A DNA stretch of 64,000 nucleotides, taken from the NCBI RefSeq assembly GCF_001077815.2, contig NZ_CP015441.1:62001-126000 (forward strand). Direction: 5' to 3'. The notes below the pieces were generated by a model that was not told where the DNA came from, did not search any database, and was given only the letters and a program-made list of their open reading frames with translations. How positions within the stretch are numbered: the stretch's first letter is position 1; every line of letters begins with the position of its first letter. The translations under genes were made by a program, and so were the position numbers. Source of the stretch: Aurantiacibacter atlanticus. GTDB taxonomy: Bacteria; Pseudomonadota; Alphaproteobacteria; Sphingomonadales; Sphingomonadaceae. This document shows, one piece after another, positions 1 to 64,000 of this stretch.

Positions 1-1268
1 TTCGCCGCGCTGTCATAGCCAATTTCGGGCGCCAGCGCGGTTACCAGCATCAGCGACTGGTCGACTAGCTGCGCGATCCGTGCGCGGTTAGGTTCGATCC
101 CCTCCACACAGCGCTCGGCAAAGCTGGCCATGCCGGTGGCGAGCAGGTCTATCGCGCGGATAACTGCAGCACCGATTATCGGTTTGAACACGTTGAGTTC
201 GAACGCCCCCTGCATGCCGCCGATGGCGACCGCGTGCTGGTTCCCGATCACCTGCGCCGCTACCATGGTCAGCATCTCGCACTGCGACGGATTGACCTTG
301 CCCGGCATGATCGAGCTTCCCGGCTCGTTGGCCGGCAGGCTCAGTTCACCGAGGCCCGAGCGGGGGCCGGAGGCGAGCCAGCGGATGTCGTTCGCGATCT
401 TGGTCAGCGAAACGGCAAGGGCACCAAGCGCGCCCGACAGCCGCACCAGAGCATCGTTCGAAGCGAGCGCCTCGAACGGGTTTGGATCCGGCGCGAAGTC
501 ATATCCCGTCAGGCGCGACAGTTCGGTCGCCATCGCCTTACCGAACCCATCGGGGGCATTGAGACCCGTTCCGACCGCAGTACCGCCCTGCGCCAGCAAC
601 CTGACGTCTCCCGCGGCGAAGTCGATGGCCGCGCAATTGGCGTCGAGTTGCGCAACATAACCCGAAAACTCCTGCCCGAGCGTTAGCGGGGTGGCATCCT
701 GCAGATGCGTGCGGCCGATCTTGACCACGCCACCCCATTCCTGCGCCTTGGCATCCAGCGTCGTGCGCAGCCGATCCAGAGCAGGAAGCAGCCGTTCCGC
801 AAGCGCCCGGGTGGTGGCAATATGCAGCGCGGTCGGAAAACTGTCGTTGGAGGACTGGCTCTGGTTCACGTGGTCATTGGGGTGGACCGGATTCTTGCCA
901 CCGCGCGTCCCGGTGAGGATCTCGTTGGCACGCCCGGCGATTACCTCGTTCACGTTCATATTGCTGTGCGTCCCGCTGCCGGTCTGCCAGATCGCCAGCG
1001 GGAACTGGTCGTCATGCTGCCCCGCGATCACTTCGCGCGCGGCGGTGGCGATGGCATCGGCCAGATCCGCAGGCAGGCCGTGTGCGCGGTTGACGCGCGA
1101 TGCGGCCAGTTTGACGGTCGCCAGCGCGTGAATGATCTCCAGCGGCATTCGCTCGCGCCCGGCAAAGGGAAAATTGGTCAGGCTGCGCTGCGTCTGCGCG
1201 CCCCAGTAGCAGTTGCCCGGTACGTCAACCGGTCCGAGGCTGTCGCTTTCGGTTCGCGTTTCCTGCAT
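1..1268 (-). CDS. fumC: Class II fumarate hydratase, C-terminus off the left edge
   Basis: Interconverts fumarate and L-malate in the TCA cycle in the cytoplasm. The frame is open from ATG at 1268 to the left edge, giving 422 codons without the C-terminal end. The class II signature GSSIMPGKVN lies near 283-312, and SGTHSNMNVNEV and GRTHLQDATP active-site blocks are also present, so this is the iron-independent homotetrameric class and not FumA/B. The start is preceded by AAAGGA. Aspartase and argininosuccinate lyase share the signature, but the NMNVNE and HLQDATP blocks fit fumarase best. The next gene is on the same strand and ends 26 bp upstream. Confidence 0.93.
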   Translation of the reverse strand, partial: MQETRTESDSLGPVDVPGNCYWGAQTQRSLTNFPFAGRERMPLEIIHALATVKLAASRVNRAHGLPADLADAIATAAREVIAGQHDDQFPLAIWQTGSGTHSNMNVNEVIAGRANEILTGTRGGKNPVHPNDHVNQSQSSNDSFPTALHIATTRALAERLLPALDRLRTTLDAKAQEWGGVVKIGRTHLQDATPLTLGQEFSGYVAQLDANCAAIDFAAGDVRLLAQGGTAVGTGLNAPDGFGKAMATELSRLTGYDFAPDPNPFEALASNDALVRLSGALGALAVSLTKIANDIRWLASGPRSGLGELSLPANEPGSSIMPGKVNPSQCEMLTMVAAQVIGNQHAVAIGGMQGAFELNVFKPIIGAAVIRAIDLLATGMASFAERCVEGIEPNRARIAQLVDQSLMLVTALAPEIGYDSAA

Positions 1269-1294
1269 GCCAATCCTTTCTCGAGCCGTTCGCG

Positions 1295-1903
1295 TCAGCC
1301 GGGATAGGGAGACCGTTCCAGCAGCCCGGCGAGATGCGCCGCATTGCCTGCGACCATTGCGGCGGTTTGTGTAACCTTGTCGGGCACGGTGTCGAGATCC
1401 TTGAAATCGACCGATCCCATCGCCTCGCCGACCCAGTAGCAGGCGGCCACGGCCGGAATGGTAAAGCCCACATCGTTGAGCGCCTGAAAGAGCTGCGCCG
1501 AAGAGCAGTGCGCGCCGTCCTCGTTGCCCACGATAGCGGCGACGGCGACCATGGAATAGCTCAGCATGCGCCCTTGGTCGTCGGTCTCGCCAAGAAAGGC
1601 ATCAAGCCGTTCGAGCACGCGTTTGGCGACGCTGCTGACCTGGCCCATCCAGATCGGCCCGCCGAAGATCAGGATATCGTGTTCGAGCAACTCCTCGCGC
1701 AAGGCGGGCCACTCGTCGCCTTCGCCTTCGTCCGACGTGACGCCCGGCTTGATGTCGAGCGAGGCCACTCGGACGGTGCGGGTGACTGCGACCTCGAGTT
1801 CTTCGAAGGCGCCGGACAGAACCGAAATCAGGGCATCGGTGGAAGACTCTTCGTCCGGATCGGACTTGAGCGAACAGTTCAGGGCGAGGGCTCTAAGTGG
1901 CAT
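1295..1903 (-). CDS. Flavodoxin-fold NAD(P)H:FMN reductase-like protein
   Basis: About 202 residues starting MPLRALALNCSLK, which is the usual start of the NADPH-dependent FMN reductase/flavodoxin family (first beta strand leading into the phosphate-binding loop). The middle holds the conserved DILIFGGPIWMGQVSS segment, where the second flavin loop is expected. ATG 1903 is preferred over an upstream in-frame start at 1936 because GGAAG sits just before it and homology begins there. Probably a cytoplasmic flavin-dependent reductase; the substrate cannot be told. Its start overlaps the end of the upstream proline-rich gene by 11 bp. Confidence 0.8.
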   Translation of the reverse strand: MPLRALALNCSLKSDPDEESSTDALISVLSGAFEELEVAVTRTVRVASLDIKPGVTSDEGEGDEWPALREELLEHDILIFGGPIWMGQVSSVAKRVLERLDAFLGETDDQGRMLSYSMVAVAAIVGNEDGAHCSSAQLFQALNDVGFTIPAVAACYWVGEAMGSVDFKDLDTVPDKVTQTAAMVAGNAAHLAGLLERSPYPG

Positions 1904-2108
1904 GTCTTCCAATCCCCGCGTCCAGCATTTCGTCATCGACGCGATCGGGGGGCGTTTCCTCGGGGCCCCGATCAGGCTTATCGATGTCGGGTGGGACGGG
2001 TTCGATCTCGTCGGGCCGGGAGGGTGTGGGCTCCTGCGGCGTCGGTGGCGTTTCGGGGGGAGTGTCCGGCGAGGGGATCTCCGGCTCTGGAGGCGGATTT
2101 GTGCTCAT
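1893..2108 (-). CDS. Small proline/glutamate-rich protein
   Basis: A 71-residue product made largely of Pro, Glu, Asp and Thr (repeats like PPETPPTPQEPTPS), with no predicted fold or membrane segment. It ends 11 bp inside the flavodoxin-fold gene on the same strand, which suggests translational coupling. Low-complexity GC-rich DNA can produce such frames by chance, so the call rests on position and orientation. No function can be assigned. Confidence 0.4.
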   Translation of the reverse strand: MSTNPPPEPEIPSPDTPPETPPTPQEPTPSRPDEIEPVPPDIDKPDRGPEETPPDRVDDEMLDAGIGRHAT

Positions 2109-2217
2109 GCTCTACCAACGCGCGGGGCAGGCCTTTGTTCAATCGCCTCGCCCCCCGAATGGAACCGATGGCCCCCTTCGCTCGCTTCTTTCTCCTAGAA
2201 CGCAGGAGATTTTGCAG

Positions 2218-3039
2218 ATGCCGGCACGCGCTTACTGGCAGGGTCAGATCAGGCTGGCGCTGGTTTCGATCCCGGTTGAGATTTACTCGGCCAGCAAATC
2301 GGGCGCGAAGATCAGCTTCAACCAAATTCACGAACCGAGCGGCAAGCGCATTTCGTATGAAAAGGTCGTGCCGGGAGTTGGTCCCGTGGATCGCGACGAG
2401 ATCATCAAAGGCTATGAGATTTCCAAGGGCGAATACGTCCTGCTTGAGGACGAGGAAATCGAGGCAGTTAGGATCGAGAGCCGCAAGACGCTCGAACTCG
2501 TGCAGTTCGTCGACACTTGCGAGATCGACCCGCTCTATTTCGAGAAACCCTATTACGTCGCGCCGAAAGATGACCTGGCCGAAGAGGCCTTCATCGTGCT
2601 GCGCGAGGCACTGCGGAAGGCGAAGAAAGTCGCATTGGGCCAGCTGTCGGTGCGCGGAAGCGAGAAACTGGTCGCGCTGAAACCATGCGGGAAGGGTCTG
2701 TTGCTCGAAACCCTGCGCTATGCCGACGAGGTGCGCCAGGGGCAGGCCTTCTTCTCCGACATCGACGACGCAAAGCCGAAGAAGGAATTGCTCGACCTTG
2801 CCACCACGCTGATCGAACAAAAAAGCGCGCCCTTCGACGCTCGCGAATTCGAGGATCGCTATATTGAGGCGCTGCGCAAACTGATCGAAAAGAAGGCTAA
2901 ATCGGAGAGCGGCAAGGCGATTATCGAGGATGTCGACGAACCCAGCACCTCCGGCGGCAATGTCATCGACCTGATGGCGGCGCTGAAGAAGTCGGTGGGC
3001 GGGCAGAAGCCAGCGACCAAGAGCAAGAAGAGCGCGTGA
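2218..3039 (+). CDS. ku: Non-homologous end-joining protein Ku
   Basis: Bacterial Ku binds DNA double-strand ends as a homodimeric ring and recruits LigD for NHEJ. The 273-residue product starts MPARAYWQGQIRLAL, the typical Ku N-terminus (W-x-G-x-I/L-x-L-x-L-V-S-I-P-V). The lysine-rich tail (QKPATKSKKSA) matches the DNA-binding/LigD-interacting C-terminus of many Ku proteins. ATG 2218 has AGGAG 9 bp upstream; the frame is open further 5' but homology begins here. It is followed after 4 bp by an MgtC-like gene and then ligD, so the three probably form one operon. Confidence 0.95.
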   Translation: MPARAYWQGQIRLALVSIPVEIYSASKSGAKISFNQIHEPSGKRISYEKVVPGVGPVDRDEIIKGYEISKGEYVLLEDEEIEAVRIESRKTLELVQFVDTCEIDPLYFEKPYYVAPKDDLAEEAFIVLREALRKAKKVALGQLSVRGSEKLVALKPCGKGLLLETLRYADEVRQGQAFFSDIDDAKPKKELLDLATTLIEQKSAPFDAREFEDRYIEALRKLIEKKAKSESGKAIIEDVDEPSTSGGNVIDLMAALKKSVGGQKPATKSKKSA

Positions 3040-3043
3040 TGAG

Positions 3044-3520
3044 ATGGAACTCAACGAACCCGTAATCAGCCATTGGTTTGACCTCGACCTGCTTTCCAGG
3101 CTGATTGCTGCAGCGGTGCTGGGGTTGCTGCTGGGGCTGGATCGCGAACTGCGCGGCCATGCTGCGGGTATGCGTACGCACGGGCTGATCTGCTTTGCCG
3201 CCGCGGCCATGACCGTCTCGGTCATAGCGCTTTATCAGCAGCTGGGCGGGCAGCGGATGGACCCGCTGCGCGTCTACGAGGCGGCTGGTGCCTTTATCGG
3301 CATTATCGGTGCAGGGCTGATCGTGTTCAGCAAGGGGCAGGTCCACAATCTGACCACGGCAGCGCATCTGTGGCTCGCAGCGGTGATCGGCATCGCCTGT
3401 GGGGCGGCGCAATGGCCGCTCGTGGCCATCGCTTCGGTCATCAGCCTGTTGGTTCTTACCTTGCTCCGGCTGGTCGAACCAAAGGACAAGGACCGCAAAC
3501 TTGACGGGAAAGACGAATGA
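3044..3520 (+). CDS. MgtC/SapB-family membrane protein
   Basis: A 158-residue inner-membrane protein with about four hydrophobic segments. LLGLLLGLDRELRGHAAGMRTHGLI is the hallmark of the MgtC/SapB/YhiD family (G-x-x-R-E followed by R-T). Family members affect Mg2+ homeostasis and, in MgtC itself, inhibit F-type ATP synthase; that role is not established for short homologues like this one. It lies between ku and ligD, 4 bp after ku and overlapping ligD by 4 bp (ATGA), so it is co-transcribed with repair genes, which has no obvious functional reason. Confidence 0.85.
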   Translation: MELNEPVISHWFDLDLLSRLIAAAVLGLLLGLDRELRGHAAGMRTHGLICFAAAAMTVSVIALYQQLGGQRMDPLRVYEAAGAFIGIIGAGLIVFSKGQVHNLTTAAHLWLAAVIGIACGAAQWPLVAIASVISLLVLTLLRLVEPKDKDRKLDGKDE

Positions 3521-6036
3521 GCCCGCCTGCCGATCCACTTTCCGAATACAATGCCCGTCGCGACTTCGCGAAGACGCCCGAGCCGGCCGGCAAGGCGATG
3601 AAAGGTGGCGGGGGCAACCTCTTTATCGTGCAAAAGCACGATGCCACCCGGCTTCACTGGGACTTGCGGCTGGAATTCGATGGCGTGCTCAAGAGCTGGG
3701 CCGTCACCAAGGGGCCTTCCCCGGATCCCGACGTCAAGCGGCTGGCGGTCCGCACCGAGGATCATCCTATGTCCTATGCCGAGTTCGAGGGCACGATCCC
3801 CAAGGGTGAATACGGCGGCGGCACGGTCATGCTGTGGGATCGCGGCACCTGGTCGCCGGTCGAAGGCAAGAGCGCGAGGGATCTGGACAAGGGGCATCTC
3901 CACTTTCGCCTCGAAGGCGAGAGAATGCGCGGCGAATGGCTGCTGATCCGATTGAAGCCGCGCGGCAATGAGAAGCGCGAGAACTGGCTCCTGCGCAAGC
4001 TGCAGGACGAGCATGCCGAAACGGGCGACGCGCTGGTGGAGCGCGAACTCACCAGCGTCCTCACGGGCCGGTCGATGGCGGAAATCGCAGCTGACAAAGG
4101 CGGCGAGTTTCCGCTGGCCGGCAAGAAGGACGATGCGTTCCTCGCGCAAATGGCCAAGGCTTCGGCTCACAATACCAGGAAGGCGAAGGCGCGCCGGAAG
4201 CCAAAGGACGCGCCGCTGCCGAAGTTTCGCAAGCCGCAACTGGCGACGCTGGTCGACCAGGTGCCGACCGGCAATGGCTGGATGCACGAGATCAAGTTCG
4301 ACGGCTACCGCGCCTTGGTCGCCGCAAAGGGAAAGCAGGTGCGCGTCCATACCCGCCGCGGCAAGGACTGGACCGACAAGTTCGGCCCCCTCGTCGATGC
4401 CGTTGCTGCATTAGATTTGCCCAGCTGCCTGATCGACGGGGAAATCGTGGCGGTGGATGCCAAGGGCAATCCCGATTTTTCAACCCTGCAAGGTATGCTC
4501 AAGCGCGGCCATGGCAGCCAGTCGCAGGGTGATGCACTGCAGTTCCACGCCTTCGACCTGCTGGAACTGGCGGGAGAGGATCTGGCCGCCCTGCCCAATA
4601 TCGAGCGCAAGGAACGGCTCGAGGCGCTGCTCGGCACGGCAGAGCCACCGGTGTTCGTGGCCGATCACGTGATCGGTGCAGGCGAGAAGCTGTACCGTTC
4701 GATGTGCGACGCCGGCCAGGAAGGCATCATCTCCAAGACGGTCGACGGGCGCTATTCTGGGCGGCGCGGGCGCAGCTGGGTGAAAGCGAAATGTACCCGG
4801 CGGCAAGAGTTCGTCATCATCGGCTGGAAGGCTTCAAGCGCGAAGAGACGACCGTTCTCCTCGCTGCTGATGGCGCAGCACGAGGGAGGCGAACTGGTCT
4901 ATAAGGGCAATGTCGGCACCGGCTTTTCCAGTGACGACCTCGACGCGCTGGCGGCAAAGCTGAAGCGGATCGAGCGCAAGACCCCGCCGGCCGAAGTCGA
5001 CAAGGCAAGCAGCCGGGGCGTGACCTGGGTGACGCCGCAACTCGTCGCCGAGGTGGCCTTCTCCGAATTTACCGGGGACGGCAATATCCGGCACGGCAGT
5101 TACCTCGGGCTGCGCGGCGACAAGCAGGCGAGCGAAGTAAGGCCAGAGCGCGCTGCAGCGGCGCCCGCACCAAAAGGCGAGGTGAAGATCAGTAGCCGGG
5201 ACAGGGTGATCTTTCCCGACAGCGGCCAGACCAAGGGCGCGCTGGCGGACTATTACACCGCTATCGCCCCTGCCATGCTGCCCTTCGCCGCCAACCGCCC
5301 GCTCAGCCTGGTGCGCTGCCCGCAGGGGCGGGCGAAGAAGTGCTTTTTCCAGAAGCACGACAGCGGTGCTTTCGGCGATGCAGTGCAGCATGTTCCCATC
5401 ACGGAAAAGAACGGCGGGACCGAGGATTATCTCTATATCGAAAACGTCCGCGGCATCCTGCAATGCGTACAGATGGGCACGATAGAGTTTCACGGCTGGG
5501 GCGTCCGAAGTAGCAATGTAGAAGCGCCCGACCGGATGGTCTTCGACCTTGACCCCGATGAGGGGCTCGACTTCGGCGACGTCAAGCAAGCCGCGCGCGA
5601 CATCCGCGATCGGCTCTCCGACATGGGACTGGTCAGCTTCGCCATGCTGTCGGGAGGCAAGGGCGTGCACGTGGTCGTCCCGCTCACTCCCGACCACTCG
5701 TGGGAAGCGCACAAGGACTTCGCCCGCCGCTTCGCCGAAGCCCTGAGCATGGCCGAGCCCGAGCGGTTCACTGCAACCATGAGCAAGGCCAAGCGCAAGG
5801 GGAAGATTTTTATCGACTGGCTGCGCAATCAGCGCGGCAGCACGGCGGTGGTGCCCTATTCTGCTCGTGCCCGCAGCGGCGCCACCGTGGCTGTTCCGAT
5901 CGGCTGGAATGAGCTCAAGGACATGGCCGACGCCCACCCCTTCAGCATCGATGATTCCAAACTTTTGGGCGATCGCGCAGAGAGCAAGACCTTGGCCGGC
6001 TGGGGCTTTGCCGAGCAATCCCTGCCCGACGTATGA
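3517..6036 (+). CDS. ligD: Multifunctional DNA ligase D (phosphoesterase-ligase-polymerase)
   Basis: ATP-dependent NHEJ ligase that processes and seals ends held by Ku. The 839 residues show three domains. Residues ~15-165 are a 3'-phosphoesterase (HWDLRLEFDGVLKSWAV, then DHPMSYAEFEGTIPKGEYGGG). Residues ~230-525 are the ligase, with the nucleotidyl lysine in EIKFDGYR (K260). Residues ~545-835 are a primase-like polymerase (FHGWGVRSS and DLDPDEGLDF, the DxD metal motif). The order PE-Lig-Pol is the Pseudomonas type, unlike the mycobacterial Pol-PE-Lig. It overlaps the upstream gene by 4 bp. All key motifs look intact. Confidence 0.96.
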   Translation: MSPPADPLSEYNARRDFAKTPEPAGKAMKGGGGNLFIVQKHDATRLHWDLRLEFDGVLKSWAVTKGPSPDPDVKRLAVRTEDHPMSYAEFEGTIPKGEYGGGTVMLWDRGTWSPVEGKSARDLDKGHLHFRLEGERMRGEWLLIRLKPRGNEKRENWLLRKLQDEHAETGDALVERELTSVLTGRSMAEIAADKGGEFPLAGKKDDAFLAQMAKASAHNTRKAKARRKPKDAPLPKFRKPQLATLVDQVPTGNGWMHEIKFDGYRALVAAKGKQVRVHTRRGKDWTDKFGPLVDAVAALDLPSCLIDGEIVAVDAKGNPDFSTLQGMLKRGHGSQSQGDALQFHAFDLLELAGEDLAALPNIERKERLEALLGTAEPPVFVADHVIGAGEKLYRSMCDAGQEGIISKTVDGRYSGRRGRSWVKAKCTRRQEFVIIGWKASSAKRRPFSSLLMAQHEGGELVYKGNVGTGFSSDDLDALAAKLKRIERKTPPAEVDKASSRGVTWVTPQLVAEVAFSEFTGDGNIRHGSYLGLRGDKQASEVRPERAAAAPAPKGEVKISSRDRVIFPDSGQTKGALADYYTAIAPAMLPFAANRPLSLVRCPQGRAKKCFFQKHDSGAFGDAVQHVPITEKNGGTEDYLYIENVRGILQCVQMGTIEFHGWGVRSSNVEAPDRMVFDLDPDEGLDFGDVKQAARDIRDRLSDMGLVSFAMLSGGKGVHVVVPLTPDHSWEAHKDFARRFAEALSMAEPERFTATMSKAKRKGKIFIDWLRNQRGSTAVVPYSARARSGATVAVPIGWNELKDMADAHPFSIDDSKLLGDRAESKTLAGWGFAEQSLPDV

Positions 6037-6183
6037 TCCCGTCATTCAAAAGGCATAGTGGTTCGTCGCGCCTTGGCCACGCTTGGCACCATTCTGGAAA
6101 CTTCAGTGCCCGCCGCACCGTTGGTAGCTTGAGCTCAACAAAAGGTTGGGTTGCCCCAACACCAACTGGAAGCTTCAACCGCT

Positions 6184-7053
6184 ATGACCGAAACCGATAC
6201 CTTTCAGCCCGAAATCGATGAGCAGCCGCGTATGCCCGGCGCCGAAGCCGCCATGGACGACAAACCCGACTGGCATCCTCGCTTTCCAGGTTCCGGCCGG
6301 CTGGAAGGCAAGGTTGCCATCGTGACCGGCGCAGACAGTGGCATTGGCAGAGCTGTCACAGCCCTTTTTGCGCGCGAGGGCGCTGACATCACGATCGTAT
6401 ATTTCGCCGATGAAGAAACCGAGGACGCCGAAAAGACCAAGGTGATCGTTGAAGAGGAGGGTAGACAGGCGATCTGCCTGCAGGGCGACCTTGGCCGCCA
6501 GGATTTTGCGGACAAGGTTGTCGCGGCCACGATCGATCGGTTCGAAAGACTGGATATCCTAATCAATAACGCCGGTGAGCAGCATCCGGATGAAGAAATC
6601 GAAGATATTACCGAGGAGCAACTGCAACGGACGTTCCAGACCAATATCTTCTCGATGTTCTTTATGGTGCAGGCCGCCCGGCCGCATCTCGCCAGGGGCA
6701 GCGCCATCGTCAATTGCACCAGCGTGACGATGTACAAGGGCTCGGACAATTTGCTCGACTATTCCGCTACCAAAGGCGCGATCACGGCCTTTACTCGCTC
6801 GCTGTCGGAGAACCTCATCGACGATGGCATCCGTGTGAATGCCGTCGCGCCCGGCCCGATCTGGACTCCGCTCAACCCGTTTGGCGGCCAGCCGCCCGAG
6901 GACATGGATGATTTCGGCAAGAATACCCCGATGGGACGCCCCGGCCAGCCTAATGAGGTCGCGCCGGCGTTCCTGTTCCTGGCTTGCGACGACGCCAGCT
7001 ACATGTCCGGGCAGGTCTTGCACCCCAATGGCGGCATTATCGTTACCAGCTAA
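6184..7053 (+). CDS. SDR-family oxidoreductase, stress-type (YghA/Gsp39-like)
   Basis: A 289-residue NAD(P)-dependent short-chain dehydrogenase. The nucleotide-binding TGADSGIG lies at residues 48-55, NNAG at 128-131, the catalytic Ser at ~180 and YSATK (Y193, K197). The ~40-residue charged N-terminal extension before the Rossmann fold is typical of the YghA/general stress protein 39 subgroup. ATG 6184 is chosen because GGAAG lies 9-13 bp upstream; a longer start at 6151 lacks a ribosome site. It is followed by a DUF3008 gene on the same strand. Substrate unknown. Confidence 0.88.
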   Translation: MTETDTFQPEIDEQPRMPGAEAAMDDKPDWHPRFPGSGRLEGKVAIVTGADSGIGRAVTALFAREGADITIVYFADEETEDAEKTKVIVEEEGRQAICLQGDLGRQDFADKVVAATIDRFERLDILINNAGEQHPDEEIEDITEEQLQRTFQTNIFSMFFMVQAARPHLARGSAIVNCTSVTMYKGSDNLLDYSATKGAITAFTRSLSENLIDDGIRVNAVAPGPIWTPLNPFGGQPPEDMDDFGKNTPMGRPGQPNEVAPAFLFLACDDASYMSGQVLHPNGGIIVTS

Positions 7054-7090
7054 AAGCCCCACGAAAAATCAGGTTCAGAAGGAGAGTATC

Positions 7091-7276
7091 ATGCCCGCCC
7101 AATCAAAGGCTCAGCAAAAAGCCGCCGGAGCTGCGCTCAGCGCCAAACGCGGCGATACCAAGGTCAGCGAATTGCAGGGTGCATCCAAGGAGATGTACGA
7201 CTCGATGAGCGAAGACGAGCTGGAAGACATGGCCAGCACCAAGCACAAAGGGAAACCCGAACACAAAGGCGATTGA
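7091..7276 (+). CDS. DUF3008-family small protein, copy 1
   Basis: A 61-residue hydrophilic protein, MPAQSKAQQKAAGAALSA..., rich in Lys, Ala and Glu, with GASKEMYDSMSEDELEDMA in its second half. This layout is typical of DUF3008, which is common in alphaproteobacteria and often lies beside general-stress genes; its function is unknown. AAGGAGAG lies just upstream. A paralogue at 51113-51304 has nearly the same N-terminal half. Both copies lie within about 2 kb of a PRC-barrel gene. Confidence 0.8.
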   Translation: MPAQSKAQQKAAGAALSAKRGDTKVSELQGASKEMYDSMSEDELEDMASTKHKGKPEHKGD

Positions 7277-7490
7277 TCGTCTCTCCAAATGACCGATCCA
7301 TCGGAATATGCCGCAGGAGGTTCGACTCCCCACGGACAAGGTGGTATAAGCCCGGTCGACGGTTGCGGTTTTCAACCACATCGGCTCTTCGTGGTCCCGG
7401 CTATCGCCCGCAACCTATCCGCTTCATGCGTCTGGCCGATATTTTCCACTTGGCAGGTCATCCTTGCCGAGCGGAATGTTGGAGGCCCAA

Positions 7491-7718
7491 ATGCGCGATT
7501 ATGAACTCCGCTTCCAGGATGGAAGCACAGAGAATCCGAAAACTATCACGTTCCAAAGCGAGGATGCCCACGAGGCGTTTTCAATTCTCGAACAAGAAAA
7601 ACCATCCGGTCCGGCTGAGCTTCGCGACGGCGATCGATCGCTAGGTACAATCACGCAGTCATCAAGTGGTGGCTGGATTCTAGACGTTAGCGAAAACTCC
7701 GACAAGTCGCGCAGTTAA
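7491..7718 (+). CDS. Small hypothetical protein
   Basis: 75 residues, MRDYELRFQDGSTE..., mixed alpha/beta in appearance, without cysteines or membrane segments. ATG 7491 has TTGGAGGCCC immediately upstream, a near-perfect ribosome site that decides the start over an in-frame ATG at 7464. It sits 15 bp before a DUF305 gene on the same strand. I do not recognise the family. Confidence 0.6.
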   Translation: MRDYELRFQDGSTENPKTITFQSEDAHEAFSILEQEKPSGPAELRDGDRSLGTITQSSSGGWILDVSENSDKSRS

Positions 7719-7733
7719 AGGCAAGCGTCGCTC

Positions 7734-8303
7734 ATGCAAAAATCTGAGCAGGAGAAGTCGAACTACGCGCGCTTTATGGCGATGATAGGAACGTCGTCCG
7801 TCGTGATGTTCGTTCTCATGTATCTCAACACCTATGCCTTGCCTCACGTCTTCTGGAGCGAGACACGCTTCTGGATGGCATTCGTGATGGGCGCGGCGAT
7901 GGCCGTGGTGATGCTGCTGTTCATGCGGGGCATGTACCGGAACCGCAAAAAGAACTGGATCATTCTTGGCGTTGCGCTGGCGGTTTTTGCCGGTGCCTTG
8001 TTTCTCGTCCGCAGCCAGGTGAGCGTGACTGATCGCGAATATATGTCAGCCATGATTCCGCACCACTCTATTGCCGTTCTTACCAGTGAACGGGCACAGA
8101 TCGAGGATGCGCGTGTGCGCGAACTGGCCAATGGCATTATTCGCGCCCAGCGCAAGGAAATCGCCGAGATGAATTGGCTGATCGACGACATCAGAACCAA
8201 TGGCGTGGCCGCCACCACGGAGGCCGCCAATGCACGGCCCATCCCCGAGTTCGAAGGATTTTTAAACGAGGGTGACCAAGGTGGCGCCTTGACGACAGAA
8301 TGA
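7734..8303 (+). CDS. DUF305-domain membrane protein
   Basis: 189 residues with three hydrophobic segments in the first ~95 residues, followed by a helical DUF305 domain (DREYMSAMIPHHSIAVLTSERA...LANGIIRAQRKEIAEMNWLI). The MIPHHxxA motif is diagnostic. DUF305 proteins belong to the ferritin-like/CopM group, and some bind metal or copper; a metal or stress role here is inferred. Located among SDR, DUF3008 and PRC-barrel stress genes. Confidence 0.85.
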   Translation: MQKSEQEKSNYARFMAMIGTSSVVMFVLMYLNTYALPHVFWSETRFWMAFVMGAAMAVVMLLFMRGMYRNRKKNWIILGVALAVFAGALFLVRSQVSVTDREYMSAMIPHHSIAVLTSERAQIEDARVRELANGIIRAQRKEIAEMNWLIDDIRTNGVAATTEAANARPIPEFEGFLNEGDQGGALTTE

Positions 8304-8486
8304 CAACTCGCGCCTTGGAGCCGGGAGACGCGCCCGGTTCTTCGGTTGAACTTGCTTCGAGCGCTGTCTGTCCCATAGTCCGTCGAGGGGTGCAACGATT
8401 TCTGACCTAATTGGTTGTTTTCATGAGGCTTGAGTGGGTCCTGCAATTCTGCTGGCTCGCGAATGTCCTGAAAATGGAGACGACCA

Positions 8487-8855
8487 ATGCAAACCCAAAC
8501 CCAAACTTCGCAAGAATGCATTTCGAGCGATCGCGTCGAAGGAACTGCGGTCTACGGCTCGGATGGTGACAAGATTGGATCAGTCGATTGCATTATGATC
8601 GAGAAGCGAAGCGGACAGGCGCGCGAGGCGATCCTCGACGTTGGCGGCTTTCTCGGAATGGGCGGTAGCCGACATGCCGTGCCATGGCAGAAGCTGGACT
8701 ACGATGTCGACCAGGGCGGATACAAGCTCGACGTGACCGAAGAGCAACTGAAAGAAGCCCCTTCCTTCCAGGATAGTGATCGCGAGCAGGCACTCTCTGA
8801 CCGAACGCATCGTGCTGCGGTCTATGACTATTACGCGACGCCCGTGTATTGGTAG
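8487..8855 (+). CDS. PRC-barrel domain protein, copy 1
   Basis: 122 residues. The core SSDRVEGTAVYGSDGDKIG...GGFLGMGGSRHAVPWQKLDYD is a PRC-barrel beta domain, ending in an aromatic tail (YDYYATPVYW). PRC-barrel proteins occur in photosynthetic reaction centres, RimM and general-stress proteins; this short soluble type is usually stress-induced with unknown role. A close paralogue lies at 50678-51043 with the same architecture and aromatic tail. Confidence 0.85.
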   Translation: MQTQTQTSQECISSDRVEGTAVYGSDGDKIGSVDCIMIEKRSGQAREAILDVGGFLGMGGSRHAVPWQKLDYDVDQGGYKLDVTEEQLKEAPSFQDSDREQALSDRTHRAAVYDYYATPVYW

Positions 8856-9241
8856 GCAAGCCGCGTGGCCGGATCCTTCGTAGGGTTCCGGCACGCTACA
8901 CACCCGCAAGTCCATAAATTTGGGGACTGGAAGCTTGGACTGGTATGAGTAGCCACTGGGCGAATTTTCTGGCCGATGTTCAAAGCAATTACTGAGGAGT
9001 GAAAGTCGAAGGCGGGTCAATAGTCCGCTTTCTTGTCTCCGCCGTGTTGAACCGGACAGTCTCCTTGCGGCCCAATTCCAGTCATATAATTCGAAAGACC
9101 TCAATGGGCAGCTTCTGGGCCGCAGCACGAACCCGCTTCGCGGGAGGGGTGCTGTCGGCGATGGTGATGCCGAGTCACGGGCGTAGCGGGTAGATCGAAC
9201 AAGGCCGAGCATTGCGGCTCCTTCAACAAAGGAGTCGAACG
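8856..9241. other. Intergenic region on the 5' side of the IS91-family element
   Basis: No convincing gene. It contains a short hairpin CCCGCTTCGCGGG near 9132-9144 and probably one end of the IS91-type element, but I could not define the terminus. Confidence 0.4.
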
Positions 9242-10150
9242 ATGAACGAGATTATTCCGATTGGGCCGGTCAGCCCGCTGCGCCAGCGGCTGATCGAGGA
9301 TATGACGATGCGCCGGTTCAGTCCGGAGACGCAGCGTAATTATTTGCGCGATGTCGGGCGGTTCGCGACCTGGCTGGGTCGCTCGCCGCATACCGCCACG
9401 GCCGAGGATGTGCGGCGGTTCCAGATCGAGCAGCGGGAAGCAGGCGTTCCGGCGCCAACCATGAACAGCATCGTCGCGGCGCTGCGGTTCTTCTTCATGC
9501 ATGCGCTCGACCGGCCCGAGCTCGCGCGCAAGCTGGTCCGCACCGCGCATGCCCGCAAGATCCCGGTGGTCCTGACCCAGCCCGAGGTGAAGCGGCTGCT
9601 CGATGCCACCACCTGTCTCAAGCACCAGGCCGCGTTGTCGGTCGCCTATGGTGCGGGCCTGCGCGTCGGTGAGGTCTCGGCGCTCAAGGTGCGCGATATT
9701 GACAGCAAGCGCATGCTGCTCAGGATCGAGCGCGGCAAAGGCGGGCGCTATCGCAATGCCATGCTGCCCGAAGGTCTGCTCGTGCTGCTGCGTGACTGGT
9801 GGCGCGCCGGGCGGCAACAGGGTGTGCTCCATGCCGATGGCTGGCTCTTTCCAGGTCAGAGCGCGACACTGCCGATCAGCACTCGCCAGCTCCACCGGGT
9901 CGTCGTTCAGGCGGCAGAGGCAGCCGATATCGCCAAGCGGGTGGGGCCGCACACCCTGCGGCACAGCTTCGCCACCCACCTGCTCGAGGACGGGGTCGAT
10001 ATCCGCGTCATCCAGGCACTGCTCGGTCACGCCAAGCTGGGCACCACCGCCTTCTACACCCAGGTGGCTACCAAGACGATGCGGGCGGTGGTCAGCCCGC
10101 TCGACCGTCTCGCGCTGGCCGGACCGGACAAGGAGGCACCGAGCGGTTGA
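9242..10150 (+). CDS. Tyrosine recombinase linked to an IS91-family transposase
   Basis: 302 residues with an N-terminal SAM-like core-binding domain (MRRFSPETQRNYLRDVGRFATWLG) and a C-terminal catalytic domain. It shows the expected R (GAGLRVGEV), HxxR (PHTLRHSFATHL), LGH and nucleophile tyrosine (TAFYTQV, ~Y272). ATG 9242 has AAAGGAG upstream. It ends 6 bp before an IS91-type transposase on the same strand; many IS91 relatives carry such a companion recombinase, so the pair is read as one mobile element. Confidence 0.9.
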   Translation: MNEIIPIGPVSPLRQRLIEDMTMRRFSPETQRNYLRDVGRFATWLGRSPHTATAEDVRRFQIEQREAGVPAPTMNSIVAALRFFFMHALDRPELARKLVRTAHARKIPVVLTQPEVKRLLDATTCLKHQAALSVAYGAGLRVGEVSALKVRDIDSKRMLLRIERGKGGRYRNAMLPEGLLVLLRDWWRAGRQQGVLHADGWLFPGQSATLPISTRQLHRVVVQAAEAADIAKRVGPHTLRHSFATHLLEDGVDIRVIQALLGHAKLGTTAFYTQVATKTMRAVVSPLDRLALAGPDKEAPSG

Positions 10151-10156
10151 GGGCTG

Positions 10157-11350
10157 GTGCGCACCTCGCTCGAGGTCGCCGACGTCTTCCGTGCCGCCGG
10201 GCCAGCCTACCGAACCGCCCATGCCGGACGCCTGAGCCTGCATCAGCTCAAGGTCATGTCGGCGATCGAACACTGCCGCACCGCAGCGCTGGGCGGGCAC
10301 GTCGAGGCCTGCACCGACTGCGGCCATTGGCGGATCGCCTACAACTCCTGCCGCAACCGCCACTGCCCCAAGTGCCAGGGCGCCGCCGCACAGACCTGGC
10401 TCGCCGCGCGCGAGGCCGACCTGCTGCCGGTCGGCTATTTCCACGTCGTGTTCACGCTCCCCGCCGAGATCTCCGCCATCGCGTTCCACAACAAGGCGCT
10501 GATCTACGACCTGCTGTTCAAGACCGCTTCGGAGACGATGCTCACCATCGCCGCCGACCCCAGGCATCTCGGCGCCCGGATCGGCATCACCGCCGTACTC
10601 CACACCTGGGGCTCGGCGATGACCCACCATCCGCACATTCACATGATCGTGCCAGGCGGCGGCCTGTCGCCGGATGGGGAGCGATGGATATCGTCCCGCC
10701 CGGCGTTCCTCCTGCCGGTGCGGGTGCTGGGTGCACTCTTCCGCCGCCTGTTCCTCACCCGGCTGCTGGCCCTGCACGACACCGGCAAGCTCGCCTTCTT
10801 CGGCCAGCTGAAGCCTCTCGCAGACCGGCGCGCCTTCCTGCGCCACCTGTCACCGGTCAGGAAGAAGCGCTGGGTGGTCTATGCAAAGCCGCCGTTCGCC
10901 GGACCCGAAGCGGTACTCGCCTATCTCTCGCGCTACACCCACCGGGTCGCCATCTCGAACAGTCGGCTCCTCCGGTTCGACGAGGGCGGTGTCACATTCC
11001 GCTACAAGGACTACCGCCGCACCGGCGCCGACCGCCAGCAGGTGATGACGCTCAGCGCCGACGAGTTCATCCGCCGCTTCCTGCTGCACTGCCTGCCGCG
11101 CGGGTTCCACCGCATCCGCCACTATGGTTTGCTCGCCGGCAGCACCCGTAAGGCCCGCCTCGAACGCGCCCGCCAACTACTCGCGGTTGCACCGCCTGCC
11201 GTCGACGAGGCGCCCGTCGAACCGCCCGATCCGCACCCGCCATGCCCGTGCTGCGGCGGGCGCATGGTCGTTATCGAGACCTTCCAGCGCTGCCATCCGC
11301 CACGCGGTCCGCCGAGCGCAGCCGCTCCATCCGGGCACCCTGCGCCGTGA
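10157..11350 (+). CDS. IS91-family Y2 HUH transposase
   Basis: Rolling-circle transposase that nicks single-stranded ends. The GTG-started 397-residue product has an N-terminal zinc-binding region (CTDCG...CRNRHCPKCQ), the HUH metal motif THHPHIHM (H160, H162), and the paired tyrosines in YLSRYTHR (Y256, Y260) that define the Y2 class. A second Cys pair (CPCCGG) lies near the C-terminus. The gene appears intact. It follows the recombinase by 6 bp. Confidence 0.93.
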   Translation: MRTSLEVADVFRAAGPAYRTAHAGRLSLHQLKVMSAIEHCRTAALGGHVEACTDCGHWRIAYNSCRNRHCPKCQGAAAQTWLAAREADLLPVGYFHVVFTLPAEISAIAFHNKALIYDLLFKTASETMLTIAADPRHLGARIGITAVLHTWGSAMTHHPHIHMIVPGGGLSPDGERWISSRPAFLLPVRVLGALFRRLFLTRLLALHDTGKLAFFGQLKPLADRRAFLRHLSPVRKKRWVVYAKPPFAGPEAVLAYLSRYTHRVAISNSRLLRFDEGGVTFRYKDYRRTGADRQQVMTLSADEFIRRFLLHCLPRGFHRIRHYGLLAGSTRKARLERARQLLAVAPPAVDEAPVEPPDPHPPCPCCGGRMVVIETFQRCHPPRGPPSAAAPSGHPAP

Positions 11351-11748
11351 CCCGGCACGGCACGGCAATATTCTACCCCGCCGCAGCCACGCTTACGGCG
11401 GCGATGACGTCCGCATATTACCTGCCCAAAAGCGGTAGTCGCATCACCAAAATCGGACAAACCGGCGTCCTACGGCTGCTTTGTCATCGCAAAATCGGAC
11501 GGGCTGCTCTCAGATCCGTCCGCTTGTCGGCACCGTCAGCAGCCGTCTGGATCAGCGCAAAGTCGAAATCACCATAGCGCATCGCGTGCGGCCCGCGGGT
11601 TCGGGCACCGTCGACTTTCCGACGCCTCACGGCGTCCGAAACTCTAAACGGAAACGGACTGGCAGGTTTTAGGCGCAGAAACGAGGAAAACGGACATTCA
11701 GGAGTGCCGGACTCTGTGCAGTTCGCGCCGACAAAGAGCGATGCTCAC
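11351..11748. other. Intergenic region on the 3' side of the IS91 element
   Basis: No supported gene. An inverted repeat GACGCC-TCAC-GGCGTC lies near 11620-11635. Probably includes the IS91 3' end and old flanking DNA. Confidence 0.35.
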
Positions 11749-13101
11749 TCATCCACGCCTTACGTGCACTTGCTGCCGCTCAGCCTCGGTGGCGGTTTGA
11801 TACAAAGCAAAGCGATCTGGTGGGGGCCTCTTGCCTCCTCGTGCTACCGCAACCGTAAGCGAACGGCCCTCTTCGATTAGTTGGCGCACGATGGGTTTGA
11901 GCACCGCTGATTGTTCCGCCGTAGTTCCGATCCAGCCACCGGCGACCAGCGGAATAAAGCTCGTGTTGTCGAAATACCGTCCGACGTTCTCGAAGGAGAC
12001 CAAACGCCCGCCGCGTGGCCCGACCTTTCGCGGATCCGCTTCGATTAAGTCCCAATAATCGAGCGGCAGGTACATTCCTTTCACCAATCCAGTATCGGCC
12101 GGTTCGAAGTCGATGCGGGGGCACAGCTTGAGGAAAAAGGGGTTTTCGAGCAGTCGATACCCCTCACACGCCTGATTTGGAGGGCATCGCCGCAGCGTGC
12201 CCAAGTGATCGCGCATTCGGCCGATCTCCTCTGCCAAGCGTTCGTTCGGTAGTCGGAATACCGGCGAAGAGCCGCCACCCGACTCCATCGCCTTGTATTG
12301 GATGAGAGTGAAGGCCTGATAAGTTTCGTTGAAATAGAGCAGATCGGCCCCCAGCTGCTCCTCAATCGCCAGATGGTTCGCCAAGACCAGCGTCAGGGTC
12401 ACCGCGCCACTCTTGAACACTGCCGCCGAACGGGCGACCGGCCGGATATAGTCGAACCCCGGCACGGACCGCATGTCGTGCATGACCATCGCATCTTCGC
12501 GCAGACGAACCTGTTCCAGGCCATCGAGAAACGAAGCGCTGTCGTCGCTCGGCATGGTCCAACCGTGCATCTCGCGCCGATCGATCCCTGCGAAGGCAAG
12601 CGCGGTACCGACCGACTCCTTTTCGAGCGCCAGCGCCTCACGAGTGCTTCGCGGCAGTCGCGCGATCCTGACCCTCTCGATTTCAAACCGCTCAATATAG
12701 CTAGCGAGCGGCGGGTCCAGCTGCCGGACGGCCTCAAGGACCGCCTCCGCAGCCTCGCCGCGGATCAGGCAGCTTCGACACAACTGCTCGCGCACCGTAC
12801 TCTTCAGACCGTCCGGTACCAGCTCCACGATGTCGCCTGTGCGAAGCGGCCCGATCAATTCGTCGACGTCGCTAATGTTGATACGCTTGGCCCCTTCAGC
12901 AGCCTTGTTGCCGACATAGAGCGTACCGGTATGAGTGATCCGACCGGACGTGAATGTCATCAGGCACGGGAGCGGCGGTCCGCCGCGCCGGTGGAGATCG
13001 TCGTCGACGGCTTCCGCGAACATGCCGTAGCGTTCCTTGGCCTCCAGCAGTTCCTCGCCACGTTCACGGATAGCGCGAAGATGATAGATTTCCGTACCCA
13101 C
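11749..13101 (-). CDS. Unknown protein with D-QxK nuclease-like motif
   Basis: 450 residues, family not recognised. The only catalytic-looking block is GADLLYFNETYQAFTLIQYKAM (D253, Q268, K270). It has the spacing of a PD-(D/E)XK nuclease core in which Glu is replaced by Gln, as in some Mrr and defence nucleases; this is inference. Paired Cys also occur in LCRSC (108, 111). GTG 13101 is preferred because AGGGGGAATTC precedes it and because it clears the upstream gene by 17 bp; an in-frame ATG at 13176 would overlap that gene. Probably co-transcribed with the zinc-ribbon gene 13119-14069. Confidence 0.75.
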   Translation of the reverse strand: MGTEIYHLRAIRERGEELLEAKERYGMFAEAVDDDLHRRGGPPLPCLMTFTSGRITHTGTLYVGNKAAEGAKRINISDVDELIGPLRTGDIVELVPDGLKSTVREQLCRSCLIRGEAAEAVLEAVRQLDPPLASYIERFEIERVRIARLPRSTREALALEKESVGTALAFAGIDRREMHGWTMPSDDSASFLDGLEQVRLREDAMVMHDMRSVPGFDYIRPVARSAAVFKSGAVTLTLVLANHLAIEEQLGADLLYFNETYQAFTLIQYKAMESGGGSSPVFRLPNERLAEEIGRMRDHLGTLRRCPPNQACEGYRLLENPFFLKLCPRIDFEPADTGLVKGMYLPLDYWDLIEADPRKVGPRGGRLVSFENVGRYFDNTSFIPLVAGGWIGTTAEQSAVLKPIVRQLIEEGRSLTVAVARGGKRPPPDRFALYQTATEAERQQVHVRRG

Positions 13102-13118
13102 GAATTCCCCCTGACGCG

Positions 13119-14069
13119 CTACTCTTCCTGCCCTGGATGGTTTAGTTTCCGAAGCGGTACGGTGGGGATCACACATTCACCATCGTCGGGCTTTCCGCTT
13201 CTGGTGATGATTGCGACGGGTTCATCCGTGATTTCCACCGGCTCGCCCATCCATTCGCACTCGGTGCAAAATGGGCGCTCCCAGATTTTCTCCGAGCCCC
13301 CGGGATCTTCCGCTCGTAGCGGCGTCAAACGATGACTTCCACATTTCGGGCATTCGTTGGGCACGTTCCGCACAAACAGCGTGGTCGCGTTGGTGCAGAG
13401 CGATATGACCGCCTCCGATGCAGCTACGGCGGCCTCGGCGTCGTGCCAATTGGACGTTGTGCTGTGCGTAAGCCAATTTACGAACGTCCATGCGGCGTCG
13501 GCCTGAGCCTTGAACAACTGGCGCCTGGCCTTGTTGCTTTCACCGGCGAGCGCAACTCCGCACACATGCTGAATCCATCCCTTGAAGTCGCTCTTTTTCG
13601 GCGGATCCTCTTCGGCCGACACCGGTAGGACGAGCTGCGCGATCGCCGTAAACGAGAGGAGTGCTTCGCGGCAACGGACACCAACGGTCTGATAATCGGA
13701 AACACGATGCGCTTGTCCTAGCGCATCCTGTGCGGCCGCAACCGCCTCGAACGCTTTCGCAAAGGGCTCGATCTGACCCGAACTGATTGGCGCCCGCTCT
13801 GAACGCGGCATCCGCAACATCAAGCCCATGTGGAAGGTCACCGCTAGGTCCATGTTGGGAAACATGTCCTGCGAATAGAGGTTGGTCGGGTTAGTGATCA
13901 CCCACCAACGGTCCTTCGTCGTATGGACATCCCACACATCGTGGCGATGGCTCAGGATGCTCTCGCTGTAGATCTTCTGGCAAAACGTGACCTTGAGGTC
14001 GGGCGCCTGCCACTCGACATAGGAGGTGATCTCGGCGATCTCTTCGTCGGTCGCGGGCAGCACGGGCAT
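13119..14069 (-). CDS. Unknown protein with C-terminal zinc ribbon
   Basis: 316 residues from ATG 14069. The N-terminal third (HDVWDVHTTKDRWWVITNPTNLYSQ, then VTFHMGLMLR) looks like a conserved domain of unknown function. The middle is helical. The C-terminal part has two CxxC pairs (C240/C243 and C268/C271) that should form a zinc ribbon. In-frame upstream starts exist to 14183, but composition and the conserved start favour 14069. It is the first gene of a two-gene minus-strand unit with the D-QxK gene, and diverges from the Mrr-like gene at 14214. No membrane segment. Function unknown. Confidence 0.7.
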   Translation of the reverse strand: MPVLPATDEEIAEITSYVEWQAPDLKVTFCQKIYSESILSHRHDVWDVHTTKDRWWVITNPTNLYSQDMFPNMDLAVTFHMGLMLRMPRSERAPISSGQIEPFAKAFEAVAAAQDALGQAHRVSDYQTVGVRCREALLSFTAIAQLVLPVSAEEDPPKKSDFKGWIQHVCGVALAGESNKARRQLFKAQADAAWTFVNWLTHSTTSNWHDAEAAVAASEAVISLCTNATTLFVRNVPNECPKCGSHRLTPLRAEDPGGSEKIWERPFCTECEWMGEPVEITDEPVAIITRSGKPDDGECVIPTVPLRKLNHPGQEE

Positions 14070-14213
14070 CACCTCGATCAATCTTACAAGCCGTACATCA
14101 GAGCCAAGATACGGCGCATCGACACGTTGTTCAGGAACGCAGCAGCATAAAGGGTCGCGCTCCCACACCAGCCTTATTAACAAGGCTTCCTCATCGATGG
14201 GAATATTTGATGC

Positions 14214-15080
14214 ATGAGTAGCCTGCGTTCAGTTGACTTAAGCCTTATCGACGAAATCCTGCGCGGCGGTGAGAAAGGCTATGTGCTCGATTTCTCCAAT
14301 CGCACGTTCAGTGACTTTTTCGTCCGCGAGTTGGATATCGACATCGACGCGCCCGTATACGCGACCGACGGGGGCTCTAAAGCAAAGCGGTTGGGCTGTT
14401 TTCTTCGCAAGGTCGACAATGGCACCGCAGCGCGGGCCCTTCGGGTCCTGTGGGAGCACCGCGAGGCACTACGCGGGACCGAAGAATCAGACTCCTTCCC
14501 TCGCGCCGCCGGCCAATTCGCCGCGATGATCGCACGATTGGAAGGCGACGGTCCGATGGCTCCCGTCAACGTCGTCGCGGCCCCTGCGATCGAGACGATC
14601 GAATACGATCGCCTTCGCACCCGTCTCCTGGGCATCCGGGACTTACCGCCGCAGCAGCGCGGCTATGATTTCGAACGGTTTCTCAAAGACCTGTTCGACG
14701 CCTTTCGCATGAGCGCGCGCGACCCGTTCCGGCTTGTCGGCGAGCAGATCGACGGCAGCTTCGAACTGGCCGGCGAGACCTATCTTATCGAAGCAAAGTG
14801 GCTGAACCGAAAAGTCGGCGTTGCCGAATTGGGAGCCTTTCATGCGAAGCTTGAACAAAAGGCGTCGTGGACGCGCGGCCTCTTCATCAGCTTCGGCGGC
14901 TTTACCAACGAGGGGCTGCAGGCGTTCGGCAAAGGTCGCCGTCTTGTCGCGATGGACGGCCGCGACCTCTACGAGAGCCTGACGCGCGGAATTGCAATCG
15001 ATCGGCTGATTGCACTGAAGGTCCGCCACGCTGCGGAGACCGGCGAGATATTCGCTCCCGTCGACCGTTTGGTCGCTTGA
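14214..15080 (+). CDS. Mrr-like restriction endonuclease-fold protein
   Basis: 288 residues. The C-terminal half carries a Mrr-type PD-(D/E)XK core: QRGYDFERFLKDLF (E154), then EQIDGSFELAGETYLIEAKW (D180, E193, K195), followed by a helical FHAKLEQKASWTRGLFISFGGF stretch typical of Mrr_cat. The N-terminal ~130 residues form a separate helical domain of unknown role, perhaps target recognition. Probably a DNA nuclease that cuts foreign or modified DNA; no methyltransferase is nearby, which favours a modification-dependent or abortive role. The next gene starts 1 bp after its stop, so the two are almost certainly translated together. Confidence 0.8.
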   Translation: MSSLRSVDLSLIDEILRGGEKGYVLDFSNRTFSDFFVRELDIDIDAPVYATDGGSKAKRLGCFLRKVDNGTAARALRVLWEHREALRGTEESDSFPRAAGQFAAMIARLEGDGPMAPVNVVAAPAIETIEYDRLRTRLLGIRDLPPQQRGYDFERFLKDLFDAFRMSARDPFRLVGEQIDGSFELAGETYLIEAKWLNRKVGVAELGAFHAKLEQKASWTRGLFISFGGFTNEGLQAFGKGRRLVAMDGRDLYESLTRGIAIDRLIALKVRHAAETGEIFAPVDRLVA

Positions 15081-15081
15081 G

Positions 15082-15831
15082 ATGGCAAGGGTCTGTCGCG
15101 CGCCGGGATGCGAGGAGGCGAAACTGTGCCGTGCCCATATCGTGCCGGCGGGATTCGCCCGCACATTGAGCAAGCCCGGCGGGCACAATCGCGCCATCCG
15201 GTCGACGGGATCGAAGCCGGCAAAGCAGCCGCACGGCGCGTTCGACGACGGAATACTATGCCGGCGCTGCGATGGGCTCCTCGGCCGCTACGACGAGTAC
15301 GCCGTTCGATTTTGCAAGTCGCTGCCAATGACGCGCGACGCGGCAACGGGCGAGATATATCGGCGTGCGCCGTTCGATGGCAGCCTGTTTGCACGCGCCA
15401 TGCTCGCGATCTTGTGGCGTGCCTCCCTCAGCGATCGCGAACCGTTCGAGGAAATTGCTCTTGGACCGTATCAAGACCGGGCCGGCGCAATCCTGTTCGG
15501 CGGCGCACCGCTCGCTTCGTGCCCTGAGCTCGAACTGGTCTTGTATCGCTACGCTTCGGACAAACACGACGCGCGTAAGTTCGTCTTCATGCCGCTTCGC
15601 ATTCGGTCCGGCGCACTGAACGCCTTCACTTTAGGGCTCGGCGGATTTCTCGTCTGGATCAAGGTCGACCAACGACCCATCGATCCAATGCTGGCGCCGT
15701 TCGTCGTCAACGCCGCCTCCGAGCTTCGCGCGCCGATAATCCGCTTCGAAGAGACCGCCGAATACGCCTATTTCCAGCAGGCTGCCCATCAGGATCGGCG
15801 GCGCGGCCGGCGCCCGCCGACCCAAGCATGA
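15082..15831 (+). CDS. HNH-like zinc-finger protein of unknown function
   Basis: 249 residues. The N-terminal ~75 residues have CRAPGC-(5)-CRAHIVP and later DDGILCRRCDGLLGRYDEYA (C5, C10, C16, H19, C60, C63), the shape of an HNH/treble-clef finger. The rest is a mixed alpha/beta domain I do not recognise. HNH-type nicking or binding is plausible but the catalytic His set is not certain. It directly follows the Mrr-like gene (1-bp gap), implying a joint function. Confidence 0.7.
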   Translation: MARVCRAPGCEEAKLCRAHIVPAGFARTLSKPGGHNRAIRSTGSKPAKQPHGAFDDGILCRRCDGLLGRYDEYAVRFCKSLPMTRDAATGEIYRRAPFDGSLFARAMLAILWRASLSDREPFEEIALGPYQDRAGAILFGGAPLASCPELELVLYRYASDKHDARKFVFMPLRIRSGALNAFTLGLGGFLVWIKVDQRPIDPMLAPFVVNAASELRAPIIRFEETAEYAYFQQAAHQDRRRGRRPPTQA

Positions 15832-15967
15832 CGATCGGACCGTCATCCCGCAAGCTGCGTTCCCTGCCCAACTCGAAACTGCACACCGTTCCTCGATCGG
15901 CTGCACCGACCTGCACCGGTGCGGATTTGCTGTCGCCGCAGTACAGAGCGTCCCTATACCGGGCGCC

Positions 15968-17089
15968 GTGACCGACCGATCCCCGCCTCTCGTCGTCCCG
16001 CCGCGTCCCGGCAGCAAGATGTTCGTCTTCAAGGAGACCGAACATCCGGACGGCGGAGCACCCCGCACATTTGCCTTCACCGATGTCGATATCCTCCCGC
16101 GAGGCTATGACGAGCTCGCGAAGGCAAAGCTGCATGCTGCCGTCACGATCCCTCTGGAAATGTTCAACGGCCGCATCGTCGACACCGACGTCGAAGGCGT
16201 CGACCTGAGCAAATACGCCCATATTACCGCGACGCTCGAGAGTCCGTTCACGGCCAAGGCGATCGGTCTGGTGCGCGGCGGTTGGCTGCCGTCGGCCCTC
16301 GCCGCGACTCGAGAGCATGCGGTCGTGCTGCCCGATCGCAATATCGTCTCGGAGATTGCCGGCAGGTTCGAAAACGGCAGGAAGACCGGCCGCGAGCCCG
16401 ATTTCCTTGACCTGTTCGCGAGCGAGCCGGTTCGTATCAATCCGCTCCTGTTTGCGATGGAGGGCAATAGCCGGACGCTTCCTGATCCGGCCTCGGCTCA
16501 GGCGCAGCTCGAAGAAGCCGTCGCCAAGATCGGCAGCGCGCTTCCCAAGGCCGAGCTCATGATCGGCCCGATGTCGCTTACCGGCCTCCTCGGCCTAATC
16601 GAGGACACAGGACCTGGCCTCGCCCGCAAGCAAGTGTTTCTGCGCGGTATGGCCCCCACACTCGCGGCCCCGGTCGCGCGCGCCCAGATCGATCGCCGTT
16701 GGAGCGAGGTACTCGCCGCCGCCGATGCAAACGCCGTTCCGCGCTCGTCGCTCGTCGTGCTGGCGGTGCTCAGCACGCTGGTAAATCCGGGCAAATGCGC
16801 GGCCAAGAAGCTGCTCAAATTCCACGCGGGCTACGGCGATACCGACGCCTACAACGCCCTGTGCGATCTGCGTTCGCTAGACATTCTGCTGCACTGTCTC
16901 GCTTTCTATCCCGACCACGATACGCAGCTGTGCACCGCCGACCGCAACCTTGCGCTGTTCTGGACCGGCCTCCAGGCAACGAACATCGCCCGCGACGGGC
17001 AAGGCATCCGCTATACGATGACGCCCCACGAGGCGCTGTTGCCCGGCGCCTACGGGGAACGCTGGGCCGAGGCTGTCAATCGCAGCTGA
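15968..17089 (+). CDS. Unknown protein with PIN-like domain
   Basis: 373 residues. The spacing of acidic residues suggests a PIN-type RNase fold: HAVVLPDRNIVSEI (D123) near the start of the fold, an acidic cluster around DTDAYNALCDLRSLD (residues 291-305) and TADRNLALFW (D325) near the end. This is inferred from motif shape only; the ~110-residue N-terminal part is unknown. GTG 15968 is used; ATG 16019 is an alternative and neither has a strong ribosome site. Lies 136 bp after the HNH-like gene on the same strand. Confidence 0.6.
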   Translation: MTDRSPPLVVPPRPGSKMFVFKETEHPDGGAPRTFAFTDVDILPRGYDELAKAKLHAAVTIPLEMFNGRIVDTDVEGVDLSKYAHITATLESPFTAKAIGLVRGGWLPSALAATREHAVVLPDRNIVSEIAGRFENGRKTGREPDFLDLFASEPVRINPLLFAMEGNSRTLPDPASAQAQLEEAVAKIGSALPKAELMIGPMSLTGLLGLIEDTGPGLARKQVFLRGMAPTLAAPVARAQIDRRWSEVLAAADANAVPRSSLVVLAVLSTLVNPGKCAAKKLLKFHAGYGDTDAYNALCDLRSLDILLHCLAFYPDHDTQLCTADRNLALFWTGLQATNIARDGQGIRYTMTPHEALLPGAYGERWAEAVNRS

Positions 17090-17161
17090 AGCCGCAGCAA
17101 CGGAGCCGAGCCCATTCGGCCACGACAAAGAGTGCAACCCTGTGCGGCGAAATCGAACGGA

Positions 17162-18181
17162 TCAGACGTTGAAGAACCTGCAGGGCATGTCCGGCGCCAG
17201 AAAGGTCAAGGCGTCCTTCGGCCCCAGCACATATTCGGGCCATTCCGCGGCGGTCCACTCTGCATTGGAAGCGACCGGATTGCGCGAGCGGCCGACATTG
17301 GAGCGCGCGCGCTCAAGCAACTCGTCCATAAGCGCAATCACTTCCGCCGACCCCAGAACCGCGGGGATCGTCACTCGCAGAGCGTTCTCGAAGCTGTCGA
17401 GGCAGATATGAACGACGTTGGGATGGAGCCGGCGCGTGGCTTCGAGCAGCCTGCCGTAGTCGAACTTGCGATCGTCATGCACTATCAGCGCAAAATCGTA
17501 GAGGTGGCCGACCGTTCCGTCGACCCGATTGGTCTGTGCCGCCCAGGGGCGCGTCAGCACTTGTACAGTCATACCGACCACGGCCGATCTGTCGACATGA
17601 CCGATACGCGCCCATTTGCGAGGTTCGATTTCGCTCCAGGGCAAAGGGTCGAGTGGGAGGAAATGCAGCGTCACCGGATCGTCCGATTGCGGAAGGATCG
17701 GATCGGCATCGTTGTAGCTCGTGCAAAATGTCCAGAAACCCTTGTCGATGTCGCGCAGGAATTGGAGAAGCCGCGGGTGATCGTCGGCATGCCCGACCCG
17801 GAAATGGGCGATCCGGTGCCGGATCTGGGCAATCTCCGCCAGCTTGGCGTCCCACAACGGCTGGGGCGGCAGATAGGGCTCGAAACACTGCCAATTCTCG
17901 CCGACCAGCTTGGTAAGCTGTGAGAGCGGCGCATAGCTTAGCGCATTCATCTCGGGCGTCGGCATGTGCTTGAGATATTTGTCGTTCTCAAAAGCCTTGG
18001 CGTTGGGTTGGATCGACTTGCTCCAATTGTTGCCGAGCAGCGCGCGCAGTTCGACATAGACCATGCGCCGGAGCCAGGTCTCGAATTGCCAGAGACGTGC
18101 GTAAATGCGCAGCGCCCGCTCGGGCACTTCGCCGGTTTCGTCGCATGGGGTCGATTCGGGCGTTTCCGGGCTCTCGTTCAT
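17162..18181 (-). CDS. Swt1-type HEPN domain protein
   Basis: 339 residues. RALRIYARLWQFETWLRRMVYVELRALLG (residues ~22-50) is the characteristic first helix pair of the Swt1/HEPN family, and IRHRIAHFRVGH (R121, H126) gives the R-x4-H RNase motif. HEPN proteins of this kind are metal-independent RNases in toxin-antitoxin and phage-defence systems. The C-terminal 170 residues are not recognised. ATG 18181 matches where homology starts, although the frame stays open to 18670 through a decayed gene. It is convergent with the PIN-like gene. Confidence 0.7.
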   Translation of the reverse strand: MNESPETPESTPCDETGEVPERALRIYARLWQFETWLRRMVYVELRALLGNNWSKSIQPNAKAFENDKYLKHMPTPEMNALSYAPLSQLTKLVGENWQCFEPYLPPQPLWDAKLAEIAQIRHRIAHFRVGHADDHPRLLQFLRDIDKGFWTFCTSYNDADPILPQSDDPVTLHFLPLDPLPWSEIEPRKWARIGHVDRSAVVGMTVQVLTRPWAAQTNRVDGTVGHLYDFALIVHDDRKFDYGRLLEATRRLHPNVVHICLDSFENALRVTIPAVLGSAEVIALMDELLERARSNVGRSRNPVASNAEWTAAEWPEYVLGPKDALTFLAPDMPCRFFNV

Positions 18182-18263
18182 GCGTAACGAATAGCATTGG
18201 CTGCTCGGTAGACCGAGAGGTAGGGGCTGCATGCGCAGGTGCGGACCCGACGCCGGACAGCGC

Positions 18264-18612
18264 TCAATCCTTCCACTCGCTGCGCCGCGCAGGCAGCCGG
18301 TTGTTCGCGGTGCTCCAGGCTTGGATCCGCGGTCGCCGCGGACAACCTCCTCGCCGTTCGCCTTCAAGGCGACAACGCTTGATGCGTCGACGTTGCGGTA
18401 GCGTTTTCCCTCGTCCCAATCCCAGTCGAAGCTGACCGTCTCGCCCTTGTATACAACTTGCCGGACCAGGCAGGGAGAAACGATTAGCGCTCCCCATCTA
18501 TCGTCAGAACGTGCTGGTGCCAGGCGCGACTGTTGCCGCCGCGACTGGGCGGCCGCGGCTTGTCCTTCAGATGGACGCCGTAATGCTCGACTTCGGCTTG
18601 TTCGACTCGCAA
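18264..18612 (-). pseudogene. Decayed small gene with frameshifts
   Basis: Three minus-strand pieces read as one broken protein. From TTG 18612 (AAGGGGAAG upstream) comes LRVEQAEVEHYGVHLKDKPR...HVLTIDGER, stopping at 18484. In a second frame, starting at the same point, comes LIVSPCLVRQVVYKGETVSFDWDW...VVALKANGEEV. In a third frame near the 3' end comes RLPARRSEWKD with a stop at 18264. Each piece looks like protein rather than random translation, and the joins need single-base shifts. Family not recognised. Alternatively the first 42 residues form an intact micro-gene. Confidence 0.4.
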
Positions 18613-18650
18613 GCTCTTCCCCTTTCTTATATCCAACGCGACGATCCACA

Positions 18651-19151
18651 ATGGCCGAGATGATCGACAATCCTCAAGAAGTGCTCGCAATTTTTGCGGA
18701 GGCCGTTCGCGCGCTCCTGGCCGACAAAGAGTTGGCCTACGCCGATCCCGCCGAGCGCGCGATCGTCCATCGGCTGGCGGTGCTGCTGGAAGGCAAGTTT
18801 TCCGGCTGGTCGGTCGGCGTTGAATGGAACCGGCGTGAGGATGTCGTCAAACGGCTGGCGCATGGCGCCACCAAAGACGAGCTGATACGCGAGGGAGCGA
18901 TCGTCCCCGACCTAATCGTCCATCGGGTGGGCAAGCGGGAAAACCTGCTGATTGTCGAAGTCAAAAAGTCGAGCAACAAGGATTATGAAGGCGACATCTG
19001 GAAGCTAGAAGGCATGACTGATCAGACAGGCGACTACGGCTATGTCTCCGGGATTGATGTTCGTGCAGGCACCGTTCCAAAATGCGACGTCTATGTGGAC
19101 TCGACGTTGGATTGTGAGTTGACCGCCTGGATGCAGGATCAACTATCCTAG
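18651..19151 (+). CDS. PD-(D/E)XK-like protein of unknown function
   Basis: 166 residues. IVPDLIVHRVGKRENLLIVEVKKS (D87, E103, K105) is a clear PD-(D/E)XK nuclease core, and the next helix (DYEGDIWKLEGMTDQTGDYGYVSGI) fits proteins in which the fold binds DNA ends or acts as a small endonuclease. The N-terminal 50 residues are helical. ATG 18651 is the first start; there is no strong ribosome site. Last gene of the nuclease-rich stretch. Confidence 0.65.
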   Translation: MAEMIDNPQEVLAIFAEAVRALLADKELAYADPAERAIVHRLAVLLEGKFSGWSVGVEWNRREDVVKRLAHGATKDELIREGAIVPDLIVHRVGKRENLLIVEVKKSSNKDYEGDIWKLEGMTDQTGDYGYVSGIDVRAGTVPKCDVYVDSTLDCELTAWMQDQLS

Positions 19152-19174
19152 TTTGAGAGCCTCATACACGACCC

Positions 19175-19435
19175 TTGACGCTCGTCTCCCAACTGACAGA
19201 ACTTCCGCTTACCAATTTATCTGAAGATCCCCTGAGGGGCCGGAATGAGGGCGCAAAGTCGACGCTAGCCGAGCCAGAATTGGACCGGGGCAAGCGCTTT
19301 GCACTGTGGTCGTTCCTGCACATGTTCGGGTCCGCCCCCGATCTCGATGTGGCGTTCGAGAACGAGGAAGATCGGGAAGCAGCGCGCAACTTCATGGATC
19401 TCCTGGCGGCATCGGAGGGCGAAAGGGCAGGCTGA
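19175..19435 (+). CDS. Small hypothetical protein
   Basis: 86 residues from TTG 19175, 24 bp after the previous gene. The C-terminal half (RGKRFALWSFLHMFGSAPDLDVAFENEEDREAARNFMDLL) looks like a folded acidic helical protein, while the first 30 residues are less convincing, so an internal start is possible. Family not recognised. Confidence 0.4.
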   Translation: MTLVSQLTELPLTNLSEDPLRGRNEGAKSTLAEPELDRGKRFALWSFLHMFGSAPDLDVAFENEEDREAARNFMDLLAASEGERAG

Positions 19436-19759
19436 TTGCAGCGCACGGTCACGTCACCTTCAGACCCACATCCGATACCCATCCGGTTTTTGTCGCGAAC
19501 AGTCCTGAACCAGGTCAGCTGAGGACGGCAACCCGTTCCTTTCCGGCCGTGTTGGCACGCCCTTTGGCGCGATTGCGGACGCAAAAGCGGTTCTCACTTT
19601 TGCTGCAATCGCTGGGGCGCGCCTGCCCGCACCACCCGTCATGAACAGGTTCCCCTTGGAGCTTCGCTCCTGCGGTGCAGTCCTCCCATGCCCTGCTTCT
19701 TAGGCAAGTTCGCAAGCCGGAGATGGTCTCCGGTTTGAGGAACTGAAGGAACTTTCGTC
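19436..19759. other. Intergenic leader of ssb
   Basis: No gene seen. A perfect 7-bp hairpin CCGGAGA-TGG-TCTCCGG lies at 19717-19733, 27 bp upstream of ssb. It could be a terminator for upstream transcription or a leader structure. Confidence 0.4.
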
Positions 19760-20158
19760 ATGACCAACATTGCAATCCTCACCGGCCGCATCGCCCGCGA
19801 ACCGGACACCCGCGAGACCAAAGGCGGCACCAATGTCACCGGGATCACAGTCGTCACCGATCGTCCCGCACGCGACAAGGACGGCAAGACCTACAAGGAC
19901 GAGAACGGCTACACCGCCAAGGAAAGCGAGTTCCACCGGGTGACCTGCTTCAACGGCCTCGCCAAGACCGTCGGCCAGTACTGCTCCAAGGGCCAGCTGG
20001 TCAGCGTGCAGGGCCGCATCCACTACACCCAGTGGGAGGACAAGGACGGGGTCACCCGCTACGGCACCGAGATCCTCGCCGACAAGGTCGATTTTCTCTC
20101 CCGCGGCAACGGCTCGAGCGACGATAACGACAACACCGACGCTCCCGAGATCGACTGA
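19760..20158 (+). CDS. ssb: Single-stranded DNA-binding protein
   Basis: 132 residues, one OB-fold: MTNIAILTGRIAREPDTRET...VTDRP, then HRVTCFNGLAKTVGQYCSKGQLVSVQGRIHYTQWED. The acidic tail DDNDNTDAPEID lacks the usual DIPF-type end, so contacts with host replication proteins may be weak. Shorter than chromosomal SSB (about 170 residues); such short forms are common on plasmids and ICEs, where they protect transferred single strands. The start has a GAAGGAAC ribosome site. A strong hairpin terminator follows. Confidence 0.92.
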   Translation: MTNIAILTGRIAREPDTRETKGGTNVTGITVVTDRPARDKDGKTYKDENGYTAKESEFHRVTCFNGLAKTVGQYCSKGQLVSVQGRIHYTQWEDKDGVTRYGTEILADKVDFLSRGNGSSDDNDNTDAPEID

Positions 20159-20181
20159 CCTCTTCCGTCAGTGTCTCTTCC

Positions 20182-20216
20182 GAAGGGGTCCTGTCCGAGC
20201 CGGACAGGGCCCCTTC
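20182..20216 (+). terminator. Hairpin terminator of ssb
   Basis: 16-bp arms, 20182-20197 (GAAGGGGTCCTGTCCG) and 20201-20216, with a 3-nt loop and a single G-T wobble, followed by TTG-rich sequence. It starts 23 bp after the ssb stop. Confidence 0.75.
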
Positions 20217-20466
20217 TTGCGTTGTTCAACCACTCTGGCGGAGGAGGGGCCTGGCTCACGGTTGTCTTATTCTGATGGGCGTCCAACCGGCGCGTCAAGG
20301 ACGGCAGGGTCCCACCATTTTGCCTCCCCTTCGCTGCGCTACGGTCCGACAAAATCGTTACCCCTACCGCCGCTTCGCGGTCGCCCTTCGGAGCGATCCC
20401 TGACCCGCCGGCCGCACGCCCATCCGTCCTGCTCCTGCCGTCAACGGCAGACATCAGGAGGAAATT
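20217..20466. other. Gap between ssb terminator and next gene
   Basis: No credible gene on either strand. Several small GC hairpins (for example near GCCGCTTCGCGGTC) occur just before the ribosome site of the next gene. Confidence 0.3.
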
Positions 20467-20688
20467 ATGGCTACGCAATTTCAACGCACTTCGACTTCGG
20501 ATCGCTACTTTGCCGCACTGGCTATAGCAGAACGTCGGGCGCTGCACAGCTTCTTCGATCAGCACATTATCGAGGACAAGCGCCTTGGATATTTTGCCCT
20601 GGATGAGGGTGATTACAATGTACTTCCGGCGCACCTTGCAGCGCGCGTGGTGCATACCGTCCACGGGGCGATGTCAGACGAGTTCTGA
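20467..20688 (+). CDS. Small hypothetical protein
   Basis: 73 residues, MATQFQRTSTSDRYFAALAIAERRAL..., helical, no cysteines or membrane segment. CAGGAGGAAATT directly upstream of ATG 20467 is a very strong ribosome site and the main support. Family not recognised; the neighbourhood (ssb, then toxin-antitoxin and T4SS) suggests a mobile-element accessory gene. Confidence 0.65.
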   Translation: MATQFQRTSTSDRYFAALAIAERRALHSFFDQHIIEDKRLGYFALDEGDYNVLPAHLAARVVHTVHGAMSDEF

Positions 20689-21245
20689 CCGCATGAGCAG
20701 GGCAGGGACCAGCAACGGTTCCTGTCCTATTCTCATGTTCACAGGGGTGACGGATGGCGATGGCGCAGTGCGAAAGTTGGACGCATAATCGGTCGCCCCC
20801 GGATTCGATAAACAATCATTCTGGCATGTCGGTCCATTGCGCCGGACAATACATCTTGCTCCTTTGCCGTCATATCCAAGCAGGCCAGAACATTGGCTGC
20901 TGATGTTGGCTATTTGGTCCCCATTTCGGAACATTCGAGGAAAATTCTCGTCCGAATATCTCGGTTCTAAACAAAAAGTTCCGCCGCTAAAGGCGACGCT
21001 GCGCTGCGCTTCCGTTTTGAAACGAAAGCATTTTCTCCAATAATCTGGCCGGGGAAGCAACTGGTCACTGATCCACAATTCAGAATGGGCTTGACCCAGC
21101 ACACCGTACGCAGCGGTGGAAGTCAGCTTTATGAAACGAAAAGCCTGACGCCAGCTATTCTGCACCCGGCCGTGTGAGGCACTGATCGAGACTGAAACCC
21201 CGCCAAATCGCCTGCACGCATCAGTCTCTTGGGGCTCACAGTGAA
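20689..21245. other. Gene-poor stretch upstream of the first Xre-RES pair
   Basis: A 239-codon minus-strand frame covers 20674-21393 but has unlikely composition and crosses the promoter and coding start of the Xre gene. I do not accept it. Nothing else is seen. Confidence 0.4.
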
Positions 21246-21303
21246 TTGACAAGATCGCTCTCGATGCCATATGTCGCTCTACAAACGACAGGTGACATAT
21301 GGC
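21246..21303 (+). promoter_or_regulatory. Promoter and palindromic operator of Xre-RES module 1
   Basis: TTGACA at 21246-21251 is followed 17 bp later by ATATGT as a possible -10. A perfect inverted repeat GCCATATGTC (21266-21275) / GACATATGGC (21294-21303) overlaps the -10 and runs into the start codon at 21299. This is the expected layout for autorepression by the antitoxin. Confidence 0.65.
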
Positions 21304-21775
21304 GACAGTGATTGAACGAGAGGATGATGCGATCGTTACCCGAGCGGGCCGCCGGCTTGGGGGCAAATCAACCTTCAAGCGGCCGCTCCGCAATCGTCTC
21401 GACGCGCACGAGGTGATCGAAAAGGGTTTCCCCGGCGGAGCACTGATCTTTTTGTCCGAGAACGTTGCCTTGTTGCAGCAGCCCGGCGCTTTCGAGAAGG
21501 CGATGGGTATCAGTCTTCGTACCCTGCAGCGCCGAAAAAGGGAGGATTCGCCAAAGCGATTGAGCCTTGAACAAAGCGGACGGGCGTGGAAATTCGCTGA
21601 GCTGCTCGAGGAAGCAATCGAGGTGTTCGGAAATCAAGAGGACGCGGAGGCATTCTTCAACCGCCCAGCCTTGGGGCTGAATCAGCGTCTGCCGATCGAT
21701 CTTCTCAGCACGCCGGCAGGCACGGAGCTAGTCGAAACCCACCTTGAACGACTGAAATATGGCGTATACGCGTGA
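21299..21775 (+). CDS. Xre/MbcA/ParS-type antitoxin of a RES module
   Basis: 158 residues. Middle part AFEKAMGISLRTLQRRKR is the helix-turn-helix of the Xre-like antitoxins, and the C-terminal GNQEDAEAFFNRPALGLNQRLPIDLLSTPAGTELVETHLERLKYG is the DUF2384/MbcA toxin-binding domain. It neutralises the RES toxin and represses its own operon. The stop overlaps the toxin start (GTGA). Confidence 0.9.
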   Translation: MATVIEREDDAIVTRAGRRLGGKSTFKRPLRNRLDAHEVIEKGFPGGALIFLSENVALLQQPGAFEKAMGISLRTLQRRKREDSPKRLSLEQSGRAWKFAELLEEAIEVFGNQEDAEAFFNRPALGLNQRLPIDLLSTPAGTELVETHLERLKYGVYA

Positions 21776-22269
21776 CGCCGCTGCCGGGAGGGCTGGGGTC
21801 TGAGGACATCCACGCTTGGCGTCTCGACCACGACGATTTCAGAGCGACATGGATTAGTGGCGAAGGCGCTTATCGCGTCGGAGGCCGGTGGAATGCTCCA
21901 GGCAAGAGAGTGGTTTACTGCGCGATAGATCCGTCTACCGCTATTCTTGAGGTTGCGGTCCATAAGACCTTCCGCGTGCTTGATACCGTTCCACACGTAT
22001 TGACTGCGTTGCGCGTTAAGGATCCCTCGACGGTAAAGATCGTGCAACCGGGCGACGTACCCAATCCCAACTGGCTGTCACCTGGGATACCGAGTGCAGG
22101 ACAGCAGACGTTCGGCAACGCACTACTCGAGAACCATGCATTCTTGCTGATACCGAGCGCCGTGTCGTCAAAAAGCTGGAACTTGATGTTCGATCCCGTG
22201 AAAGCAGCCGGTGCCTATGAACTGGTCGAGCAGGAACGCTTCGCGCTCGATACGCGGCTTCACCCGTGA
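21772..22269 (+). CDS. RES-domain toxin
   Basis: 165 residues. The RES motif set is present: WISGEGAYRVGGRWNAPGKRVVYCA, then STAILEVAVH and the late SSKSWNLMFDP. RES toxins such as Mycobacterium MbcT and Pseudomonas Res degrade NAD+ in the cytoplasm; this copy keeps the Arg, Glu and Ser positions expected for activity. GTG 21772 overlaps the antitoxin stop by 4 bp, giving the usual antitoxin-first translational coupling. Confidence 0.9.
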   Translation: MTPLPGGLGSEDIHAWRLDHDDFRATWISGEGAYRVGGRWNAPGKRVVYCAIDPSTAILEVAVHKTFRVLDTVPHVLTALRVKDPSTVKIVQPGDVPNPNWLSPGIPSAGQQTFGNALLENHAFLLIPSAVSSKSWNLMFDPVKAAGAYELVEQERFALDTRLHP

Positions 22270-22362
22270 TATGAGAGCGGATCGATTGCGGAGCATTGCC
22301 TATCAGTCTGGGCGCATCTAGAAGAGCGAAGCGATAGAAAAACCATGCCGAAAGGTATGGTT

Positions 22363-23238
22363 ATGAAAAATCTACTGGTTGCAATCCTCTTCCTGTCTGT
22401 CCCGGCATCCGCGCAGCAAGCGCAATTGCAAACATTCTCGCCAGAACGCTCGTCCGCGTTTGTAATGCTCATACCGGGTGTTCCATCGGCGGCTTCGCCT
22501 TTCAACGATTCCCAGGCTCTGCCATCACGAGCTTCGGCACTCGAGGCCGACTTCGCGAACCTCAACGCGACTATGGAGCCCGGGGCCGAGCCGTCACTCG
22601 ACCTTGTTCCGGCAGCGACCTTCGTGCCGGATTGGATGAGGGGAGGGCGCCCGAAATTCGACTATAGCGTCTATCGCCGCAGAGCATACTTTCCTGATCC
22701 GGATTGCCTCACGACAGGGTACTTTCCTCGTCAGGGCATCAGCGCGGATGCCCAAACGCGCCGGCGCCTCTACTTCCATAATATTCTTACAGCAGCCTGC
22801 GAAGCCGGAGTTCCCGTAACGCTTTTCGACGCATTGGTTGCGCAAGAGAGCCGCTATCGTCCCCACGCGCGAAGTCATGCAGGCGCGATGGGACTCACGC
22901 AACTCATGCCGGGGACCGCGCGCTATCTGAATGTCCGCAACCCGTGGGACGTGCGCGAGAATCTAACTGGCGGCGCGCGCTATCTGCGCGAGCAGCTCGA
23001 TCGGTTTGGTTCGTGGGAACTTGCGCTGGCGGCTTATAACGCCGGTCCGGGCCGCATTGAGCAGTACGACGGGATCCCGCCTTTCCGGGAGACCCGCAAT
23101 TATGTGCGAACGATCATGTCGACGCTCGATGGCGGCGCGGCTCCCGAAGTGCGGTCTCCGCCGTTACTCGCTGCCAACCCGTTCAGGAGGACAAAGCTGG
23201 TTTCCTTCGCTCGGCCGTCAAAGATCCCAGAAAACTGA
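22363..23238 (+). CDS. Lytic transglycosylase (VirB1-like)
   Basis: 291 residues. A signal peptide ([19 protein letters not shown]) sends it to the periplasm. The SLT domain holds the catalytic Glu in [11 protein letters not shown] (E162), then [13 protein letters not shown] and AYNAGPGRI. It should open peptidoglycan for assembly of the transfer apparatus encoded downstream. ATG 22363 follows AAAGG; an upstream in-frame ATG at 22345 would add six residues and is possible. The gene overlaps the convergent membrane gene by 21 bp. Confidence 0.9.
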
Positions 23239-23493
23239 GAACCCCACGCTCCAGGCGTAATACAAAGCTACCGCGACGATGACCGGTGCGCCTTTGAGAT
23301 AGTTGATCTGCCAGCGAAGCCAGATCTTTGGCAGAAGCAGCGTCTTGTCGAGACGGGTGGCGAGGGCGGGACGCCACCTTCCGGCGCGCCAATCGTGTGC
23401 GGTTACCAGAACAGCGAGGACAGCGCACATCAGCGCCATGATACCGACGGCAATGTAGAGCGACGTCCAGGCGATGAGAGCTTCTTGCTTCAT
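23218..23493 (-). CDS. Small two-TM membrane protein
   Basis: 91 residues with two hydrophobic segments ([24 protein letters not shown] and [19 protein letters not shown]) separated by a basic loop. Both lie in an open frame with normal composition. Convergent overlap with the transglycosylase. Family not recognised; position suggests a conjugation accessory protein. Confidence 0.6.
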
Positions 23494-23771
23494 GATTCCT
23501 GGCTACCAGCGTGCCTCTTGCATATGGTGACCGAGCCCGAAGCTGTCCGATCCAGCTCACCGAACATCGCCTCGTTCCGTCCGAACCGCGTATGCTTGAA
23601 ATTGACATCGCCGCTTTTCGCTTGATTGACGACGAGGGCTTTCATTTAGACCTCCGCTGCTTTCCGTATTTCATTCTGCGCCAGATCCCTGTTCGGCAAT
23701 GAGAGCGCTATGTTGCGACATGTGGGGCGCCGGATGGCCAGCAGAGACCACCCAGGTAGTCCGAGCAACGC

Positions 23772-24263
23772 TCAACCGTAGGCGAAATCGAAGTCTCCAC
23801 CGTTGCGTCGGTCTTCGAGCTTGCGGTGGTATTTTGCGATTGCGGAAGACGTGTTTTTTGCAATTCCGTTGCAGAGTTCGTCGCGAATGGTCTCGAAGGT
23901 GCCTTCGCAGGCAGCGAGCTCGCTTGGCAGATGGGTGGCCATAGCGATCGCAACGAGAGCCGAGGTCTCGCAGCACGGATCTTCATAGGAAGCTGGGTCC
24001 GAGAAACACTGAACTGTGATCGCAGCGCGGATCGGATCGATTTCGAGTCGTGCAGACACGGCATGGAACTCAGCGATCGGGAGCGATCCTTCGGCAATGC
24101 GTTCGAAGAAGCGGTTGCGATGGCTACGCCGGATGACCCCTTCGTTGACCAGCTTCCGCACGCTCACGCCGCGCTTCTGCATCTGATCTCTGATGAGGAC
24201 CGAATATTCCTCCTGAAGCTGAGTGCAACTTTTAATCTCAGCTCGCTGTGACCCCTCGGACAT
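23772..24263 (-). CDS. Conserved small protein, possible regulator
   Basis: 163 residues from ATG 24263, chosen because GGAGGA precedes it (an in-frame start at 24332 lacks one). The segment EEYSVLIRDQMQKRGVSVRKLVNEGVIRRSHRNRFFERIAEGSLPIAEFHAVSARLEIDP resembles a Xre-like helical DNA-binding domain; the rest is unknown. It lies 72 bp after another minus-strand gene, both diverging from the transfer operon, so a transfer-regulation role is possible. Confidence 0.65.
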   Translation of the reverse strand: MSEGSQRAEIKSCTQLQEEYSVLIRDQMQKRGVSVRKLVNEGVIRRSHRNRFFERIAEGSLPIAEFHAVSARLEIDPIRAAITVQCFSDPASYEDPCCETSALVAIAMATHLPSELAACEGTFETIRDELCNGIAKNTSSAIAKYHRKLEDRRNGGDFDFAYG

Positions 24264-24335
24264 AGTTCCTCCGATGCCCCGCCCTATGCATACGCATACC
24301 TTGGAAGAGGGTAGCGATGTTTGGCAAGTCAAACT

Positions 24336-24683
24336 TTATCGTTGAGAAATTACGAGCGCGCAAAAAACAACCGCCTCCCGGACACCGCAATGGCCGCCGA
24401 GACGCTCACTCAAATCAGTCTTTATCTCGTCCAATCTGGCATTGAGTGGGCGCGAAAGGCGAAGATAGATCCGCACTCGGCCGTCCAGCGGGAGCTGTCC
24501 CGCGAAAAGCTTGAGCTGTTCCTTGGTAGGTTTCGGGCGGGAGTTGATGACCTCAATAATCACGTCTTTCAGGCGCTGAAACTTCAACCTTTCAACCGTG
24601 AGGATTCGGATCGCGTCCGCGATTATCGCGAAGGGCTGCTCGCCCATCAGCAACTCATGCACAACCTCGCTGTCGTCTGACAT
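24336..24683 (-). CDS. Conserved small protein upstream of the tra operon
   Basis: 115 residues from ATG 24683 with GAGGAGC upstream. Helical and charged, without cysteines except near the C-terminus (GGHCGVREAVVFCALV). The frame is open to 25013 but composition changes at 24683. Family not recognised. It diverges from traA across a 354-bp region with repeat structure, and could be a transfer regulator together with the next gene. Confidence 0.6.
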   Translation of the reverse strand: MSDDSEVVHELLMGEQPFAIIADAIRILTVERLKFQRLKDVIIEVINSRPKPTKEQLKLFAGQLPLDGRVRIYLRLSRPLNARLDEIKTDLSERLGGHCGVREAVVFCALVISQR

Positions 24684-25037
24684 AGAAGCTCCTCGCCCCC
24701 TCAAATCTTTGTGCGGGCGCGCCCTGTCAGCGGCTCGAAAGGTCAGAGAATCAGATTTTGTGTTTAGATGGGGGAGGTGGCTCTGCATACAGGCCAGCTG
24801 GCTCTGTATTCGGTCCATCGTGGGCCCGATTTCTTGCCAGGTAGGCACACTGGCGTAGCCAAGTGGCTTCGTTTTTGCACCCGGTAGGGACGAATTTCGA
24901 TGCCGAGCGGCCATACAAACGGTGATTCGAAGTCGGGTAAAGCTAAAGATACCCACGCAATAGTTGAGAAATGGTTCCCGATCTCCCCTTCTGGTCTTGG
25001 CGCATTGCGCCATTCGTCAAACCAGAAGGGAAAGACA
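24684..25037. promoter_or_regulatory. Divergent control region of the transfer operon
   Basis: No gene. Two direct repeats TGGCTCTGcAT (24778) and TGGCTCTGtAT (24799) start 21 bp apart, two helical turns. Between and over them lies a dyad, TACAG (24788-24792), GCCAGCTGGC (24793-24802) and CTGTA (24804-24808). Likely operator(s) for traA and/or the divergent regulators. Confidence 0.45.
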
Positions 25038-25355
25038 ATGAAAGCACTCGACCTCAAGAAGGGCGGCGCGAACCTTGCCGTCGCTTTGGCTGCAGCGGCC
25101 GGGATGAGCGTATTCGGAATCGATGCCGCGATGGCCGGTACCGACTCCACGTTCGATACCGCGCTGACGCAGTTCACCAACTTCCTCGAAGGCTCGGGCG
25201 GTAAGATCATCACCGTGCTGTCGCTTGCCGGCGGCATCGTGGCGCTTGCCTCCGGTCGCTTTTCGCTTGGCCAGGTCGCGATCCCGGTTGGTGTGGGGGT
25301 CGGTGCCGGCACGGGCGTGCCGATCGTCACCTCGACGATTACCGGCACGGTCTGA
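25038..25355 (+). CDS. traA: Conjugative pilin (TraA/TrbC/VirB2 family)
   Basis: 105-residue prepilin. A long leader (MKALDLKKGG...AAAAGMSVFGIDAAMAG) precedes the mature region, which has two hydrophobic helices (KIITVLSLAGGIVALASG and VAIPVGVGVGAGTGVPIV). Start ATG 25038 has AGAAGGGAAAG. It is the first gene of the transfer operon and 85 bp precede traL. Downstream an S26 peptidase (33351) could mature it. Confidence 0.82.
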   Translation: MKALDLKKGGANLAVALAAAAGMSVFGIDAAMAGTDSTFDTALTQFTNFLEGSGGKIITVLSLAGGIVALASGRFSLGQVAIPVGVGVGAGTGVPIVTSTITGTV

Positions 25356-25440
25356 TTTTTCGATCGGACTCTCACCACGGGATGCGGCCTGCTGATTGCC
25401 TCGCGAGACGCAGCCGCCCCCAAATTGGCGGTGACGACCT

Positions 25441-25725
25441 TTGGACCAGTATTCAATCCCAAGACACCTCGACGATCCCGAGTTGATCGGGTTCTGGACG
25501 CTTGATGAATTCCTCATAATGTTGATTCCATTCGGATGGGGAATTCTTGCGCAGCACATCGTTATCGGACTTCTCTTCAGTGTCGCTGCATGGTTTTTCT
25601 ATCGCAAAATAAAAGCCGGGCGTTCGATGTATTGGGTTGTGCATTTTGCCTATTGGCATCTGCCGGGTGGGTTCTTTGGTCTGAAGGTCGCTCCGCCTTC
25701 TCATCTTCGTGTGATGGCGGGCTGA
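25441..25725 (+). CDS. traL: F-type T4SS protein TraL
   Basis: 94 residues: IPRHLDDPELIGFWTLDEFLIMLIPFGWG is the TraL/TrbD-like N-terminus (Y-x-I-P-x-x-L-D-x-P), followed by a second hydrophobic segment. Inner-membrane component needed for pilus assembly. TTG 25441 is the only sensible start. One base separates it from traE. Confidence 0.88.
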   Translation: MDQYSIPRHLDDPELIGFWTLDEFLIMLIPFGWGILAQHIVIGLLFSVAAWFFYRKIKAGRSMYWVVHFAYWHLPGGFFGLKVAPPSHLRVMAG

Positions 25726-25726
25726 A

Positions 25727-26290
25727 ATGGAACTTTCTCTTGCTCACGAGGCGTCGCAACGGACGCTGAAACAGCGCAATCTCCTCGCGCTCATCTGCAT
25801 CGTTCTCGGCATCCTTGTGGTTGTGATGTTCACGGCCGCCTCGACGCGCGATCGGGAGGTCGTCCTGCAGCCGATCCTCCCGAGCGAAATGACGCTTAGC
25901 TCCTCGTCGGTCACGCCCGAGTATCTCGAGGCGGTAACACGCGACATCGCGCAGCTTGCGCTCAATCGCTCGCCTGAAACCCTCCAGTACTGGCTCGACG
26001 GGATCGTCGCCATCGCCGCGCCGGAGTCGCGCGGCGCGCTTAAAGCCAAGCTGATGGAGATCATGGCCGAGCAGGAAGGCTCTCAGGTCACGCAGTTCGT
26101 CACCATCGACTGGATCAGGACCGACCCCGACGAACTCACGAGCCAGGTCGGCGGCGTGCTCCATACGATCGTCGGTTCGCGCGACGTCCGCCGCGAACAC
26201 AAGGTCTTCGAGTTCCACTGGAAATATACCGGCGTCTCGCTCCGTCTGAAGGGCTTCGGCGTCGTCGTGAAAGAAGGAGAGGAAGAATGA
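25727..26290 (+). CDS. traE: F-type T4SS protein TraE
   Basis: 187 residues with one N-terminal TM (NLLALICIVLGILVVVMFTA) and a periplasmic domain like VirB8. Part of the inner-membrane platform. ATG 25727 is one base after traL; the stop overlaps traK. Confidence 0.9.
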   Translation: MELSLAHEASQRTLKQRNLLALICIVLGILVVVMFTAASTRDREVVLQPILPSEMTLSSSSVTPEYLEAVTRDIAQLALNRSPETLQYWLDGIVAIAAPESRGALKAKLMEIMAEQEGSQVTQFVTIDWIRTDPDELTSQVGGVLHTIVGSRDVRREHKVFEFHWKYTGVSLRLKGFGVVVKEGEEE

Positions 26291-27084
26291 ACCCGGTCAT
26301 TTCCTCGCTCATGATCGTCTCCGGCGGGCTGTTGGCCTCGCGTCTCGACTGCTACCTTACGCGCTTGAGCGGCGCGGCGCTCATCGCAGGCGCGTTCGTC
26401 ATCTCGGCTGCGCCCGCACTCGCGCAGGAACACATTCTCGCCGTCGACAACGGCGAGGTACGTTGTCAGGCGTCGAAATCAGACCTTACCCGGATCGCGC
26501 TCAAGGACGATCAGTTCGTCGCCGTGTCGCGCGTCCAGAGCGGTATCGAGGCCGAGGACTTCTCGATTGTCCACGAACCCACGCGCGGCGACATCTATCT
26601 GTCGGTGCCGGGAGGCTACACCAAGCCGAACATTTCCTTCTTCGGCACGACGCAGAAGGGATACGTCTACAAGTTCGACTGTCAGGTGTCGGGTGACGGC
26701 GCGTTGCAGGTCTTCGTGGCCAACGCGGATATCGAGCATCCGCAGCCGCAGGCCGAAACGCTGCAAGCTGCTTCGCTCGACGATCGTGCGGTGGGCCTCG
26801 TTCGGGCGATGTTCGAACAGCGTCCCGTGACGGGCTTCGAGATCAGCGACGCCGCTCGCGCGCCGGTGAACGTCGGCGACATCAAGGTCCAGCTGGTCAG
26901 CGAATATCGCAGCCCGACCATGACGGGCAAGGTTCTTCGGATCGAGAACACCGGAGCCGCTCCCATGACGCTGCAGGAAGAGCTCATCGCCGGCGACGGT
27001 GCGATCGCCGTTAGCATTTCAAACCGCGACCTCGCGAGTGGACAGGCGACTGCCGTCTATGTCGTCGTTCCCACAGGAAGGTAA
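26287..27084 (+). CDS. traK: F-type T4SS secretin-like protein TraK
   Basis: 265 residues, signal sequence ending around ALAQE (residue ~47), then a beta-rich VirB9/TraK region. TraK forms the outer-membrane ring with TraV and TraB. The apparent signal peptide is unusually far from the start, so translation may begin a little later. Overlaps traE by 4 bp. Confidence 0.88.
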   Translation: MNPVISSLMIVSGGLLASRLDCYLTRLSGAALIAGAFVISAAPALAQEHILAVDNGEVRCQASKSDLTRIALKDDQFVAVSRVQSGIEAEDFSIVHEPTRGDIYLSVPGGYTKPNISFFGTTQKGYVYKFDCQVSGDGALQVFVANADIEHPQPQAETLQAASLDDRAVGLVRAMFEQRPVTGFEISDAARAPVNVGDIKVQLVSEYRSPTMTGKVLRIENTGAAPMTLQEELIAGDGAIAVSISNRDLASGQATAVYVVVPTGR

Positions 27085-27089
27085 CTGAG

Positions 27090-28379
27090 ATGGATCTCCT
27101 GAAGCGCAAACCCAAGGATCTGGATGCCGCCGGATATGACGAGCACGATGAGCTCGACGAGAGGGGTTCGATCGCGGAGAACGACCAGACCCAGAAGCGT
27201 CAGAAGATGCTGATGTACGGGCTGGTGGGCGTCATCGCGATCGCGGGTTCGATGTACGTCCTCGATACCGACGATACCATCGAACAGGCGATGGACGACG
27301 GTACCGAGACCACGGTCTCGACCGACGCCCTCATGAACCGCCAGCGTGTCGACCAGGAATGGGTCGCCATGTACGAGGGCGAGATCAACTCCCAGGGGCA
27401 GCGGCTGAAGGGCGTCGAGGCGCAGGCCGGCCAGATGATGGAGCTTCAGTCGCAGGTCGAGAGTCTGCGCAACGAGAACGCCGCGATGGCTCGCGATGGC
27501 CAGCGTGTTCTGGAAGCATATGAGCGCGAGAACGAGCAGCTACGCCAGCAGGCGAGCCGCGGGAACGCCCGCCCGAGTGCTCCGGGTCCGGTCGCCGCTG
27601 CACAGGCTTTGGGGGTCGCCCCCTCCTCATCGCCTGTCGCGGCGCCGCCGCAGCCGCCGCGGCGCGCCAACGATGTGCAGATGGTTTCTTTCACGGCGAA
27701 TGGTGGCACGGGTTCGCGGATCGACGCTTCCAAGTCGCCCGCCATCTACACAGACTCTCCGAACTACTTGCCGCCCAACTCGATCGCGAAGGCGACGGTG
27801 GTCGTGGGGGTCGACGCCACCACCAACACACGCAGCCAGAGCGATCCGCTCCCGGTGCTTCTCCGCATCACCGGACCAGCGCGCTCGGTCTACAGCGAGG
27901 GCCGCCTTCTCGCCACTCGCGTACAGGGCTGCATGGTGAACGGCGCGGCTTACGGCGACCTTTCCTCGGAGAAGGTCTACGTGAAGCTCCAGCGCATGAC
28001 CTGCGCGCAGCCTGGCGGCCGCTTCGCGGTGTCGGAGGTGAAGGGCTTCATCGCCTTCGGCGGCAAGGTCGGCGTTCGCGGCCGGGTGGTCAGCCGCGAA
28101 GGGTCTCTGACGACTCAGGCCTTCCTCGCTGGTCTCGTCAGCAGCGCCGGCACCGCCCTCAACGGCTCGTTCAACGCGCCCATCATCTCGGGGGGTCGCG
28201 AAGACCCGGATGCAAGTGAGGTCGGACTGCGCGCTCTTGGCGGCGGTGCCGAACAGGCCGGCACGACCCTCTCCGAATATCTCATCGAGCGCGCGGAGCA
28301 ATATCAGCCCGTCGTCGAGATGCCCACCGGCGCAAGTGTCGAGGTCGTGTTCCTCGACGGCACCTTCATCAGGAACTGA
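27090..28379 (+). CDS. traB: F-type T4SS protein TraB
   Basis: 429 residues. A cytoplasmic acidic N-terminus, one TM (MLMYGLVGVIAIAGSMYVL), a coiled-coil stretch (~90-155), a Pro-rich linker, then the VirB10-like beta-barrel domain with SDPLPVLLRI and FLAGLVSSAG. Spans the periplasm and links inner and outer membrane rings. Spaced 5 bp after traK. Confidence 0.92.
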   Translation: MDLLKRKPKDLDAAGYDEHDELDERGSIAENDQTQKRQKMLMYGLVGVIAIAGSMYVLDTDDTIEQAMDDGTETTVSTDALMNRQRVDQEWVAMYEGEINSQGQRLKGVEAQAGQMMELQSQVESLRNENAAMARDGQRVLEAYERENEQLRQQASRGNARPSAPGPVAAAQALGVAPSSSPVAAPPQPPRRANDVQMVSFTANGGTGSRIDASKSPAIYTDSPNYLPPNSIAKATVVVGVDATTNTRSQSDPLPVLLRITGPARSVYSEGRLLATRVQGCMVNGAAYGDLSSEKVYVKLQRMTCAQPGGRFAVSEVKGFIAFGGKVGVRGRVVSREGSLTTQAFLAGLVSSAGTALNGSFNAPIISGGREDPDASEVGLRALGGGAEQAGTTLSEYLIERAEQYQPVVEMPTGASVEVVFLDGTFIRN

Positions 28380-28388
28380 GAGGCAATC

Positions 28389-29267
28389 ATGCTGAAGAAT
28401 TTGACCCTCAAGCGGCTCATGCACGGCGATCATAAAGCCGGTCTCGTCCGGACTGTTCAAGCAGTCGGGATCCTTGGCGCGGGAGGCGTTCTTGCCCTTG
28501 GAGCCCAGGCTCTCGCGCAGAGTTCCTCGGACGCTGCGGTGCAACAGGCTCTCGCCGAACGCCTGCCCAAGACCGAGATCACCGCGATCGACTGCGAGAA
28601 GATCGAGGGCGTATGCGAGGTGCAGGCTCGGCAGAACCTCTTCTACATCGATCACGGCGCTCGCTATCTCATTATCGGCCGCGTCTACGACATGGAGACC
28701 AAGCAGGATCTGACGGCGGCGCGGCTGCTCGAGATGAACCCCGACATGCTGATTGGGGGAGGCGGCGGAGAATCGGCAACGGCCAGCGCCGACATGCAAG
28801 CGCCCGCCGCAGGCGATGCCACGGGCGGCTCGATCGACGATCAGATCGACCCTCGCGCGCTGGCTGCGTTGCCGCAGAACGGCGCGGTCGTGATGGGCCG
28901 GGGGACAAAGACGGTCACCGTCTTCAGCGACTTCCGCTGTGGCTATTGCAAGCGGCTTCATGAGACCCTCGAGACGCTCAACGTGAAGGTCGTCGAGCGC
29001 CCAATCTCGGTGCTCGGCACACGCCCGATTTCCGAAGCCGTGATCTGCTCTCCCGACAAGCGCCGGGCCGTGAATCAGGCGTATGATGGCGGGTCGATCA
29101 CCACCGGATCGGAATGCGACACGTCGGGGCTCGATGCCAACGAAGCTTTCGCGCGCCAGCATGGCTTCAATGGAACCCCCGTAATCGTCCGCGAGGATGG
29201 TGCCGTCGTTCACGGCTACCGCCCCCGCGAATTCCTCGAAAGCTGGATCCAAGGGAGTGCATCGTGA
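28389..29267 (+). CDS. dsbC: DsbC-type disulfide isomerase of the transfer operon
   Basis: 292 residues. Signal peptide or anchor around residue 25-44 (VGILGAGGVLALGAQALAQ), a DsbC-like dimerisation region, then a thioredoxin domain with CGYC (C184, C187) and the cis-Pro GTPVIV. It would shuffle disulfides in Cys-rich transfer proteins such as TraN and TraU. Stop overlaps the GTG of traV. Confidence 0.88.
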   Translation: MLKNLTLKRLMHGDHKAGLVRTVQAVGILGAGGVLALGAQALAQSSSDAAVQQALAERLPKTEITAIDCEKIEGVCEVQARQNLFYIDHGARYLIIGRVYDMETKQDLTAARLLEMNPDMLIGGGGGESATASADMQAPAAGDATGGSIDDQIDPRALAALPQNGAVVMGRGTKTVTVFSDFRCGYCKRLHETLETLNVKVVERPISVLGTRPISEAVICSPDKRRAVNQAYDGGSITTGSECDTSGLDANEAFARQHGFNGTPVIVREDGAVVHGYRPREFLESWIQGSAS

Positions 29268-29917
29268 ACAGCAAAGCCATTCTCACCATCGCCGCGCTTG
29301 GCGGCGCGCTCTCGGCCTGCACCACACTGGGCACCAATGTGAGCGGCAGTTTCCGGTGCGATGCTCCCGACGGTGTGTGCGCCCCCTCCACCGTGATCGA
29401 CGACAACGCGATATCGCGGATCGAGGAAACGAGCTCCACCGATCTGCTCAATCCCGCCGGTCCCTACCAGATGGATGACGGGATCGATGCTCCGGTCCAC
29501 AGCACCGTTCTCGCGTCCGCTCCCATGACGGCGACCAGTGCCCCGAGCTATGAGCTTGCCGTTGTCTTTCCGGGCTACACCGATGCGACGGGCATGATCC
29601 ACGCACGGCGGACCGTCAGGACCGAGGCCGTCTTGCCCGGTCGCGGTGATGCGATGGACGCGATGGCGATGCGCGGGCGCAATCCCACGCGCAACCAGGG
29701 GCTGCTTGCCGCTGCGGAGAGTGCCCCGCCGTTCCTCGCGATCACCCCCGATATCCTCCCGCCCGCGGCTGATCCTACGGCAAAGCCGCAGGAAGTCGCC
29801 GTCGCGACAGGGACCGATCCCATCGCGGCGATCGAGGCGCAGGTATCCGAACGCCTTGCAGGCCAGCAGGCGAAGCCGCGGCGGCAGGCCGCATCGTTTC
29901 CCGGCGTGGTGGAGTGA
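29264..29917 (+). CDS. traV: Outer-membrane lipoprotein TraV
   Basis: 217 residues from GTG 29264 (GTGA overlap with dsbC). The lipobox GGALSAC puts the lipid-modified Cys at residue 19. Two more Cys follow (FRCDAPDGVC), as in F TraV. VirB7-like ring lipoprotein that stabilises TraK. Confidence 0.85.
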   Translation: MNSKAILTIAALGGALSACTTLGTNVSGSFRCDAPDGVCAPSTVIDDNAISRIEETSSTDLLNPAGPYQMDDGIDAPVHSTVLASAPMTATSAPSYELAVVFPGYTDATGMIHARRTVRTEAVLPGRGDAMDAMAMRGRNPTRNQGLLAAAESAPPFLAITPDILPPAADPTAKPQEVAVATGTDPIAAIEAQVSERLAGQQAKPRRQAASFPGVVE

Positions 29918-29923
29918 AGCGCG

Positions 29924-32479
29924 ATGATGAGAGCATTCAGCAACATCGTGGACCTGGTGGTCGGCGACAGCCGGAAACCCGAGCAGAAGTCGAACCCGCC
30001 GCAGGTGCCGATGCTGTCGCATTACCTTGGCTATCGCTCCTACGACGAAGACAAGCGGGTCTTCCACCAGGTCCGCTCGAAAGGCTTCATCCTCGAGCTT
30101 GCGCCGCTGGTCGGGGCCAATGATCGCGTCAACGACATCATAAGTTCGCTGTTCTCGGATATCCTCCTGCCCGGGACCAAATTCAGCGTAACCAATTATT
30201 CCTCTCCGCGCGTCGCGGAGAAGCTGCAGGACTGGGCGCTACCGCGCTTTAGCGCCTCGGGCGTCTTTCAGACCCTTGCCCGACATCGTCTCGACAAGCT
30301 CCGCAACGGCGCGTGGTCGACTCTCGCGAGCGACGGCCCCTTCTTCGTCCGCAATTACCGTGTCGTCATGTCGGTCGGCGTCAGTCAGGGCTCCGGGCTG
30401 ACGACCGATGATCTGGTGACGATGCGCGACGGAACCATTTCGGCGCTGGAATCGATCGACGTTCCAATCAAGCAATTCGAGCCCACCGATCTGATCCGCT
30501 TTTTCGACGAGATCCTGGCTCCATCGACCGGAGCTGGAGACGAGGTTCCGGGGTACAACCGGTTCGACCCAATCAACGAACAATGCGTCCGCCGCGATCT
30601 CGTCACCCATGTCGAGAAAGATCGTCTTATCCTTCATGCGCAGTCGCTCCGCCCAACGGGTGCCTCTGTCGAGGGCGTGCCGGAGATGAAGGATTTCGTT
30701 CCCGAGCGCTTCGACATCCGGACGATGGCGGTACGCAATTTCCCCGATCGCTGGGCTCCGTGGGACACGCAGAAGATCATCGGCGATATCTTCAATCCCA
30801 AGCTGAACTTGCCGTGCCCGGTCCTCCAGACCGTGTGCGGGGTCATCCCCGGGCAGGAGTCTTCGGAAAGCAAGGCGGGATACAAGTTCGCGCGCACGAG
30901 CTCGCTGGCGGAGGGAAAGGGCGTCAAGCTCGTCCCGAAGCTTCGCACAGAGGCCGCCGAATGGCAGTTCATCCAAGACCGTGTGAAGCAGGGCGAAAAG
31001 CTGGTCTCATGCTATTATGCGGTTTCGATCCTCGCGCCCAAGGGACGTGGCGAGCCCTGCGAGCGAACGCTCAAGGCGCTCTACAAGGCGAGCGGGTGGG
31101 ACCTGATCGACGAGACCCATATCCAGCTGCCCGCCTTCATGGCCCATTTCCCGCTCATGCTCGCGGACGGGCTCGATTCCGATTACAAGCGCATGAAGCG
31201 GCTGCGCACCATGCGCTCCACGAACGTCGCGGCCATCGCACCGATCCAGGGTGAATATGTAGGCGGCAACATTCCGCATCTGCTGTTCATCGGGCGCCGG
31301 GGGCAACCGCAATTCTGGTCGCCGTTCCAGAACGGTGCCGGCAACCACAACGTGGCAATCGCGGGCAAGTCGGGTTCGGGGAAATCGGTCCTCCTTCAGG
31401 ATCTGACGGCGAGCTTCGCCGGCGTCGGCGCGAAGACGATCGTGATCGATGACGGTCGCAGTTTCGAGCACATGGCGAAGGCGCTCGGCGGCACCTTTAC
31501 CGAATTCAAGCTCTCTTCGGGCATTTCGATCAACCCCTTCCGGATGATCGACCAAGAGCTGGCCCAGGGCGACGACGACTATCTGGTCGACTGCCTCGCC
31601 ATGTTGAAGTCGATCATTTCGCAGATGGCGCGAAACGAGACCCGACTGAACGACACCGAGCGCGGGCTCATCGACCAGGCCGTCAACGCCGTCTGGGAAG
31701 CAGAGGGTCGCGATGGAACGGTGGACCACATCATCGAGGCGCTCAAGCAGCCCGAACATCCCTTCGCCTACGATCTTGCGACCTCGTTGCTGCCGTTCGC
31801 CTCGACCGGGACATTCGGTCGCTTCTTCCTCGGCGATGCCAATCTGGACCTGTCGGCCGACCTCACCGTCTTCGAGCTTTCCGATCTGGCGACGCGCGAG
31901 GAGTTGCGCGGCGTGGTGCTGACATCCGTGATGTTCATCGCTTCGCAGGTGATGCGCCGGATGGACCGCTCGATCCCCAAGCCGCTTATCATCGATGAGG
32001 CCTGGCAGATGCTGGAGGGCGGGGCGATGGCAGACTTCGTCGAGACCTATTCGCGCACCTGCCGCAAATATGGCGGTTCGCTCATCACGGCGACGCAATC
32101 GATCCACGATTACTACAAGTCGGAGGGGTCGCGCGCCGCGCTCGAGAACTCCGACTGGTTCCTCATCCTTCAGCAGAAGGGCGAGACGATCTCGGACTTT
32201 CGCAATTCGGATCGCTTCGAGATGGACAACATGACCGAGGCGCTCTTGCGGTCCTTGAAGCGCAACGGCGTGGACTACTCGGACGTGTTCATCCGCGGGC
32301 CCGACACCGAGAGCATCGGGCGGCTCGTCCTCGATCGCTATTCGGCGACCCTCTACTCCTCGAGCCCCGACGTCTTCGCCGACATCGAGGATTACGTCCA
32401 TCGTGGCTTCCCGATGCACGATGCGATCGAGGCGGTAGCCTTTCCCGAAAGCCATCATATGCTGGAGGCCGCGGAATGA
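29924..32479 (+). CDS. traC: T4SS ATPase TraC (VirB4 family)
   Basis: 851 residues. The N-terminal domain is TraC-specific. Walker A GKSGSGKS occupies 481-488, Walker B is PLIIDEAWQMLEGG, and ATQSIHDYY follows. It powers pilus assembly from the cytoplasmic face of the inner membrane. The start is ATG-ATG at 29924/29927. Stop overlaps the next gene by 4 bp. Confidence 0.95.
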   Translation: MMRAFSNIVDLVVGDSRKPEQKSNPPQVPMLSHYLGYRSYDEDKRVFHQVRSKGFILELAPLVGANDRVNDIISSLFSDILLPGTKFSVTNYSSPRVAEKLQDWALPRFSASGVFQTLARHRLDKLRNGAWSTLASDGPFFVRNYRVVMSVGVSQGSGLTTDDLVTMRDGTISALESIDVPIKQFEPTDLIRFFDEILAPSTGAGDEVPGYNRFDPINEQCVRRDLVTHVEKDRLILHAQSLRPTGASVEGVPEMKDFVPERFDIRTMAVRNFPDRWAPWDTQKIIGDIFNPKLNLPCPVLQTVCGVIPGQESSESKAGYKFARTSSLAEGKGVKLVPKLRTEAAEWQFIQDRVKQGEKLVSCYYAVSILAPKGRGEPCERTLKALYKASGWDLIDETHIQLPAFMAHFPLMLADGLDSDYKRMKRLRTMRSTNVAAIAPIQGEYVGGNIPHLLFIGRRGQPQFWSPFQNGAGNHNVAIAGKSGSGKSVLLQDLTASFAGVGAKTIVIDDGRSFEHMAKALGGTFTEFKLSSGISINPFRMIDQELAQGDDDYLVDCLAMLKSIISQMARNETRLNDTERGLIDQAVNAVWEAEGRDGTVDHIIEALKQPEHPFAYDLATSLLPFASTGTFGRFFLGDANLDLSADLTVFELSDLATREELRGVVLTSVMFIASQVMRRMDRSIPKPLIIDEAWQMLEGGAMADFVETYSRTCRKYGGSLITATQSIHDYYKSEGSRAALENSDWFLILQQKGETISDFRNSDRFEMDNMTEALLRSLKRNGVDYSDVFIRGPDTESIGRLVLDRYSATLYSSSPDVFADIEDYVHRGFPMHDAIEAVAFPESHHMLEAAE

Positions 32480-32820
32480 ACGCATTTGCACACGCCGGAT
32501 CCCCGCACACCCGGATCGCACGCGGCCAGGATGCAATGGTCGTTGCGCTCCGCCTGATCGGGTGGCTCGCCACGACGGGCCTCGCGACCCTTGGCGTCGC
32601 GACCTTGTTCTTCGTCCTCCTCGGCAGCTTCACCCTTTCTGGGACGATGCTTCAGCTGGACAATTTGGCCGCGCGCTTCCTCGCGGCCGACGCGGCTCGA
32701 CAGGCGCAATTCCAAACGATCGTATTCACGGTCCTTGGCGGCGCCTTCGTTCTCATCGCTTTCTTTCGCCGCGCGAGCCTTCGCTCCGCTTTCGAACTCG
32801 CTGGAGGTGACAATGACTGA
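32476..32820 (+). CDS. Small two-TM protein in the transfer operon
   Basis: 114 residues with two hydrophobic segments (WLATTGLATLGVATLFFVLLG and TIVFTVLGGAFVLIAFF). It overlaps traC by 4 bp and trbI by 8 bp, so it is clearly part of the operon. It occupies the place of small trb/tra genes between traC and trbI in F-like operons but shows no homology that I recognise. Confidence 0.75.
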   Translation: MNAFAHAGSPHTRIARGQDAMVVALRLIGWLATTGLATLGVATLFFVLLGSFTLSGTMLQLDNLAARFLAADAARQAQFQTIVFTVLGGAFVLIAFFRRASLRSAFELAGGDND

Positions 32821-33364
32821 TCTGTTCGAGAATGCCGATCGTGCGGCGACCGCCGAAGTTCGCAGGCCCAAGACAGTGGCTGCCAAACGTGCCTTTGCGG
32901 GTCTTTCACCCCGGGAGATCGTGCTGCTCGCTGCCGCCGCCGCCATCTTCATCTGGGGAGCCTGGGTCACCAAGAACCTCGTCTCTGACGATGGGGGACG
33001 CCAGGAGTTCGTGCAGCTTCAGCTGCAAGGCATCATCGGCGAATATCTGCAGGCCCAGGCTCGATCGAGTTCCGACGAGCAGACCGCCGCCCAGGAAACG
33101 GCCGTTTTCATGGCCGCACTCGATCGGACCGTCGCTGGCTTGTCGAAGAGCGGGAAGGTCGTTCTCGTCCACGAGGCGGTGATTGGCGGCGCGATCCCGG
33201 ACGTCACCCAGAGCGTAAAGGCGGCTGTCTACGCGAAGGTGCCGCGCCCGCAAATCGCCCAGGCATCGATCGACATGCAACAAACACAAGACGCGCGTGT
33301 CGAGCAGGAAATGCAGGCGTTCATGGCCGCGAACGGGGGAGGGCAGGGCGGTGTTCAACAATAG
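32813..33364 (+). CDS. trbI: F-type T4SS protein TrbI
   Basis: 183 residues from ATG 32813 with CTGGAGG upstream. One N-terminal TM (IVLLAAAAAIFIWGAWV) and a helical periplasmic region, matching the bitopic TrbI of F-type systems, which affects pilus retraction. It overlaps both neighbours. Confidence 0.8.
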   Translation: MTDLFENADRAATAEVRRPKTVAAKRAFAGLSPREIVLLAAAAAIFIWGAWVTKNLVSDDGGRQEFVQLQLQGIIGEYLQAQARSSSDEQTAAQETAVFMAALDRTVAGLSKSGKVVLVHEAVIGGAIPDVTQSVKAAVYAKVPRPQIAQASIDMQQTQDARVEQEMQAFMAANGGGQGGVQQ

Positions 33365-33872
33365 AGCCAAGCGGCTGTCGACCAAGGGCAAGCTACTCGC
33401 GATCGCCGCGCTTTTCGGCATCGGAACCGCGGTGACGTCCCTGCAGCAATGGAGCGAGACCCATGCTTTCATGATTAACGCAACGGATTCGCTGCCGAAC
33501 TGGGCGTTCCTTGTCGAAAGTGGCCGCTTTCCCGACCGCGGGGATTACGTGATATTCCACCCGGGCCATGATCCGGTCACCCAGAAGTATTTCGGCGAAG
33601 AGCCTGGCGCCTTCGCCAAGATCGCCTTCGGTCTGCCCGGCGATGTCGTGACCCGCGAAGGCCGTGACGTGCTGGTCAATGGCGAGCGCATCGCATCGAC
33701 CAAGCCGCTCACGAAGCGCGGTGATGCGCTCACCGAAGGACCTCTCGGCGTCGTTCCGGAAGGCTGCGTGTTCGCGGCCACTCACCACAAGGATGGCTTC
33801 GACAGCCGCTATTCGCACATCGGCTTCGTGTGCCGCGACCGCCTCGTTGGAACGGGAGTGGCGATCCTGTGA
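33351..33872 (+). CDS. traF: Conjugative S26 signal peptidase TraF
   Basis: 173 residues from GTG 33351 (GGGGGAGGG upstream). One TM (LLAIAALFGIGTAV), then the S26 motifs: nucleophile Ser in NATDSLPNWAF (S47) and general-base Lys in FAKIAFGLPGDVV (K90). Like RP4 TraF, it should cleave the pilin precursor. The gene symbol follows RP4 usage and differs from the thioredoxin-like F TraF encoded at 38667. It overlaps trbI and traW. Confidence 0.85.
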   Translation: MFNNRAKRLSTKGKLLAIAALFGIGTAVTSLQQWSETHAFMINATDSLPNWAFLVESGRFPDRGDYVIFHPGHDPVTQKYFGEEPGAFAKIAFGLPGDVVTREGRDVLVNGERIASTKPLTKRGDALTEGPLGVVPEGCVFAATHHKDGFDSRYSHIGFVCRDRLVGTGVAIL

Positions 33873-34519
33873 GGTATCGTCTCGTCATCCTCTCATGCGC
33901 CGCCGTCACCGCGGCTGCGACGGCGCCGTCGATGCTGACTGCGCAGGCGCAGGATCATGGCCAGATGGGTCAGACCTGGCCCGTCATCGAGCCCGACCTC
34001 CTGTCCGTCATCAAGGCGCGTCTCGATCATGCGCAGGCGACCGGCAAGCTCGACGAGATGAACCAGCAGTTCGCCGCGAAAGTGAAGGATCGCGTCATGC
34101 GTCCGGTTCCCGTTCCGGGAATGGCGCGTGCCGAAGAGACGCGTTCGTGGGAATTCGATCCCGCGATCGTCGTCGAGAACGACATTCGCGACCACCAGGG
34201 CAATCTGATCGCGGCGCGTGGTCAGCGGGTCAATCCGCTCGCGACTTCGGGGCTATCCAAGAAGCTCGTCTTCGTGGACGGCGACGATCCCGCCGAGGTT
34301 GAATGGGCGCTCGGACACGGACCCGATGAACGCGCCAAGATCATTTTCGTCGACGGTTCGCCCTTCGAATCCATGAGGACCCATCAACGCCGGTTCTACT
34401 TCGACCAGGAGGGCAAGCTCTCCAGTCATTTCGGCATCACCCGCACGCCCGCGCTCGTCGAGGCGAAGGGCGATCTCCTGCTGATTACCGAACAAGCTAT
34501 CCCCCGGAGGCAATCGTGA
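33869..34519 (+). CDS. traW: F-type T4SS protein TraW
   Basis: 216 residues from GTG 33869 (GTGA overlap). Signal peptide, then YP-type WPVIEPDLL start of the mature protein. The second half (KLVFVDGDDPAEVEWAL...KIIFVDGSPFE) is typical of TraW. Periplasmic, acts with TrbC and TraU in pilus assembly. Confidence 0.9.
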   Translation: MRYRLVILSCAAVTAAATAPSMLTAQAQDHGQMGQTWPVIEPDLLSVIKARLDHAQATGKLDEMNQQFAAKVKDRVMRPVPVPGMARAEETRSWEFDPAIVVENDIRDHQGNLIAARGQRVNPLATSGLSKKLVFVDGDDPAEVEWALGHGPDERAKIIFVDGSPFESMRTHQRRFYFDQEGKLSSHFGITRTPALVEAKGDLLLITEQAIPRRQS

Positions 34520-34788
34520 CGTCCTGGCGCGACATGATCCCGGTTCCGCTGGCCGCTCCGGAAACCAAGGAGCTGCGGGCTGCGCGCTTCCGCGTCATCG
34601 CAGCCTGCCTGGTTTTCGCGGTCGCACTTCTGTTCCTTGGCGAGCTTCGCCAGCTGATCGGGTCCGCCGCTCTCCCGGGCCTGGCCGCGGCCTTTACCTT
34701 CATGGCCGTTCAGGGCTGGGCATGGGCCAGGCTGAAGAACGCCGCGGATGATGCGTGGCTCTTCAGGGAGACCGACGATGTTGCGTAG
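34516..34788 (+). CDS. Small membrane protein between traW and traU
   Basis: 90 residues with two hydrophobic stretches (VIAACLVFAVALLFLG and LPGLAAAFTFMAVQGWAWA). Overlaps traW by 4 bp and traU by 11 bp. Not recognised; a membrane accessory of the transfer system by position. Confidence 0.7.
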   Translation: MTSWRDMIPVPLAAPETKELRAARFRVIAACLVFAVALLFLGELRQLIGSAALPGLAAAFTFMAVQGWAWARLKNAADDAWLFRETDDVA

Positions 34789-35803
34789 GTGGCTTGCCGT
34801 TGTTGCGGCGCTTGCCGCCCTTGCTCTCGCTGCGCCGGCGTCCGCCCAAGGGCTCCCTTCCGGCCCGGGACGTTGTTCCGGATCGTTCGTCAATCCGATC
34901 ACGGATGTGTGCTGGGGCTGCATGTTTCCACTTTCGCTCGGATCGCTCAAGATTTGGCCGTCCTCGCGCGCCGATACCAAGAATCCGGATCTGCCGATCT
35001 GCGCGTGCGGAACGCCCGTGCCGCGCGTCGGGCTTGCGATGGGATTCTGGGAACCCGTGCGCCTTGTCGATGTCTCGACAAAACCGTGGTGCTTTCCAAA
35101 TCTCGGAGGCATCAAGCTCGACCCGGGCTTCCCGATCGGTAACGGCTATGCGTCGAACTCTTCGCAAATCGGAGGAAAATCGCAGAACACCGCCAAATAT
35201 CACGTCCATTATTACATCTATCCGCTTCTCTATTGGCTGGAGGTCGTAACCGACTTCCTTTGCCTTGAGGCGAGCTCCTTCGACATTGCCTATATGAGCG
35301 AGATCGATCCGCTCTGGCAGGACGACGAGCTGACGACGCTGTTAAACCCGGAAGCGGCGCTCTTCACCTCGCCGATCGCTCAGGCCGCTTGTTCGGCCGA
35401 CTGTATCGCTTCGACTTCGAAACTGCCGATAGACGAACTGTTCTGGTGCTCGGGGTGCCAAGGGCCGATGTATCCGATGAACGGCAACATCGGAGCGAAT
35501 GTCGGCATCAAGCAGTCGGCTCGGCTCGCCGCCGAACGGATGATCTACAAGATGCATCGCCAGGGTCTGGCGTGGGGGACCAGCGGCTCGAAAGCCCTCT
35601 GCTCGAAGTACATCATGCCGATCCTGAAGAAGAGCCAGTATCGCCTTCAACAGGTCAATCCGACGCCGATGGTCAGCGGACGAGAAAGCTGCTCGCCGAT
35701 CGGCGCGACCACCATCCTGCCCAAGTCCGGACAGGTTTACCCGGTCAAGGGAGAGGACGTGGGTTTCCTCCTTTGGCGCAAGCGCAATTGCTGCGTGCTG
35801 TAG
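34778..35803 (+). CDS. traU: F-type T4SS protein TraU
   Basis: 341 residues from ATG 34778 (GGGAG upstream). Signal peptide (LAVVAALAALALAAPASAQ), then many Cys in the expected pattern (CWGCMFP, CACGTPVPRVG, FWCSGCQG, CSADC, CCVL end). Periplasmic disulfide-rich protein required for stable mating and DNA transfer. Confidence 0.93.
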   Translation: MLRRWLAVVAALAALALAAPASAQGLPSGPGRCSGSFVNPITDVCWGCMFPLSLGSLKIWPSSRADTKNPDLPICACGTPVPRVGLAMGFWEPVRLVDVSTKPWCFPNLGGIKLDPGFPIGNGYASNSSQIGGKSQNTAKYHVHYYIYPLLYWLEVVTDFLCLEASSFDIAYMSEIDPLWQDDELTTLLNPEAALFTSPIAQAACSADCIASTSKLPIDELFWCSGCQGPMYPMNGNIGANVGIKQSARLAAERMIYKMHRQGLAWGTSGSKALCSKYIMPILKKSQYRLQQVNPTPMVSGRESCSPIGATTILPKSGQVYPVKGEDVGFLLWRKRNCCVL

Positions 35804-35817
35804 AACGGAGACCTGCC

Positions 35818-36555
35818 ATGAACCGCAAGATCGCTATCTCGCTCGCCGGTTTCAGCCTCATCGGCTGCGTGACGGCCGTCTTCGCCCAAAGCACGGACGG
35901 TTTCGATCCCCAAGCAATCGAAGCACGCGCTGGGGAGTTCCAAGAAGATGCCCAAGCACTCTTCGACTACGTGACCTCCAATGGCGAGGAGCACCGGGAA
36001 GAGGCGCAGAAGGTCGTCGAGGGTGGTTACGCCTCGATCGAAGGGCTCGACGTGTCCGATATCGCTGCCGGTGATGGCCCCTTCGACTTCGACGAAATGG
36101 TCGCTGGCGCCAAGGCGGGCATGGCCAACCCCGAGGGTGCGCCGTTGTTTATCGCGTTCGCCAGCCTTTCGATGCCCGAAGAAGCGCTGGCGAGAATGAT
36201 CGAGGACACGACGAAGGCCGGCGGCGTCGTCGTGTTCAGAGGCTTCTCGGCCGGGAATCCGCAAGCGTTCATCACCGGCATCCGTAACGTCGTCGACCAG
36301 GCAGGCGCGAGCAACGTCGCGATCGAACCGCGGCTGTTCCGGTCTTTTCAGGTCGATCATGTTCCGACCTATGTCGCGCTTTCGAGCGACTTCGAGCCTT
36401 GCGACCAGCTTGACTGTGTGACTGCGCCGCCGCCTCATGACCGGATCGCGGGCAATGTCAGCGTCGGCTATGTGCTGGAGACCTTCGCGGGCACCAACGG
36501 CCCTGGCGCTCCGGTCTCGCGGGTTGCGCTCGCCAATTACAGGTCTGCGCAGTGA
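35818..36555 (+). CDS. trbC: F-type T4SS protein TrbC
   Basis: 245 residues with signal peptide (ending around VFAQS). Thioredoxin-like fold characteristic of F TrbC (FIAFASLSMPEEALARMI, VVVFRGF), without CxxC in the active place, so likely structural. Partners TraW. ATG 35818 follows ACGGAGACC. Confidence 0.88.
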   Translation: MNRKIAISLAGFSLIGCVTAVFAQSTDGFDPQAIEARAGEFQEDAQALFDYVTSNGEEHREEAQKVVEGGYASIEGLDVSDIAAGDGPFDFDEMVAGAKAGMANPEGAPLFIAFASLSMPEEALARMIEDTTKAGGVVVFRGFSAGNPQAFITGIRNVVDQAGASNVAIEPRLFRSFQVDHVPTYVALSSDFEPCDQLDCVTAPPPHDRIAGNVSVGYVLETFAGTNGPGAPVSRVALANYRSAQ

Positions 36556-38291
36556 ACATTCGCGGCCTCGCTCTTGCTTGTGCCGGTCTCGTGGCGACGG
36601 GTCAGCTTGCCCACGCGCAGATGACGTCGTCCGATGCCCGCGCCGAGGGCGAGGCAATCGGGGAAGGCGTCCGCGACGCAACGAACGGATCCATCCTCGC
36701 CGATGGTTCGGAAGCGAATGTCCCTACATACGCAGGGACTGATTTCCCGTCTCTCGATTATGCGGACGATGCGGTCGGTTTGACGACGGCAGGCGAAGCG
36801 CAGCGTTATCAGGAGGACTATCGTGTCGTCATCGATCCGTACCGCAAGGTTGTCGATCCTGCGACGATCGATCTCTCCGCGGCATCCGCCATCGAAAGCG
36901 ATCCCGACGCCTATCTCGGTCCCGGCGCTAGCCCGGGTGGATCGAGCGGTTCATGCAATCCACTGCCTCCCGGGGGCGGTGGCTCGACCACCTATCTCGA
37001 GAGTTGCAACCAGGGTTCGCAGCCTTTCGACGAAGCGCGGACGTGCAGGGCTCTCCTGACAATTCAGACACAGGGTTCCCGGTATTGGGAGTACACCTGC
37101 GATGAGGGGTTCGACAGGGATGTCAATCTAGGCGCGCGGCAATGCGCCGCCATTCAAGGCCAGCTCGATGCCGGCGGTTGTCAGGAGATCAACCGGGTCC
37201 GGATAGGCCAAGGGTGCCTTCAGTGGTACGACAATGGACGCACTCGCTACTGCTCCGAACCCGGCGACCCAATTTACCGTCTGACCTATTCTTGCCCCGC
37301 GCAAACTGCGGTCTCCGGCGGCATTGAGCGGAACAAGATTTCGATTGTCAGCGAGTCCGTCGACGAAACACAATGCGAAGCCACGATCGGTGGAGCGACG
37401 TGCTCGCTCCAAAGCGAGACCTGCACGGCTCCCAACGAGACGCGCGTCATCGATGGCTTGCCCGTAACCCGCCCGTGCTGGGAGTGGAGCCGCACGTATC
37501 AGTGCCAGGGTTTGCTTCCGGCGAACGACTGTGCTGCGCTCGAGGCACGTCCGGAATGCTCACTCAGCCATGACGAATGTCTGAGCTACGACGCCAATGG
37601 CATCACCTGCAACGTCTATGATCGCTGGTTCCAGTGCACGACACCGGACACGGGCGCGCCTCCGCCGCCTGCCTACGTTTGCGCGGGCGATCTCTACTGC
37701 ATCAACGGCGAATGTACGAGCGTCACACGCGAGGCATCGACCGAGTTCAAGGATGCAATGGTGGCGATGAACGTCATGGGCGAGCTTCGTGACGAGTTCG
37801 ATCCAAACCAGCTGAAGATCTTCAGCGGCGAGAACCTCAAATGCACGAAGAAGGTGTTCGGGCTGTCCAATTGCTGCAGCGGGAAGGGCGTTCCCCTTCT
37901 CACGCCGTGGCTCTGCAACAGCCAGGATCGGGACGTCGACAAGAAGGATGACGCCGGGCTCTGCCATTATGTCGGCACCTACTGCTCGGACAAGATCCTC
38001 GGCGTCTGCGTGACGCGCAAGCAATCTTACTGCTGCTACGGGAGCAAGCTGGTCCGCATCCTCAACGAGCAAGGCAAGGCCCAGCTCGGGATGCGATGGG
38101 GCAAGGCCAAGGAGCCCGACTGCGAGGGTTTCCTCATTGCCCAGTTCCAGCAGCTCGACCTCAGCCGGATGGATTTCCGCGAGGTTTACGCCGAGTTCGT
38201 CGATGCGGCCAAGCTGCCCGACGAGATCGAAATGTCGATCCAGATCCAGACCAAGATCGAAGGCTACTACAAGCTGAATGGGGGGAGTTGA
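36552..38291 (+). CDS. traN: Mating-pair stabilisation protein TraN
   Basis: 579 residues. GTG 36552 overlaps trbC. Signal sequence ending near AHAQ, then an outer-membrane, highly Cys-rich protein (about 50 Cys, often paired) with repeats such as CRALLTIQTQGSRYWEYTC and CWEWSRTYQC, ending in the conserved CNSQDRDVDKK...LCHYVGTYCS block. Adhesin contacting recipient cells. Disulfide formation is presumably helped by the operon DsbC. Confidence 0.93.
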   Translation: MNIRGLALACAGLVATGQLAHAQMTSSDARAEGEAIGEGVRDATNGSILADGSEANVPTYAGTDFPSLDYADDAVGLTTAGEAQRYQEDYRVVIDPYRKVVDPATIDLSAASAIESDPDAYLGPGASPGGSSGSCNPLPPGGGGSTTYLESCNQGSQPFDEARTCRALLTIQTQGSRYWEYTCDEGFDRDVNLGARQCAAIQGQLDAGGCQEINRVRIGQGCLQWYDNGRTRYCSEPGDPIYRLTYSCPAQTAVSGGIERNKISIVSESVDETQCEATIGGATCSLQSETCTAPNETRVIDGLPVTRPCWEWSRTYQCQGLLPANDCAALEARPECSLSHDECLSYDANGITCNVYDRWFQCTTPDTGAPPPPAYVCAGDLYCINGECTSVTREASTEFKDAMVAMNVMGELRDEFDPNQLKIFSGENLKCTKKVFGLSNCCSGKGVPLLTPWLCNSQDRDVDKKDDAGLCHYVGTYCSDKILGVCVTRKQSYCCYGSKLVRILNEQGKAQLGMRWGKAKEPDCEGFLIAQFQQLDLSRMDFREVYAEFVDAAKLPDEIEMSIQIQTKIEGYYKLNGGS

Positions 38292-38292
38292 G

Positions 38293-38670
38293 GTGACAGG
38301 CGGTGAAGTCATCGCGTTTCAGAAAGGGGACCGATTCCCAACTGCCGAAGTGCTCGATCTGGCGATCAGTGTCGCGATCGGGCGCCATCTCGCTGCCAGC
38401 GAGGATGAGATGTTCTCGCTCATCCAGGACTGGTTCCTGCGTCCAGCATCGGGGGCGGAGCTCACATCCGCGATCGGCCGACTGCTCGAACGCGGTTGGA
38501 TCTCCCGCGCAGGCGAGAGCGCTTTCGATTTCTGCCTCACCGACGCCGGCATTGATGGCACGACGACCCTGTCCGGCGGAATGATCCGGATGATCGACCG
38601 TGGCCGGGGTCACCTCAAGACCGCCTTCCTCCTGCAGATGCTCGACCTCGACAAAGGGAAATGCTCATGA
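38293..38670 (+). CDS. Winged-helix-like small protein
   Basis: 125 residues from GTG 38293, one base after the traN stop. SEDEMFSLIQDWFLRPASGAELTSAIGRLLERGWISRAGESAFDFCLTDAGI has the helix-turn-strand layout of a winged-helix domain (compare PadR/MarR). It may regulate transfer genes or act elsewhere. Family not recognised. It overlaps the next gene by 4 bp (ATGA). Confidence 0.65.
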   Translation: MTGGEVIAFQKGDRFPTAEVLDLAISVAIGRHLAASEDEMFSLIQDWFLRPASGAELTSAIGRLLERGWISRAGESAFDFCLTDAGIDGTTTLSGGMIRMIDRGRGHLKTAFLLQMLDLDKGKCS

Positions 38671-39473
38671 ACAACCTCGCTTTGCTCAGCCTTGCGGCAG
38701 TAGTCGCCGCAGCCACGGCCCCCGGCTTGGCGCAGACGGTGGATCCGGCGTCCCAGCGCGATGCCTTCTACTGCGACGAGCGCAAGCTTGGATCGTGGTT
38801 CTACTGCAATTCCGAGAAGGTGAAGCGCGAGGCGAAGGAGAGGGAGCAACAGCCCGCCCAAACCGTACCCGCCGTGGAGCGAATGGCGGCGATCACCAAG
38901 CAGCTCGACGAGCTCAAGGCGCTCGCAATCCTCGAACCAACCTCCGAGAACATCGTCAACTACATCCGCTTCCAGCGTGAGCAGCTCGATCGTGCGTCGA
39001 CCTTCGCCGATACGTGGAGCAGGTCGATCTGGCAGAACCCCGAGCTCGACTACACACTCGAACGGCCAGTGGGCACCTTGGCCAAGCAGACGTGGCTCAC
39101 GGACCGCCGCGACCAGCGCGAGGGATCAATGCAGGCGCTCACGCAGCGCTACGGCGTCTTCTACTTCTACTCTTCGAGCTGCTCGGCGTGCGGGACGTTC
39201 TCGCCGGTCATGCGCGCGTTGTCCGACAACTACGGCCTCGAAGTGCTGGCTGTATCAATGGACGGCGGTCCGAATGAGCTCTTCCCGAACTACGTGATCG
39301 ACAGCGGACAGTACCAGCGAATGGGGCTCCAGGGAGGCACCGTGCCGGCGATCGTCCTGTTCGACACGCAAACCACGCAGCCGATCCCGATCGGCTACGG
39401 CGTCATGGCGGCCGACGAAGTCATGCAGCGCATCTTCTACCTCACGCAGATCGAGCCAGGGAGCGATTACTGA
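38667..39473 (+). CDS. traF: F-type TraF thioredoxin-like protein
   Basis: 268 residues from ATG 38667 (overlap ATGA; an in-frame ATG at 38661 is possible). Signal peptide ending at GLAQ, a helical region, then a thioredoxin-like domain with CSAC (C172, C175) and GGTVPAIVLFD cis-Pro. F TraF usually lacks the active pair; this one keeps it and may be redox-active. Overlaps traH start. Confidence 0.88.
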   Translation: MNNLALLSLAAVVAAATAPGLAQTVDPASQRDAFYCDERKLGSWFYCNSEKVKREAKEREQQPAQTVPAVERMAAITKQLDELKALAILEPTSENIVNYIRFQREQLDRASTFADTWSRSIWQNPELDYTLERPVGTLAKQTWLTDRRDQREGSMQALTQRYGVFYFYSSSCSACGTFSPVMRALSDNYGLEVLAVSMDGGPNELFPNYVIDSGQYQRMGLQGGTVPAIVLFDTQTTQPIPIGYGVMAADEVMQRIFYLTQIEPGSDY

Positions 39474-40915
39474 TGTCTACTCGGACGAGAGGCGGCATCG
39501 CCGCCCGTTTCGCAAAACGCGCCGGTGTCGCGCTCTGCGCGTTGGCCGCGACAGGCATGGCCGCGGCGCCGGTCAGCGCGCAGGTTGGTGCCGAGCTCAA
39601 CGATTTCTTCAACGACATGGGCGCGGCGGCCAACGCGACCGGGCCGACCGCCTATCAGGGCCAATCCGCGGGCTATTATTCGGGTGGGAACATCTGGACA
39701 CGGTTTCCGCAGAAGAGCGTGAACCCGGTCAATCTGCAACTGCCCTCGATCAAGGCGGGTTGCGGCGGCATCGACGTCTTCTCGGGCAGCTTCTCCTTCA
39801 TCAACACCGACGAGATCGTCGCGATGTTGAAGGCGACCGCCAACAATGCGCTCGGCTTCGCCTTTCAGCTCGCGATCAAGTCGATCAGCCCGCAGATCGC
39901 CTCGACGATCGAGGAGATGGCGCAGAAGGCTCAGCAGATGAACCAGTTCAACATGAACAGCTGCGAGACCGCTCAAAATCTCGTCGGCGGTTTGTGGGGA
40001 AAGTCGGACCGCATGTCGTCGGAGATCTGCAAGTCGATCGGCAACAGCCAGGGGCTCTTTTTGGACTGGGCGAAAGGCCGTCACGAATGCGGGACCGGCG
40101 GTCAGCGGGAGTCGACGATCGCTGCGAACAGCGATCCGAACATTCCGTCGGAAAGCTACAACTTCACGTGGGATATGCTGAAGCAGAGCTATCCGAGCTT
40201 CTCTCCCCAATTCCGCGAGTACCTCATGACGTTCGTGGGGACCGTCATCTATTATCAGGATGGCGATGGGAGCGGAAAGCGCGGCTACCAGTTCTTCGGG
40301 CAAGGCGATCGCGCGCTCCTGACGGCGCTTCTCGATGGCACGAACTCGGTCACGATGCTGAAGTGCGATACGACCGACAAGTGTCTCAATCCGACAACTC
40401 AGACCATGTCGGTCGACCAGGCGCAGGCATTGAAGCCTCGCGTCCGCGCAATGATCGAGAGCATGAATGCCAAGGTCCGGTCGAACACCGCGCTGACGTC
40501 GGACGAGATCGGACTGCTCGGCGCGACGACGATCCCGCTCTACAAGATCATTTCGGTCAACGCGGCGGCGACGCTTGGCGGAATGACAGCCAACGACATG
40601 AACGATCTGGCCGAGATTGTGTCGATGGATCTGCTCGATGCGCTTGCGCAGCAATATTACGGCTACGCATCCCGGGGTGTCGGGACGTTCCAGAACGCGA
40701 ACGAGGAAGCGCTGTCGCAATGGCGTGACCAGATTGTCTCCGTGCGCCACGTCCTCGATGGTTATTCCCAAGGCATGAACCTGCGCCTCGATCGGACACA
40801 GCACGTCATCCAGCGCGCGGTCTTCCTGGAAGGCACGCTCCGCAACAATCTCTCCCCGCAGATGTCGGCGGCGCTGTCCTTCAGCACGTCGCTGTCGAAC
40901 CAAGGCGTCCAGTAA
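39473..40915 (+). CDS. traH: F-type T4SS protein TraH
   Basis: 480 residues. Signal region through AGMAAAPVSAQ, then helical periplasmic regions (VNLQLPSIKAGCGGIDVFSGSFSFIN is the TraH landmark). Works with TraF and TraG in pilus assembly. The start overlaps the traF stop. Confidence 0.93.
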   Translation: MSTRTRGGIAARFAKRAGVALCALAATGMAAAPVSAQVGAELNDFFNDMGAAANATGPTAYQGQSAGYYSGGNIWTRFPQKSVNPVNLQLPSIKAGCGGIDVFSGSFSFINTDEIVAMLKATANNALGFAFQLAIKSISPQIASTIEEMAQKAQQMNQFNMNSCETAQNLVGGLWGKSDRMSSEICKSIGNSQGLFLDWAKGRHECGTGGQRESTIAANSDPNIPSESYNFTWDMLKQSYPSFSPQFREYLMTFVGTVIYYQDGDGSGKRGYQFFGQGDRALLTALLDGTNSVTMLKCDTTDKCLNPTTQTMSVDQAQALKPRVRAMIESMNAKVRSNTALTSDEIGLLGATTIPLYKIISVNAAATLGGMTANDMNDLAEIVSMDLLDALAQQYYGYASRGVGTFQNANEEALSQWRDQIVSVRHVLDGYSQGMNLRLDRTQHVIQRAVFLEGTLRNNLSPQMSAALSFSTSLSNQGVQ

Positions 40916-40930
40916 GGATCAGGGACCGTG

Positions 40931-43747
40931 ATGGAGATCTACACGATCGGCGGCGGGGAATATATCGTCAACGTCCTCAACGCGGTCTCCGCATGGACGG
41001 GGGGAGGGGGCTTCCGCTCGCTTCTCCGGGTCGTGATGGTGATGGGTTTCATATACACGCTTCTGATCGTCGCCTTCAGTTTGAACTGGCGCGCCTGGCT
41101 CAACTGGTTCCTGGGTGCGACGCTCATGTACGGGGCACTCATCATCCCGACGACCACCGTGCAAGTCACCGATCGCCTCAATCCCAGTCTGGCACCCTCG
41201 ACGGTCGGCAACGTCCCGGTTGGTCTGGCCCTCATCGCCTCGGTCAGCTCGACTGCCGGCGACTGGTTGACGCGCACGGCCGAGACCGTCTTCACGATGC
41301 CTGGCACCCTGCAGATGTCGAACAACGGTATGATCTATGGAGCCAGGCTCTGGGATCGCACCCGGGACTTCCAGATCCGCGACCCCCGCATCAGCGCCAA
41401 TCTCGAGGAGTATTTCAAGCAGTGCCTCTTCTATGACATCTTGCTCGGCCATACGTCTTTCGACACGGTCGCGAACTCGAACGACATCCTGACCGATATG
41501 GGCCCCGGCTCGCCGGCGCGGGGTATGAAGTGGATCCCAGCCACGGGCACCCCGACGATCGTGACTTGCCAGGCAGGATACACGAGCCTTCAGAGCGGGA
41601 TTATCACCTATACCGATGCGCAGCTCGAGGAGGAGGGCCGCAAGCTCTTTCCAGGCCTCACTCCCGCAGCAGCTCGCGCCAAACTGATCGCCGACCTCCC
41701 AGTCATCGCCAATCAGTTCCACGGTAGCAGTCAGACCGCACAACAGATTTTCCATCAACGCTCGCTGGTGAGTGCCTTCCTCGAAGCGCGAGCCAATCTC
41801 GGTGCGGCTGATGGCGATACATTCGCCATGCTCCGCGCCGAGGAACAGGCGCGCAACACCTACACGTCGATCACACAGCAAGCGATGACGTGGGTCCCGC
41901 TTCTCAACATCGTGCTGACCGTCGTCTTCTATGCGATGTTCCCGGTCCTCTTTCCGCTCTTCCTTCTTCCGCGCACAGGGGTAACCGCGCTGAAAGGTTA
42001 TTTCACCGGCTTCTTCTATCTGGCCGCATGGGGGCCACTCTATGTGGTCCTGCACATGTTCATCATGGACCGCGCATCGGACTCTCTGAATGCGACCGCA
42101 CCGGGCGGCATCACGATGGCAGGCATGGCCGGTATCGATGCGGTCAACGCGGATACCGCGACGATCGCAGGCTTCCTGATGATGTCGATCCCGTTCCTTG
42201 CTGCCGGCATGGCGCGGGGAGCGATGGCCGTCTCGTCGCAGGCGACCTCCATGCTCGCTCCAGCACAGGCTGCAGCGGAAGCGGCGGCCGTGGAACGGAC
42301 GACGGGCAACTACTCCTACGGAAACGAAAGTTTCATGAACCTGTCGAGCTTCAACCGGCAGTCTAACCAATGGAACACGGCGCCATCCTTCACGGGTGGA
42401 GTTGCTGTGCAGTCGACCGTCAATCCCAACGGTACTTTCACGCGGACGATGGCTGACGGTTCTACCGTCTTCGATACATCACCCGGAATGAGCCGCCTCG
42501 CCTTCGGTGCCTCTTTGAGCCAGTTCGCAAATTCCGAGCGCCAGCAGACGCTTTCCGAGCTCGAGACGGCTCGCAACAGCCTCACCGAGGAGCGTTCGCG
42601 TGCGCTTTCGTTCCTCGACCGAACCTCGGCACGTCAAACGACCGGCGTCCGCAACTCGAGCGGAAGCGAAAACTCTGCAGGATATCGCTCTGGTGAAAAT
42701 TTTCAGAGGTTTGACAATCAGTCGCTCGATTCGAGAGACGGTATAAGCGAAGGTGACAGGATTTCGCGCTCTTCGGGCGATCAGCAAACCAACATTGATC
42801 GTCTTGAGACTACTCGTGGCGGGAGTATTGGCGTATCTGGCACTGCCGGTAGAGGAAATTCTGGAGGAAGTCCTCGCAGGGGCTCTGGCCTTGGTATTAA
42901 TGCCGGCGCCCAAACTGGCATCAATGGAGGACGGTTGCGCACCGACCTCGTGAACCGTGGAAACGATCGTATACAAAGCAACGGACTCGATTCGTCGACC
43001 TCTGACGGTCGCTCCAACGGGTCGAATGCTACACAGGATAATGGCAGCTACTCGCAGAGCGGCAGCTTTAATCGAAGCGAGGGCTATTCGGATAATTCCT
43101 ATTCTCGTGAGCAAGCTCTCGAAGAGATCCGGCGCATTGATGAGCGCATTGCTGCAATCGATGAAGTTTCGACGTCCCTCAGCAACAATACCTCCAATCG
43201 CGAAGGGTACGGTGCGAACCTCAACTTCGATATGTCTCAGATTGTTGCATCAAGGTATCAGGAAAAGGCCATGGAACTTGGGGTGACGGCCCCGAGCTTG
43301 GCCCGCACCGACTACAATCCGCAAGAGCAGGCAACCTATGAGCTTGTAGCGAGAGAAATTATCGCCGATTATTACGATGCTCGCGTTGCCCCCTTCAATG
43401 ATCTCATCCCTGAACGCGGCTCCTTGGTCGGCAATGTCACTGGGCCCGGCGATTTCAGCGAGTCCGACCTTCGCGCCAGCACGCCGCGCCAAAATGTTGG
43501 TGGGCCACGAAACCTCGTGAATGGATCGAGTGATGGATCTATCGGAGACCGGATCGACGAAGGCGCATCGTCACTTGGTGATCGTTATGAGGCCAACACA
43601 TCTCGCTACAGCGACAAGCGGCGGGAGTTCGAGGAGCGCCGAGAAGGCTTGGGTGGAGCAAACGATCGCTTTAACGAGCGCTTCTATGATCACGACCAGC
43701 GGGAGCGTAACACAATTCAAAGACGCCTTCGTGGTGACGACGAATGA
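40931..43747 (+). CDS. traG: Mating-pair stabilisation/pilus protein TraG
   Basis: 938 residues; an in-frame GTG at 40928 could add one. The N-terminal ~470 residues contain the membrane part (FIYTLLIVAFSLNWRAWLNWFLGATLMYG; several TMs up to ~residue 430). The C-terminal ~370 residues are Ser-, Asn-, Gly- and Arg-rich and extended, with codon use and base composition visibly less GC-biased from about 42650. This tail is long and different from the rest, so it may be an acquired specificity or entry-exclusion-related domain. Confidence 0.9.
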   Translation: MEIYTIGGGEYIVNVLNAVSAWTGGGGFRSLLRVVMVMGFIYTLLIVAFSLNWRAWLNWFLGATLMYGALIIPTTTVQVTDRLNPSLAPSTVGNVPVGLALIASVSSTAGDWLTRTAETVFTMPGTLQMSNNGMIYGARLWDRTRDFQIRDPRISANLEEYFKQCLFYDILLGHTSFDTVANSNDILTDMGPGSPARGMKWIPATGTPTIVTCQAGYTSLQSGIITYTDAQLEEEGRKLFPGLTPAAARAKLIADLPVIANQFHGSSQTAQQIFHQRSLVSAFLEARANLGAADGDTFAMLRAEEQARNTYTSITQQAMTWVPLLNIVLTVVFYAMFPVLFPLFLLPRTGVTALKGYFTGFFYLAAWGPLYVVLHMFIMDRASDSLNATAPGGITMAGMAGIDAVNADTATIAGFLMMSIPFLAAGMARGAMAVSSQATSMLAPAQAAAEAAAVERTTGNYSYGNESFMNLSSFNRQSNQWNTAPSFTGGVAVQSTVNPNGTFTRTMADGSTVFDTSPGMSRLAFGASLSQFANSERQQTLSELETARNSLTEERSRALSFLDRTSARQTTGVRNSSGSENSAGYRSGENFQRFDNQSLDSRDGISEGDRISRSSGDQQTNIDRLETTRGGSIGVSGTAGRGNSGGSPRRGSGLGINAGAQTGINGGRLRTDLVNRGNDRIQSNGLDSSTSDGRSNGSNATQDNGSYSQSGSFNRSEGYSDNSYSREQALEEIRRIDERIAAIDEVSTSLSNNTSNREGYGANLNFDMSQIVASRYQEKAMELGVTAPSLARTDYNPQEQATYELVAREIIADYYDARVAPFNDLIPERGSLVGNVTGPGDFSESDLRASTPRQNVGGPRNLVNGSSDGSIGDRIDEGASSLGDRYEANTSRYSDKRREFEERREGLGGANDRFNERFYDHDQRERNTIQRRLRGDDE

Positions 43748-43748
43748 G

Positions 43749-43964
43749 TTACCAGCTCAAAATAGCGATAAAGATGAATGCAATTGCTAACATCAATCCG
43801 AGAATAGAATTCCATTCAACTCGTCCCTGCGATGGCTCGTAATCGTGGCCAAGGAAATCATCCCCGGTCTTATAGAGCCACTCTGGGTTCACTCCGCCTG
43901 AAGGATCCCACTTCGCGGCTGCCTTGACCACTCCAGATTCTCCAGGTTGATCGTCGAAGCTCAT
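43749..43964 (-). CDS. Small C-tail-anchored membrane protein
   Basis: 71 residues with a soluble N-terminal part and one C-terminal hydrophobic segment (LGLMLAIAFIFIAIL). AGGAGAATTG precedes ATG 43964. Convergent with traG and starting at its 3' end. Not recognised. Confidence 0.55.
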   Translation of the reverse strand: MSFDDQPGESGVVKAAAKWDPSGGVNPEWLYKTGDDFLGHDYEPSQGRVEWNSILGLMLAIAFIFIAILSW

Positions 43965-44222
43965 CGCAATTCTCCTAGGCTAGCCGTAGCATTTTAGGAC
44001 GCTAAATACAACGACTGACCGGATGCTGCGTTTAAATCAAGTTGGACAATCCGTTACGGAATTCTTGATGCGCGAGACCTTGCGGACAATTCCAGACCTG
44101 CGTGGGCCATGGTCTGAAAGCAGTGCATATGCGATGCCTGATCGAAGATTTGAATCACAGGGTAGGGCGGTGATTCAGTTTCTGCGTTGGATTTGAGAGT
44201 TGCGGTGCACCAATGTCTCTTC

Positions 44223-44495
44223 ATGGCAAAGCACTTCGAATGCCGCGAGCACTGGCGGGCTGTCGACACCGCGCGCAACATCGCACGCGACTATCAACTC
44301 ACGGTCACGCTCGACCTGTTTGGCTGGACCGTCGTCGAACGTCAGTGGGGTCGCATAGGTTGTAACGGGAAGGGCGCGCGCGACAGCTTTCCGAATGCGG
44401 CGTCGGCGCGGCGTTTTGTCGATGCAGTTCGTAGCCGACGCGGAAGCGCCAAGCACCGGATCGGAGTGGAATATCGGTCCGTTGAAGAAGCATAG
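44223..44495 (+). CDS. WGR-domain small protein, copy 1
   Basis: 90 residues from ATG 44223. VTLDLFGWTVVERQWGRIGCNGKGARDSFPNAASARRFVDAVRSRRGSA is a WGR domain: the Trp-Gly-Arg core is intact and the later basic segment matches. WGR domains bind nucleic acid or proteins in PARP-like and many small bacterial proteins. A longer in-frame start (TTG 44187) exists. Second copy at 46983 differs in the WGR core. Confidence 0.7.
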   Translation: MAKHFECREHWRAVDTARNIARDYQLTVTLDLFGWTVVERQWGRIGCNGKGARDSFPNAASARRFVDAVRSRRGSAKHRIGVEYRSVEEA

Positions 44496-44525
44496 GCGAG
44501 CGACTCACATCCCGTAGGCATGGTT

Positions 44526-44567
44526 TCATGCGGAGATTGGAAAATAGGCTTTCCAATCTCCGCATGA
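44526..44567. repeat. Perfect 18-bp inverted repeat
   Basis: Arms TCATGCGGAGATTGGAAA (44526-44543) and its exact complement (44550-44567), loop ATAGGC. The core GCGGAGATT recurs at 44592-44600. No U-run follows, so it is not a classic terminator. It lies at the end of the WGR unit. Confidence 0.85.
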
Positions 44568-44600
44568 ACTGTCGCGAATGTATTGCGCAATGCGGAGATT

Positions 44601-44826
44601 AGGAGAACTGGTCTGCTTTTGAGCGGGATGCCGAAACGTTGTCAGCGCGGATATCTCGCAGACTAGACGTCCGAGATCTCGCGGCTGAGGCGTGAGTTCG
44701 ACCGCAGGTTTGGGCCCTGAGTCCGAGCATAAGGTTTGTAGACTGCGCCAAACACCAAGCTTGGCTTGGCAAAAGCGGAAAGCTTCAAACTGGATTTTGG
44801 TTTGAAGATATGCCAAAACACTAATC
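44601..44826. other. Gap upstream of the AbiE pair
   Basis: No gene seen. Probably carries the promoter of the AbiE pair; no consensus identified. Confidence 0.35.
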
Positions 44827-45612
44827 ATGGCTAAGCGTTCTGACAGCAAGCTAAACCGGCTTCAGCGGGAACTCCCTGAGGGACTCCTGGCCGATGCCGC
44901 GTGGATGGAGGCGCACGGTTATTCATCGGCGCTGCGCAGCCAGTATGTCCGCGCTGGCTGGCTCGAAAGTCCGGCGCGGCGGGTCTATCGTCGCTCGCGC
45001 GCGCCATTGACATGGCCGCAGGTGGTTATCTCGCTCCAGACCGTGCTGGACCTGCCGCTGACCGTCGGCGGGCGCACCGCACTCGAACAGCTAGGCTATG
45101 CCCATTACCTTTCGGCGGAGATGCGCGAGGTTCACCTCTACGGGCCGAAGCGACCGCCGACATGGCTGGACAGTTTGCCGCTCGACGTAGCCTTCCGCTG
45201 GCACAACAGTCTGCGTCTGTTTCCCGGCGATGCCGGCGCACAAGCGGAGCCGAGCCCCGTCATGGTCAGCGCCGCAGATCTGAGCTTACCCATCCGCTAT
45301 GCGAGCAAGGAACGTGCCGCGCTCGAATTGCTCGACGAGTTGCCCAGACATGAGAGTTTCCATCAGGTCGATGCCCTGATGGAAGGGCTGAGCGATCTCA
45401 GCCCGCGTCGCCTGCAAACCCTGCTGGAGACCTGCGCCAGCGTGAAGGTGAAACGGCTATTCCTGTTCTTCGCCGACCGCCACCGGCATGCCTGGCGATC
45501 CCGTCTCGATGTGACCCGTGTCGATCTTGGATCGGGGAAGCGCGTCCTGGTCAAAGGTGGCACGCTCGACCCCGGCTACCACATAACCGTGCCGTCCGAT
45601 CTGGCGGGGTAG
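44827..45612 (+). CDS. AbiEi-type antitoxin/transcriptional regulator
   Basis: 261 residues. An N-terminal winged-helix region (LPEGLLADAAWMEAHGYSSALRSQYVRAGWLESPARRVYRR) and the AbiEi C-terminal domain. In type IV abortive-infection systems AbiEi represses the operon and counters AbiEii. Followed after 8 bp by the toxin gene. Looks intact. Confidence 0.9.
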   Translation: MAKRSDSKLNRLQRELPEGLLADAAWMEAHGYSSALRSQYVRAGWLESPARRVYRRSRAPLTWPQVVISLQTVLDLPLTVGGRTALEQLGYAHYLSAEMREVHLYGPKRPPTWLDSLPLDVAFRWHNSLRLFPGDAGAQAEPSPVMVSAADLSLPIRYASKERAALELLDELPRHESFHQVDALMEGLSDLSPRRLQTLLETCASVKVKRLFLFFADRHRHAWRSRLDVTRVDLGSGKRVLVKGGTLDPGYHITVPSDLAG

Positions 45613-45620
45613 CGGGCATC

Positions 45621-46538
45621 ATGGCCTTTCTCGACTCTTACCGGCAACAGGTCGCCCTTCTCATCCGCACCATTCCTTTCGTAGCGCAGGAAGAAGCCTT
45701 CGCCCTCAAAGGCGGTACCGCGATCAACCTGTTCGTGCGCGACATGCCGCGCCTGTCGGTGGACATCGACCTGACCTATCTGCCGGTCGAGGATCGCGCC
45801 AGGTCGCTTGCCGCGATCAACGCGGCCATGCTGCGAATAGCGAAACGGATCGAACGCAAAATACCGGACGCGAAGGTCCATGCTTCGCGCTCGGCCGACG
45901 AGAAAATCGTCACCAAGCTGCTCGTCCGCGCTGGAGGCGTGCAGATCAAGATCGAGGTAACGCCGGTACTGCGCGGCACCGTCTACGATCTTGCCTTGCG
46001 GAGCGTTGTGCCAACAGTCGAAGACGCCTTTGGCTTTGCCGAGATGCAGATCGTGTCCTTCGAAGATCTCTATGCGGGCAAGATCGTCGCGGCGCTTGAC
46101 CGCCAGCACCCTCGCGACCTTTTCGACGTGCGCGATCTCCTGGCGCACGAAGGTATAAGCGACGAGCTGCGGCGCGCATTCCTTGTCTACGTCATCAGTC
46201 ACCATCGCCCGATTGGCGAAGTTCTTGCCCCGACACGAAAACCGATTGTGGAGGAATTCGAGCGCGGTTTTGTCGGAATGACGCATGAGCCGATCGCGCT
46301 GGCCGATCTTGAAGAAGCGCGCGAGGCAACCATCGCTGCGATGGTTGCCGACATGCCCGATGCGCATCGGCGGTTTCTGGTCGGCTTCAAACGCGGAGAG
46401 CCGGACTGGCAACTTCTCGGCATACCGGAAGCTTGGCACCTGCCTGCCGTCCTATGGAAGCAACGCAATCTGGACCGGCTCCCTGCCAAGAAGCGATGTG
46501 AACTGGCGGATGCACTCGAGAAGATGCTGTTTCAATAA
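45621..46538 (+). CDS. AbiEii-type nucleotidyltransferase toxin
   Basis: 305 residues. KGGTAINLF (G31-G32-T33) and SVDIDLTYLP (D48, D50) form the NTase active site of AbiEii/AbiGii toxins. Members modify tRNA ends or other targets to halt growth after phage entry. ATG 45621 has GGCGGGG upstream. All NTase residues look intact. Confidence 0.92.
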   Translation: MAFLDSYRQQVALLIRTIPFVAQEEAFALKGGTAINLFVRDMPRLSVDIDLTYLPVEDRARSLAAINAAMLRIAKRIERKIPDAKVHASRSADEKIVTKLLVRAGGVQIKIEVTPVLRGTVYDLALRSVVPTVEDAFGFAEMQIVSFEDLYAGKIVAALDRQHPRDLFDVRDLLAHEGISDELRRAFLVYVISHHRPIGEVLAPTRKPIVEEFERGFVGMTHEPIALADLEEAREATIAAMVADMPDAHRRFLVGFKRGEPDWQLLGIPEAWHLPAVLWKQRNLDRLPAKKRCELADALEKMLFQ

Positions 46539-46580
46539 AGCCAGTATCGAAACTTCGTTGTCCGGAATCAATCCCTCGTC

Positions 46581-46770
46581 TTATTGCGGATCGTTTCCCA
46601 GAAACCGTGCGGTTGCGCTTGAATATGCCCGCAGCTTCCTGCCGTATCGCAGCACCGTCGATGCAGAATCCCAGAGCATTGCATTCGAGATCGCGACACC
46701 GTCAGCGCCCAACGCGATCAGATCCTGGGTCAAGCCAACCCTCAACGAGTGGGATGAGATCAAATTCAGA
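46581..46770 (-). pseudogene. Tyrosine recombinase C-terminal remnant
   Basis: A minus-strand open frame gives ISSHSLRVGLTQDLIALGADGVAISNAMLWDSASTVLRYGRKL. The HSLRVG block (HxxR) and LRYGR (nucleophile-type Tyr) are the last motifs of phage-type integrases; the rest of the gene is missing. It lies just before repeat copy 2. Confidence 0.6.
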
Positions 46771-46888
46771 TAGCCCACGTTGTCATCATTTTGTCGCATC
46801 GACGGCGAAAGCGCGGCCTCCGCCGCATGCTTTAGGTCCTCGCGGAAAATGTCAGGCCGCGTGGCCCAAGCTCGGATAGCAGGGCCCC

Positions 46889-47363
46889 TGCGATGCTTAA
46901 TCGAAGATTTGAATCACAGGGCAGGGCGGTGATTCAATTTCTGCGTTGGATTTGCGGGTTTCGGTGTGAGCAATGCTTTTTCATGGCAAAGCACTTCGAA
47001 TGCCGCGAGCACTGGCGGGCTTTCGATACTGCGCGCAACGTCCCACGCGACTATCAGCTCACGGTCACGCTCGATCTGTTTGGCTGGACCGTCGTCGAAC
47101 GTCACAGGAGTCGCGTAGGTTGTAAAGGAAAGGGCGCGCGCGACAGCTTTTCGAATGCGGCGTCGGCGCGGCGTTTTTTCGATGCAGTTCGTCTCCGACG
47201 CGGAAGCGCCAGGCACCGGATCGGAGTGGCATATCGGTCGGTTGAAAAGGCTTAAGCGACCGACTTTTCGCATCCGGTCGCTCTGGTTCGATGCGTTTGG
47301 CGGAGAATAGACTCCCCAATCTCCACACGAACTGCCGTGCATATATTGGGCGATGCGGAGATT
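46889..47363 (+). repeat. Long direct repeat, copy 2 (WGR unit)
   Basis: About 475 bp and same orientation as 44130-44600. It includes the leader, the WGR gene copy 2 and a degenerate form of the hairpin (GGAG...AATCTCC). Confidence 0.85.
46983..47255 (+). CDS. WGR-domain small protein, copy 2 (core altered)
   Basis: 90 residues from ATG 46983 (46893 is an in-frame alternative because the leader here has lost the TGA seen in copy 1). The frame is conserved with copy 1 but WGR has become RSR (ERHRSRVGCKG), so it may be inactive or a variant in drift. Confidence 0.6.
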   Translation: MAKHFECREHWRAFDTARNVPRDYQLTVTLDLFGWTVVERHRSRVGCKGKGARDSFSNAASARRFFDAVRLRRGSARHRIGVAYRSVEKA

Positions 47364-47581
47364 GACGTCTATATTCACCGCAGGAATTGGCAGCGCCTTT
47401 GGCTGCCGTTCGGCATCGCCAAGGGCGTCTGCGGAGCCGGATGGAAGGCCTCGGTTTTGATCTCCGCACGGCACGAGGGCGGTCAGGGAAGGTGGGGAAC
47501 GTCCTACCAGGATGAATCCGAAAACATGGTTAGACGAAAGCTTCGCTTCGATCACGCTGGCAAACATCCCGACATACCCGA

Positions 47582-47609
47582 TTGACAAGTGTTGTCAGAT
47601 ATGACTACA
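47582..47609 (+). promoter_or_regulatory. Putative promoter of the HigBA-like pair
   Basis: TTGACA at 47582-47587 and CTACAT 17 bp downstream give a consensus-like promoter ending 7 bp before an ATG at 47617. TTGACA-N17 supports transcription of the toxin gene. Confidence 0.5.
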
Positions 47610-47616
47610 TAGGATC

Positions 47617-47968
47617 ATGTCGCGCCCCAACGCTTCGACCGATTTCGTGGATCAAGGCAGCGCGCAAGGATTTCGGGGCGTTCCCGGCCCGTGCGATCGA
47701 CAAGGCGCTCGATGCGCTGACGATCGTGGCCGATGGCGGGGCGCCGGACATCGCCAAGCCGCTCGCTGGTCTCGGCTCCGGTGTTTGGGAGCTGGCGATC
47801 AAGGAGCGCGGCGATGCCTACCGTGTCGTCTACGCCCTGCAACTGGATGACGATATCTGGGTGGTGCATGCCTTCCAGAAGAAGTCGACGAAGGGAATAT
47901 CGACGCCGCAGCGCGAGATCGACCTCGTGCGCGAGCGGATCAGACGATTGAAGGAGATGCTGGAATGA
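47617..47968 (+). pseudogene. HigB/RelE-like toxin, probable frameshift at the start
   Basis: Product RPISWIKAARKDFGAFPARAIDKALDALTIVADGG...VWELAIKERGDAYRVVYALQLDDDIWVVHAFQKKS is a Gp49/HigB-family RelE toxin. The ATG at 47617 gives MSRP but then falls out of frame after CGCCCC; removing one C would give MSRPTLRPISWIKAA. The toxin frame has no clear start: an in-frame TTG at 47582 coincides with the -35 element. Either an insertion in the C run inactivated it, or it is a sequencing error. Confidence 0.55.
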
Positions 47969-48312
47969 CCGAACAGAAGGACGACATCGAACTGGTGCGC
48001 GGGTCAGGCAATGTCTTTGCCGATTTCGACGTGGCCGATGCGAGCCTGCGTCAGCTGCGCGCAATCCTCGCCGCCGAAGTGGTCAAGACGCTCGACAAGG
48101 AAAAACTGACCGTCCGCGATGCCCAGGCCCGCACAGGTATCGCGGCGGCCGATTTCTCGCGCATCCGCCAGGTCAAGCTCGACCGCTTCACCGTCGACCG
48201 GCTGATGCGCATCCTCGACCGGCTCGACCGCGATGTTCGCGTCAAGGTATCGGTTGCTGCACGGCCCGAGCACCTCGCGGCATGTCGGCGCGGCATTGCA
48301 ACATCTCGCTAA
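47965..48312 (+). CDS. Xre-type antitoxin of the HigBA-like pair
   Basis: 115 residues from ATG 47965 with AAGGAG upstream, overlapping the toxin stop (ATGA). An Xre-like helix-turn-helix (LTVRDAQARTGIAAADFSRIRQVKLDRFTVDRLMRIL) is present. Toxin-first order is typical of HigBA. Confidence 0.85.
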   Translation: MTEQKDDIELVRGSGNVFADFDVADASLRQLRAILAAEVVKTLDKEKLTVRDAQARTGIAAADFSRIRQVKLDRFTVDRLMRILDRLDRDVRVKVSVAARPEHLAACRRGIATSR

Positions 48313-48404
48313 GAGTGGCCGGGCGCACGCCCGGCATGGTGATCTGGTCGGGGTCGGGTCCGGCGGTGTGGACCGGTGGATTGCGCCTGGTCATGCTCCA
48401 CCCC

Positions 48405-48788
48405 TCAATATTCGCTGGCAAGCATGATCGTCAGCACTCGACGGGCAGTCGCTAGGTTGGCCGGGTTCTCGCTGCCGAACCGCAAATCGCGGTCGTAGGA
48501 ATCGATCTTCCAGAACACGGTTTCGGCAAGTTGTGCCGGTCGCATGATCGTCCAATTTCCATCGCCGCCCTGATAGATCGTTCCGAAATCACGCGCGCCT
48601 TACGGATCGTTGTCCGGCACGAAGGCGTCGAAGGTCTCGATCAACTCACGCACCCGAGACCGATCTGCCTCGGGCAAGGCCCGGAATCCCTCTGTCGCCA
48701 CGGCAACACCGGCCAGCCCCATCGCCTGCCGCGCCCGGTCATTGAGCCGGACAATTTTCTCGGTGCGTGAAAGTGTGCCAGCGGTCAT
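48405..48788 (-). pseudogene. DUF3768 gene with in-frame stop
   Basis: The frame from ATG 48788 gives MTAGTLSRTEKIVRLNDRARQ...FDAFVPDNDP, then TAA (48600-48602), then GARDFGTIYQGG...VFWKIDSYDRDLRFGSENPANLATARRVLTIMLASEY to TGA at 48405. DUF3768 proteins have DNDPYGxxDFG, so the stop replaces the Tyr codon by a single change. The first 62 codons may still be translated. Confidence 0.75.
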
Positions 48789-48886
48789 TACACCGCCCTC
48801 CCGCCACTTTCGCAGATGTCGATCAGTTCGCCGAAATCCTTCTGCTCACCCAGTTCCTCGACGAGTTCTGGGAGAAATGGGCAATG
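48788..48886 (-). pseudogene. C-terminal remnant of the gene upstream of DUF3768
   Basis: Reads CPFLPELVEELGEQKDFGELIDICESGGRAV and ends in TAATG, coupled to the DUF3768 start. The N-terminal part is replaced by integrase-like sequence. Family not recognised. Confidence 0.45.
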
Positions 48887-48914
48887 CGCTGGTGTCCCAA
48901 AGACCAAGAACATC

Positions 48915-49066
48915 AATGGCTGCTACCGGCGGCTCTACTTGCAGGAGGCTTTTCCGGGTCTCTGCATCGACGAGCTCAATGAAGAGCACGCCACCAGATG
49001 GTTTGCCGAGGTCAACCAGCAAATGGAACCCGGCACTGCTAACAGGGCCTTCGGTTTTCTAAGGCT
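48915..49066 (+). pseudogene. Tyrosine recombinase N-terminal-domain remnant
   Basis: YRRLYLQEAFPGLCIDELNEEHATRWFAEVNQQMEPGTANRAFGFLR resembles the SAM-like core-binding domain of phage integrases. It begins and ends abruptly. Confidence 0.45.
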
Positions 49067-49437
49067 GACGCTCTTGCGTCAGCGAACTTTACATGCACTC
49101 TGATATGCTAACAATAAGTATCGGATTTAACATAAGAAGTATTATCATTCTAGCGGATCAGCTCGACCTGCCTTTCGGAACCCTTCCCAGGAAAGCTTGT
49201 GCGCGGATCCGCTACCAAGTAGCGCGCGTGGCCCTAGGACTGATCTCGGTCGGTCGCCGGATGAGCGGGTCACGTCCGTATCACTCCCAACCTCCCAATT
49301 CTCATCGCTCGAATACGTGCGATCGGGCTCTGGCGCAGCATAAGAAATAGACGAGATCCTTGAAGAACTGAGCTATCTGACACGAGACGCCGCCCGCGAA
49401 ACGGAAACAAGACTATGTTTTCCAAGCGGAGCCCGGC
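49067..49437. other. Gap upstream of the EamA transporter
   Basis: No gene seen. AT-richer DNA at 49095-49150 contrasts with the surroundings, consistent with an old junction. Confidence 0.35.
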
Positions 49438-50376
49438 ATGCTAACTTTTTGCAGTATCATGGCATCCGAAAGACGCTCGACCGCTCCTGCGATTGTTGTG
49501 CAGCTTTTGCTGGGCATGGCACTCTTTGGCAGTGCGACGCCGCTCAGCAAGCTAATCGGGCAACAGTTCTCGGTCTTCACGGCATCATGCATGCGAATGC
49601 TGATCGCTTGTCTGGTCCTTGCTCCATTTACATGGCTGCTGACGAAACGGTTTGCCGGTGCGAAGCGGTCGGACTGGTGGGTGATTGTCGCGATTTCATT
49701 ATTCGGGATGGTCGGTTTCACCGCAGCCATGCTTTTTGGTATGCGTCTCACTACAGGCGTGATCGGCTCGACGATCATGAGCGCAACACCGGCAGTGACT
49801 GCCGGCGCGGCCGTAGTTTTCTTCGGTGCCGCAATGAACTGGCGGACGTCGGGAGCACTGGCCCTTGCGGTCGCGGGGATAGTAGCAATCAATCTGCTAC
49901 GAACGGAAGGAGGCGGAGACACGGAAGCTCCGATCCTCGGCGCAGCTCTTGTCGCAATGGCCGTGTGTTTCGAGGCAGCCTACACCCTGCTTTCACGGAA
50001 ACTGTCCGACGGTATAAGCTCGCTGGAGGCCACGCTGGCAGCCTCATTGATTGCTGCGTTGGTTTTTGTTGTTCTGGCTATCGTTTTCGACCCCCAACCG
50101 TTCGATTTTTCCGACGTAGGTCAGACTGGGTGGTTTGCGGTAGCCTTCTGGGGCGCGGCTACAGCGGGGCTTGCTCCTGTTTTATGGTATAATGGTGCCC
50201 GCAAAGCGCCGGGAGCACTCACGGCAGGTGCTATGGCGGTCATGCCCCTCAGCGCGCTTGTGCTATCTTATTTGTTGCTCGGCGAACCTTTTCGCTGGTC
50301 TCACCTCTTGGGCTTTGGGTTGGTTTTCTCAGGGCTTGTTCTGATGATAGTCGAGCATTCGAAGTCGGAAGATTAG
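49438..50376 (+). CDS. DMT-superfamily (EamA) transporter
   Basis: 312 residues with ten hydrophobic segments in two EamA repeats (ALFGSATPLSKLIG at the first, PVLWYNGARKAPGALTAGAMAVMPLSALVLSYLLLGEPF at the second). Drug/metabolite-type inner-membrane exporter; the substrate cannot be told. In-frame ATG 49459 is an alternative start. Confidence 0.88.
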   Translation: MLTFCSIMASERRSTAPAIVVQLLLGMALFGSATPLSKLIGQQFSVFTASCMRMLIACLVLAPFTWLLTKRFAGAKRSDWWVIVAISLFGMVGFTAAMLFGMRLTTGVIGSTIMSATPAVTAGAAVVFFGAAMNWRTSGALALAVAGIVAINLLRTEGGGDTEAPILGAALVAMAVCFEAAYTLLSRKLSDGISSLEATLAASLIAALVFVVLAIVFDPQPFDFSDVGQTGWFAVAFWGAATAGLAPVLWYNGARKAPGALTAGAMAVMPLSALVLSYLLLGEPFRWSHLLGFGLVFSGLVLMIVEHSKSED

Positions 50377-50677
50377 GCTCCGGACCGGGATTCCCAGAGC
50401 CGCCATAATGTGATCCCGCAGCGCCCCCCAGCAAGTTGCGCGCAAACTTGACGCGGTTTCCTGCCGTGCTGCCAGCCTATTCTCGACGAGAAAACCGCCG
50501 GGCCGTTCGAGCGCCTTGCTCATATTAAATGGCGATCAGCCTACTGCTTCAGTGACTAACCTTTGTTATCAAAGAGGATTTTTGCGACGAGCGGAGAAAC
50601 TATCATCGCGGTGCGAGCGTTACTCCGCTGTGACCAAGTCACTCTTGGTCAATTTCAGTCGGAAAGGAGTTATCACG

Positions 50678-51043
50678 ATGTCGCATCAAAACGTAAGGAG
50701 CAGCGATCTGATTGGCAGCGACCGCGTCGAAGGAACGGCGGTCTATGGGTCCAATGGCGACAAGATCGGTACTGTCGAACGTGTCCTGATCGAAAAACGC
50801 GGTGGTCAGGCCCGCGATGTCGAGATTTCGGTGGGCAGCTTCCTTGGTATGGGCGGCGAGTTGCACAGCCTTCCTTGGGAGAAGTTCGACTACAATACCG
50901 ATCTGGGTGGCTATCAGCTCGACGTGACCGAGGATCAGTTGAAGGGCGCGCCGACCTATAAGGAAAGTGAGCGCGACACCGCTTATGACCGCGATTACCA
51001 GACGCGGTCGTACGACTATTGGGCGGTCACACCTTACTGGTGA
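50678..51043 (+). CDS. PRC-barrel domain protein, copy 2
   Basis: 121 residues from ATG 50678 (GGAAAGGAG upstream; earlier in-frame starts exist but lack it). GSDRVEGTAVYGSNGDKIG...SFLGMGGELHSLPWEKFDYN mirrors the copy at 8487 and ends in YDYWAVTPYW. Confidence 0.88.
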   Translation: MSHQNVRSSDLIGSDRVEGTAVYGSNGDKIGTVERVLIEKRGGQARDVEISVGSFLGMGGELHSLPWEKFDYNTDLGGYQLDVTEDQLKGAPTYKESERDTAYDRDYQTRSYDYWAVTPYW

Positions 51044-51112
51044 CGGAAGCCACGAACCGAGCGCGCACGAAGTGGCGAGAAGCATATTGAGTGGAGACGA
51101 GGAGCAGATACC

Positions 51113-51304
51113 ATGCCGACAAAATCGAAAGCCCAGCAAAAAGCCGCAGGAGCAGCTCTGTCTGCGAAGCGCGGCGATACCAAGGTGAGCGATCTGCAAG
51201 GCGCTTCGAAAGACATGTACGACTCGATGAGCGAGGACGAGCTTGAGGATTTCGCCAAGGGCGAGCGCCAAGGGAAACCCGAGCACGCCGACAAGGATGA
51301 TTGA
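51113..51304 (+). CDS. DUF3008-family small protein, copy 2
   Basis: 63 residues. Nearly the same as the protein at 7091 up to SEDELEDFA and then diverging. A Shine-Dalgarno-like GGAGCAG lies upstream. Follows the PRC-barrel copy 2 by 69 bp. Confidence 0.85.
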   Translation: MPTKSKAQQKAAGAALSAKRGDTKVSDLQGASKDMYDSMSEDELEDFAKGERQGKPEHADKDD

Positions 51305-51439
51305 TCGCCGGTATCGCCGTACTGAAGCTTTGTCGATCAGGCGACCGCTCGCCCACCCCGCTCGGTATGTGATACAATAAATTGGTTCCGCGCGTCCTGA
51401 TCCAAGACTCTGTTCGAGAGACTAGAGAGGCTTTAAACA

Positions 51440-51853
51440 ATGGCGGAGGCTCAGGCGGTCCGCTTTGATGAAGCATTGGATATGCCGGAAAGCATAATTC
51501 TGGACGTCATGCGATGCTGGCGCGATGCCAAGGATCATGGCGAAGCGGTTCAGCCCTACATATACCAGACGCTGGCGCGGCATCGGCTTGAAATTCTCGT
51601 CCCAGTTTTTGATAGCCTGATGACCCTTTGCGAAGCGGCTATGAAACGATCCTTTGTTGCCGGCGAAGATGGCGATCGAAGCGGCGACGAAACCGCTCTG
51701 ATCGATATGCTCGTCGATCCCGAAGACGCGCGAATTTATATCGGCTGCACTCAAGAAGATCGCATTTTGTTGAATTGCGCTTTGCGTTCGACACGATTGA
51801 TGATGGAACAGGCGGTCGCGGGGATATCGACAGGCCGCCCACAGCAATATTAG
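51440..51853 (+). CDS. Small conserved hypothetical protein
   Basis: 137 residues, helical, acidic. DETALIDMLVDPEDARIYIGCTQEDRILLNCALRSTRLMMEQ is a landmark that recurs in a fragment at 61640-61821. Family not recognised. Downstream of the DUF3008 gene on the same strand. Confidence 0.65.
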   Translation: MAEAQAVRFDEALDMPESIILDVMRCWRDAKDHGEAVQPYIYQTLARHRLEILVPVFDSLMTLCEAAMKRSFVAGEDGDRSGDETALIDMLVDPEDARIYIGCTQEDRILLNCALRSTRLMMEQAVAGISTGRPQQY

Positions 51854-51925
51854 ACCAGAGCTGTCGGCGTATGGTCAGCGCCGCGTCCCTTCCAAAATTT
51901 CCGCCGAAAATTTGCATCTCACATG

Positions 51926-52639
51926 TCACACGATCCGAAACACTTCCCCTGTCCTGGTATCGCGGTAGAGATCAACCCGCTCCCCATCCCAATGATAATC
52001 AAGATGGCGACCCTGGATCGCATTTGAGGCGAGGTCGGGATAGAACAGGCCAGCACACTCGCCACTTTCGCGGCGCACGCTGGAATAAGCCACGCCGTTG
52101 GACCCGGCTGCCCGTAACTGCCCTCCCAGCGTTTGGCTTGCCGAATAGTCATTCGGATCCGCGGCTTTACTAAATCGTCCCTCATCCGCGCGGAGATCAT
52201 GCAACCGCGCATTGATGTCCATCACGACCTCGCGGAATTGCGAAGTCCAGCCTGGTGCTTCGTTCGTGCGCGCCATGAAGCGGCTATGATGATGAATGGT
52301 TTCGAGCAGCGCGACCTCGAAGCTGTTGCCCGCATAGAGCACGCCATAGCTGCCGTCACTGAATCGCGTCGGGCGGTCGGGGCTGACATGGGTGAACGGT
52401 GCCATAAGATACGTCGCCCCCGGTCCGCCGACACGCCGTTCTTGCGGTACGAGGTCGAGATTGCCGATATTTTCCATCAATCGCGGATTGGTCTTTTGCT
52501 CCGCCGAGATGAGCAGCGGCCAGTCGGCAGGATCGGCAATATCCTCGAACAGATCGATCGGCGGATGGATGCTGCGGATGATACGGACCGCGTCTTGCCA
52601 TTCAATGGTGGAAACCGGGACCGTGTCGGGATCGATCAC
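51926..52639 (-). CDS. RES-domain toxin, module 2
   Basis: 237 residues with RFSDGSYGVLYAGNSFEVALLETIHHHSRFM as the RES core. Longer and of another subgroup than the 21772 toxin. GTG 52639 overlaps the antitoxin stop by 3 bp. Confidence 0.85.
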   Translation of the reverse strand: MIDPDTVPVSTIEWQDAVRIIRSIHPPIDLFEDIADPADWPLLISAEQKTNPRLMENIGNLDLVPQERRVGGPGATYLMAPFTHVSPDRPTRFSDGSYGVLYAGNSFEVALLETIHHHSRFMARTNEAPGWTSQFREVVMDINARLHDLRADEGRFSKAADPNDYSASQTLGGQLRAAGSNGVAYSSVRRESGECAGLFYPDLASNAIQGRHLDYHWDGERVDLYRDTRTGEVFRIV

Positions 52640-53055
52640 CAGCCGCCACGCTCGGCGTCGAGATAGCGGCGCACCCGCATCAGATCGGTCAGTTCGCCGC
52701 CCAGCATGATATCGAGCGCGGAGCGACCCTGAAATGCGCTATTGGGTGCCTTGATCCAGTCATGGGCGCGCCGTGTCTCACGAAAGATATAGCGCAGCGC
52801 CTTGTGAATACCGATCAGGTTGGACAATCGCGCCTTGCCGTCGCGGTCGATCCGGCCGGGTTCACCGTCCGCTTTCCAGCGGCGGTAAGACCGCACGGGG
52901 ACGTCAAGCAGTGTGGATGCCTGTTCGTCGGTCACATCCCATTTTCCGAACAGGTTTACCACCGCACGAAACATCGCAGCGGCCTCGTCATCGGTAATCG
53001 GGACGGGCCGAAAATCGCGAATTGCGGTGTCTACAGGCTGAAATGCAGTCATCAT
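52636..53055 (-). CDS. Xre/MbcA/ParS-type antitoxin, module 2
   Basis: 139 residues from ATG 53055 (AGGAGTATC upstream; the frame is open to 53139). WDVTDEQASTLLDVPVRSYRRWK is the HTH and AFQGRSALDIMLGGELTDLMRVRRYLDAERGGW is the MbcA/DUF2384 C-terminal domain. Neutralises the RES toxin. Confidence 0.88.
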   Translation of the reverse strand: MMTAFQPVDTAIRDFRPVPITDDEAAAMFRAVVNLFGKWDVTDEQASTLLDVPVRSYRRWKADGEPGRIDRDGKARLSNLIGIHKALRYIFRETRRAHDWIKAPNSAFQGRSALDIMLGGELTDLMRVRRYLDAERGGW

Positions 53056-53061
53056 GATACT

Positions 53062-53090
53062 CCTATATGGCATCGTATGGGTCATATAGG
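53062..53090 (-). promoter_or_regulatory. Operator of Xre-RES module 2
   Basis: CCTATATG (53062-53069) and CATATAGG (53083-53090) form an inverted repeat with a 13-bp spacer, just upstream of the antitoxin ribosome site. Autoregulation by the antitoxin is likely. Confidence 0.6.
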
Positions 53091-53325
53091 GCCATTTGGC
53101 AACCTTCGTTTGTAATATCGGGGTTCTTGTCGCTTGCATTTCTCCTCGTTGAAATCGCTAGCGGTATCCTTACCCGAAGCTGGCTTGGCGGTGGTGAACC
53201 ATGTGAGCGGTTCGCAAGCAGGCGTTGCGCGCGCCTACCAGCGCCCCAACTGGAAACAGGAAATAGGGCAAAGCCCTCGACGACTGGAACAGACATCTCG
53301 TTCGCACCGTTGGTGATGCGGTCCT

Positions 53326-53553
53326 CTACTGCGACGCGCCACAAGTGGAACCGCCGCCATTTTCGCGCGCCTCCTGAATGGGCGGACATGGCACATCTCC
53401 ATAAGAGCAAAAGACGCAGCAGTCTCCGGCCAGCGGCTTCAGCCTTTTCTGGCAATGCGGGCACTCGTAAAAGAACCAGCATGCGTTGCTCGGCATGGTT
53501 TCGGTCGTGGCCGCTTCGCATTGGGGGCAAGTGATCGTGGAGACAGTCTGCAT
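53326..53553 (-). CDS. Cys-rich GDCCVFCSYGxVPCPP small protein
   Basis: 75 residues with eight or more Cys: CPQCEA, ECPHCQ and GDCCVFCSYGDVPCPP. The last motif defines a small family often found beside mercury genes. Likely a metal-binding protein. It overlaps the merT stop (TGATG). Confidence 0.75.
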   Translation of the reverse strand: MQTVSTITCPQCEAATTETMPSNACWFFYECPHCQKRLKPLAGDCCVFCSYGDVPCPPIQEARENGGGSTCGASQ

Positions 53554-53948
53554 CAGGCTCCTCCGAGTGCACGCATCAGCGGTTGTTCAATAAAACCCCA
53601 TAGCGCGGACAGAACGACCATCGCGGTGGCAATCAGCAATATCAGCCGGGTAGCGCTGCTGTGGGCAGGCTGCGCACAGCCATCAGCACTGCAAAAACGC
53701 ACTTTGCGCAAGTGAAGAAACCACCCAAGGGCCACGACTAGGAAGGCTGCGATTGTGAGCGACAAGTGGTAGGGAACAAACCATGCGAGCCCTCCAGCGC
53801 CAAGGCCGACCGCGACAAGGGCCAAGGGCAGAACGCAGCAAGCAGCCGCGGAGAGAAGCGCAGCTGCACTTGCCAGTACTCCGACGCCAGCCACCCCGCG
53901 ATCGCTCACGTTTTTCGGCTCGTCGTATTGGATAGTCTGCTCGGTCAT
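53553..53948 (-). CDS. merT: MerT-like mercuric transport protein
   Basis: 131 residues with TM segments at ~25-70 and ~100-120. SAAACCVLPLALVAVGLGA gives the vicinal Cys pair (C37, C38) of MerT, and FCSADGCAQP a second pair in the loop. Imports Hg(II) into the cytoplasm. Divergent from merR. Confidence 0.78.
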   Translation of the reverse strand: MTEQTIQYDEPKNVSDRGVAGVGVLASAAALLSAAACCVLPLALVAVGLGAGGLAWFVPYHLSLTIAAFLVVALGWFLHLRKVRFCSADGCAQPAHSSATRLILLIATAMVVLSALWGFIEQPLMRALGGA

Positions 53949-53973
53949 CTTTGCTTCCGCTCGATTCGATCCC

Positions 53974-54004
53974 TATGTACTTCCTGTAGTAGATATAGGT
54001 GCAA
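53974..54004 (-). promoter_or_regulatory. MerR-type promoter with 19-bp spacer
   Basis: On the minus strand, TTGCAC (54004-53999), a 19-bp spacer and TACATA (53979-53974). The dyad CCTGTA-GTAGA-TATAGG (53983-53999) lies inside the spacer. The overlong spacer is the hallmark of MerR-activated promoters. It drives merT and the Cys-rich gene. Confidence 0.8.
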
Positions 54005-54015
54005 GGAGATTCGAC

Positions 54016-54420
54016 ATGGGCGGCCTGTCGATAGGTGAGCTGGCGCGCAAGACCGGCGTCAATATCGAGACGATCCGGTATTTCGAGAAGATCGGAATGC
54101 TCGGTGCGCCGGAGCGCACAGCAGGCGGTCACAGGGTGTTCGACGATGGTCACCTTCGCACACTCAAATTCATCAAGCGGGCGCGCGAACTAGGCTTTGC
54201 GCCAAAGGAGGTTCGGACACTTCTGGACCTGGGCGGTCCTGCCAAAGCATGCTGCGACGAAGTGCGCAAGATTGCAGTTCATCACCTCGAAGAAGTGCGG
54301 GGCAAAATCGACGATCTCGTCCGATTGGAACGGCACCTAGCCGCCACCGTCGAGCAGTGTTCGGGCGGGCATGTGCCCGACTGCGCAGTCATAGACATGC
54401 TGGAAACCGCCCGGCCCTAG
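54016..54420 (+). CDS. merR: MerR-family regulator, mercury-type
   Basis: 134 residues. N-terminal winged helix (LSIGELARKTGVNIETIRYFEKIGML), a coiled-coil, then KACCDE (C79, C80) and QCSGGHVPDC (C115, C123). Spacing matches the Hg-binding set C82/C117/C126 of Tn21 MerR closely. AAGGAG precedes ATG 54016. Confidence 0.88.
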   Translation: MGGLSIGELARKTGVNIETIRYFEKIGMLGAPERTAGGHRVFDDGHLRTLKFIKRARELGFAPKEVRTLLDLGGPAKACCDEVRKIAVHHLEEVRGKIDDLVRLERHLAATVEQCSGGHVPDCAVIDMLETARP

Positions 54421-54428
54421 ACCCACCC

Positions 54429-55775
54429 CTAGACCATGTATCCGATGTCAGACGCGCCGGTTGGATAGGCGAACATCGTAGTCTTCAGATCGTCCGCAGT
54501 GAGCCCATGGCGGATCGCCAGTCCGAAAATATTGATGGTCTGATCTGCGCCGGGTCCGACAAGGTGGGCGCCCAGTATCTTCCCCGTCTGCTCATCAACC
54601 AGTGTCTTGTAGCCGTAGACCGGTTCAGCGATCCGCCTGGCGGTGAACCATTGAGAGGTCCGCTCGCACTTTGTTCGAAATTTCAGCCCCGCCTCTTTCG
54701 CGTCGGCCTCGGTGAGGCCAACCCGGGCGATAGGCGGAAGCGTGAAGGCCACGCTCGGTACACCTTTGTAGTCGGGCTTGCGGTGATTGCCTTCGACGAG
54801 ATTGGTCGCGACAACTTTTGCATCATGGCTGGAAACGGGCGTGAGTGGCGGCCCGTTCGAGGCAGCATCTCCGGCAGCGTAGACGGCCGGATTGCTCACG
54901 CTCTGCAGAAATTCGTTCAGCTTCAGCTTTCCGTTTTCGACTGCGACACCGCCCTTTTCGAGATCGAGCCGCTCAATCGCCGGGGCCCGTCCTGCCGCAT
55001 GAACGACAAGATCGGCCGCAACCTCGATCGGCCCCTCCTTGCCACTCGCATGGACCGTATACTCTCCGTCCCGTTCTCGAATGGCATCGACGGTCGTATC
55101 GGTAATCACGCGGACACCGATCCGATTGATCGCATCCATGAGCCAGCTCACCAGTTCTGGTTCGAACTGCGTCAACATGCGCGGTCCCCGCTGGAGGATC
55201 GTTACCTCGGCTCCCGCGCGGGCGGCGATATGCGCAAACTCGGCGGCGATATATCCGCCGCCGACCATCACGATCCGCTTCGGCAGCGAGGGCAATTCGA
55301 GAAAGCCCTCATTGTCGATCAGGTGCTTTTCGCCCGGGATGACTAGAGGTATAGGTCTGGCTCCTGACGCAATCAGGATTTTGCGGTATTCGATTTCCTG
55401 GTCGCCTACGGAGAGCCGATCAGGCCCCGTGAATTTTGCCGTTCCATGCAAGGTCACGATGCCGGCCTCTTCATACCGACGCTCATGCTTTTCAGGCACG
55501 GGGTCGGTGAAGCTGCGCTTGAAGCGGATAAGGTCGGACCAATCGATGCGTAAAGTCCCCTCTACCCCGTGACCTGTCATTCGTTGTTTTGCTTCGATCG
55601 CTTCTGCGCCGGCCACCAGCATCTTTTTGGGATCGCAGCCGCGTAGCGCGCAGGTGCCGCCAAACGGTTTCTCGTCGACGACCGCGACTTTCCAGCCAGC
55701 TTTCGCAACGCGCATAGCGCAAACCATGGCTGCAGTCCCCGTGCCGATCACTACCAAATCGTATTCCATGTTCAC
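54429..55775 (-). CDS. FAD-dependent pyridine nucleotide-disulfide oxidoreductase
   Basis: 448 residues. FAD GTGTAAMVCA, redox Cys in GGTCALRGCDPKK (C42, C47), NAD(P) GGGYIAAEFA, FAD-binding YAAGDA. It resembles MerA/glutathione reductase but lacks the C-terminal CC of MerA, and AYPTGASD stands where the dimer-partner HPT His normally lies. So mercuric reductase activity is doubtful; a related disulfide reductase is more likely. Confidence 0.8.
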   Translation of the reverse strand: MNMEYDLVVIGTGTAAMVCAMRVAKAGWKVAVVDEKPFGGTCALRGCDPKKMLVAGAEAIEAKQRMTGHGVEGTLRIDWSDLIRFKRSFTDPVPEKHERRYEEAGIVTLHGTAKFTGPDRLSVGDQEIEYRKILIASGARPIPLVIPGEKHLIDNEGFLELPSLPKRIVMVGGGYIAAEFAHIAARAGAEVTILQRGPRMLTQFEPELVSWLMDAINRIGVRVITDTTVDAIRERDGEYTVHASGKEGPIEVAADLVVHAAGRAPAIERLDLEKGGVAVENGKLKLNEFLQSVSNPAVYAAGDAASNGPPLTPVSSHDAKVVATNLVEGNHRKPDYKGVPSVAFTLPPIARVGLTEADAKEAGLKFRTKCERTSQWFTARRIAEPVYGYKTLVDEQTGKILGAHLVGPGADQTINIFGLAIRHGLTADDLKTTMFAYPTGASDIGYMV

Positions 55776-55858
55776 TCTCCTGCCCGCTCAACGAAGCTGG
55801 AGCGGCTACAGGTTCCAATGCCACCATCGAAAGATCGGTGAAAGGCAAAAGTCATTCC

Positions 55859-55899
55859 TTGAAAATATCTTAGCCTGCTCTAAATTAGTAATAGCTAAT
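55859..55899 (+). promoter_or_regulatory. Promoter/operator of the BigR-like operon
   Basis: TTGAAA (55859-55864), 16 bp, then TAAATT (55881-55886). ATTAG (55884-55888) / CTAAT (55895-55899) overlaps the -10, fitting repression by the ArsR protein. Confidence 0.5.
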
Positions 55900-55909
55900 G
55901 GAGAAGATT

Positions 55910-56272
55910 ATGGGCCAGGACGGGCCTTCAGAAACGGATTTCATGCGCCAGGCTGGCGAGGCCAGCCGCCTGCTGAAAGCGATGGCCAACGAATCGCGCC
56001 TGCTGGTCCTCTGCTTCCTGGCCGAGGAAGGCGAGTTGTCCGTCGGGGATCTGGCGCAGCGCGTCGGGCTGAGCCAGTCCGCCCTGTCGCAGCACCTCGC
56101 AAAATTGCGCGAAGGCGATCTCGTCGCGACCCGCAAGGAGGCCCAGTCGGTGTTCTACCGTGTGTGCGACCCCAATGCGCAGCGTGTTCTGGAATTGCTG
56201 CATGACATGTTTTGCCCTGAGCTCGGCCAATCCCCCAGCCGAGCGACGACATCGGAGAGACAGTATGAGTGA
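55910..56272 (+). CDS. ArsR-family repressor, BigR/SqrR-like
   Basis: 120 residues from ATG 55910 (GGAGAAG upstream; 55898 is also in frame). Winged-helix VGDLAQRVGLSQSALSQHLAKL. C35 and C102 are placed like the two persulfide-sensing Cys of BigR/SqrR. It overlaps the MBL gene by 8 bp, and the sulfur genes downstream match its expected targets. Confidence 0.85.
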   Translation: MGQDGPSETDFMRQAGEASRLLKAMANESRLLVLCFLAEEGELSVGDLAQRVGLSQSALSQHLAKLREGDLVATRKEAQSVFYRVCDPNAQRVLELLHDMFCPELGQSPSRATTSERQYE

Positions 56273-57194
56273 CGACACGAATATCGAAAAGGCCATCGAA
56301 CAGGTGAACGGCGTTCTTGCCGGCAATCCGCGAGCGCCTCACGTCAAAGCGTTCTTCCATGAGCCGACCTTTACCGCGACCTATGTCGTCAGCGACGATC
56401 AGACCAAGCGCGCGGCCATTATCGACAGCGTCTGGGATTTCGATCAGCCTTCGGGCCGCACCAGCTTGGAAGCGGCGGACGAGATTATCGATTATGTGCG
56501 CGAGGCAGGCCTGACCGTCGACTGGATTCTGGAAACCCACGCACATGCCGATCACCTGTCGGCCGCGCCCTATCTGCAGGAGAAGCTGGGCGGCGAAATG
56601 GCCATCGGCCGCGACATCGTGACCGTTCAGGGCGTGTTCGGCAAGGTGTTCAACGAAGGCACCGAATTCGAGCGCGACGGCTCGCAGTTCGACCGCCTGC
56701 TGGAGGATGGCGACGAGTTGATGATCGGCGATATACCGCTGATCGCGCTCCACGTTCCCGGCCATACCCCGGCCGACATCGCCTATATCGTGGGCGATGC
56801 GGCCTTTATCGGCGATACGATGTTCATGCCCGATTATGGCTCTGCGCGGGCCGATTTTCCGGGCGGCAATGCGCGCAATCTCTATCGCTCGGTCCGGCGA
56901 CTGATGCGCCTGCCGGACAAGACGCGGGTATTCCTGTGCCATGATTACAAGGCACCCAACCGCACCGAATTCGTCTGGGAAACCACCATGCTCGCACAGC
57001 GCACAGCCAATGTGCATCTTCACGAAGATGTTGATGAGGATGAGTTCGTCGATATGCGCACGCAGCGCGATGCGACGCTGGAGATGCCGCGCCTGATCCT
57101 GCCCGCCATCCAGGTGAACATGCGCGGTGGACATTTGCCTCCGCCGGAAGATGACGGCACGTCCTACCTCAAGATGCCGGTGAACAAGCTGTGA
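56265..57194 (+). CDS. Persulfide dioxygenase-like MBL-fold hydrolase
   Basis: 309 residues. THAHADHLS (H92, H94, D96, H97) and HVPGHTPADIAY are the metal sites, and FMPDYGSARADFPGG resembles the Blh/ETHE1 group. Oxidises persulfide/glutathione persulfide to sulfite. Translationally coupled to the repressor; its stop overlaps the next gene. Confidence 0.88.
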   Translation: MSDDTNIEKAIEQVNGVLAGNPRAPHVKAFFHEPTFTATYVVSDDQTKRAAIIDSVWDFDQPSGRTSLEAADEIIDYVREAGLTVDWILETHAHADHLSAAPYLQEKLGGEMAIGRDIVTVQGVFGKVFNEGTEFERDGSQFDRLLEDGDELMIGDIPLIALHVPGHTPADIAYIVGDAAFIGDTMFMPDYGSARADFPGGNARNLYRSVRRLMRLPDKTRVFLCHDYKAPNRTEFVWETTMLAQRTANVHLHEDVDEDEFVDMRTQRDATLEMPRLILPAIQVNMRGGHLPPPEDDGTSYLKMPVNKL

Positions 57195-57640
57195 TGCTGC
57201 CCGGATTTCCCGACGCCGCTCCACTGGCAGGATTGCTCGGAGGCGTGCTCATCGGCCTCGCGGCCGCGCTGATGCTGCTGGGCGCAGGGCGAATTGCCGG
57301 CGTGTCCGGCATCGCCGCCCGCGCCTTCGGCATCAGCGGTGACGGTACGCCCAGATCCGGCGCGTGGGCGTTTGTCCTGGGTCTGCCGATTGGCGCAATG
57401 CTGATTGCCTGGGGCCCTGGCGGGATCCAGGCCAGCTTTGCCGGTTACGTACCGCTGATTGTGGCGGGCCTGCTGGTCGGCATCGGCACGCGCATCGGCA
57501 GTGGCTGCACCAGCGGCCACGGCGTTTGCGGAGTCAGCCGGTTGTCACAGCGCTCGCTCGTCGCCACGGTGACCTTCATGGCGGCCGGGATCGCGACCGT
57601 CGCCATCATGAATGCCTTTGGGCTGGAGGTGCTGTCATGA
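57194..57640 (+). CDS. YeeE/YedE-family sulfur transport protein, first half
   Basis: 148 residues with about four TMs. [19 protein letters not shown] is the conserved Cys motif of YeeE/YedE. Thought to move thiosulfate or persulfide sulfur. Overlaps its neighbours at both ends (TGATG and ATGA). Confidence 0.88.
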
Positions 57641-58056
57641 CGCGTTCGTGGCCGGTGACGCTCCTATCGGGGACGTTGTTCGGCGCCGGGCTGGCGCTGG
57701 GCGGCATGGTCGACCCGGCGCGTGTACGCGGTTTTCTCGACATTTTTGGGGACTGGGATCCCACTCTTGCTTTCGTGATGGGCGGCGCGGTGATCGTGAT
57801 GGCGATTGCCTGGCGGATCCAGGCACGCATGGCGCAGCCTTTGATTGGCGCGACGTTCGCTCTTCCCGACCGGACCGACCTGACCCCCCGTCTGATCGGC
57901 GGCGCGGCGCTGTTCGGCACCGGTTGGGGAATTGCCAGCCTGTGTCCCGGACCTGGATTCGCTGCACTGGCGATCGAACCGGCAAAGGCGGCGGCTTTCG
58001 TGGTGGCGATGCTGGGCGGAATGCTGATCGTACGCTTGTTCGAGCCGCAGCGCTAA
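57637..58056 (+). CDS. YeeE/YedE-family sulfur transport protein, second half
   Basis: 139 residues, about four TMs, with [29 protein letters not shown] and [12 protein letters not shown] (conserved Cys). It pairs with the preceding gene; in longer homologues both halves are fused. Confidence 0.88.
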
Positions 58057-58080
58057 AGCGTCGTCGGAGCAATCGAAGCC

Positions 58081-59847
58081 ATGGCCGAACCCACCTTGCT
58101 GGCACGCTACCTCCCCATTCTGCAATGGGGGCGCACCTATAATGGTTCTGTCCTGACGAACGATCTGGTGGCGGCGGTGATCGTCACGATTATGCTTATC
58201 CCGCAAAGCCTGGCTTACGCCTTGCTCGCCGGGCTGCCACCGGTCGTCGGGCTATATGCCTCGATCCTGCCGCTGGTGGCCTATGCGCTGTTTGGGACGA
58301 GCCGGACGCTGGCGGTGGGTCCGGTCGCGGTCCTGTCACTGATGACCGCATCGGCCGCGGGCGCTGTCGCTGCGCAGGACACGGCCGAATATCTCGAAGC
58401 CGCGATCACGCTGGCCGCTCTGTCGGGCATCATGCTGGCTGTGCTGGGCTTTCTTCGGCTGGGCTTTCTCGCCAACCTGCTCTCGCATCCGGTGATCAGC
58501 GGCTTCATCACGGCCAGCGGCATTCTGATCGCCACGAGCCAGATCAAGCATATTCTCGGGATTTCGGGCGGCGGCGACAATTGGCCGGAGATGCTGGGAT
58601 CGCTTGCGTCCAATATAGGCCTGACCAATCCGTGGACGCTGGCCATCGGTATCCCGGCGACGCTGTTCCTGTTCTGGGTCAGGGGCGGACTGAAACCAGC
58701 CCTCTTGAGGATCGGCCTGAAACCGCGCGCCGCCGATATCGCTGCTAAGGCGGGGCCCGTGATCGCGGTGGCGCTGACCATTCTCGCGGCCGTTATGCTC
58801 GATCTTGCGGAAAAGGGCGTCGATCTGGTCGGGGCCATTCCGCAGGGCCTGCCGCCTTTCGCCACCCCGTCGACCGACATGGACCTGATCGCGCAGCTAT
58901 GGGTGCCCGCGCTGCTGATCTCGGTGATCGGTTTCGTGGAGAGCGTCTCGGTCGCGCAGACCTTGGCCGCCAAGAGACGCCAGCGTATTGCGCCCGACCA
59001 GGAGCTGATCGGCTTGGGCGCATCGAATATCGCAAGCGCCTTTTCGGGCGGCTATCCGGTGACGGGCGGGTTCGCCCGCTCGGTGGTAAACTTCGATGCC
59101 GGCGCGGAAACGCCGGCTGCGGGCGCCTATACGGCCATCGGGATCGCCCTGGCATCGCTGTTCCTTACGCCGCTGCTGTTCAGCCTGCCTATCGCCACGC
59201 TGGCGGCCACGATTATCGTCGCGGTGCTCAGCCTGGTCGATCTGAAGACGCCCGGTCAGCTGTGGCGCTATTCCAAGGCGGATTTCGCAGCGCATCTGGC
59301 GACCATCGTCACCACTCTCTTGGCTGGCGTGGAACTGGGCGTGATTACCGGTGTCGTGGTTGGTCTGCTGCTGTATCTGTGGCGCGCATCGCGGCCGCAC
59401 GCGGCTATCGTCGGGCGTGTTCCGGAAACCGAACATTTCCGTAATGTGGAGCGGCATGATGTCTTTACCGTTCCGCACGTCCTGTCGATCCGTATCGATG
59501 AAAGCCTGACCTATCTCAATGCGCGCTGGCTGGAGGAATATGTGCTCGAGCGCGTCGCGGACCAGCCAGAGGTGCGCCACGTCATCCTGATGTGCAGTGC
59601 GGTCAACGAAGTGGACGCCTCGGGCCTGGAAAGCCTCGAGGCGATCAATCACCGGCTCTCCGATAGCGGGATCGACCTCCACCTATCGGAAGTTAAAGGC
59701 CCGGTGATGGATCGGCTCAAGCGAACCGAATTTCTCGAGAAAATCGGCGGGCGTGTGTTCCTGTCGCAGAACCGCGCGTTTCGCGAATTGTCGCGGGATA
59801 ATGCCGATCCGTCTCTGCCCGACGATATCGCTCGAGGTTTGATATGA
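58081..59847 (+). CDS. SulP-family anion transporter with STAS domain
   Basis: 588 residues. Ten or more TMs in a SulP domain (MLIPQSLAYALLAGLPPVVGLYASILP is the family signature), and a C-terminal STAS domain from ~460 (NEVDASGLESLEAINHRL). Moves sulfate, bicarbonate or related anions; the setting suggests sulfur oxyanions. It starts 24 bp after the preceding gene. Confidence 0.93.
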   Translation: MAEPTLLARYLPILQWGRTYNGSVLTNDLVAAVIVTIMLIPQSLAYALLAGLPPVVGLYASILPLVAYALFGTSRTLAVGPVAVLSLMTASAAGAVAAQDTAEYLEAAITLAALSGIMLAVLGFLRLGFLANLLSHPVISGFITASGILIATSQIKHILGISGGGDNWPEMLGSLASNIGLTNPWTLAIGIPATLFLFWVRGGLKPALLRIGLKPRAADIAAKAGPVIAVALTILAAVMLDLAEKGVDLVGAIPQGLPPFATPSTDMDLIAQLWVPALLISVIGFVESVSVAQTLAAKRRQRIAPDQELIGLGASNIASAFSGGYPVTGGFARSVVNFDAGAETPAAGAYTAIGIALASLFLTPLLFSLPIATLAATIIVAVLSLVDLKTPGQLWRYSKADFAAHLATIVTTLLAGVELGVITGVVVGLLLYLWRASRPHAAIVGRVPETEHFRNVERHDVFTVPHVLSIRIDESLTYLNARWLEEYVLERVADQPEVRHVILMCSAVNEVDASGLESLEAINHRLSDSGIDLHLSEVKGPVMDRLKRTEFLEKIGGRVFLSQNRAFRELSRDNADPSLPDDIARGLI

Positions 59848-60057
59848 ACGAATATCCAAAAAGGAAATCGAGATTGGCATATCTCTCGGCGTCCATCGCT
59901 ATAGGCATTCTCGACGCACTTGTTTTTCCTCATCGTCCGCACAGGCGGCACTTTTCCTGTGAACTCGCAATCCTTTACGGTTGCCAACCGTTTTGCTCGG
60001 AGGCCTGCTTTCGGCCTGACCGCATCCCCTCGTAAACCGACCAGAAGGAAACTCATC

Positions 60058-61410
60058 ATGCTTCTCGAAAAAATCAAGACACCCGGCCTATCCCATCTGT
60101 CCTATCTCGTCGGGTCCGGCGGGCAGGCGGCAGTGATCGATCCGCGCCGCGATTGCGACATCTATATCGAGAAGGCCCGCGCCGAAGGCTTGGCGATCAC
60201 GCATATTTTCGAGACGCATCGTAATGAGGACCTCGTTTCCGGCGCAGCGGTCCTGGCCGACATGACCGGGGCAAAGGTGCTGCACGGCCCGAACGCCGAT
60301 GGCGAAGTCGTCTATGCGCAAACGACGTGCGAGGGCGACAGCTATCGCGTCGGCCAGCTCGAATTCCGCGTATTGGAGACGCCGGGCCATACATTCGATC
60401 ATCTCGCCTACGCATTGTTCGACACCGAATATCCGGAGAAAGCCGTTGCCGTGTTTACCGGCGACGTCTTGTTCGTCGGCGACGTCGGACGCACCGACTT
60501 CTATCCCGACCGCAAACGCGAGGTCGCAGGCCTGCTCTATGATTCCCTGCGCAAGATCTGCGACCTGGGCGATCAGGCCATCATTTATCCGGCCCACGGC
60601 GCCGGTTCTGTTTGCGGGTCGGGCATGGCCGACCGCGAGTTCTCAAGCGTGGGCCACGAGCGGCACAACAATCCGCGGCTGCAGATCGAGGACCGCGAAG
60701 CCTTTATCGACTTCAAGGTGGGAGAGAACCATTATCAGCCTCCCTATTTCAGGTTGATGGAGCGGCTGAACCTGGAGGGCGGGAGTCCCGCTCCGCGGGT
60801 CATTGAGCCGAAACCGATGTCGCTACAGGAGCTAGGCGAATGCGGCGCGGACCACCTCGTCGATATCCGCGAGCCGCTCGCCTATGCGTCGGGCCATCTG
60901 CCCGGCAGTATCAATCTCCCGGTTGGGATGATCCCCGCCTTTGCGGGGTGGTTTATCGGCGAAGGGGAGAGTGTCGCCCTGATCGCCTCGTCGCAGGGCC
61001 AGCTGAATACTGCCATGGAACACCTGGTCCGCATTGCACTGGACAACGTTCTGGGTGGTTACGTAGGCGTGGTGCCCGCGGCGGCGGCGGGCAAGAAGAT
61101 GCGATCGATTCCGATGGTGGATACCGAAACAGTCGAACGGCGGCTGACCGGCGAACACAACGAATGGACACTGCTCGATGTGCGTGATGCCGATGAACGG
61201 GCGGCAGCCGCGATCGACGGCTCGGAGCATATTTATGTCGGCGAACTGTCTAAGCGCTGGCAGGATCTGGACCCGGCCCGCAGCTACACCCTCATGTGCG
61301 CGAGCGGAATGCGGGCGACAGTGGCGGCAGGCTGGCTCGACGCCCACGGCTTTGACAATGTGGATGTGTACCTGGGTTCGATGGGCGCGTGGAAAGCAGC
61401 GCAGAATTGA
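60058..61410 (+). CDS. MBL-fold/double rhodanese fusion
   Basis: 450 residues from ATG 60058 (AGAAGGAAA upstream). N-terminal MBL domain ~1-240, first rhodanese domain ~265-345 without catalytic Cys (ALIASSQGQ), second ~365-450 with CASGMR (C414). The metal motif is THRNED (residues 53-58) instead of HxHxD, as in part of the CstB/PRF group. Couples persulfide oxidation and sulfur transfer. Confidence 0.9.
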   Translation: MLLEKIKTPGLSHLSYLVGSGGQAAVIDPRRDCDIYIEKARAEGLAITHIFETHRNEDLVSGAAVLADMTGAKVLHGPNADGEVVYAQTTCEGDSYRVGQLEFRVLETPGHTFDHLAYALFDTEYPEKAVAVFTGDVLFVGDVGRTDFYPDRKREVAGLLYDSLRKICDLGDQAIIYPAHGAGSVCGSGMADREFSSVGHERHNNPRLQIEDREAFIDFKVGENHYQPPYFRLMERLNLEGGSPAPRVIEPKPMSLQELGECGADHLVDIREPLAYASGHLPGSINLPVGMIPAFAGWFIGEGESVALIASSQGQLNTAMEHLVRIALDNVLGGYVGVVPAAAAGKKMRSIPMVDTETVERRLTGEHNEWTLLDVRDADERAAAAIDGSEHIYVGELSKRWQDLDPARSYTLMCASGMRATVAAGWLDAHGFDNVDVYLGSMGAWKAAQN

Positions 61411-61421
61411 ATTGCTAAAAC

Positions 61422-61646
61422 CTATCCCGATAGCCGACTGACCAATTGCGGAACGCGCTCCTCGCATCTGCGAAGGTAACGCCGCAAGGCGCGCATCCGT
61501 ATGTCACGCGAGCATCGTAGACTCGCCCCGATCTCAGCGAGGCTTTCTACAGCGTCGAGCAATACGTCGGGTTCATGGATCTGGACCCGGTGCAGCCGGT
61601 CACTGATCCGATCGATCAGGACCGTCAGACACCGGTATGTCGGCAA
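61422..61646 (-). CDS. Possible small helical protein
   Basis: 74 residues from TTG 61646, reading LIDRISDRLHRVQIHEPDVLLDAVESLAEIGASLRCSRDIR... Helical, rich in Arg. No strong start, and it overlaps the plus-strand fragment. Not recognised, kept at low confidence. Confidence 0.25.
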   Translation of the reverse strand: MPTYRCLTVLIDRISDRLHRVQIHEPDVLLDAVESLAEIGASLRCSRDIRMRALRRYLRRCEERVPQLVSRLSG

Positions 61647-61821
61647 AGACGGTCAAGCAAGCTGCGACGAAAACGTCCTGCTCGATATGGTGGTTTCTCT
61701 CGATGATGCGGAAAATCACGTGAAAGACACGCATGAAGCTGTCGCCTGGATGATATGCGCCTTGCGTTCGACCAGATTGGATGATGCAACTCGCTCGCGC
61801 GGAAGTAGAACTGCACCATGA
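61640..61821 (+). pseudogene. Fragment paralogous to the 51440 gene
   Basis: VGKDGQASCDENVLLDMVVSLDDAENHVKDTHEAVAWMICALRSTRL aligns with the second half of the protein at 51440 (DETALIDMLVDPEDA...CALRSTRL). The 5' half is absent and the tail diverges. Confidence 0.5.
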
Positions 61822-61888
61822 GCAGTAGCATCTGGACATGATCTTCCGTTGCTGGCCCGTACGGTTGCTGTCAGGTCAGCAAAGGATC

Positions 61889-62445
61889 TTAAGAAACCCG
61901 TCCCGAAAGGTTGCCCCACCTGCCCCGCAATGCCCCCTCCGCTTCGCCGACATATCGGCGCGTCAAGGGTAAAGCCCTCCGATCGCGGCAATACTGAATC
62001 TGGTAATTGCACATGCCGCCATGTTCGAAAGCCGCCGTGGCTCCGGCGAGATAGAAGGTCCACATGCGATAGAAGCGCGCATCGAACATCGCCTCGATCC
62101 GTTCGCGGTTGGCTTCGCAATTGGCATACCATGCGCGCAGCGTTCTGGCGTAATGCAGCCGCAGCATCTCGACGTCGCTGGCAATGAGGCGATATTTCTC
62201 GCTCGCCGCGACGGTTTCCGAAAGCGCCGGGATGTAGCCGCCTGGAAAGATGTATTTGCGCGTGAAAGCGTCGGTTGTGCCCGGTGTGCCGATCCGACCA
62301 ATCGTGTGGAGCAGCATCACCCCGTCATCCGTCAGCATATTGGCGCAGCAGCGGAAGAACGTTGCGAATTGCGGGCGTCCGACGTGCTCGAACATGCCGA
62401 CCGAGACGATCCGATCGAAACGCTGGCCGCGCAACGAGAACCAAA
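61889..62445 (-). pseudogene. cfa: Truncated cyclopropane-fatty-acyl-phospholipid synthase
   Basis: About 185 residues match the CFA synthase C-terminal half: FDRIVSVGMFEHVG, MLTDDGVMLLHTIGR, FTRKYIFPGGYIPAL, WYANCEANRERIEAMFDARFYRMWTFYLAGA. The full enzyme has ~380-400 residues; the N-terminal domain and SAM-binding loop are missing and the frame continues into unrelated sequence at ~62445-62509. Confidence 0.75.
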
Positions 62446-62562
62446 GTTCTCGCCATCCATGCGCAGGAGTCCATCGCAGCCATAATCGAAAGCGGCGACG
62501 AGGAAGCACAGCGAATGAAACTGGCGGAACTCTCAGATCTCTTTGGAAAGTTCAACCGCTAG
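62446..62562 (+). pseudogene. C-terminal remnant of an unknown gene
   Basis: LAIHAQESIAAIIESGDEEAQRMKLAELSDLFGKFNR then TAG. Reads like a real protein end that begins at the cfa break point. Not recognised. Confidence 0.4.
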
Positions 62563-62654
62563 AGACGATGCCTTGCCCTCCTGAAGGCTGTTTCGAGAAA
62601 GACTTGAACGGCAGCGTTAGAAAGTCGGCTAACAGATGCCCTGCGCATTCTGCG

Positions 62655-62993
62655 TCATGATCGAAAATGCTTGGCGCGCTCCACCATATGATTCATCTGA
62701 GTCGCTGCGTGGATGGTCAACGGATGCTGCTTCGCGTCGGGCCGCGGCGTTATAAAGTCCGCCATTTCAGCGATAAGCTCGAGCTGCTCTTCGCTAGCCT
62801 TCGAGAGCAGACCAAGAACGATATTTTCCAAGGCAATCACGCGGATGCGCAGCTGGATGAGTTCCGCGTCCGACAGAGCGGGGATATCCCACTCGTCGCA
62901 AGTTGCTGCTAACGCTTCCTGGGGACCACAGGGCAGGGCCCCGCCCTCCGCTTCCCACCGCGACACCGCGATGTCTTTCTTGTCGTGTGCCAT
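62655..62993 (-). CDS. Small conserved hypothetical protein
   Basis: 112 residues, MAHDKKDIAVSRWEAEGGALPCG..., with a helical region SDAELIQLRIRVIALENIVLGLLSKASEEQLELIAEMADFI. No membrane segment. Not recognised; similar short proteins are common in sphingomonads by my recollection. Confidence 0.65.
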   Translation of the reverse strand: MAHDKKDIAVSRWEAEGGALPCGPQEALAATCDEWDIPALSDAELIQLRIRVIALENIVLGLLSKASEEQLELIAEMADFITPRPDAKQHPLTIHAATQMNHMVERAKHFRS

Positions 62994-63066
62994 GTTCTCA
63001 AACTCCAGACCTACTTTACCATGCCGCGAGCGGCGAATTCCAAACGGCGACGAACATCGCCATCGC

Positions 63067-63789
63067 TCACCTATCGCGACGAAGATGGAGGCTTTCTAGT
63101 TCCTCGCGAAGGGCAAGAAGCCCTTCCAGATCGTCAGCCTCCGGTTTGCCTACGGCAGGCTTTTCGTGGATCCACCTCCCACTCACTACTGAATCGAGAA
63201 GCAGGGCAGCGAGATCGGCATGGCAGCAGCGGAAGCAGTCCGTCGATAGCGTCCGCGCTTTCACTTGCGCTTCGCCGCTATAGGGCAAATCGATAAGCCA
63301 ACCGGGTCTTGCGGCCGTCCACTTGAGACCTTGCTCGGCCTCGAGCATGCGCTCCATGGCCCGCATGTGTTCGAGAATGTTTGCCAGAGCGGGGACAACT
63401 GTCAGCCGGAACCATGACGGCACTCCGGCTTGCTGGTCCACGAATGCGGCGGATATCACTGCGATCCGGTCGATGCCGACGCGGCCCATCGCTTCGACAA
63501 TGCGGCGCGTACCCTCGGTGTAGAGCGGTGGTGGGTCGATCGCGGTCGATGGCGTGAACGAAACGCCAAGGGTGGAAATAACCGCATCGCAACCACGAAT
63601 GGCATCAGCAAGGTCGTCCTCGAGAACGTCGCATTGGATATAGTCGACACCTTCGATCCGTTTCGCCGGGTCCGGTAAATGATGCTCGAGACCGCGCACG
63701 TGGTGGCCGCGCTGCATCGCCTGTTCGAGGAGCAGCGTGCCGGTCTTTCCACCGGCGCCGAAGACGGCATGGGTCAGATTATCGGTCAA
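63067..63789 (-). CDS. NAD(P)-binding reductase (NmrA/BVR-B-like)
   Basis: 240 residues from TTG 63789 (GAAGG upstream). HAVFGAGGKTGTLLLEQAMQRGHHV is the Rossmann NAD(P)-binding site; AVISTLGVSFTPS and VISAAFVDQ follow as in atypical SDRs. The frame is open to 63981, but a hairpin at 63831-63864 lies in that extension, so the shorter start is preferred. Substrate unknown. Confidence 0.78.
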   Translation of the reverse strand: MTDNLTHAVFGAGGKTGTLLLEQAMQRGHHVRGLEHHLPDPAKRIEGVDYIQCDVLEDDLADAIRGCDAVISTLGVSFTPSTAIDPPPLYTEGTRRIVEAMGRVGIDRIAVISAAFVDQQAGVPSWFRLTVVPALANILEHMRAMERMLEAEQGLKWTAARPGWLIDLPYSGEAQVKARTLSTDCFRCCHADLAALLLDSVVSGRWIHEKPAVGKPEADDLEGLLALREELESLHLRRDR

Positions 63790-63830
63790 AAAGAAACCTT
63801 CGCAATTGCAAATGATGCGGATGAATATGA

Positions 63831-63864
63831 AGCCCCGCGCATGGGGTTGGTCATGCGCGGGGCT
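63831..63864. terminator. 13-bp hairpin, probable terminator
   Basis: Arms AGCCCCGCGCATG (63831-63843) and CATGCGCGGGGCT (63852-63864), 8-nt loop. On the minus strand it is followed by TCATATTCAT. It would end transcription of a gene beyond the right edge. Confidence 0.55.
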
Positions 63865-64000
63865 CCAAGACGGCTCCAGTGAGCCTGCGACCCGCAGGGC
63901 TCTCTTGGGGGAGCTGGAACCGCCTATCCACTGTAGCTTCGAAACCCGCGCCGGGCTTGCCTCCGGAAACAATCCAGGCACCTCACGCGGGTTCTTCTGC

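Follow-up and report, generated by a model that had tools for sequence, protein, structure and literature searches.

The genes and their setting

The window analysed here, a stretch of 64,000 nucleotides, comprises bases 62001-126000 of contig C2 (213,959 bases), one of the two contigs that make up the genome of Aurantiacibacter atlanticus. The F-type TraC that C2 encodes (TraC_F_IV 4e-129) makes a plasmid the most likely identity for this contig, one that is conjugative now or was so in the past. An IS91-type element lies at 9113..11651 on the plus strand and encodes a tyrosine recombinase (9212-10150, plus strand; Pfam Phage_integrase 4e-37) and a Y2/zinc transposase (10157-11350, plus strand; Y2_Tnp 1.2e-65, Zn_Tnp_IS91 5.6e-33), in agreement with an earlier note on this DNA that had placed such an element beside a cluster of nuclease genes. 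The edges of the element were taken from an 89% alignment to NZ_CP041223.1. Alignments to plasmids stop at about 11651, which is 97 bp before the first gene of the cluster, and megablast of 11400-24000 against plasmids returned only three short matches, none of them inside the seven cluster genes.

All seven open reading frames that the earlier note had described at 11749-19151 are present, and the two short gaps to which it had drawn attention are exact: 17 bp (13102-13118) between the first and second genes and 1 bp (15081) between the third and fourth. The strands of the genes, here called g1 to g7, run -,-,+,+,+,-,+, and at least four transcription units are therefore required. Nuclease, HEPN or PIN signatures are carried by most of the seven. 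The view that sporadic genes of these types are clustered near mobile DNA is thus upheld, with defence associations for g1, g5, g6 and g7.

The two genes nearest the IS91-type element share the minus strand. The first, g1 (11749..13101, minus strand), encodes 450 aa with a predicted PUA-type domain and a PD-(D/E)XK nuclease. For its neighbor g2 (13119..14069, minus strand, 316 aa) the most likely start is 14069, since homologues align from residue 39-41 of the longer open reading frame onward. The g2 protein combines an N-terminal alpha/beta domain, a putative HEPN-like helical bundle (97-237) and a zinc ribbon, the last of which had already been proposed and is evident in the sequence. The RX4-6H motif of HEPN ribonucleases was not found among the invariant columns of g2: no R precedes H202 by 5 to 7 residues, and neither R182 nor R183 has an H in range.

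The three genes that follow are on the plus strand. The g3 product (14214..15080, plus strand, 288 aa) is a Mrr-type restriction endonuclease by its match to Mrr_cat (PF04471, E 1.2e-8, 35.4 bits versus a Pfam cut-off of 21), which confirms its previous Mrr-like label; a PDB sequence search with g3 found nothing. The rare zinc protein g4 (15082..15831, plus strand, 249 aa) belongs to a family of which 44 proteins were found, its own copy included, and conserves C10, AH19, C60xxCD and D71 across 14 sequences. We take it to be HNH-like, a name that one source among the matches also uses. No g4 relative was found in viral contigs. The g5 protein (15968..17089, plus strand, 373 aa) has D123, E165, D300 and T323xD325 invariant in six sequences and is presumably PIN-like; one homologue (L014) shares 4 bp with a Mokosh MkoB-like gene that it overlaps. 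Neither g4 nor g5 has a match in Pfam and NCBIfam.

The starts of the last two genes were corrected to the first ATG beside the homologous part, at 18181 for g6 (17162..18181, minus strand, 339 aa) and at 18651 for g7 (18651..19151, plus strand, 166 aa). The g6 product is a Swt1-type HEPN protein that holds an RX4H motif (RHRIAH) and matches HEPN_Swt1 below the Pfam cut-off (E 4e-4) and the PADLOC model PDC-M34B (6e-13); none of the ten window proteins run against PADLOC matched the A component of PDC-M34. The PD-(D/E)XK-like label given to g7 stands, with PD...EVK present in the sequence and a match to PADLOC PD-Lambda-3_A (4.2e-19). PD-lambda-3 is thus represented in the window by its A component model, whereas the gene adjacent to the 65-66% identical homologues of g7 is missing. 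That gene, found in L023 and L024, encodes 229 aa, falls in no PADLOC or Pfam family and has no tblastn match in the window, and the other PD-Lambda-3 models were matched neither by g6 nor by an 86-aa open reading frame downstream of g7. Both g6 (PDC-M34B-like) and g7 (PD-lambda-3 A-like) look like orphaned parts.

Separate genes or joint systems

The earlier note read 11749+13119 (g1 and g2) and 14214+15082 (g3 and g4) as one or two co-evolved multi-gene systems, on the strength of gaps of only 17 and 1 bp. Within a defence island, short gaps between genes argue only weakly for a joint system, and the distribution of the genes speaks against one. A tblastn search of 72,556 plasmid records with each gene identified homologues of g1 in 9, g2 in 12, g3 in 1415, g4 in 6, g5 in 10, g6 in 4 and g7 in 34. 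Every match was listed for g1, g2, g4, g5 and g6, and no plasmid record is common to any two of these five; g1 and g2 have zero records in common. For g3 the best 40 of 1415 matches were listed, and for g7 the best 30 of 34. Each of the 23 plasmid loci compared (23/23) matches exactly one of ten window proteins. The g1 family was compared at 83 loci, 79 genomic and 4 plasmid, and not one of them contains g2 to g7 or, indeed, any of the nine other window proteins (E 1e-4). A count of how often 11749 and 13119 co-occur, which the earlier note had proposed, therefore revealed no conserved adjacency, and g2 was rejected as a regular partner of g1.

With the window's own genome excluded, g1 and g5 occur in 0 of 320 genomes of the order, and homologues of g2, g4, g6 and g7 are sparse there (g2 in 5/320, g4 in 4/325, g6 in 3/320, g7 in 6/320). 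A 77%-identical g2 is present in a genome (G195) that is absent from the g1 matches, each draw being of 321 genomes, and distant relatives of g6 and g7 that are both present in another genome (G225) lie on separate contigs. The closest plasmid-borne g4 among six plasmid records (59% identity, L020) is preceded by a gene other than g3, and g3 is absent from six g4 loci (L020, L021 and L028-L031, the last four of them short). Adjacency of g3 and g4 was likewise absent in these six g4 loci and in three g3 loci, with the best 40 of 1415 g3 records listed and g4 itself rare. Some observations leave room for links between the genes. Among the matches listed, a g3 relative and a g5 relative lie about 11 kb from each other on plasmid NZ_CP062117 of Aminobacter sp. 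SR38, and the g2 relative of this strain is on a different plasmid. Elsewhere, a Mrr-like stretch adjoins a g7-like gene (L124), both being distant relatives.

One further observation favors joint systems. A close homologue of g2 (P0002, 83%) and a close homologue of g4 (P0249, 70%) report an identical longest contig of 4514 bases. By chance, the closest homologues would be expected to give about 0.05 such matches, and the full lists about 0.7 (0.67). Set against the disjoint plasmid records of g1 and g2, the single family at each plasmid locus, the lack of any other window gene at the g1 loci and the lack of Mrr at the six g4 loci, this leaves multi-gene systems an unlikely explanation, and neither of the two proposed pairs is borne out. 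A joint system of all seven genes was rejected on account of the alternating strands and the lack of co-occurrence. The stretch is probably a patchwork of single defence genes and orphaned parts, that is, separate weapons rather than one machine.

The g1 family and its operon neighbors

An AlphaFold model of g1 predicts a PUA-type domain (1-131), a helical linker and a PD-(D/E)XK nuclease (about 200-391). The D-QxK motif noticed earlier in g1 takes the form D-x14-QxK, falls within a PD-(D/E)XK fold in the model, and is near-invariant across 88 sequences of the family. The C-terminal domain is RecU/Hjc-like and has Holliday junction resolvases as its fold neighbors; those of the N-terminal domain include RNA readers (YTHDF2) and ZmASCH, which the title of PMC5615036 calls a ribonuclease. 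No match to g1 was found in Pfam, NCBIfam or the PADLOC version used, and a PDB sequence search with a g1 profile found nothing. DUF4263/Shedu (SduA) was sought in g1 with Pfam and PADLOC, and in 92 homologues with Pfam, and was not found.

Neighbors of the family were identified from representatives named by PADLOC (GajA in L039, L054 and L061; PglX and BrxHI in L038; BrxC in L033; HsdM in L096, HsdS in L094, HsdR in L081) and, for DUF6119, by Pfam (L018), and the remaining partner genes were assigned to them by BLAST. SIR2, HerA and GajB were also named by PADLOC among the neighbors. Of the 79 genomic loci, 10 have BREX genes near the family member (PglX in nine, BrxHI alone in L032), 10 have Gabija-type genes and 7 have type I restriction-modification (R-M) genes; as raw counts taken without a matched control, the union of these is 27/79, or 32/79 with DUF6119 added. 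A looser early clustering gave more GajA (L099) and HsdM (L045, L046, L052), which the stricter count dropped. Other defence-type neighbors were left uncounted, namely a type IIG-like gene (L057), PDC-S06 (L063) and a weak GajB-like helicase (L052).

The arrangement of these genes is operon-like in its detail. In all seven loci holding both BrxC and PglX, the g1 homologue lies between them on the same strand, and in two of these it starts 9-11 bp past BrxC. The strand of g1 is shared by PglX in 9/9 cases, BrxC in 7/7, GajA in 9/10, HsdM in 5/6, HsdR in 3/3 and DUF6119 in 7/8. The GajA neighbors fall under three different PADLOC GajA models, and on the tree of the family the Gabija label takes no fewer than three changes along well-supported branches, with losses counted among them. 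Labels were given to loci present in the alignment, among them L099, whose Gabija label is doubtful by the stricter count. Repeated recruitment of the family into Gabija-type loci is likely, short of proof because the changes may be losses, L099 is doubtful and branches are long. The clade of g1 itself comprises 12 rows, 68-81% identical, and the rows with known neighbors all fall outside it.

These associations could mean that g1 is a partner subunit. In that case an ATPase or helicase partner (GajA, DUF6119 or the BREX core) would obtain its nuclease or its sensor from the family, and the window's own copy would be either orphaned or reliant on g2. The six DUF6119 pairs that overlap g1 by 4 bp, the five loci in which GajA begins -50 to +51 bp from g1, the several GajA models with their changes on the tree, and the position of g2 17 bp upstream of g1 would all fit such a role. 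Yet the partners are unrelated to each other, none of the four kinds (BREX, Gabija-type, type I R-M, DUF6119) turned up in 47 of the 79 loci, and g2 accompanies the family in none of the 83 loci compared, so that a partner subunit seems a rather doubtful interpretation of g1.

A predicted modification-dependent nuclease

Our preferred reading, to which we assign a probability of about 60%, takes the cluster to be a mosaic: anti-phage genes acquired independently of one another, collected beside an IS91-type element on a plasmid of conjugative type. Within it g1, the most informative of the genes, would be a modification-dependent (type IV-like) restriction endonuclease that works alone. When phage DNA enters, the PUA-type domain at its N terminus would recognize a modified base, and the RecU/Hjc-like PD-(D/E)XK domain at its C terminus would cut the modified DNA, probably as a dimer, and so protect the host. 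The two predicted domains, the near-invariant residues that are presumed catalytic and the recurrent association with BREX, Gabija-type, type I R-M and DUF6119 genes form the basis of this proposal. BREX and type I operons mark host adenines. Because cutting at plain N6-methyladenine sites would harm a host that carries such operons, a cytosine or other phage-type modification is the more likely target. In the present host, PglX has no good match (best 21 bits) and there is one strong N6-methylase match, on the larger contig; g1 therefore probably works independently of BREX in this genome.

Binding to RNA is common among PUA-type domains, and RecU and Hjc are junction resolvases. The g1 protein might accordingly be an RNA-directed or repair enzyme that travels with defence genes for regulation or repair, an idea to which the resemblance of its N-terminal domain to YTHDF2 and ZmASCH (PMC5615036) and of its C-terminal domain to Holliday junction resolvases lends some substance. 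However, the spread of the family is sporadic, with none in the 320 other genomes of the order; it is embedded in restriction operons; and one homologue (L131) sits amid what appears, from neighbors judged by eye, to be a module of phage structural genes in a viral contig. For these reasons defence fits g1 better than housekeeping, and an RNA or repair function is improbable.

A modification-dependent g1 would have known counterparts. The predicted EVE/YTH-PD(D/E)XK type IV enzymes (Bell et al. 2020, PMC7641849) share its plan of a modified-base reader joined to PD(D/E)XK and may already include the g1 family; the main text of that paper has 0 occurrences of BREX. VcaM4I, an EVE-HNH modification-dependent restriction endonuclease, differs in having HNH where g1 has PD-(D/E)XK; the two are 10% identical over the aligned part, and g1 has no Pfam EVE match. 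BrxU, a GmrSD-type IV enzyme that acts against phages whose cytosines are modified, occupies the brxC-pglX slot in pEFER (PMC8565348), the same BREX operon place as the g1 homologues, for which a BrxU-like role would be to cover phages whose modified DNA escapes BREX. BrxU is, however, a DUF262-DUF1524 protein, and Pfam found neither domain (BrxU/GmrSD) in g1 or any of 92 homologues. Stand-alone PD-(D/E)XK nucleases inside BREX loci have been described as a class (PMC12839542); the passage concerned names HARE-HTH, ATPase, helicase and Shedu-type fusions, and PUA-PD-(D/E)XK is not among them. As far as our searches tell, the g1 family is a new, unnamed variant among the predicted reader-nuclease enzymes; it was not found described as such in the texts seen, and supplementary lists may name it.

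The breadth of its operon partners is, as far as we can tell from the literature searched, unreported: a search for TIGR04141 gave no paper, and DUF6119 has zero mentions in each of the best 20 of 2,899 literature matches. Tentatively, and with less confidence than the stand-alone endonuclease proposed above, the family may be a widespread plug-in module across several bacterial phyla and at least one phage contig, a reader-nuclease recruited repeatedly as the third arm of mechanistically unrelated systems (BREX, in the brxC-pglX slot, Gabija, and type I R-M with DUF6119). In such a module the nuclease would be conserved and the N-terminal reader exchangeable. It would serve generally against phages that dodge methylation-based immunity by DNA modification, and in the operons with GajA or DUF6119 it might be an obligate partner of these proteins. 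Pfam and the PADLOC version used fail to recognize the family, and defence-finding tools built on such models would miss it. If our reading is true, an unnamed nuclease family recurs as the companion of several major defence systems, which would explain what fills the accessory slot in a number of operons of the BREX, Gabija and type I R-M kinds and would make the g1 family a source of new modification-dependent nucleases.

Gene neighbours of the g1 family in BREX and type I restriction-modification operons

Homologues of g1, the predicted PUA-type reader and PD-(D/E)XK nuclease gene (the g1 family), were found in two recurrent gene arrangements. In six BREX loci (L034, L036-L038, L042 and L043), a SIR2-HerA gene pair lies immediately 5' of the g1-family gene, and BrxC is located farther 5' in five of the six. 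In the second arrangement, a gene of the Pfam family DUF6119 overlaps the g1-family gene by exactly 4 bp at six loci (L062, L064, L066, L068, L070 and L081). At three DUF6119 loci (L064, L069 and L081), the pair is flanked by type I specificity-like and type I restriction genes. The g1-family and DUF6119 genes constitute a conserved two-gene module within restriction-modification operons; among the literature matches listed, no paper described it.

Fused and viral relatives of g1 and g2

A homologue of g2, the HEPN-like and zinc ribbon protein, is fused to a gamma-glutamylcyclotransferase-like domain at L004:3998-5515 (GGACT, 5.5e-10). On a phage contig, a g1-family member (L131:4260-5639) lies between genes that by eye resemble those for a portal or scaffold protein and for the major capsid protein. 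A g2 relative of 76% identity (L130:249-1334) occupies one end of a viral contig and adjoins genes that, again by eye, resemble phage structural genes; it is possibly prophage cargo.

Toxin-antitoxin and mercury-resistance genes in the window

The window carries a complete RES/Xre (ParST-type) toxin-antitoxin pair at 21299-22269, with NCBIfam matches above cut-offs and a 4-bp overlap between the genes; on a Dinoroseobacter plasmid (L016), an annotated RES/Xre pair adjoins a g1 and Gabija-type locus. An abortive infection pair of the type IV toxin-antitoxin class, AbiEi/AbiEii (44827-46538), is situated 3' of the transfer genes, and a Gp49-type toxin, presumably RelE-like, shares a 4-bp overlap with its HTH_37 antitoxin (47582-48312). 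The region 53553-55775, in which MerR-like and MerA-like ORFs were recognised by eye and a MerT-like match fell under the cut-off (2.9e-6), likely comprises mercury-resistance genes.
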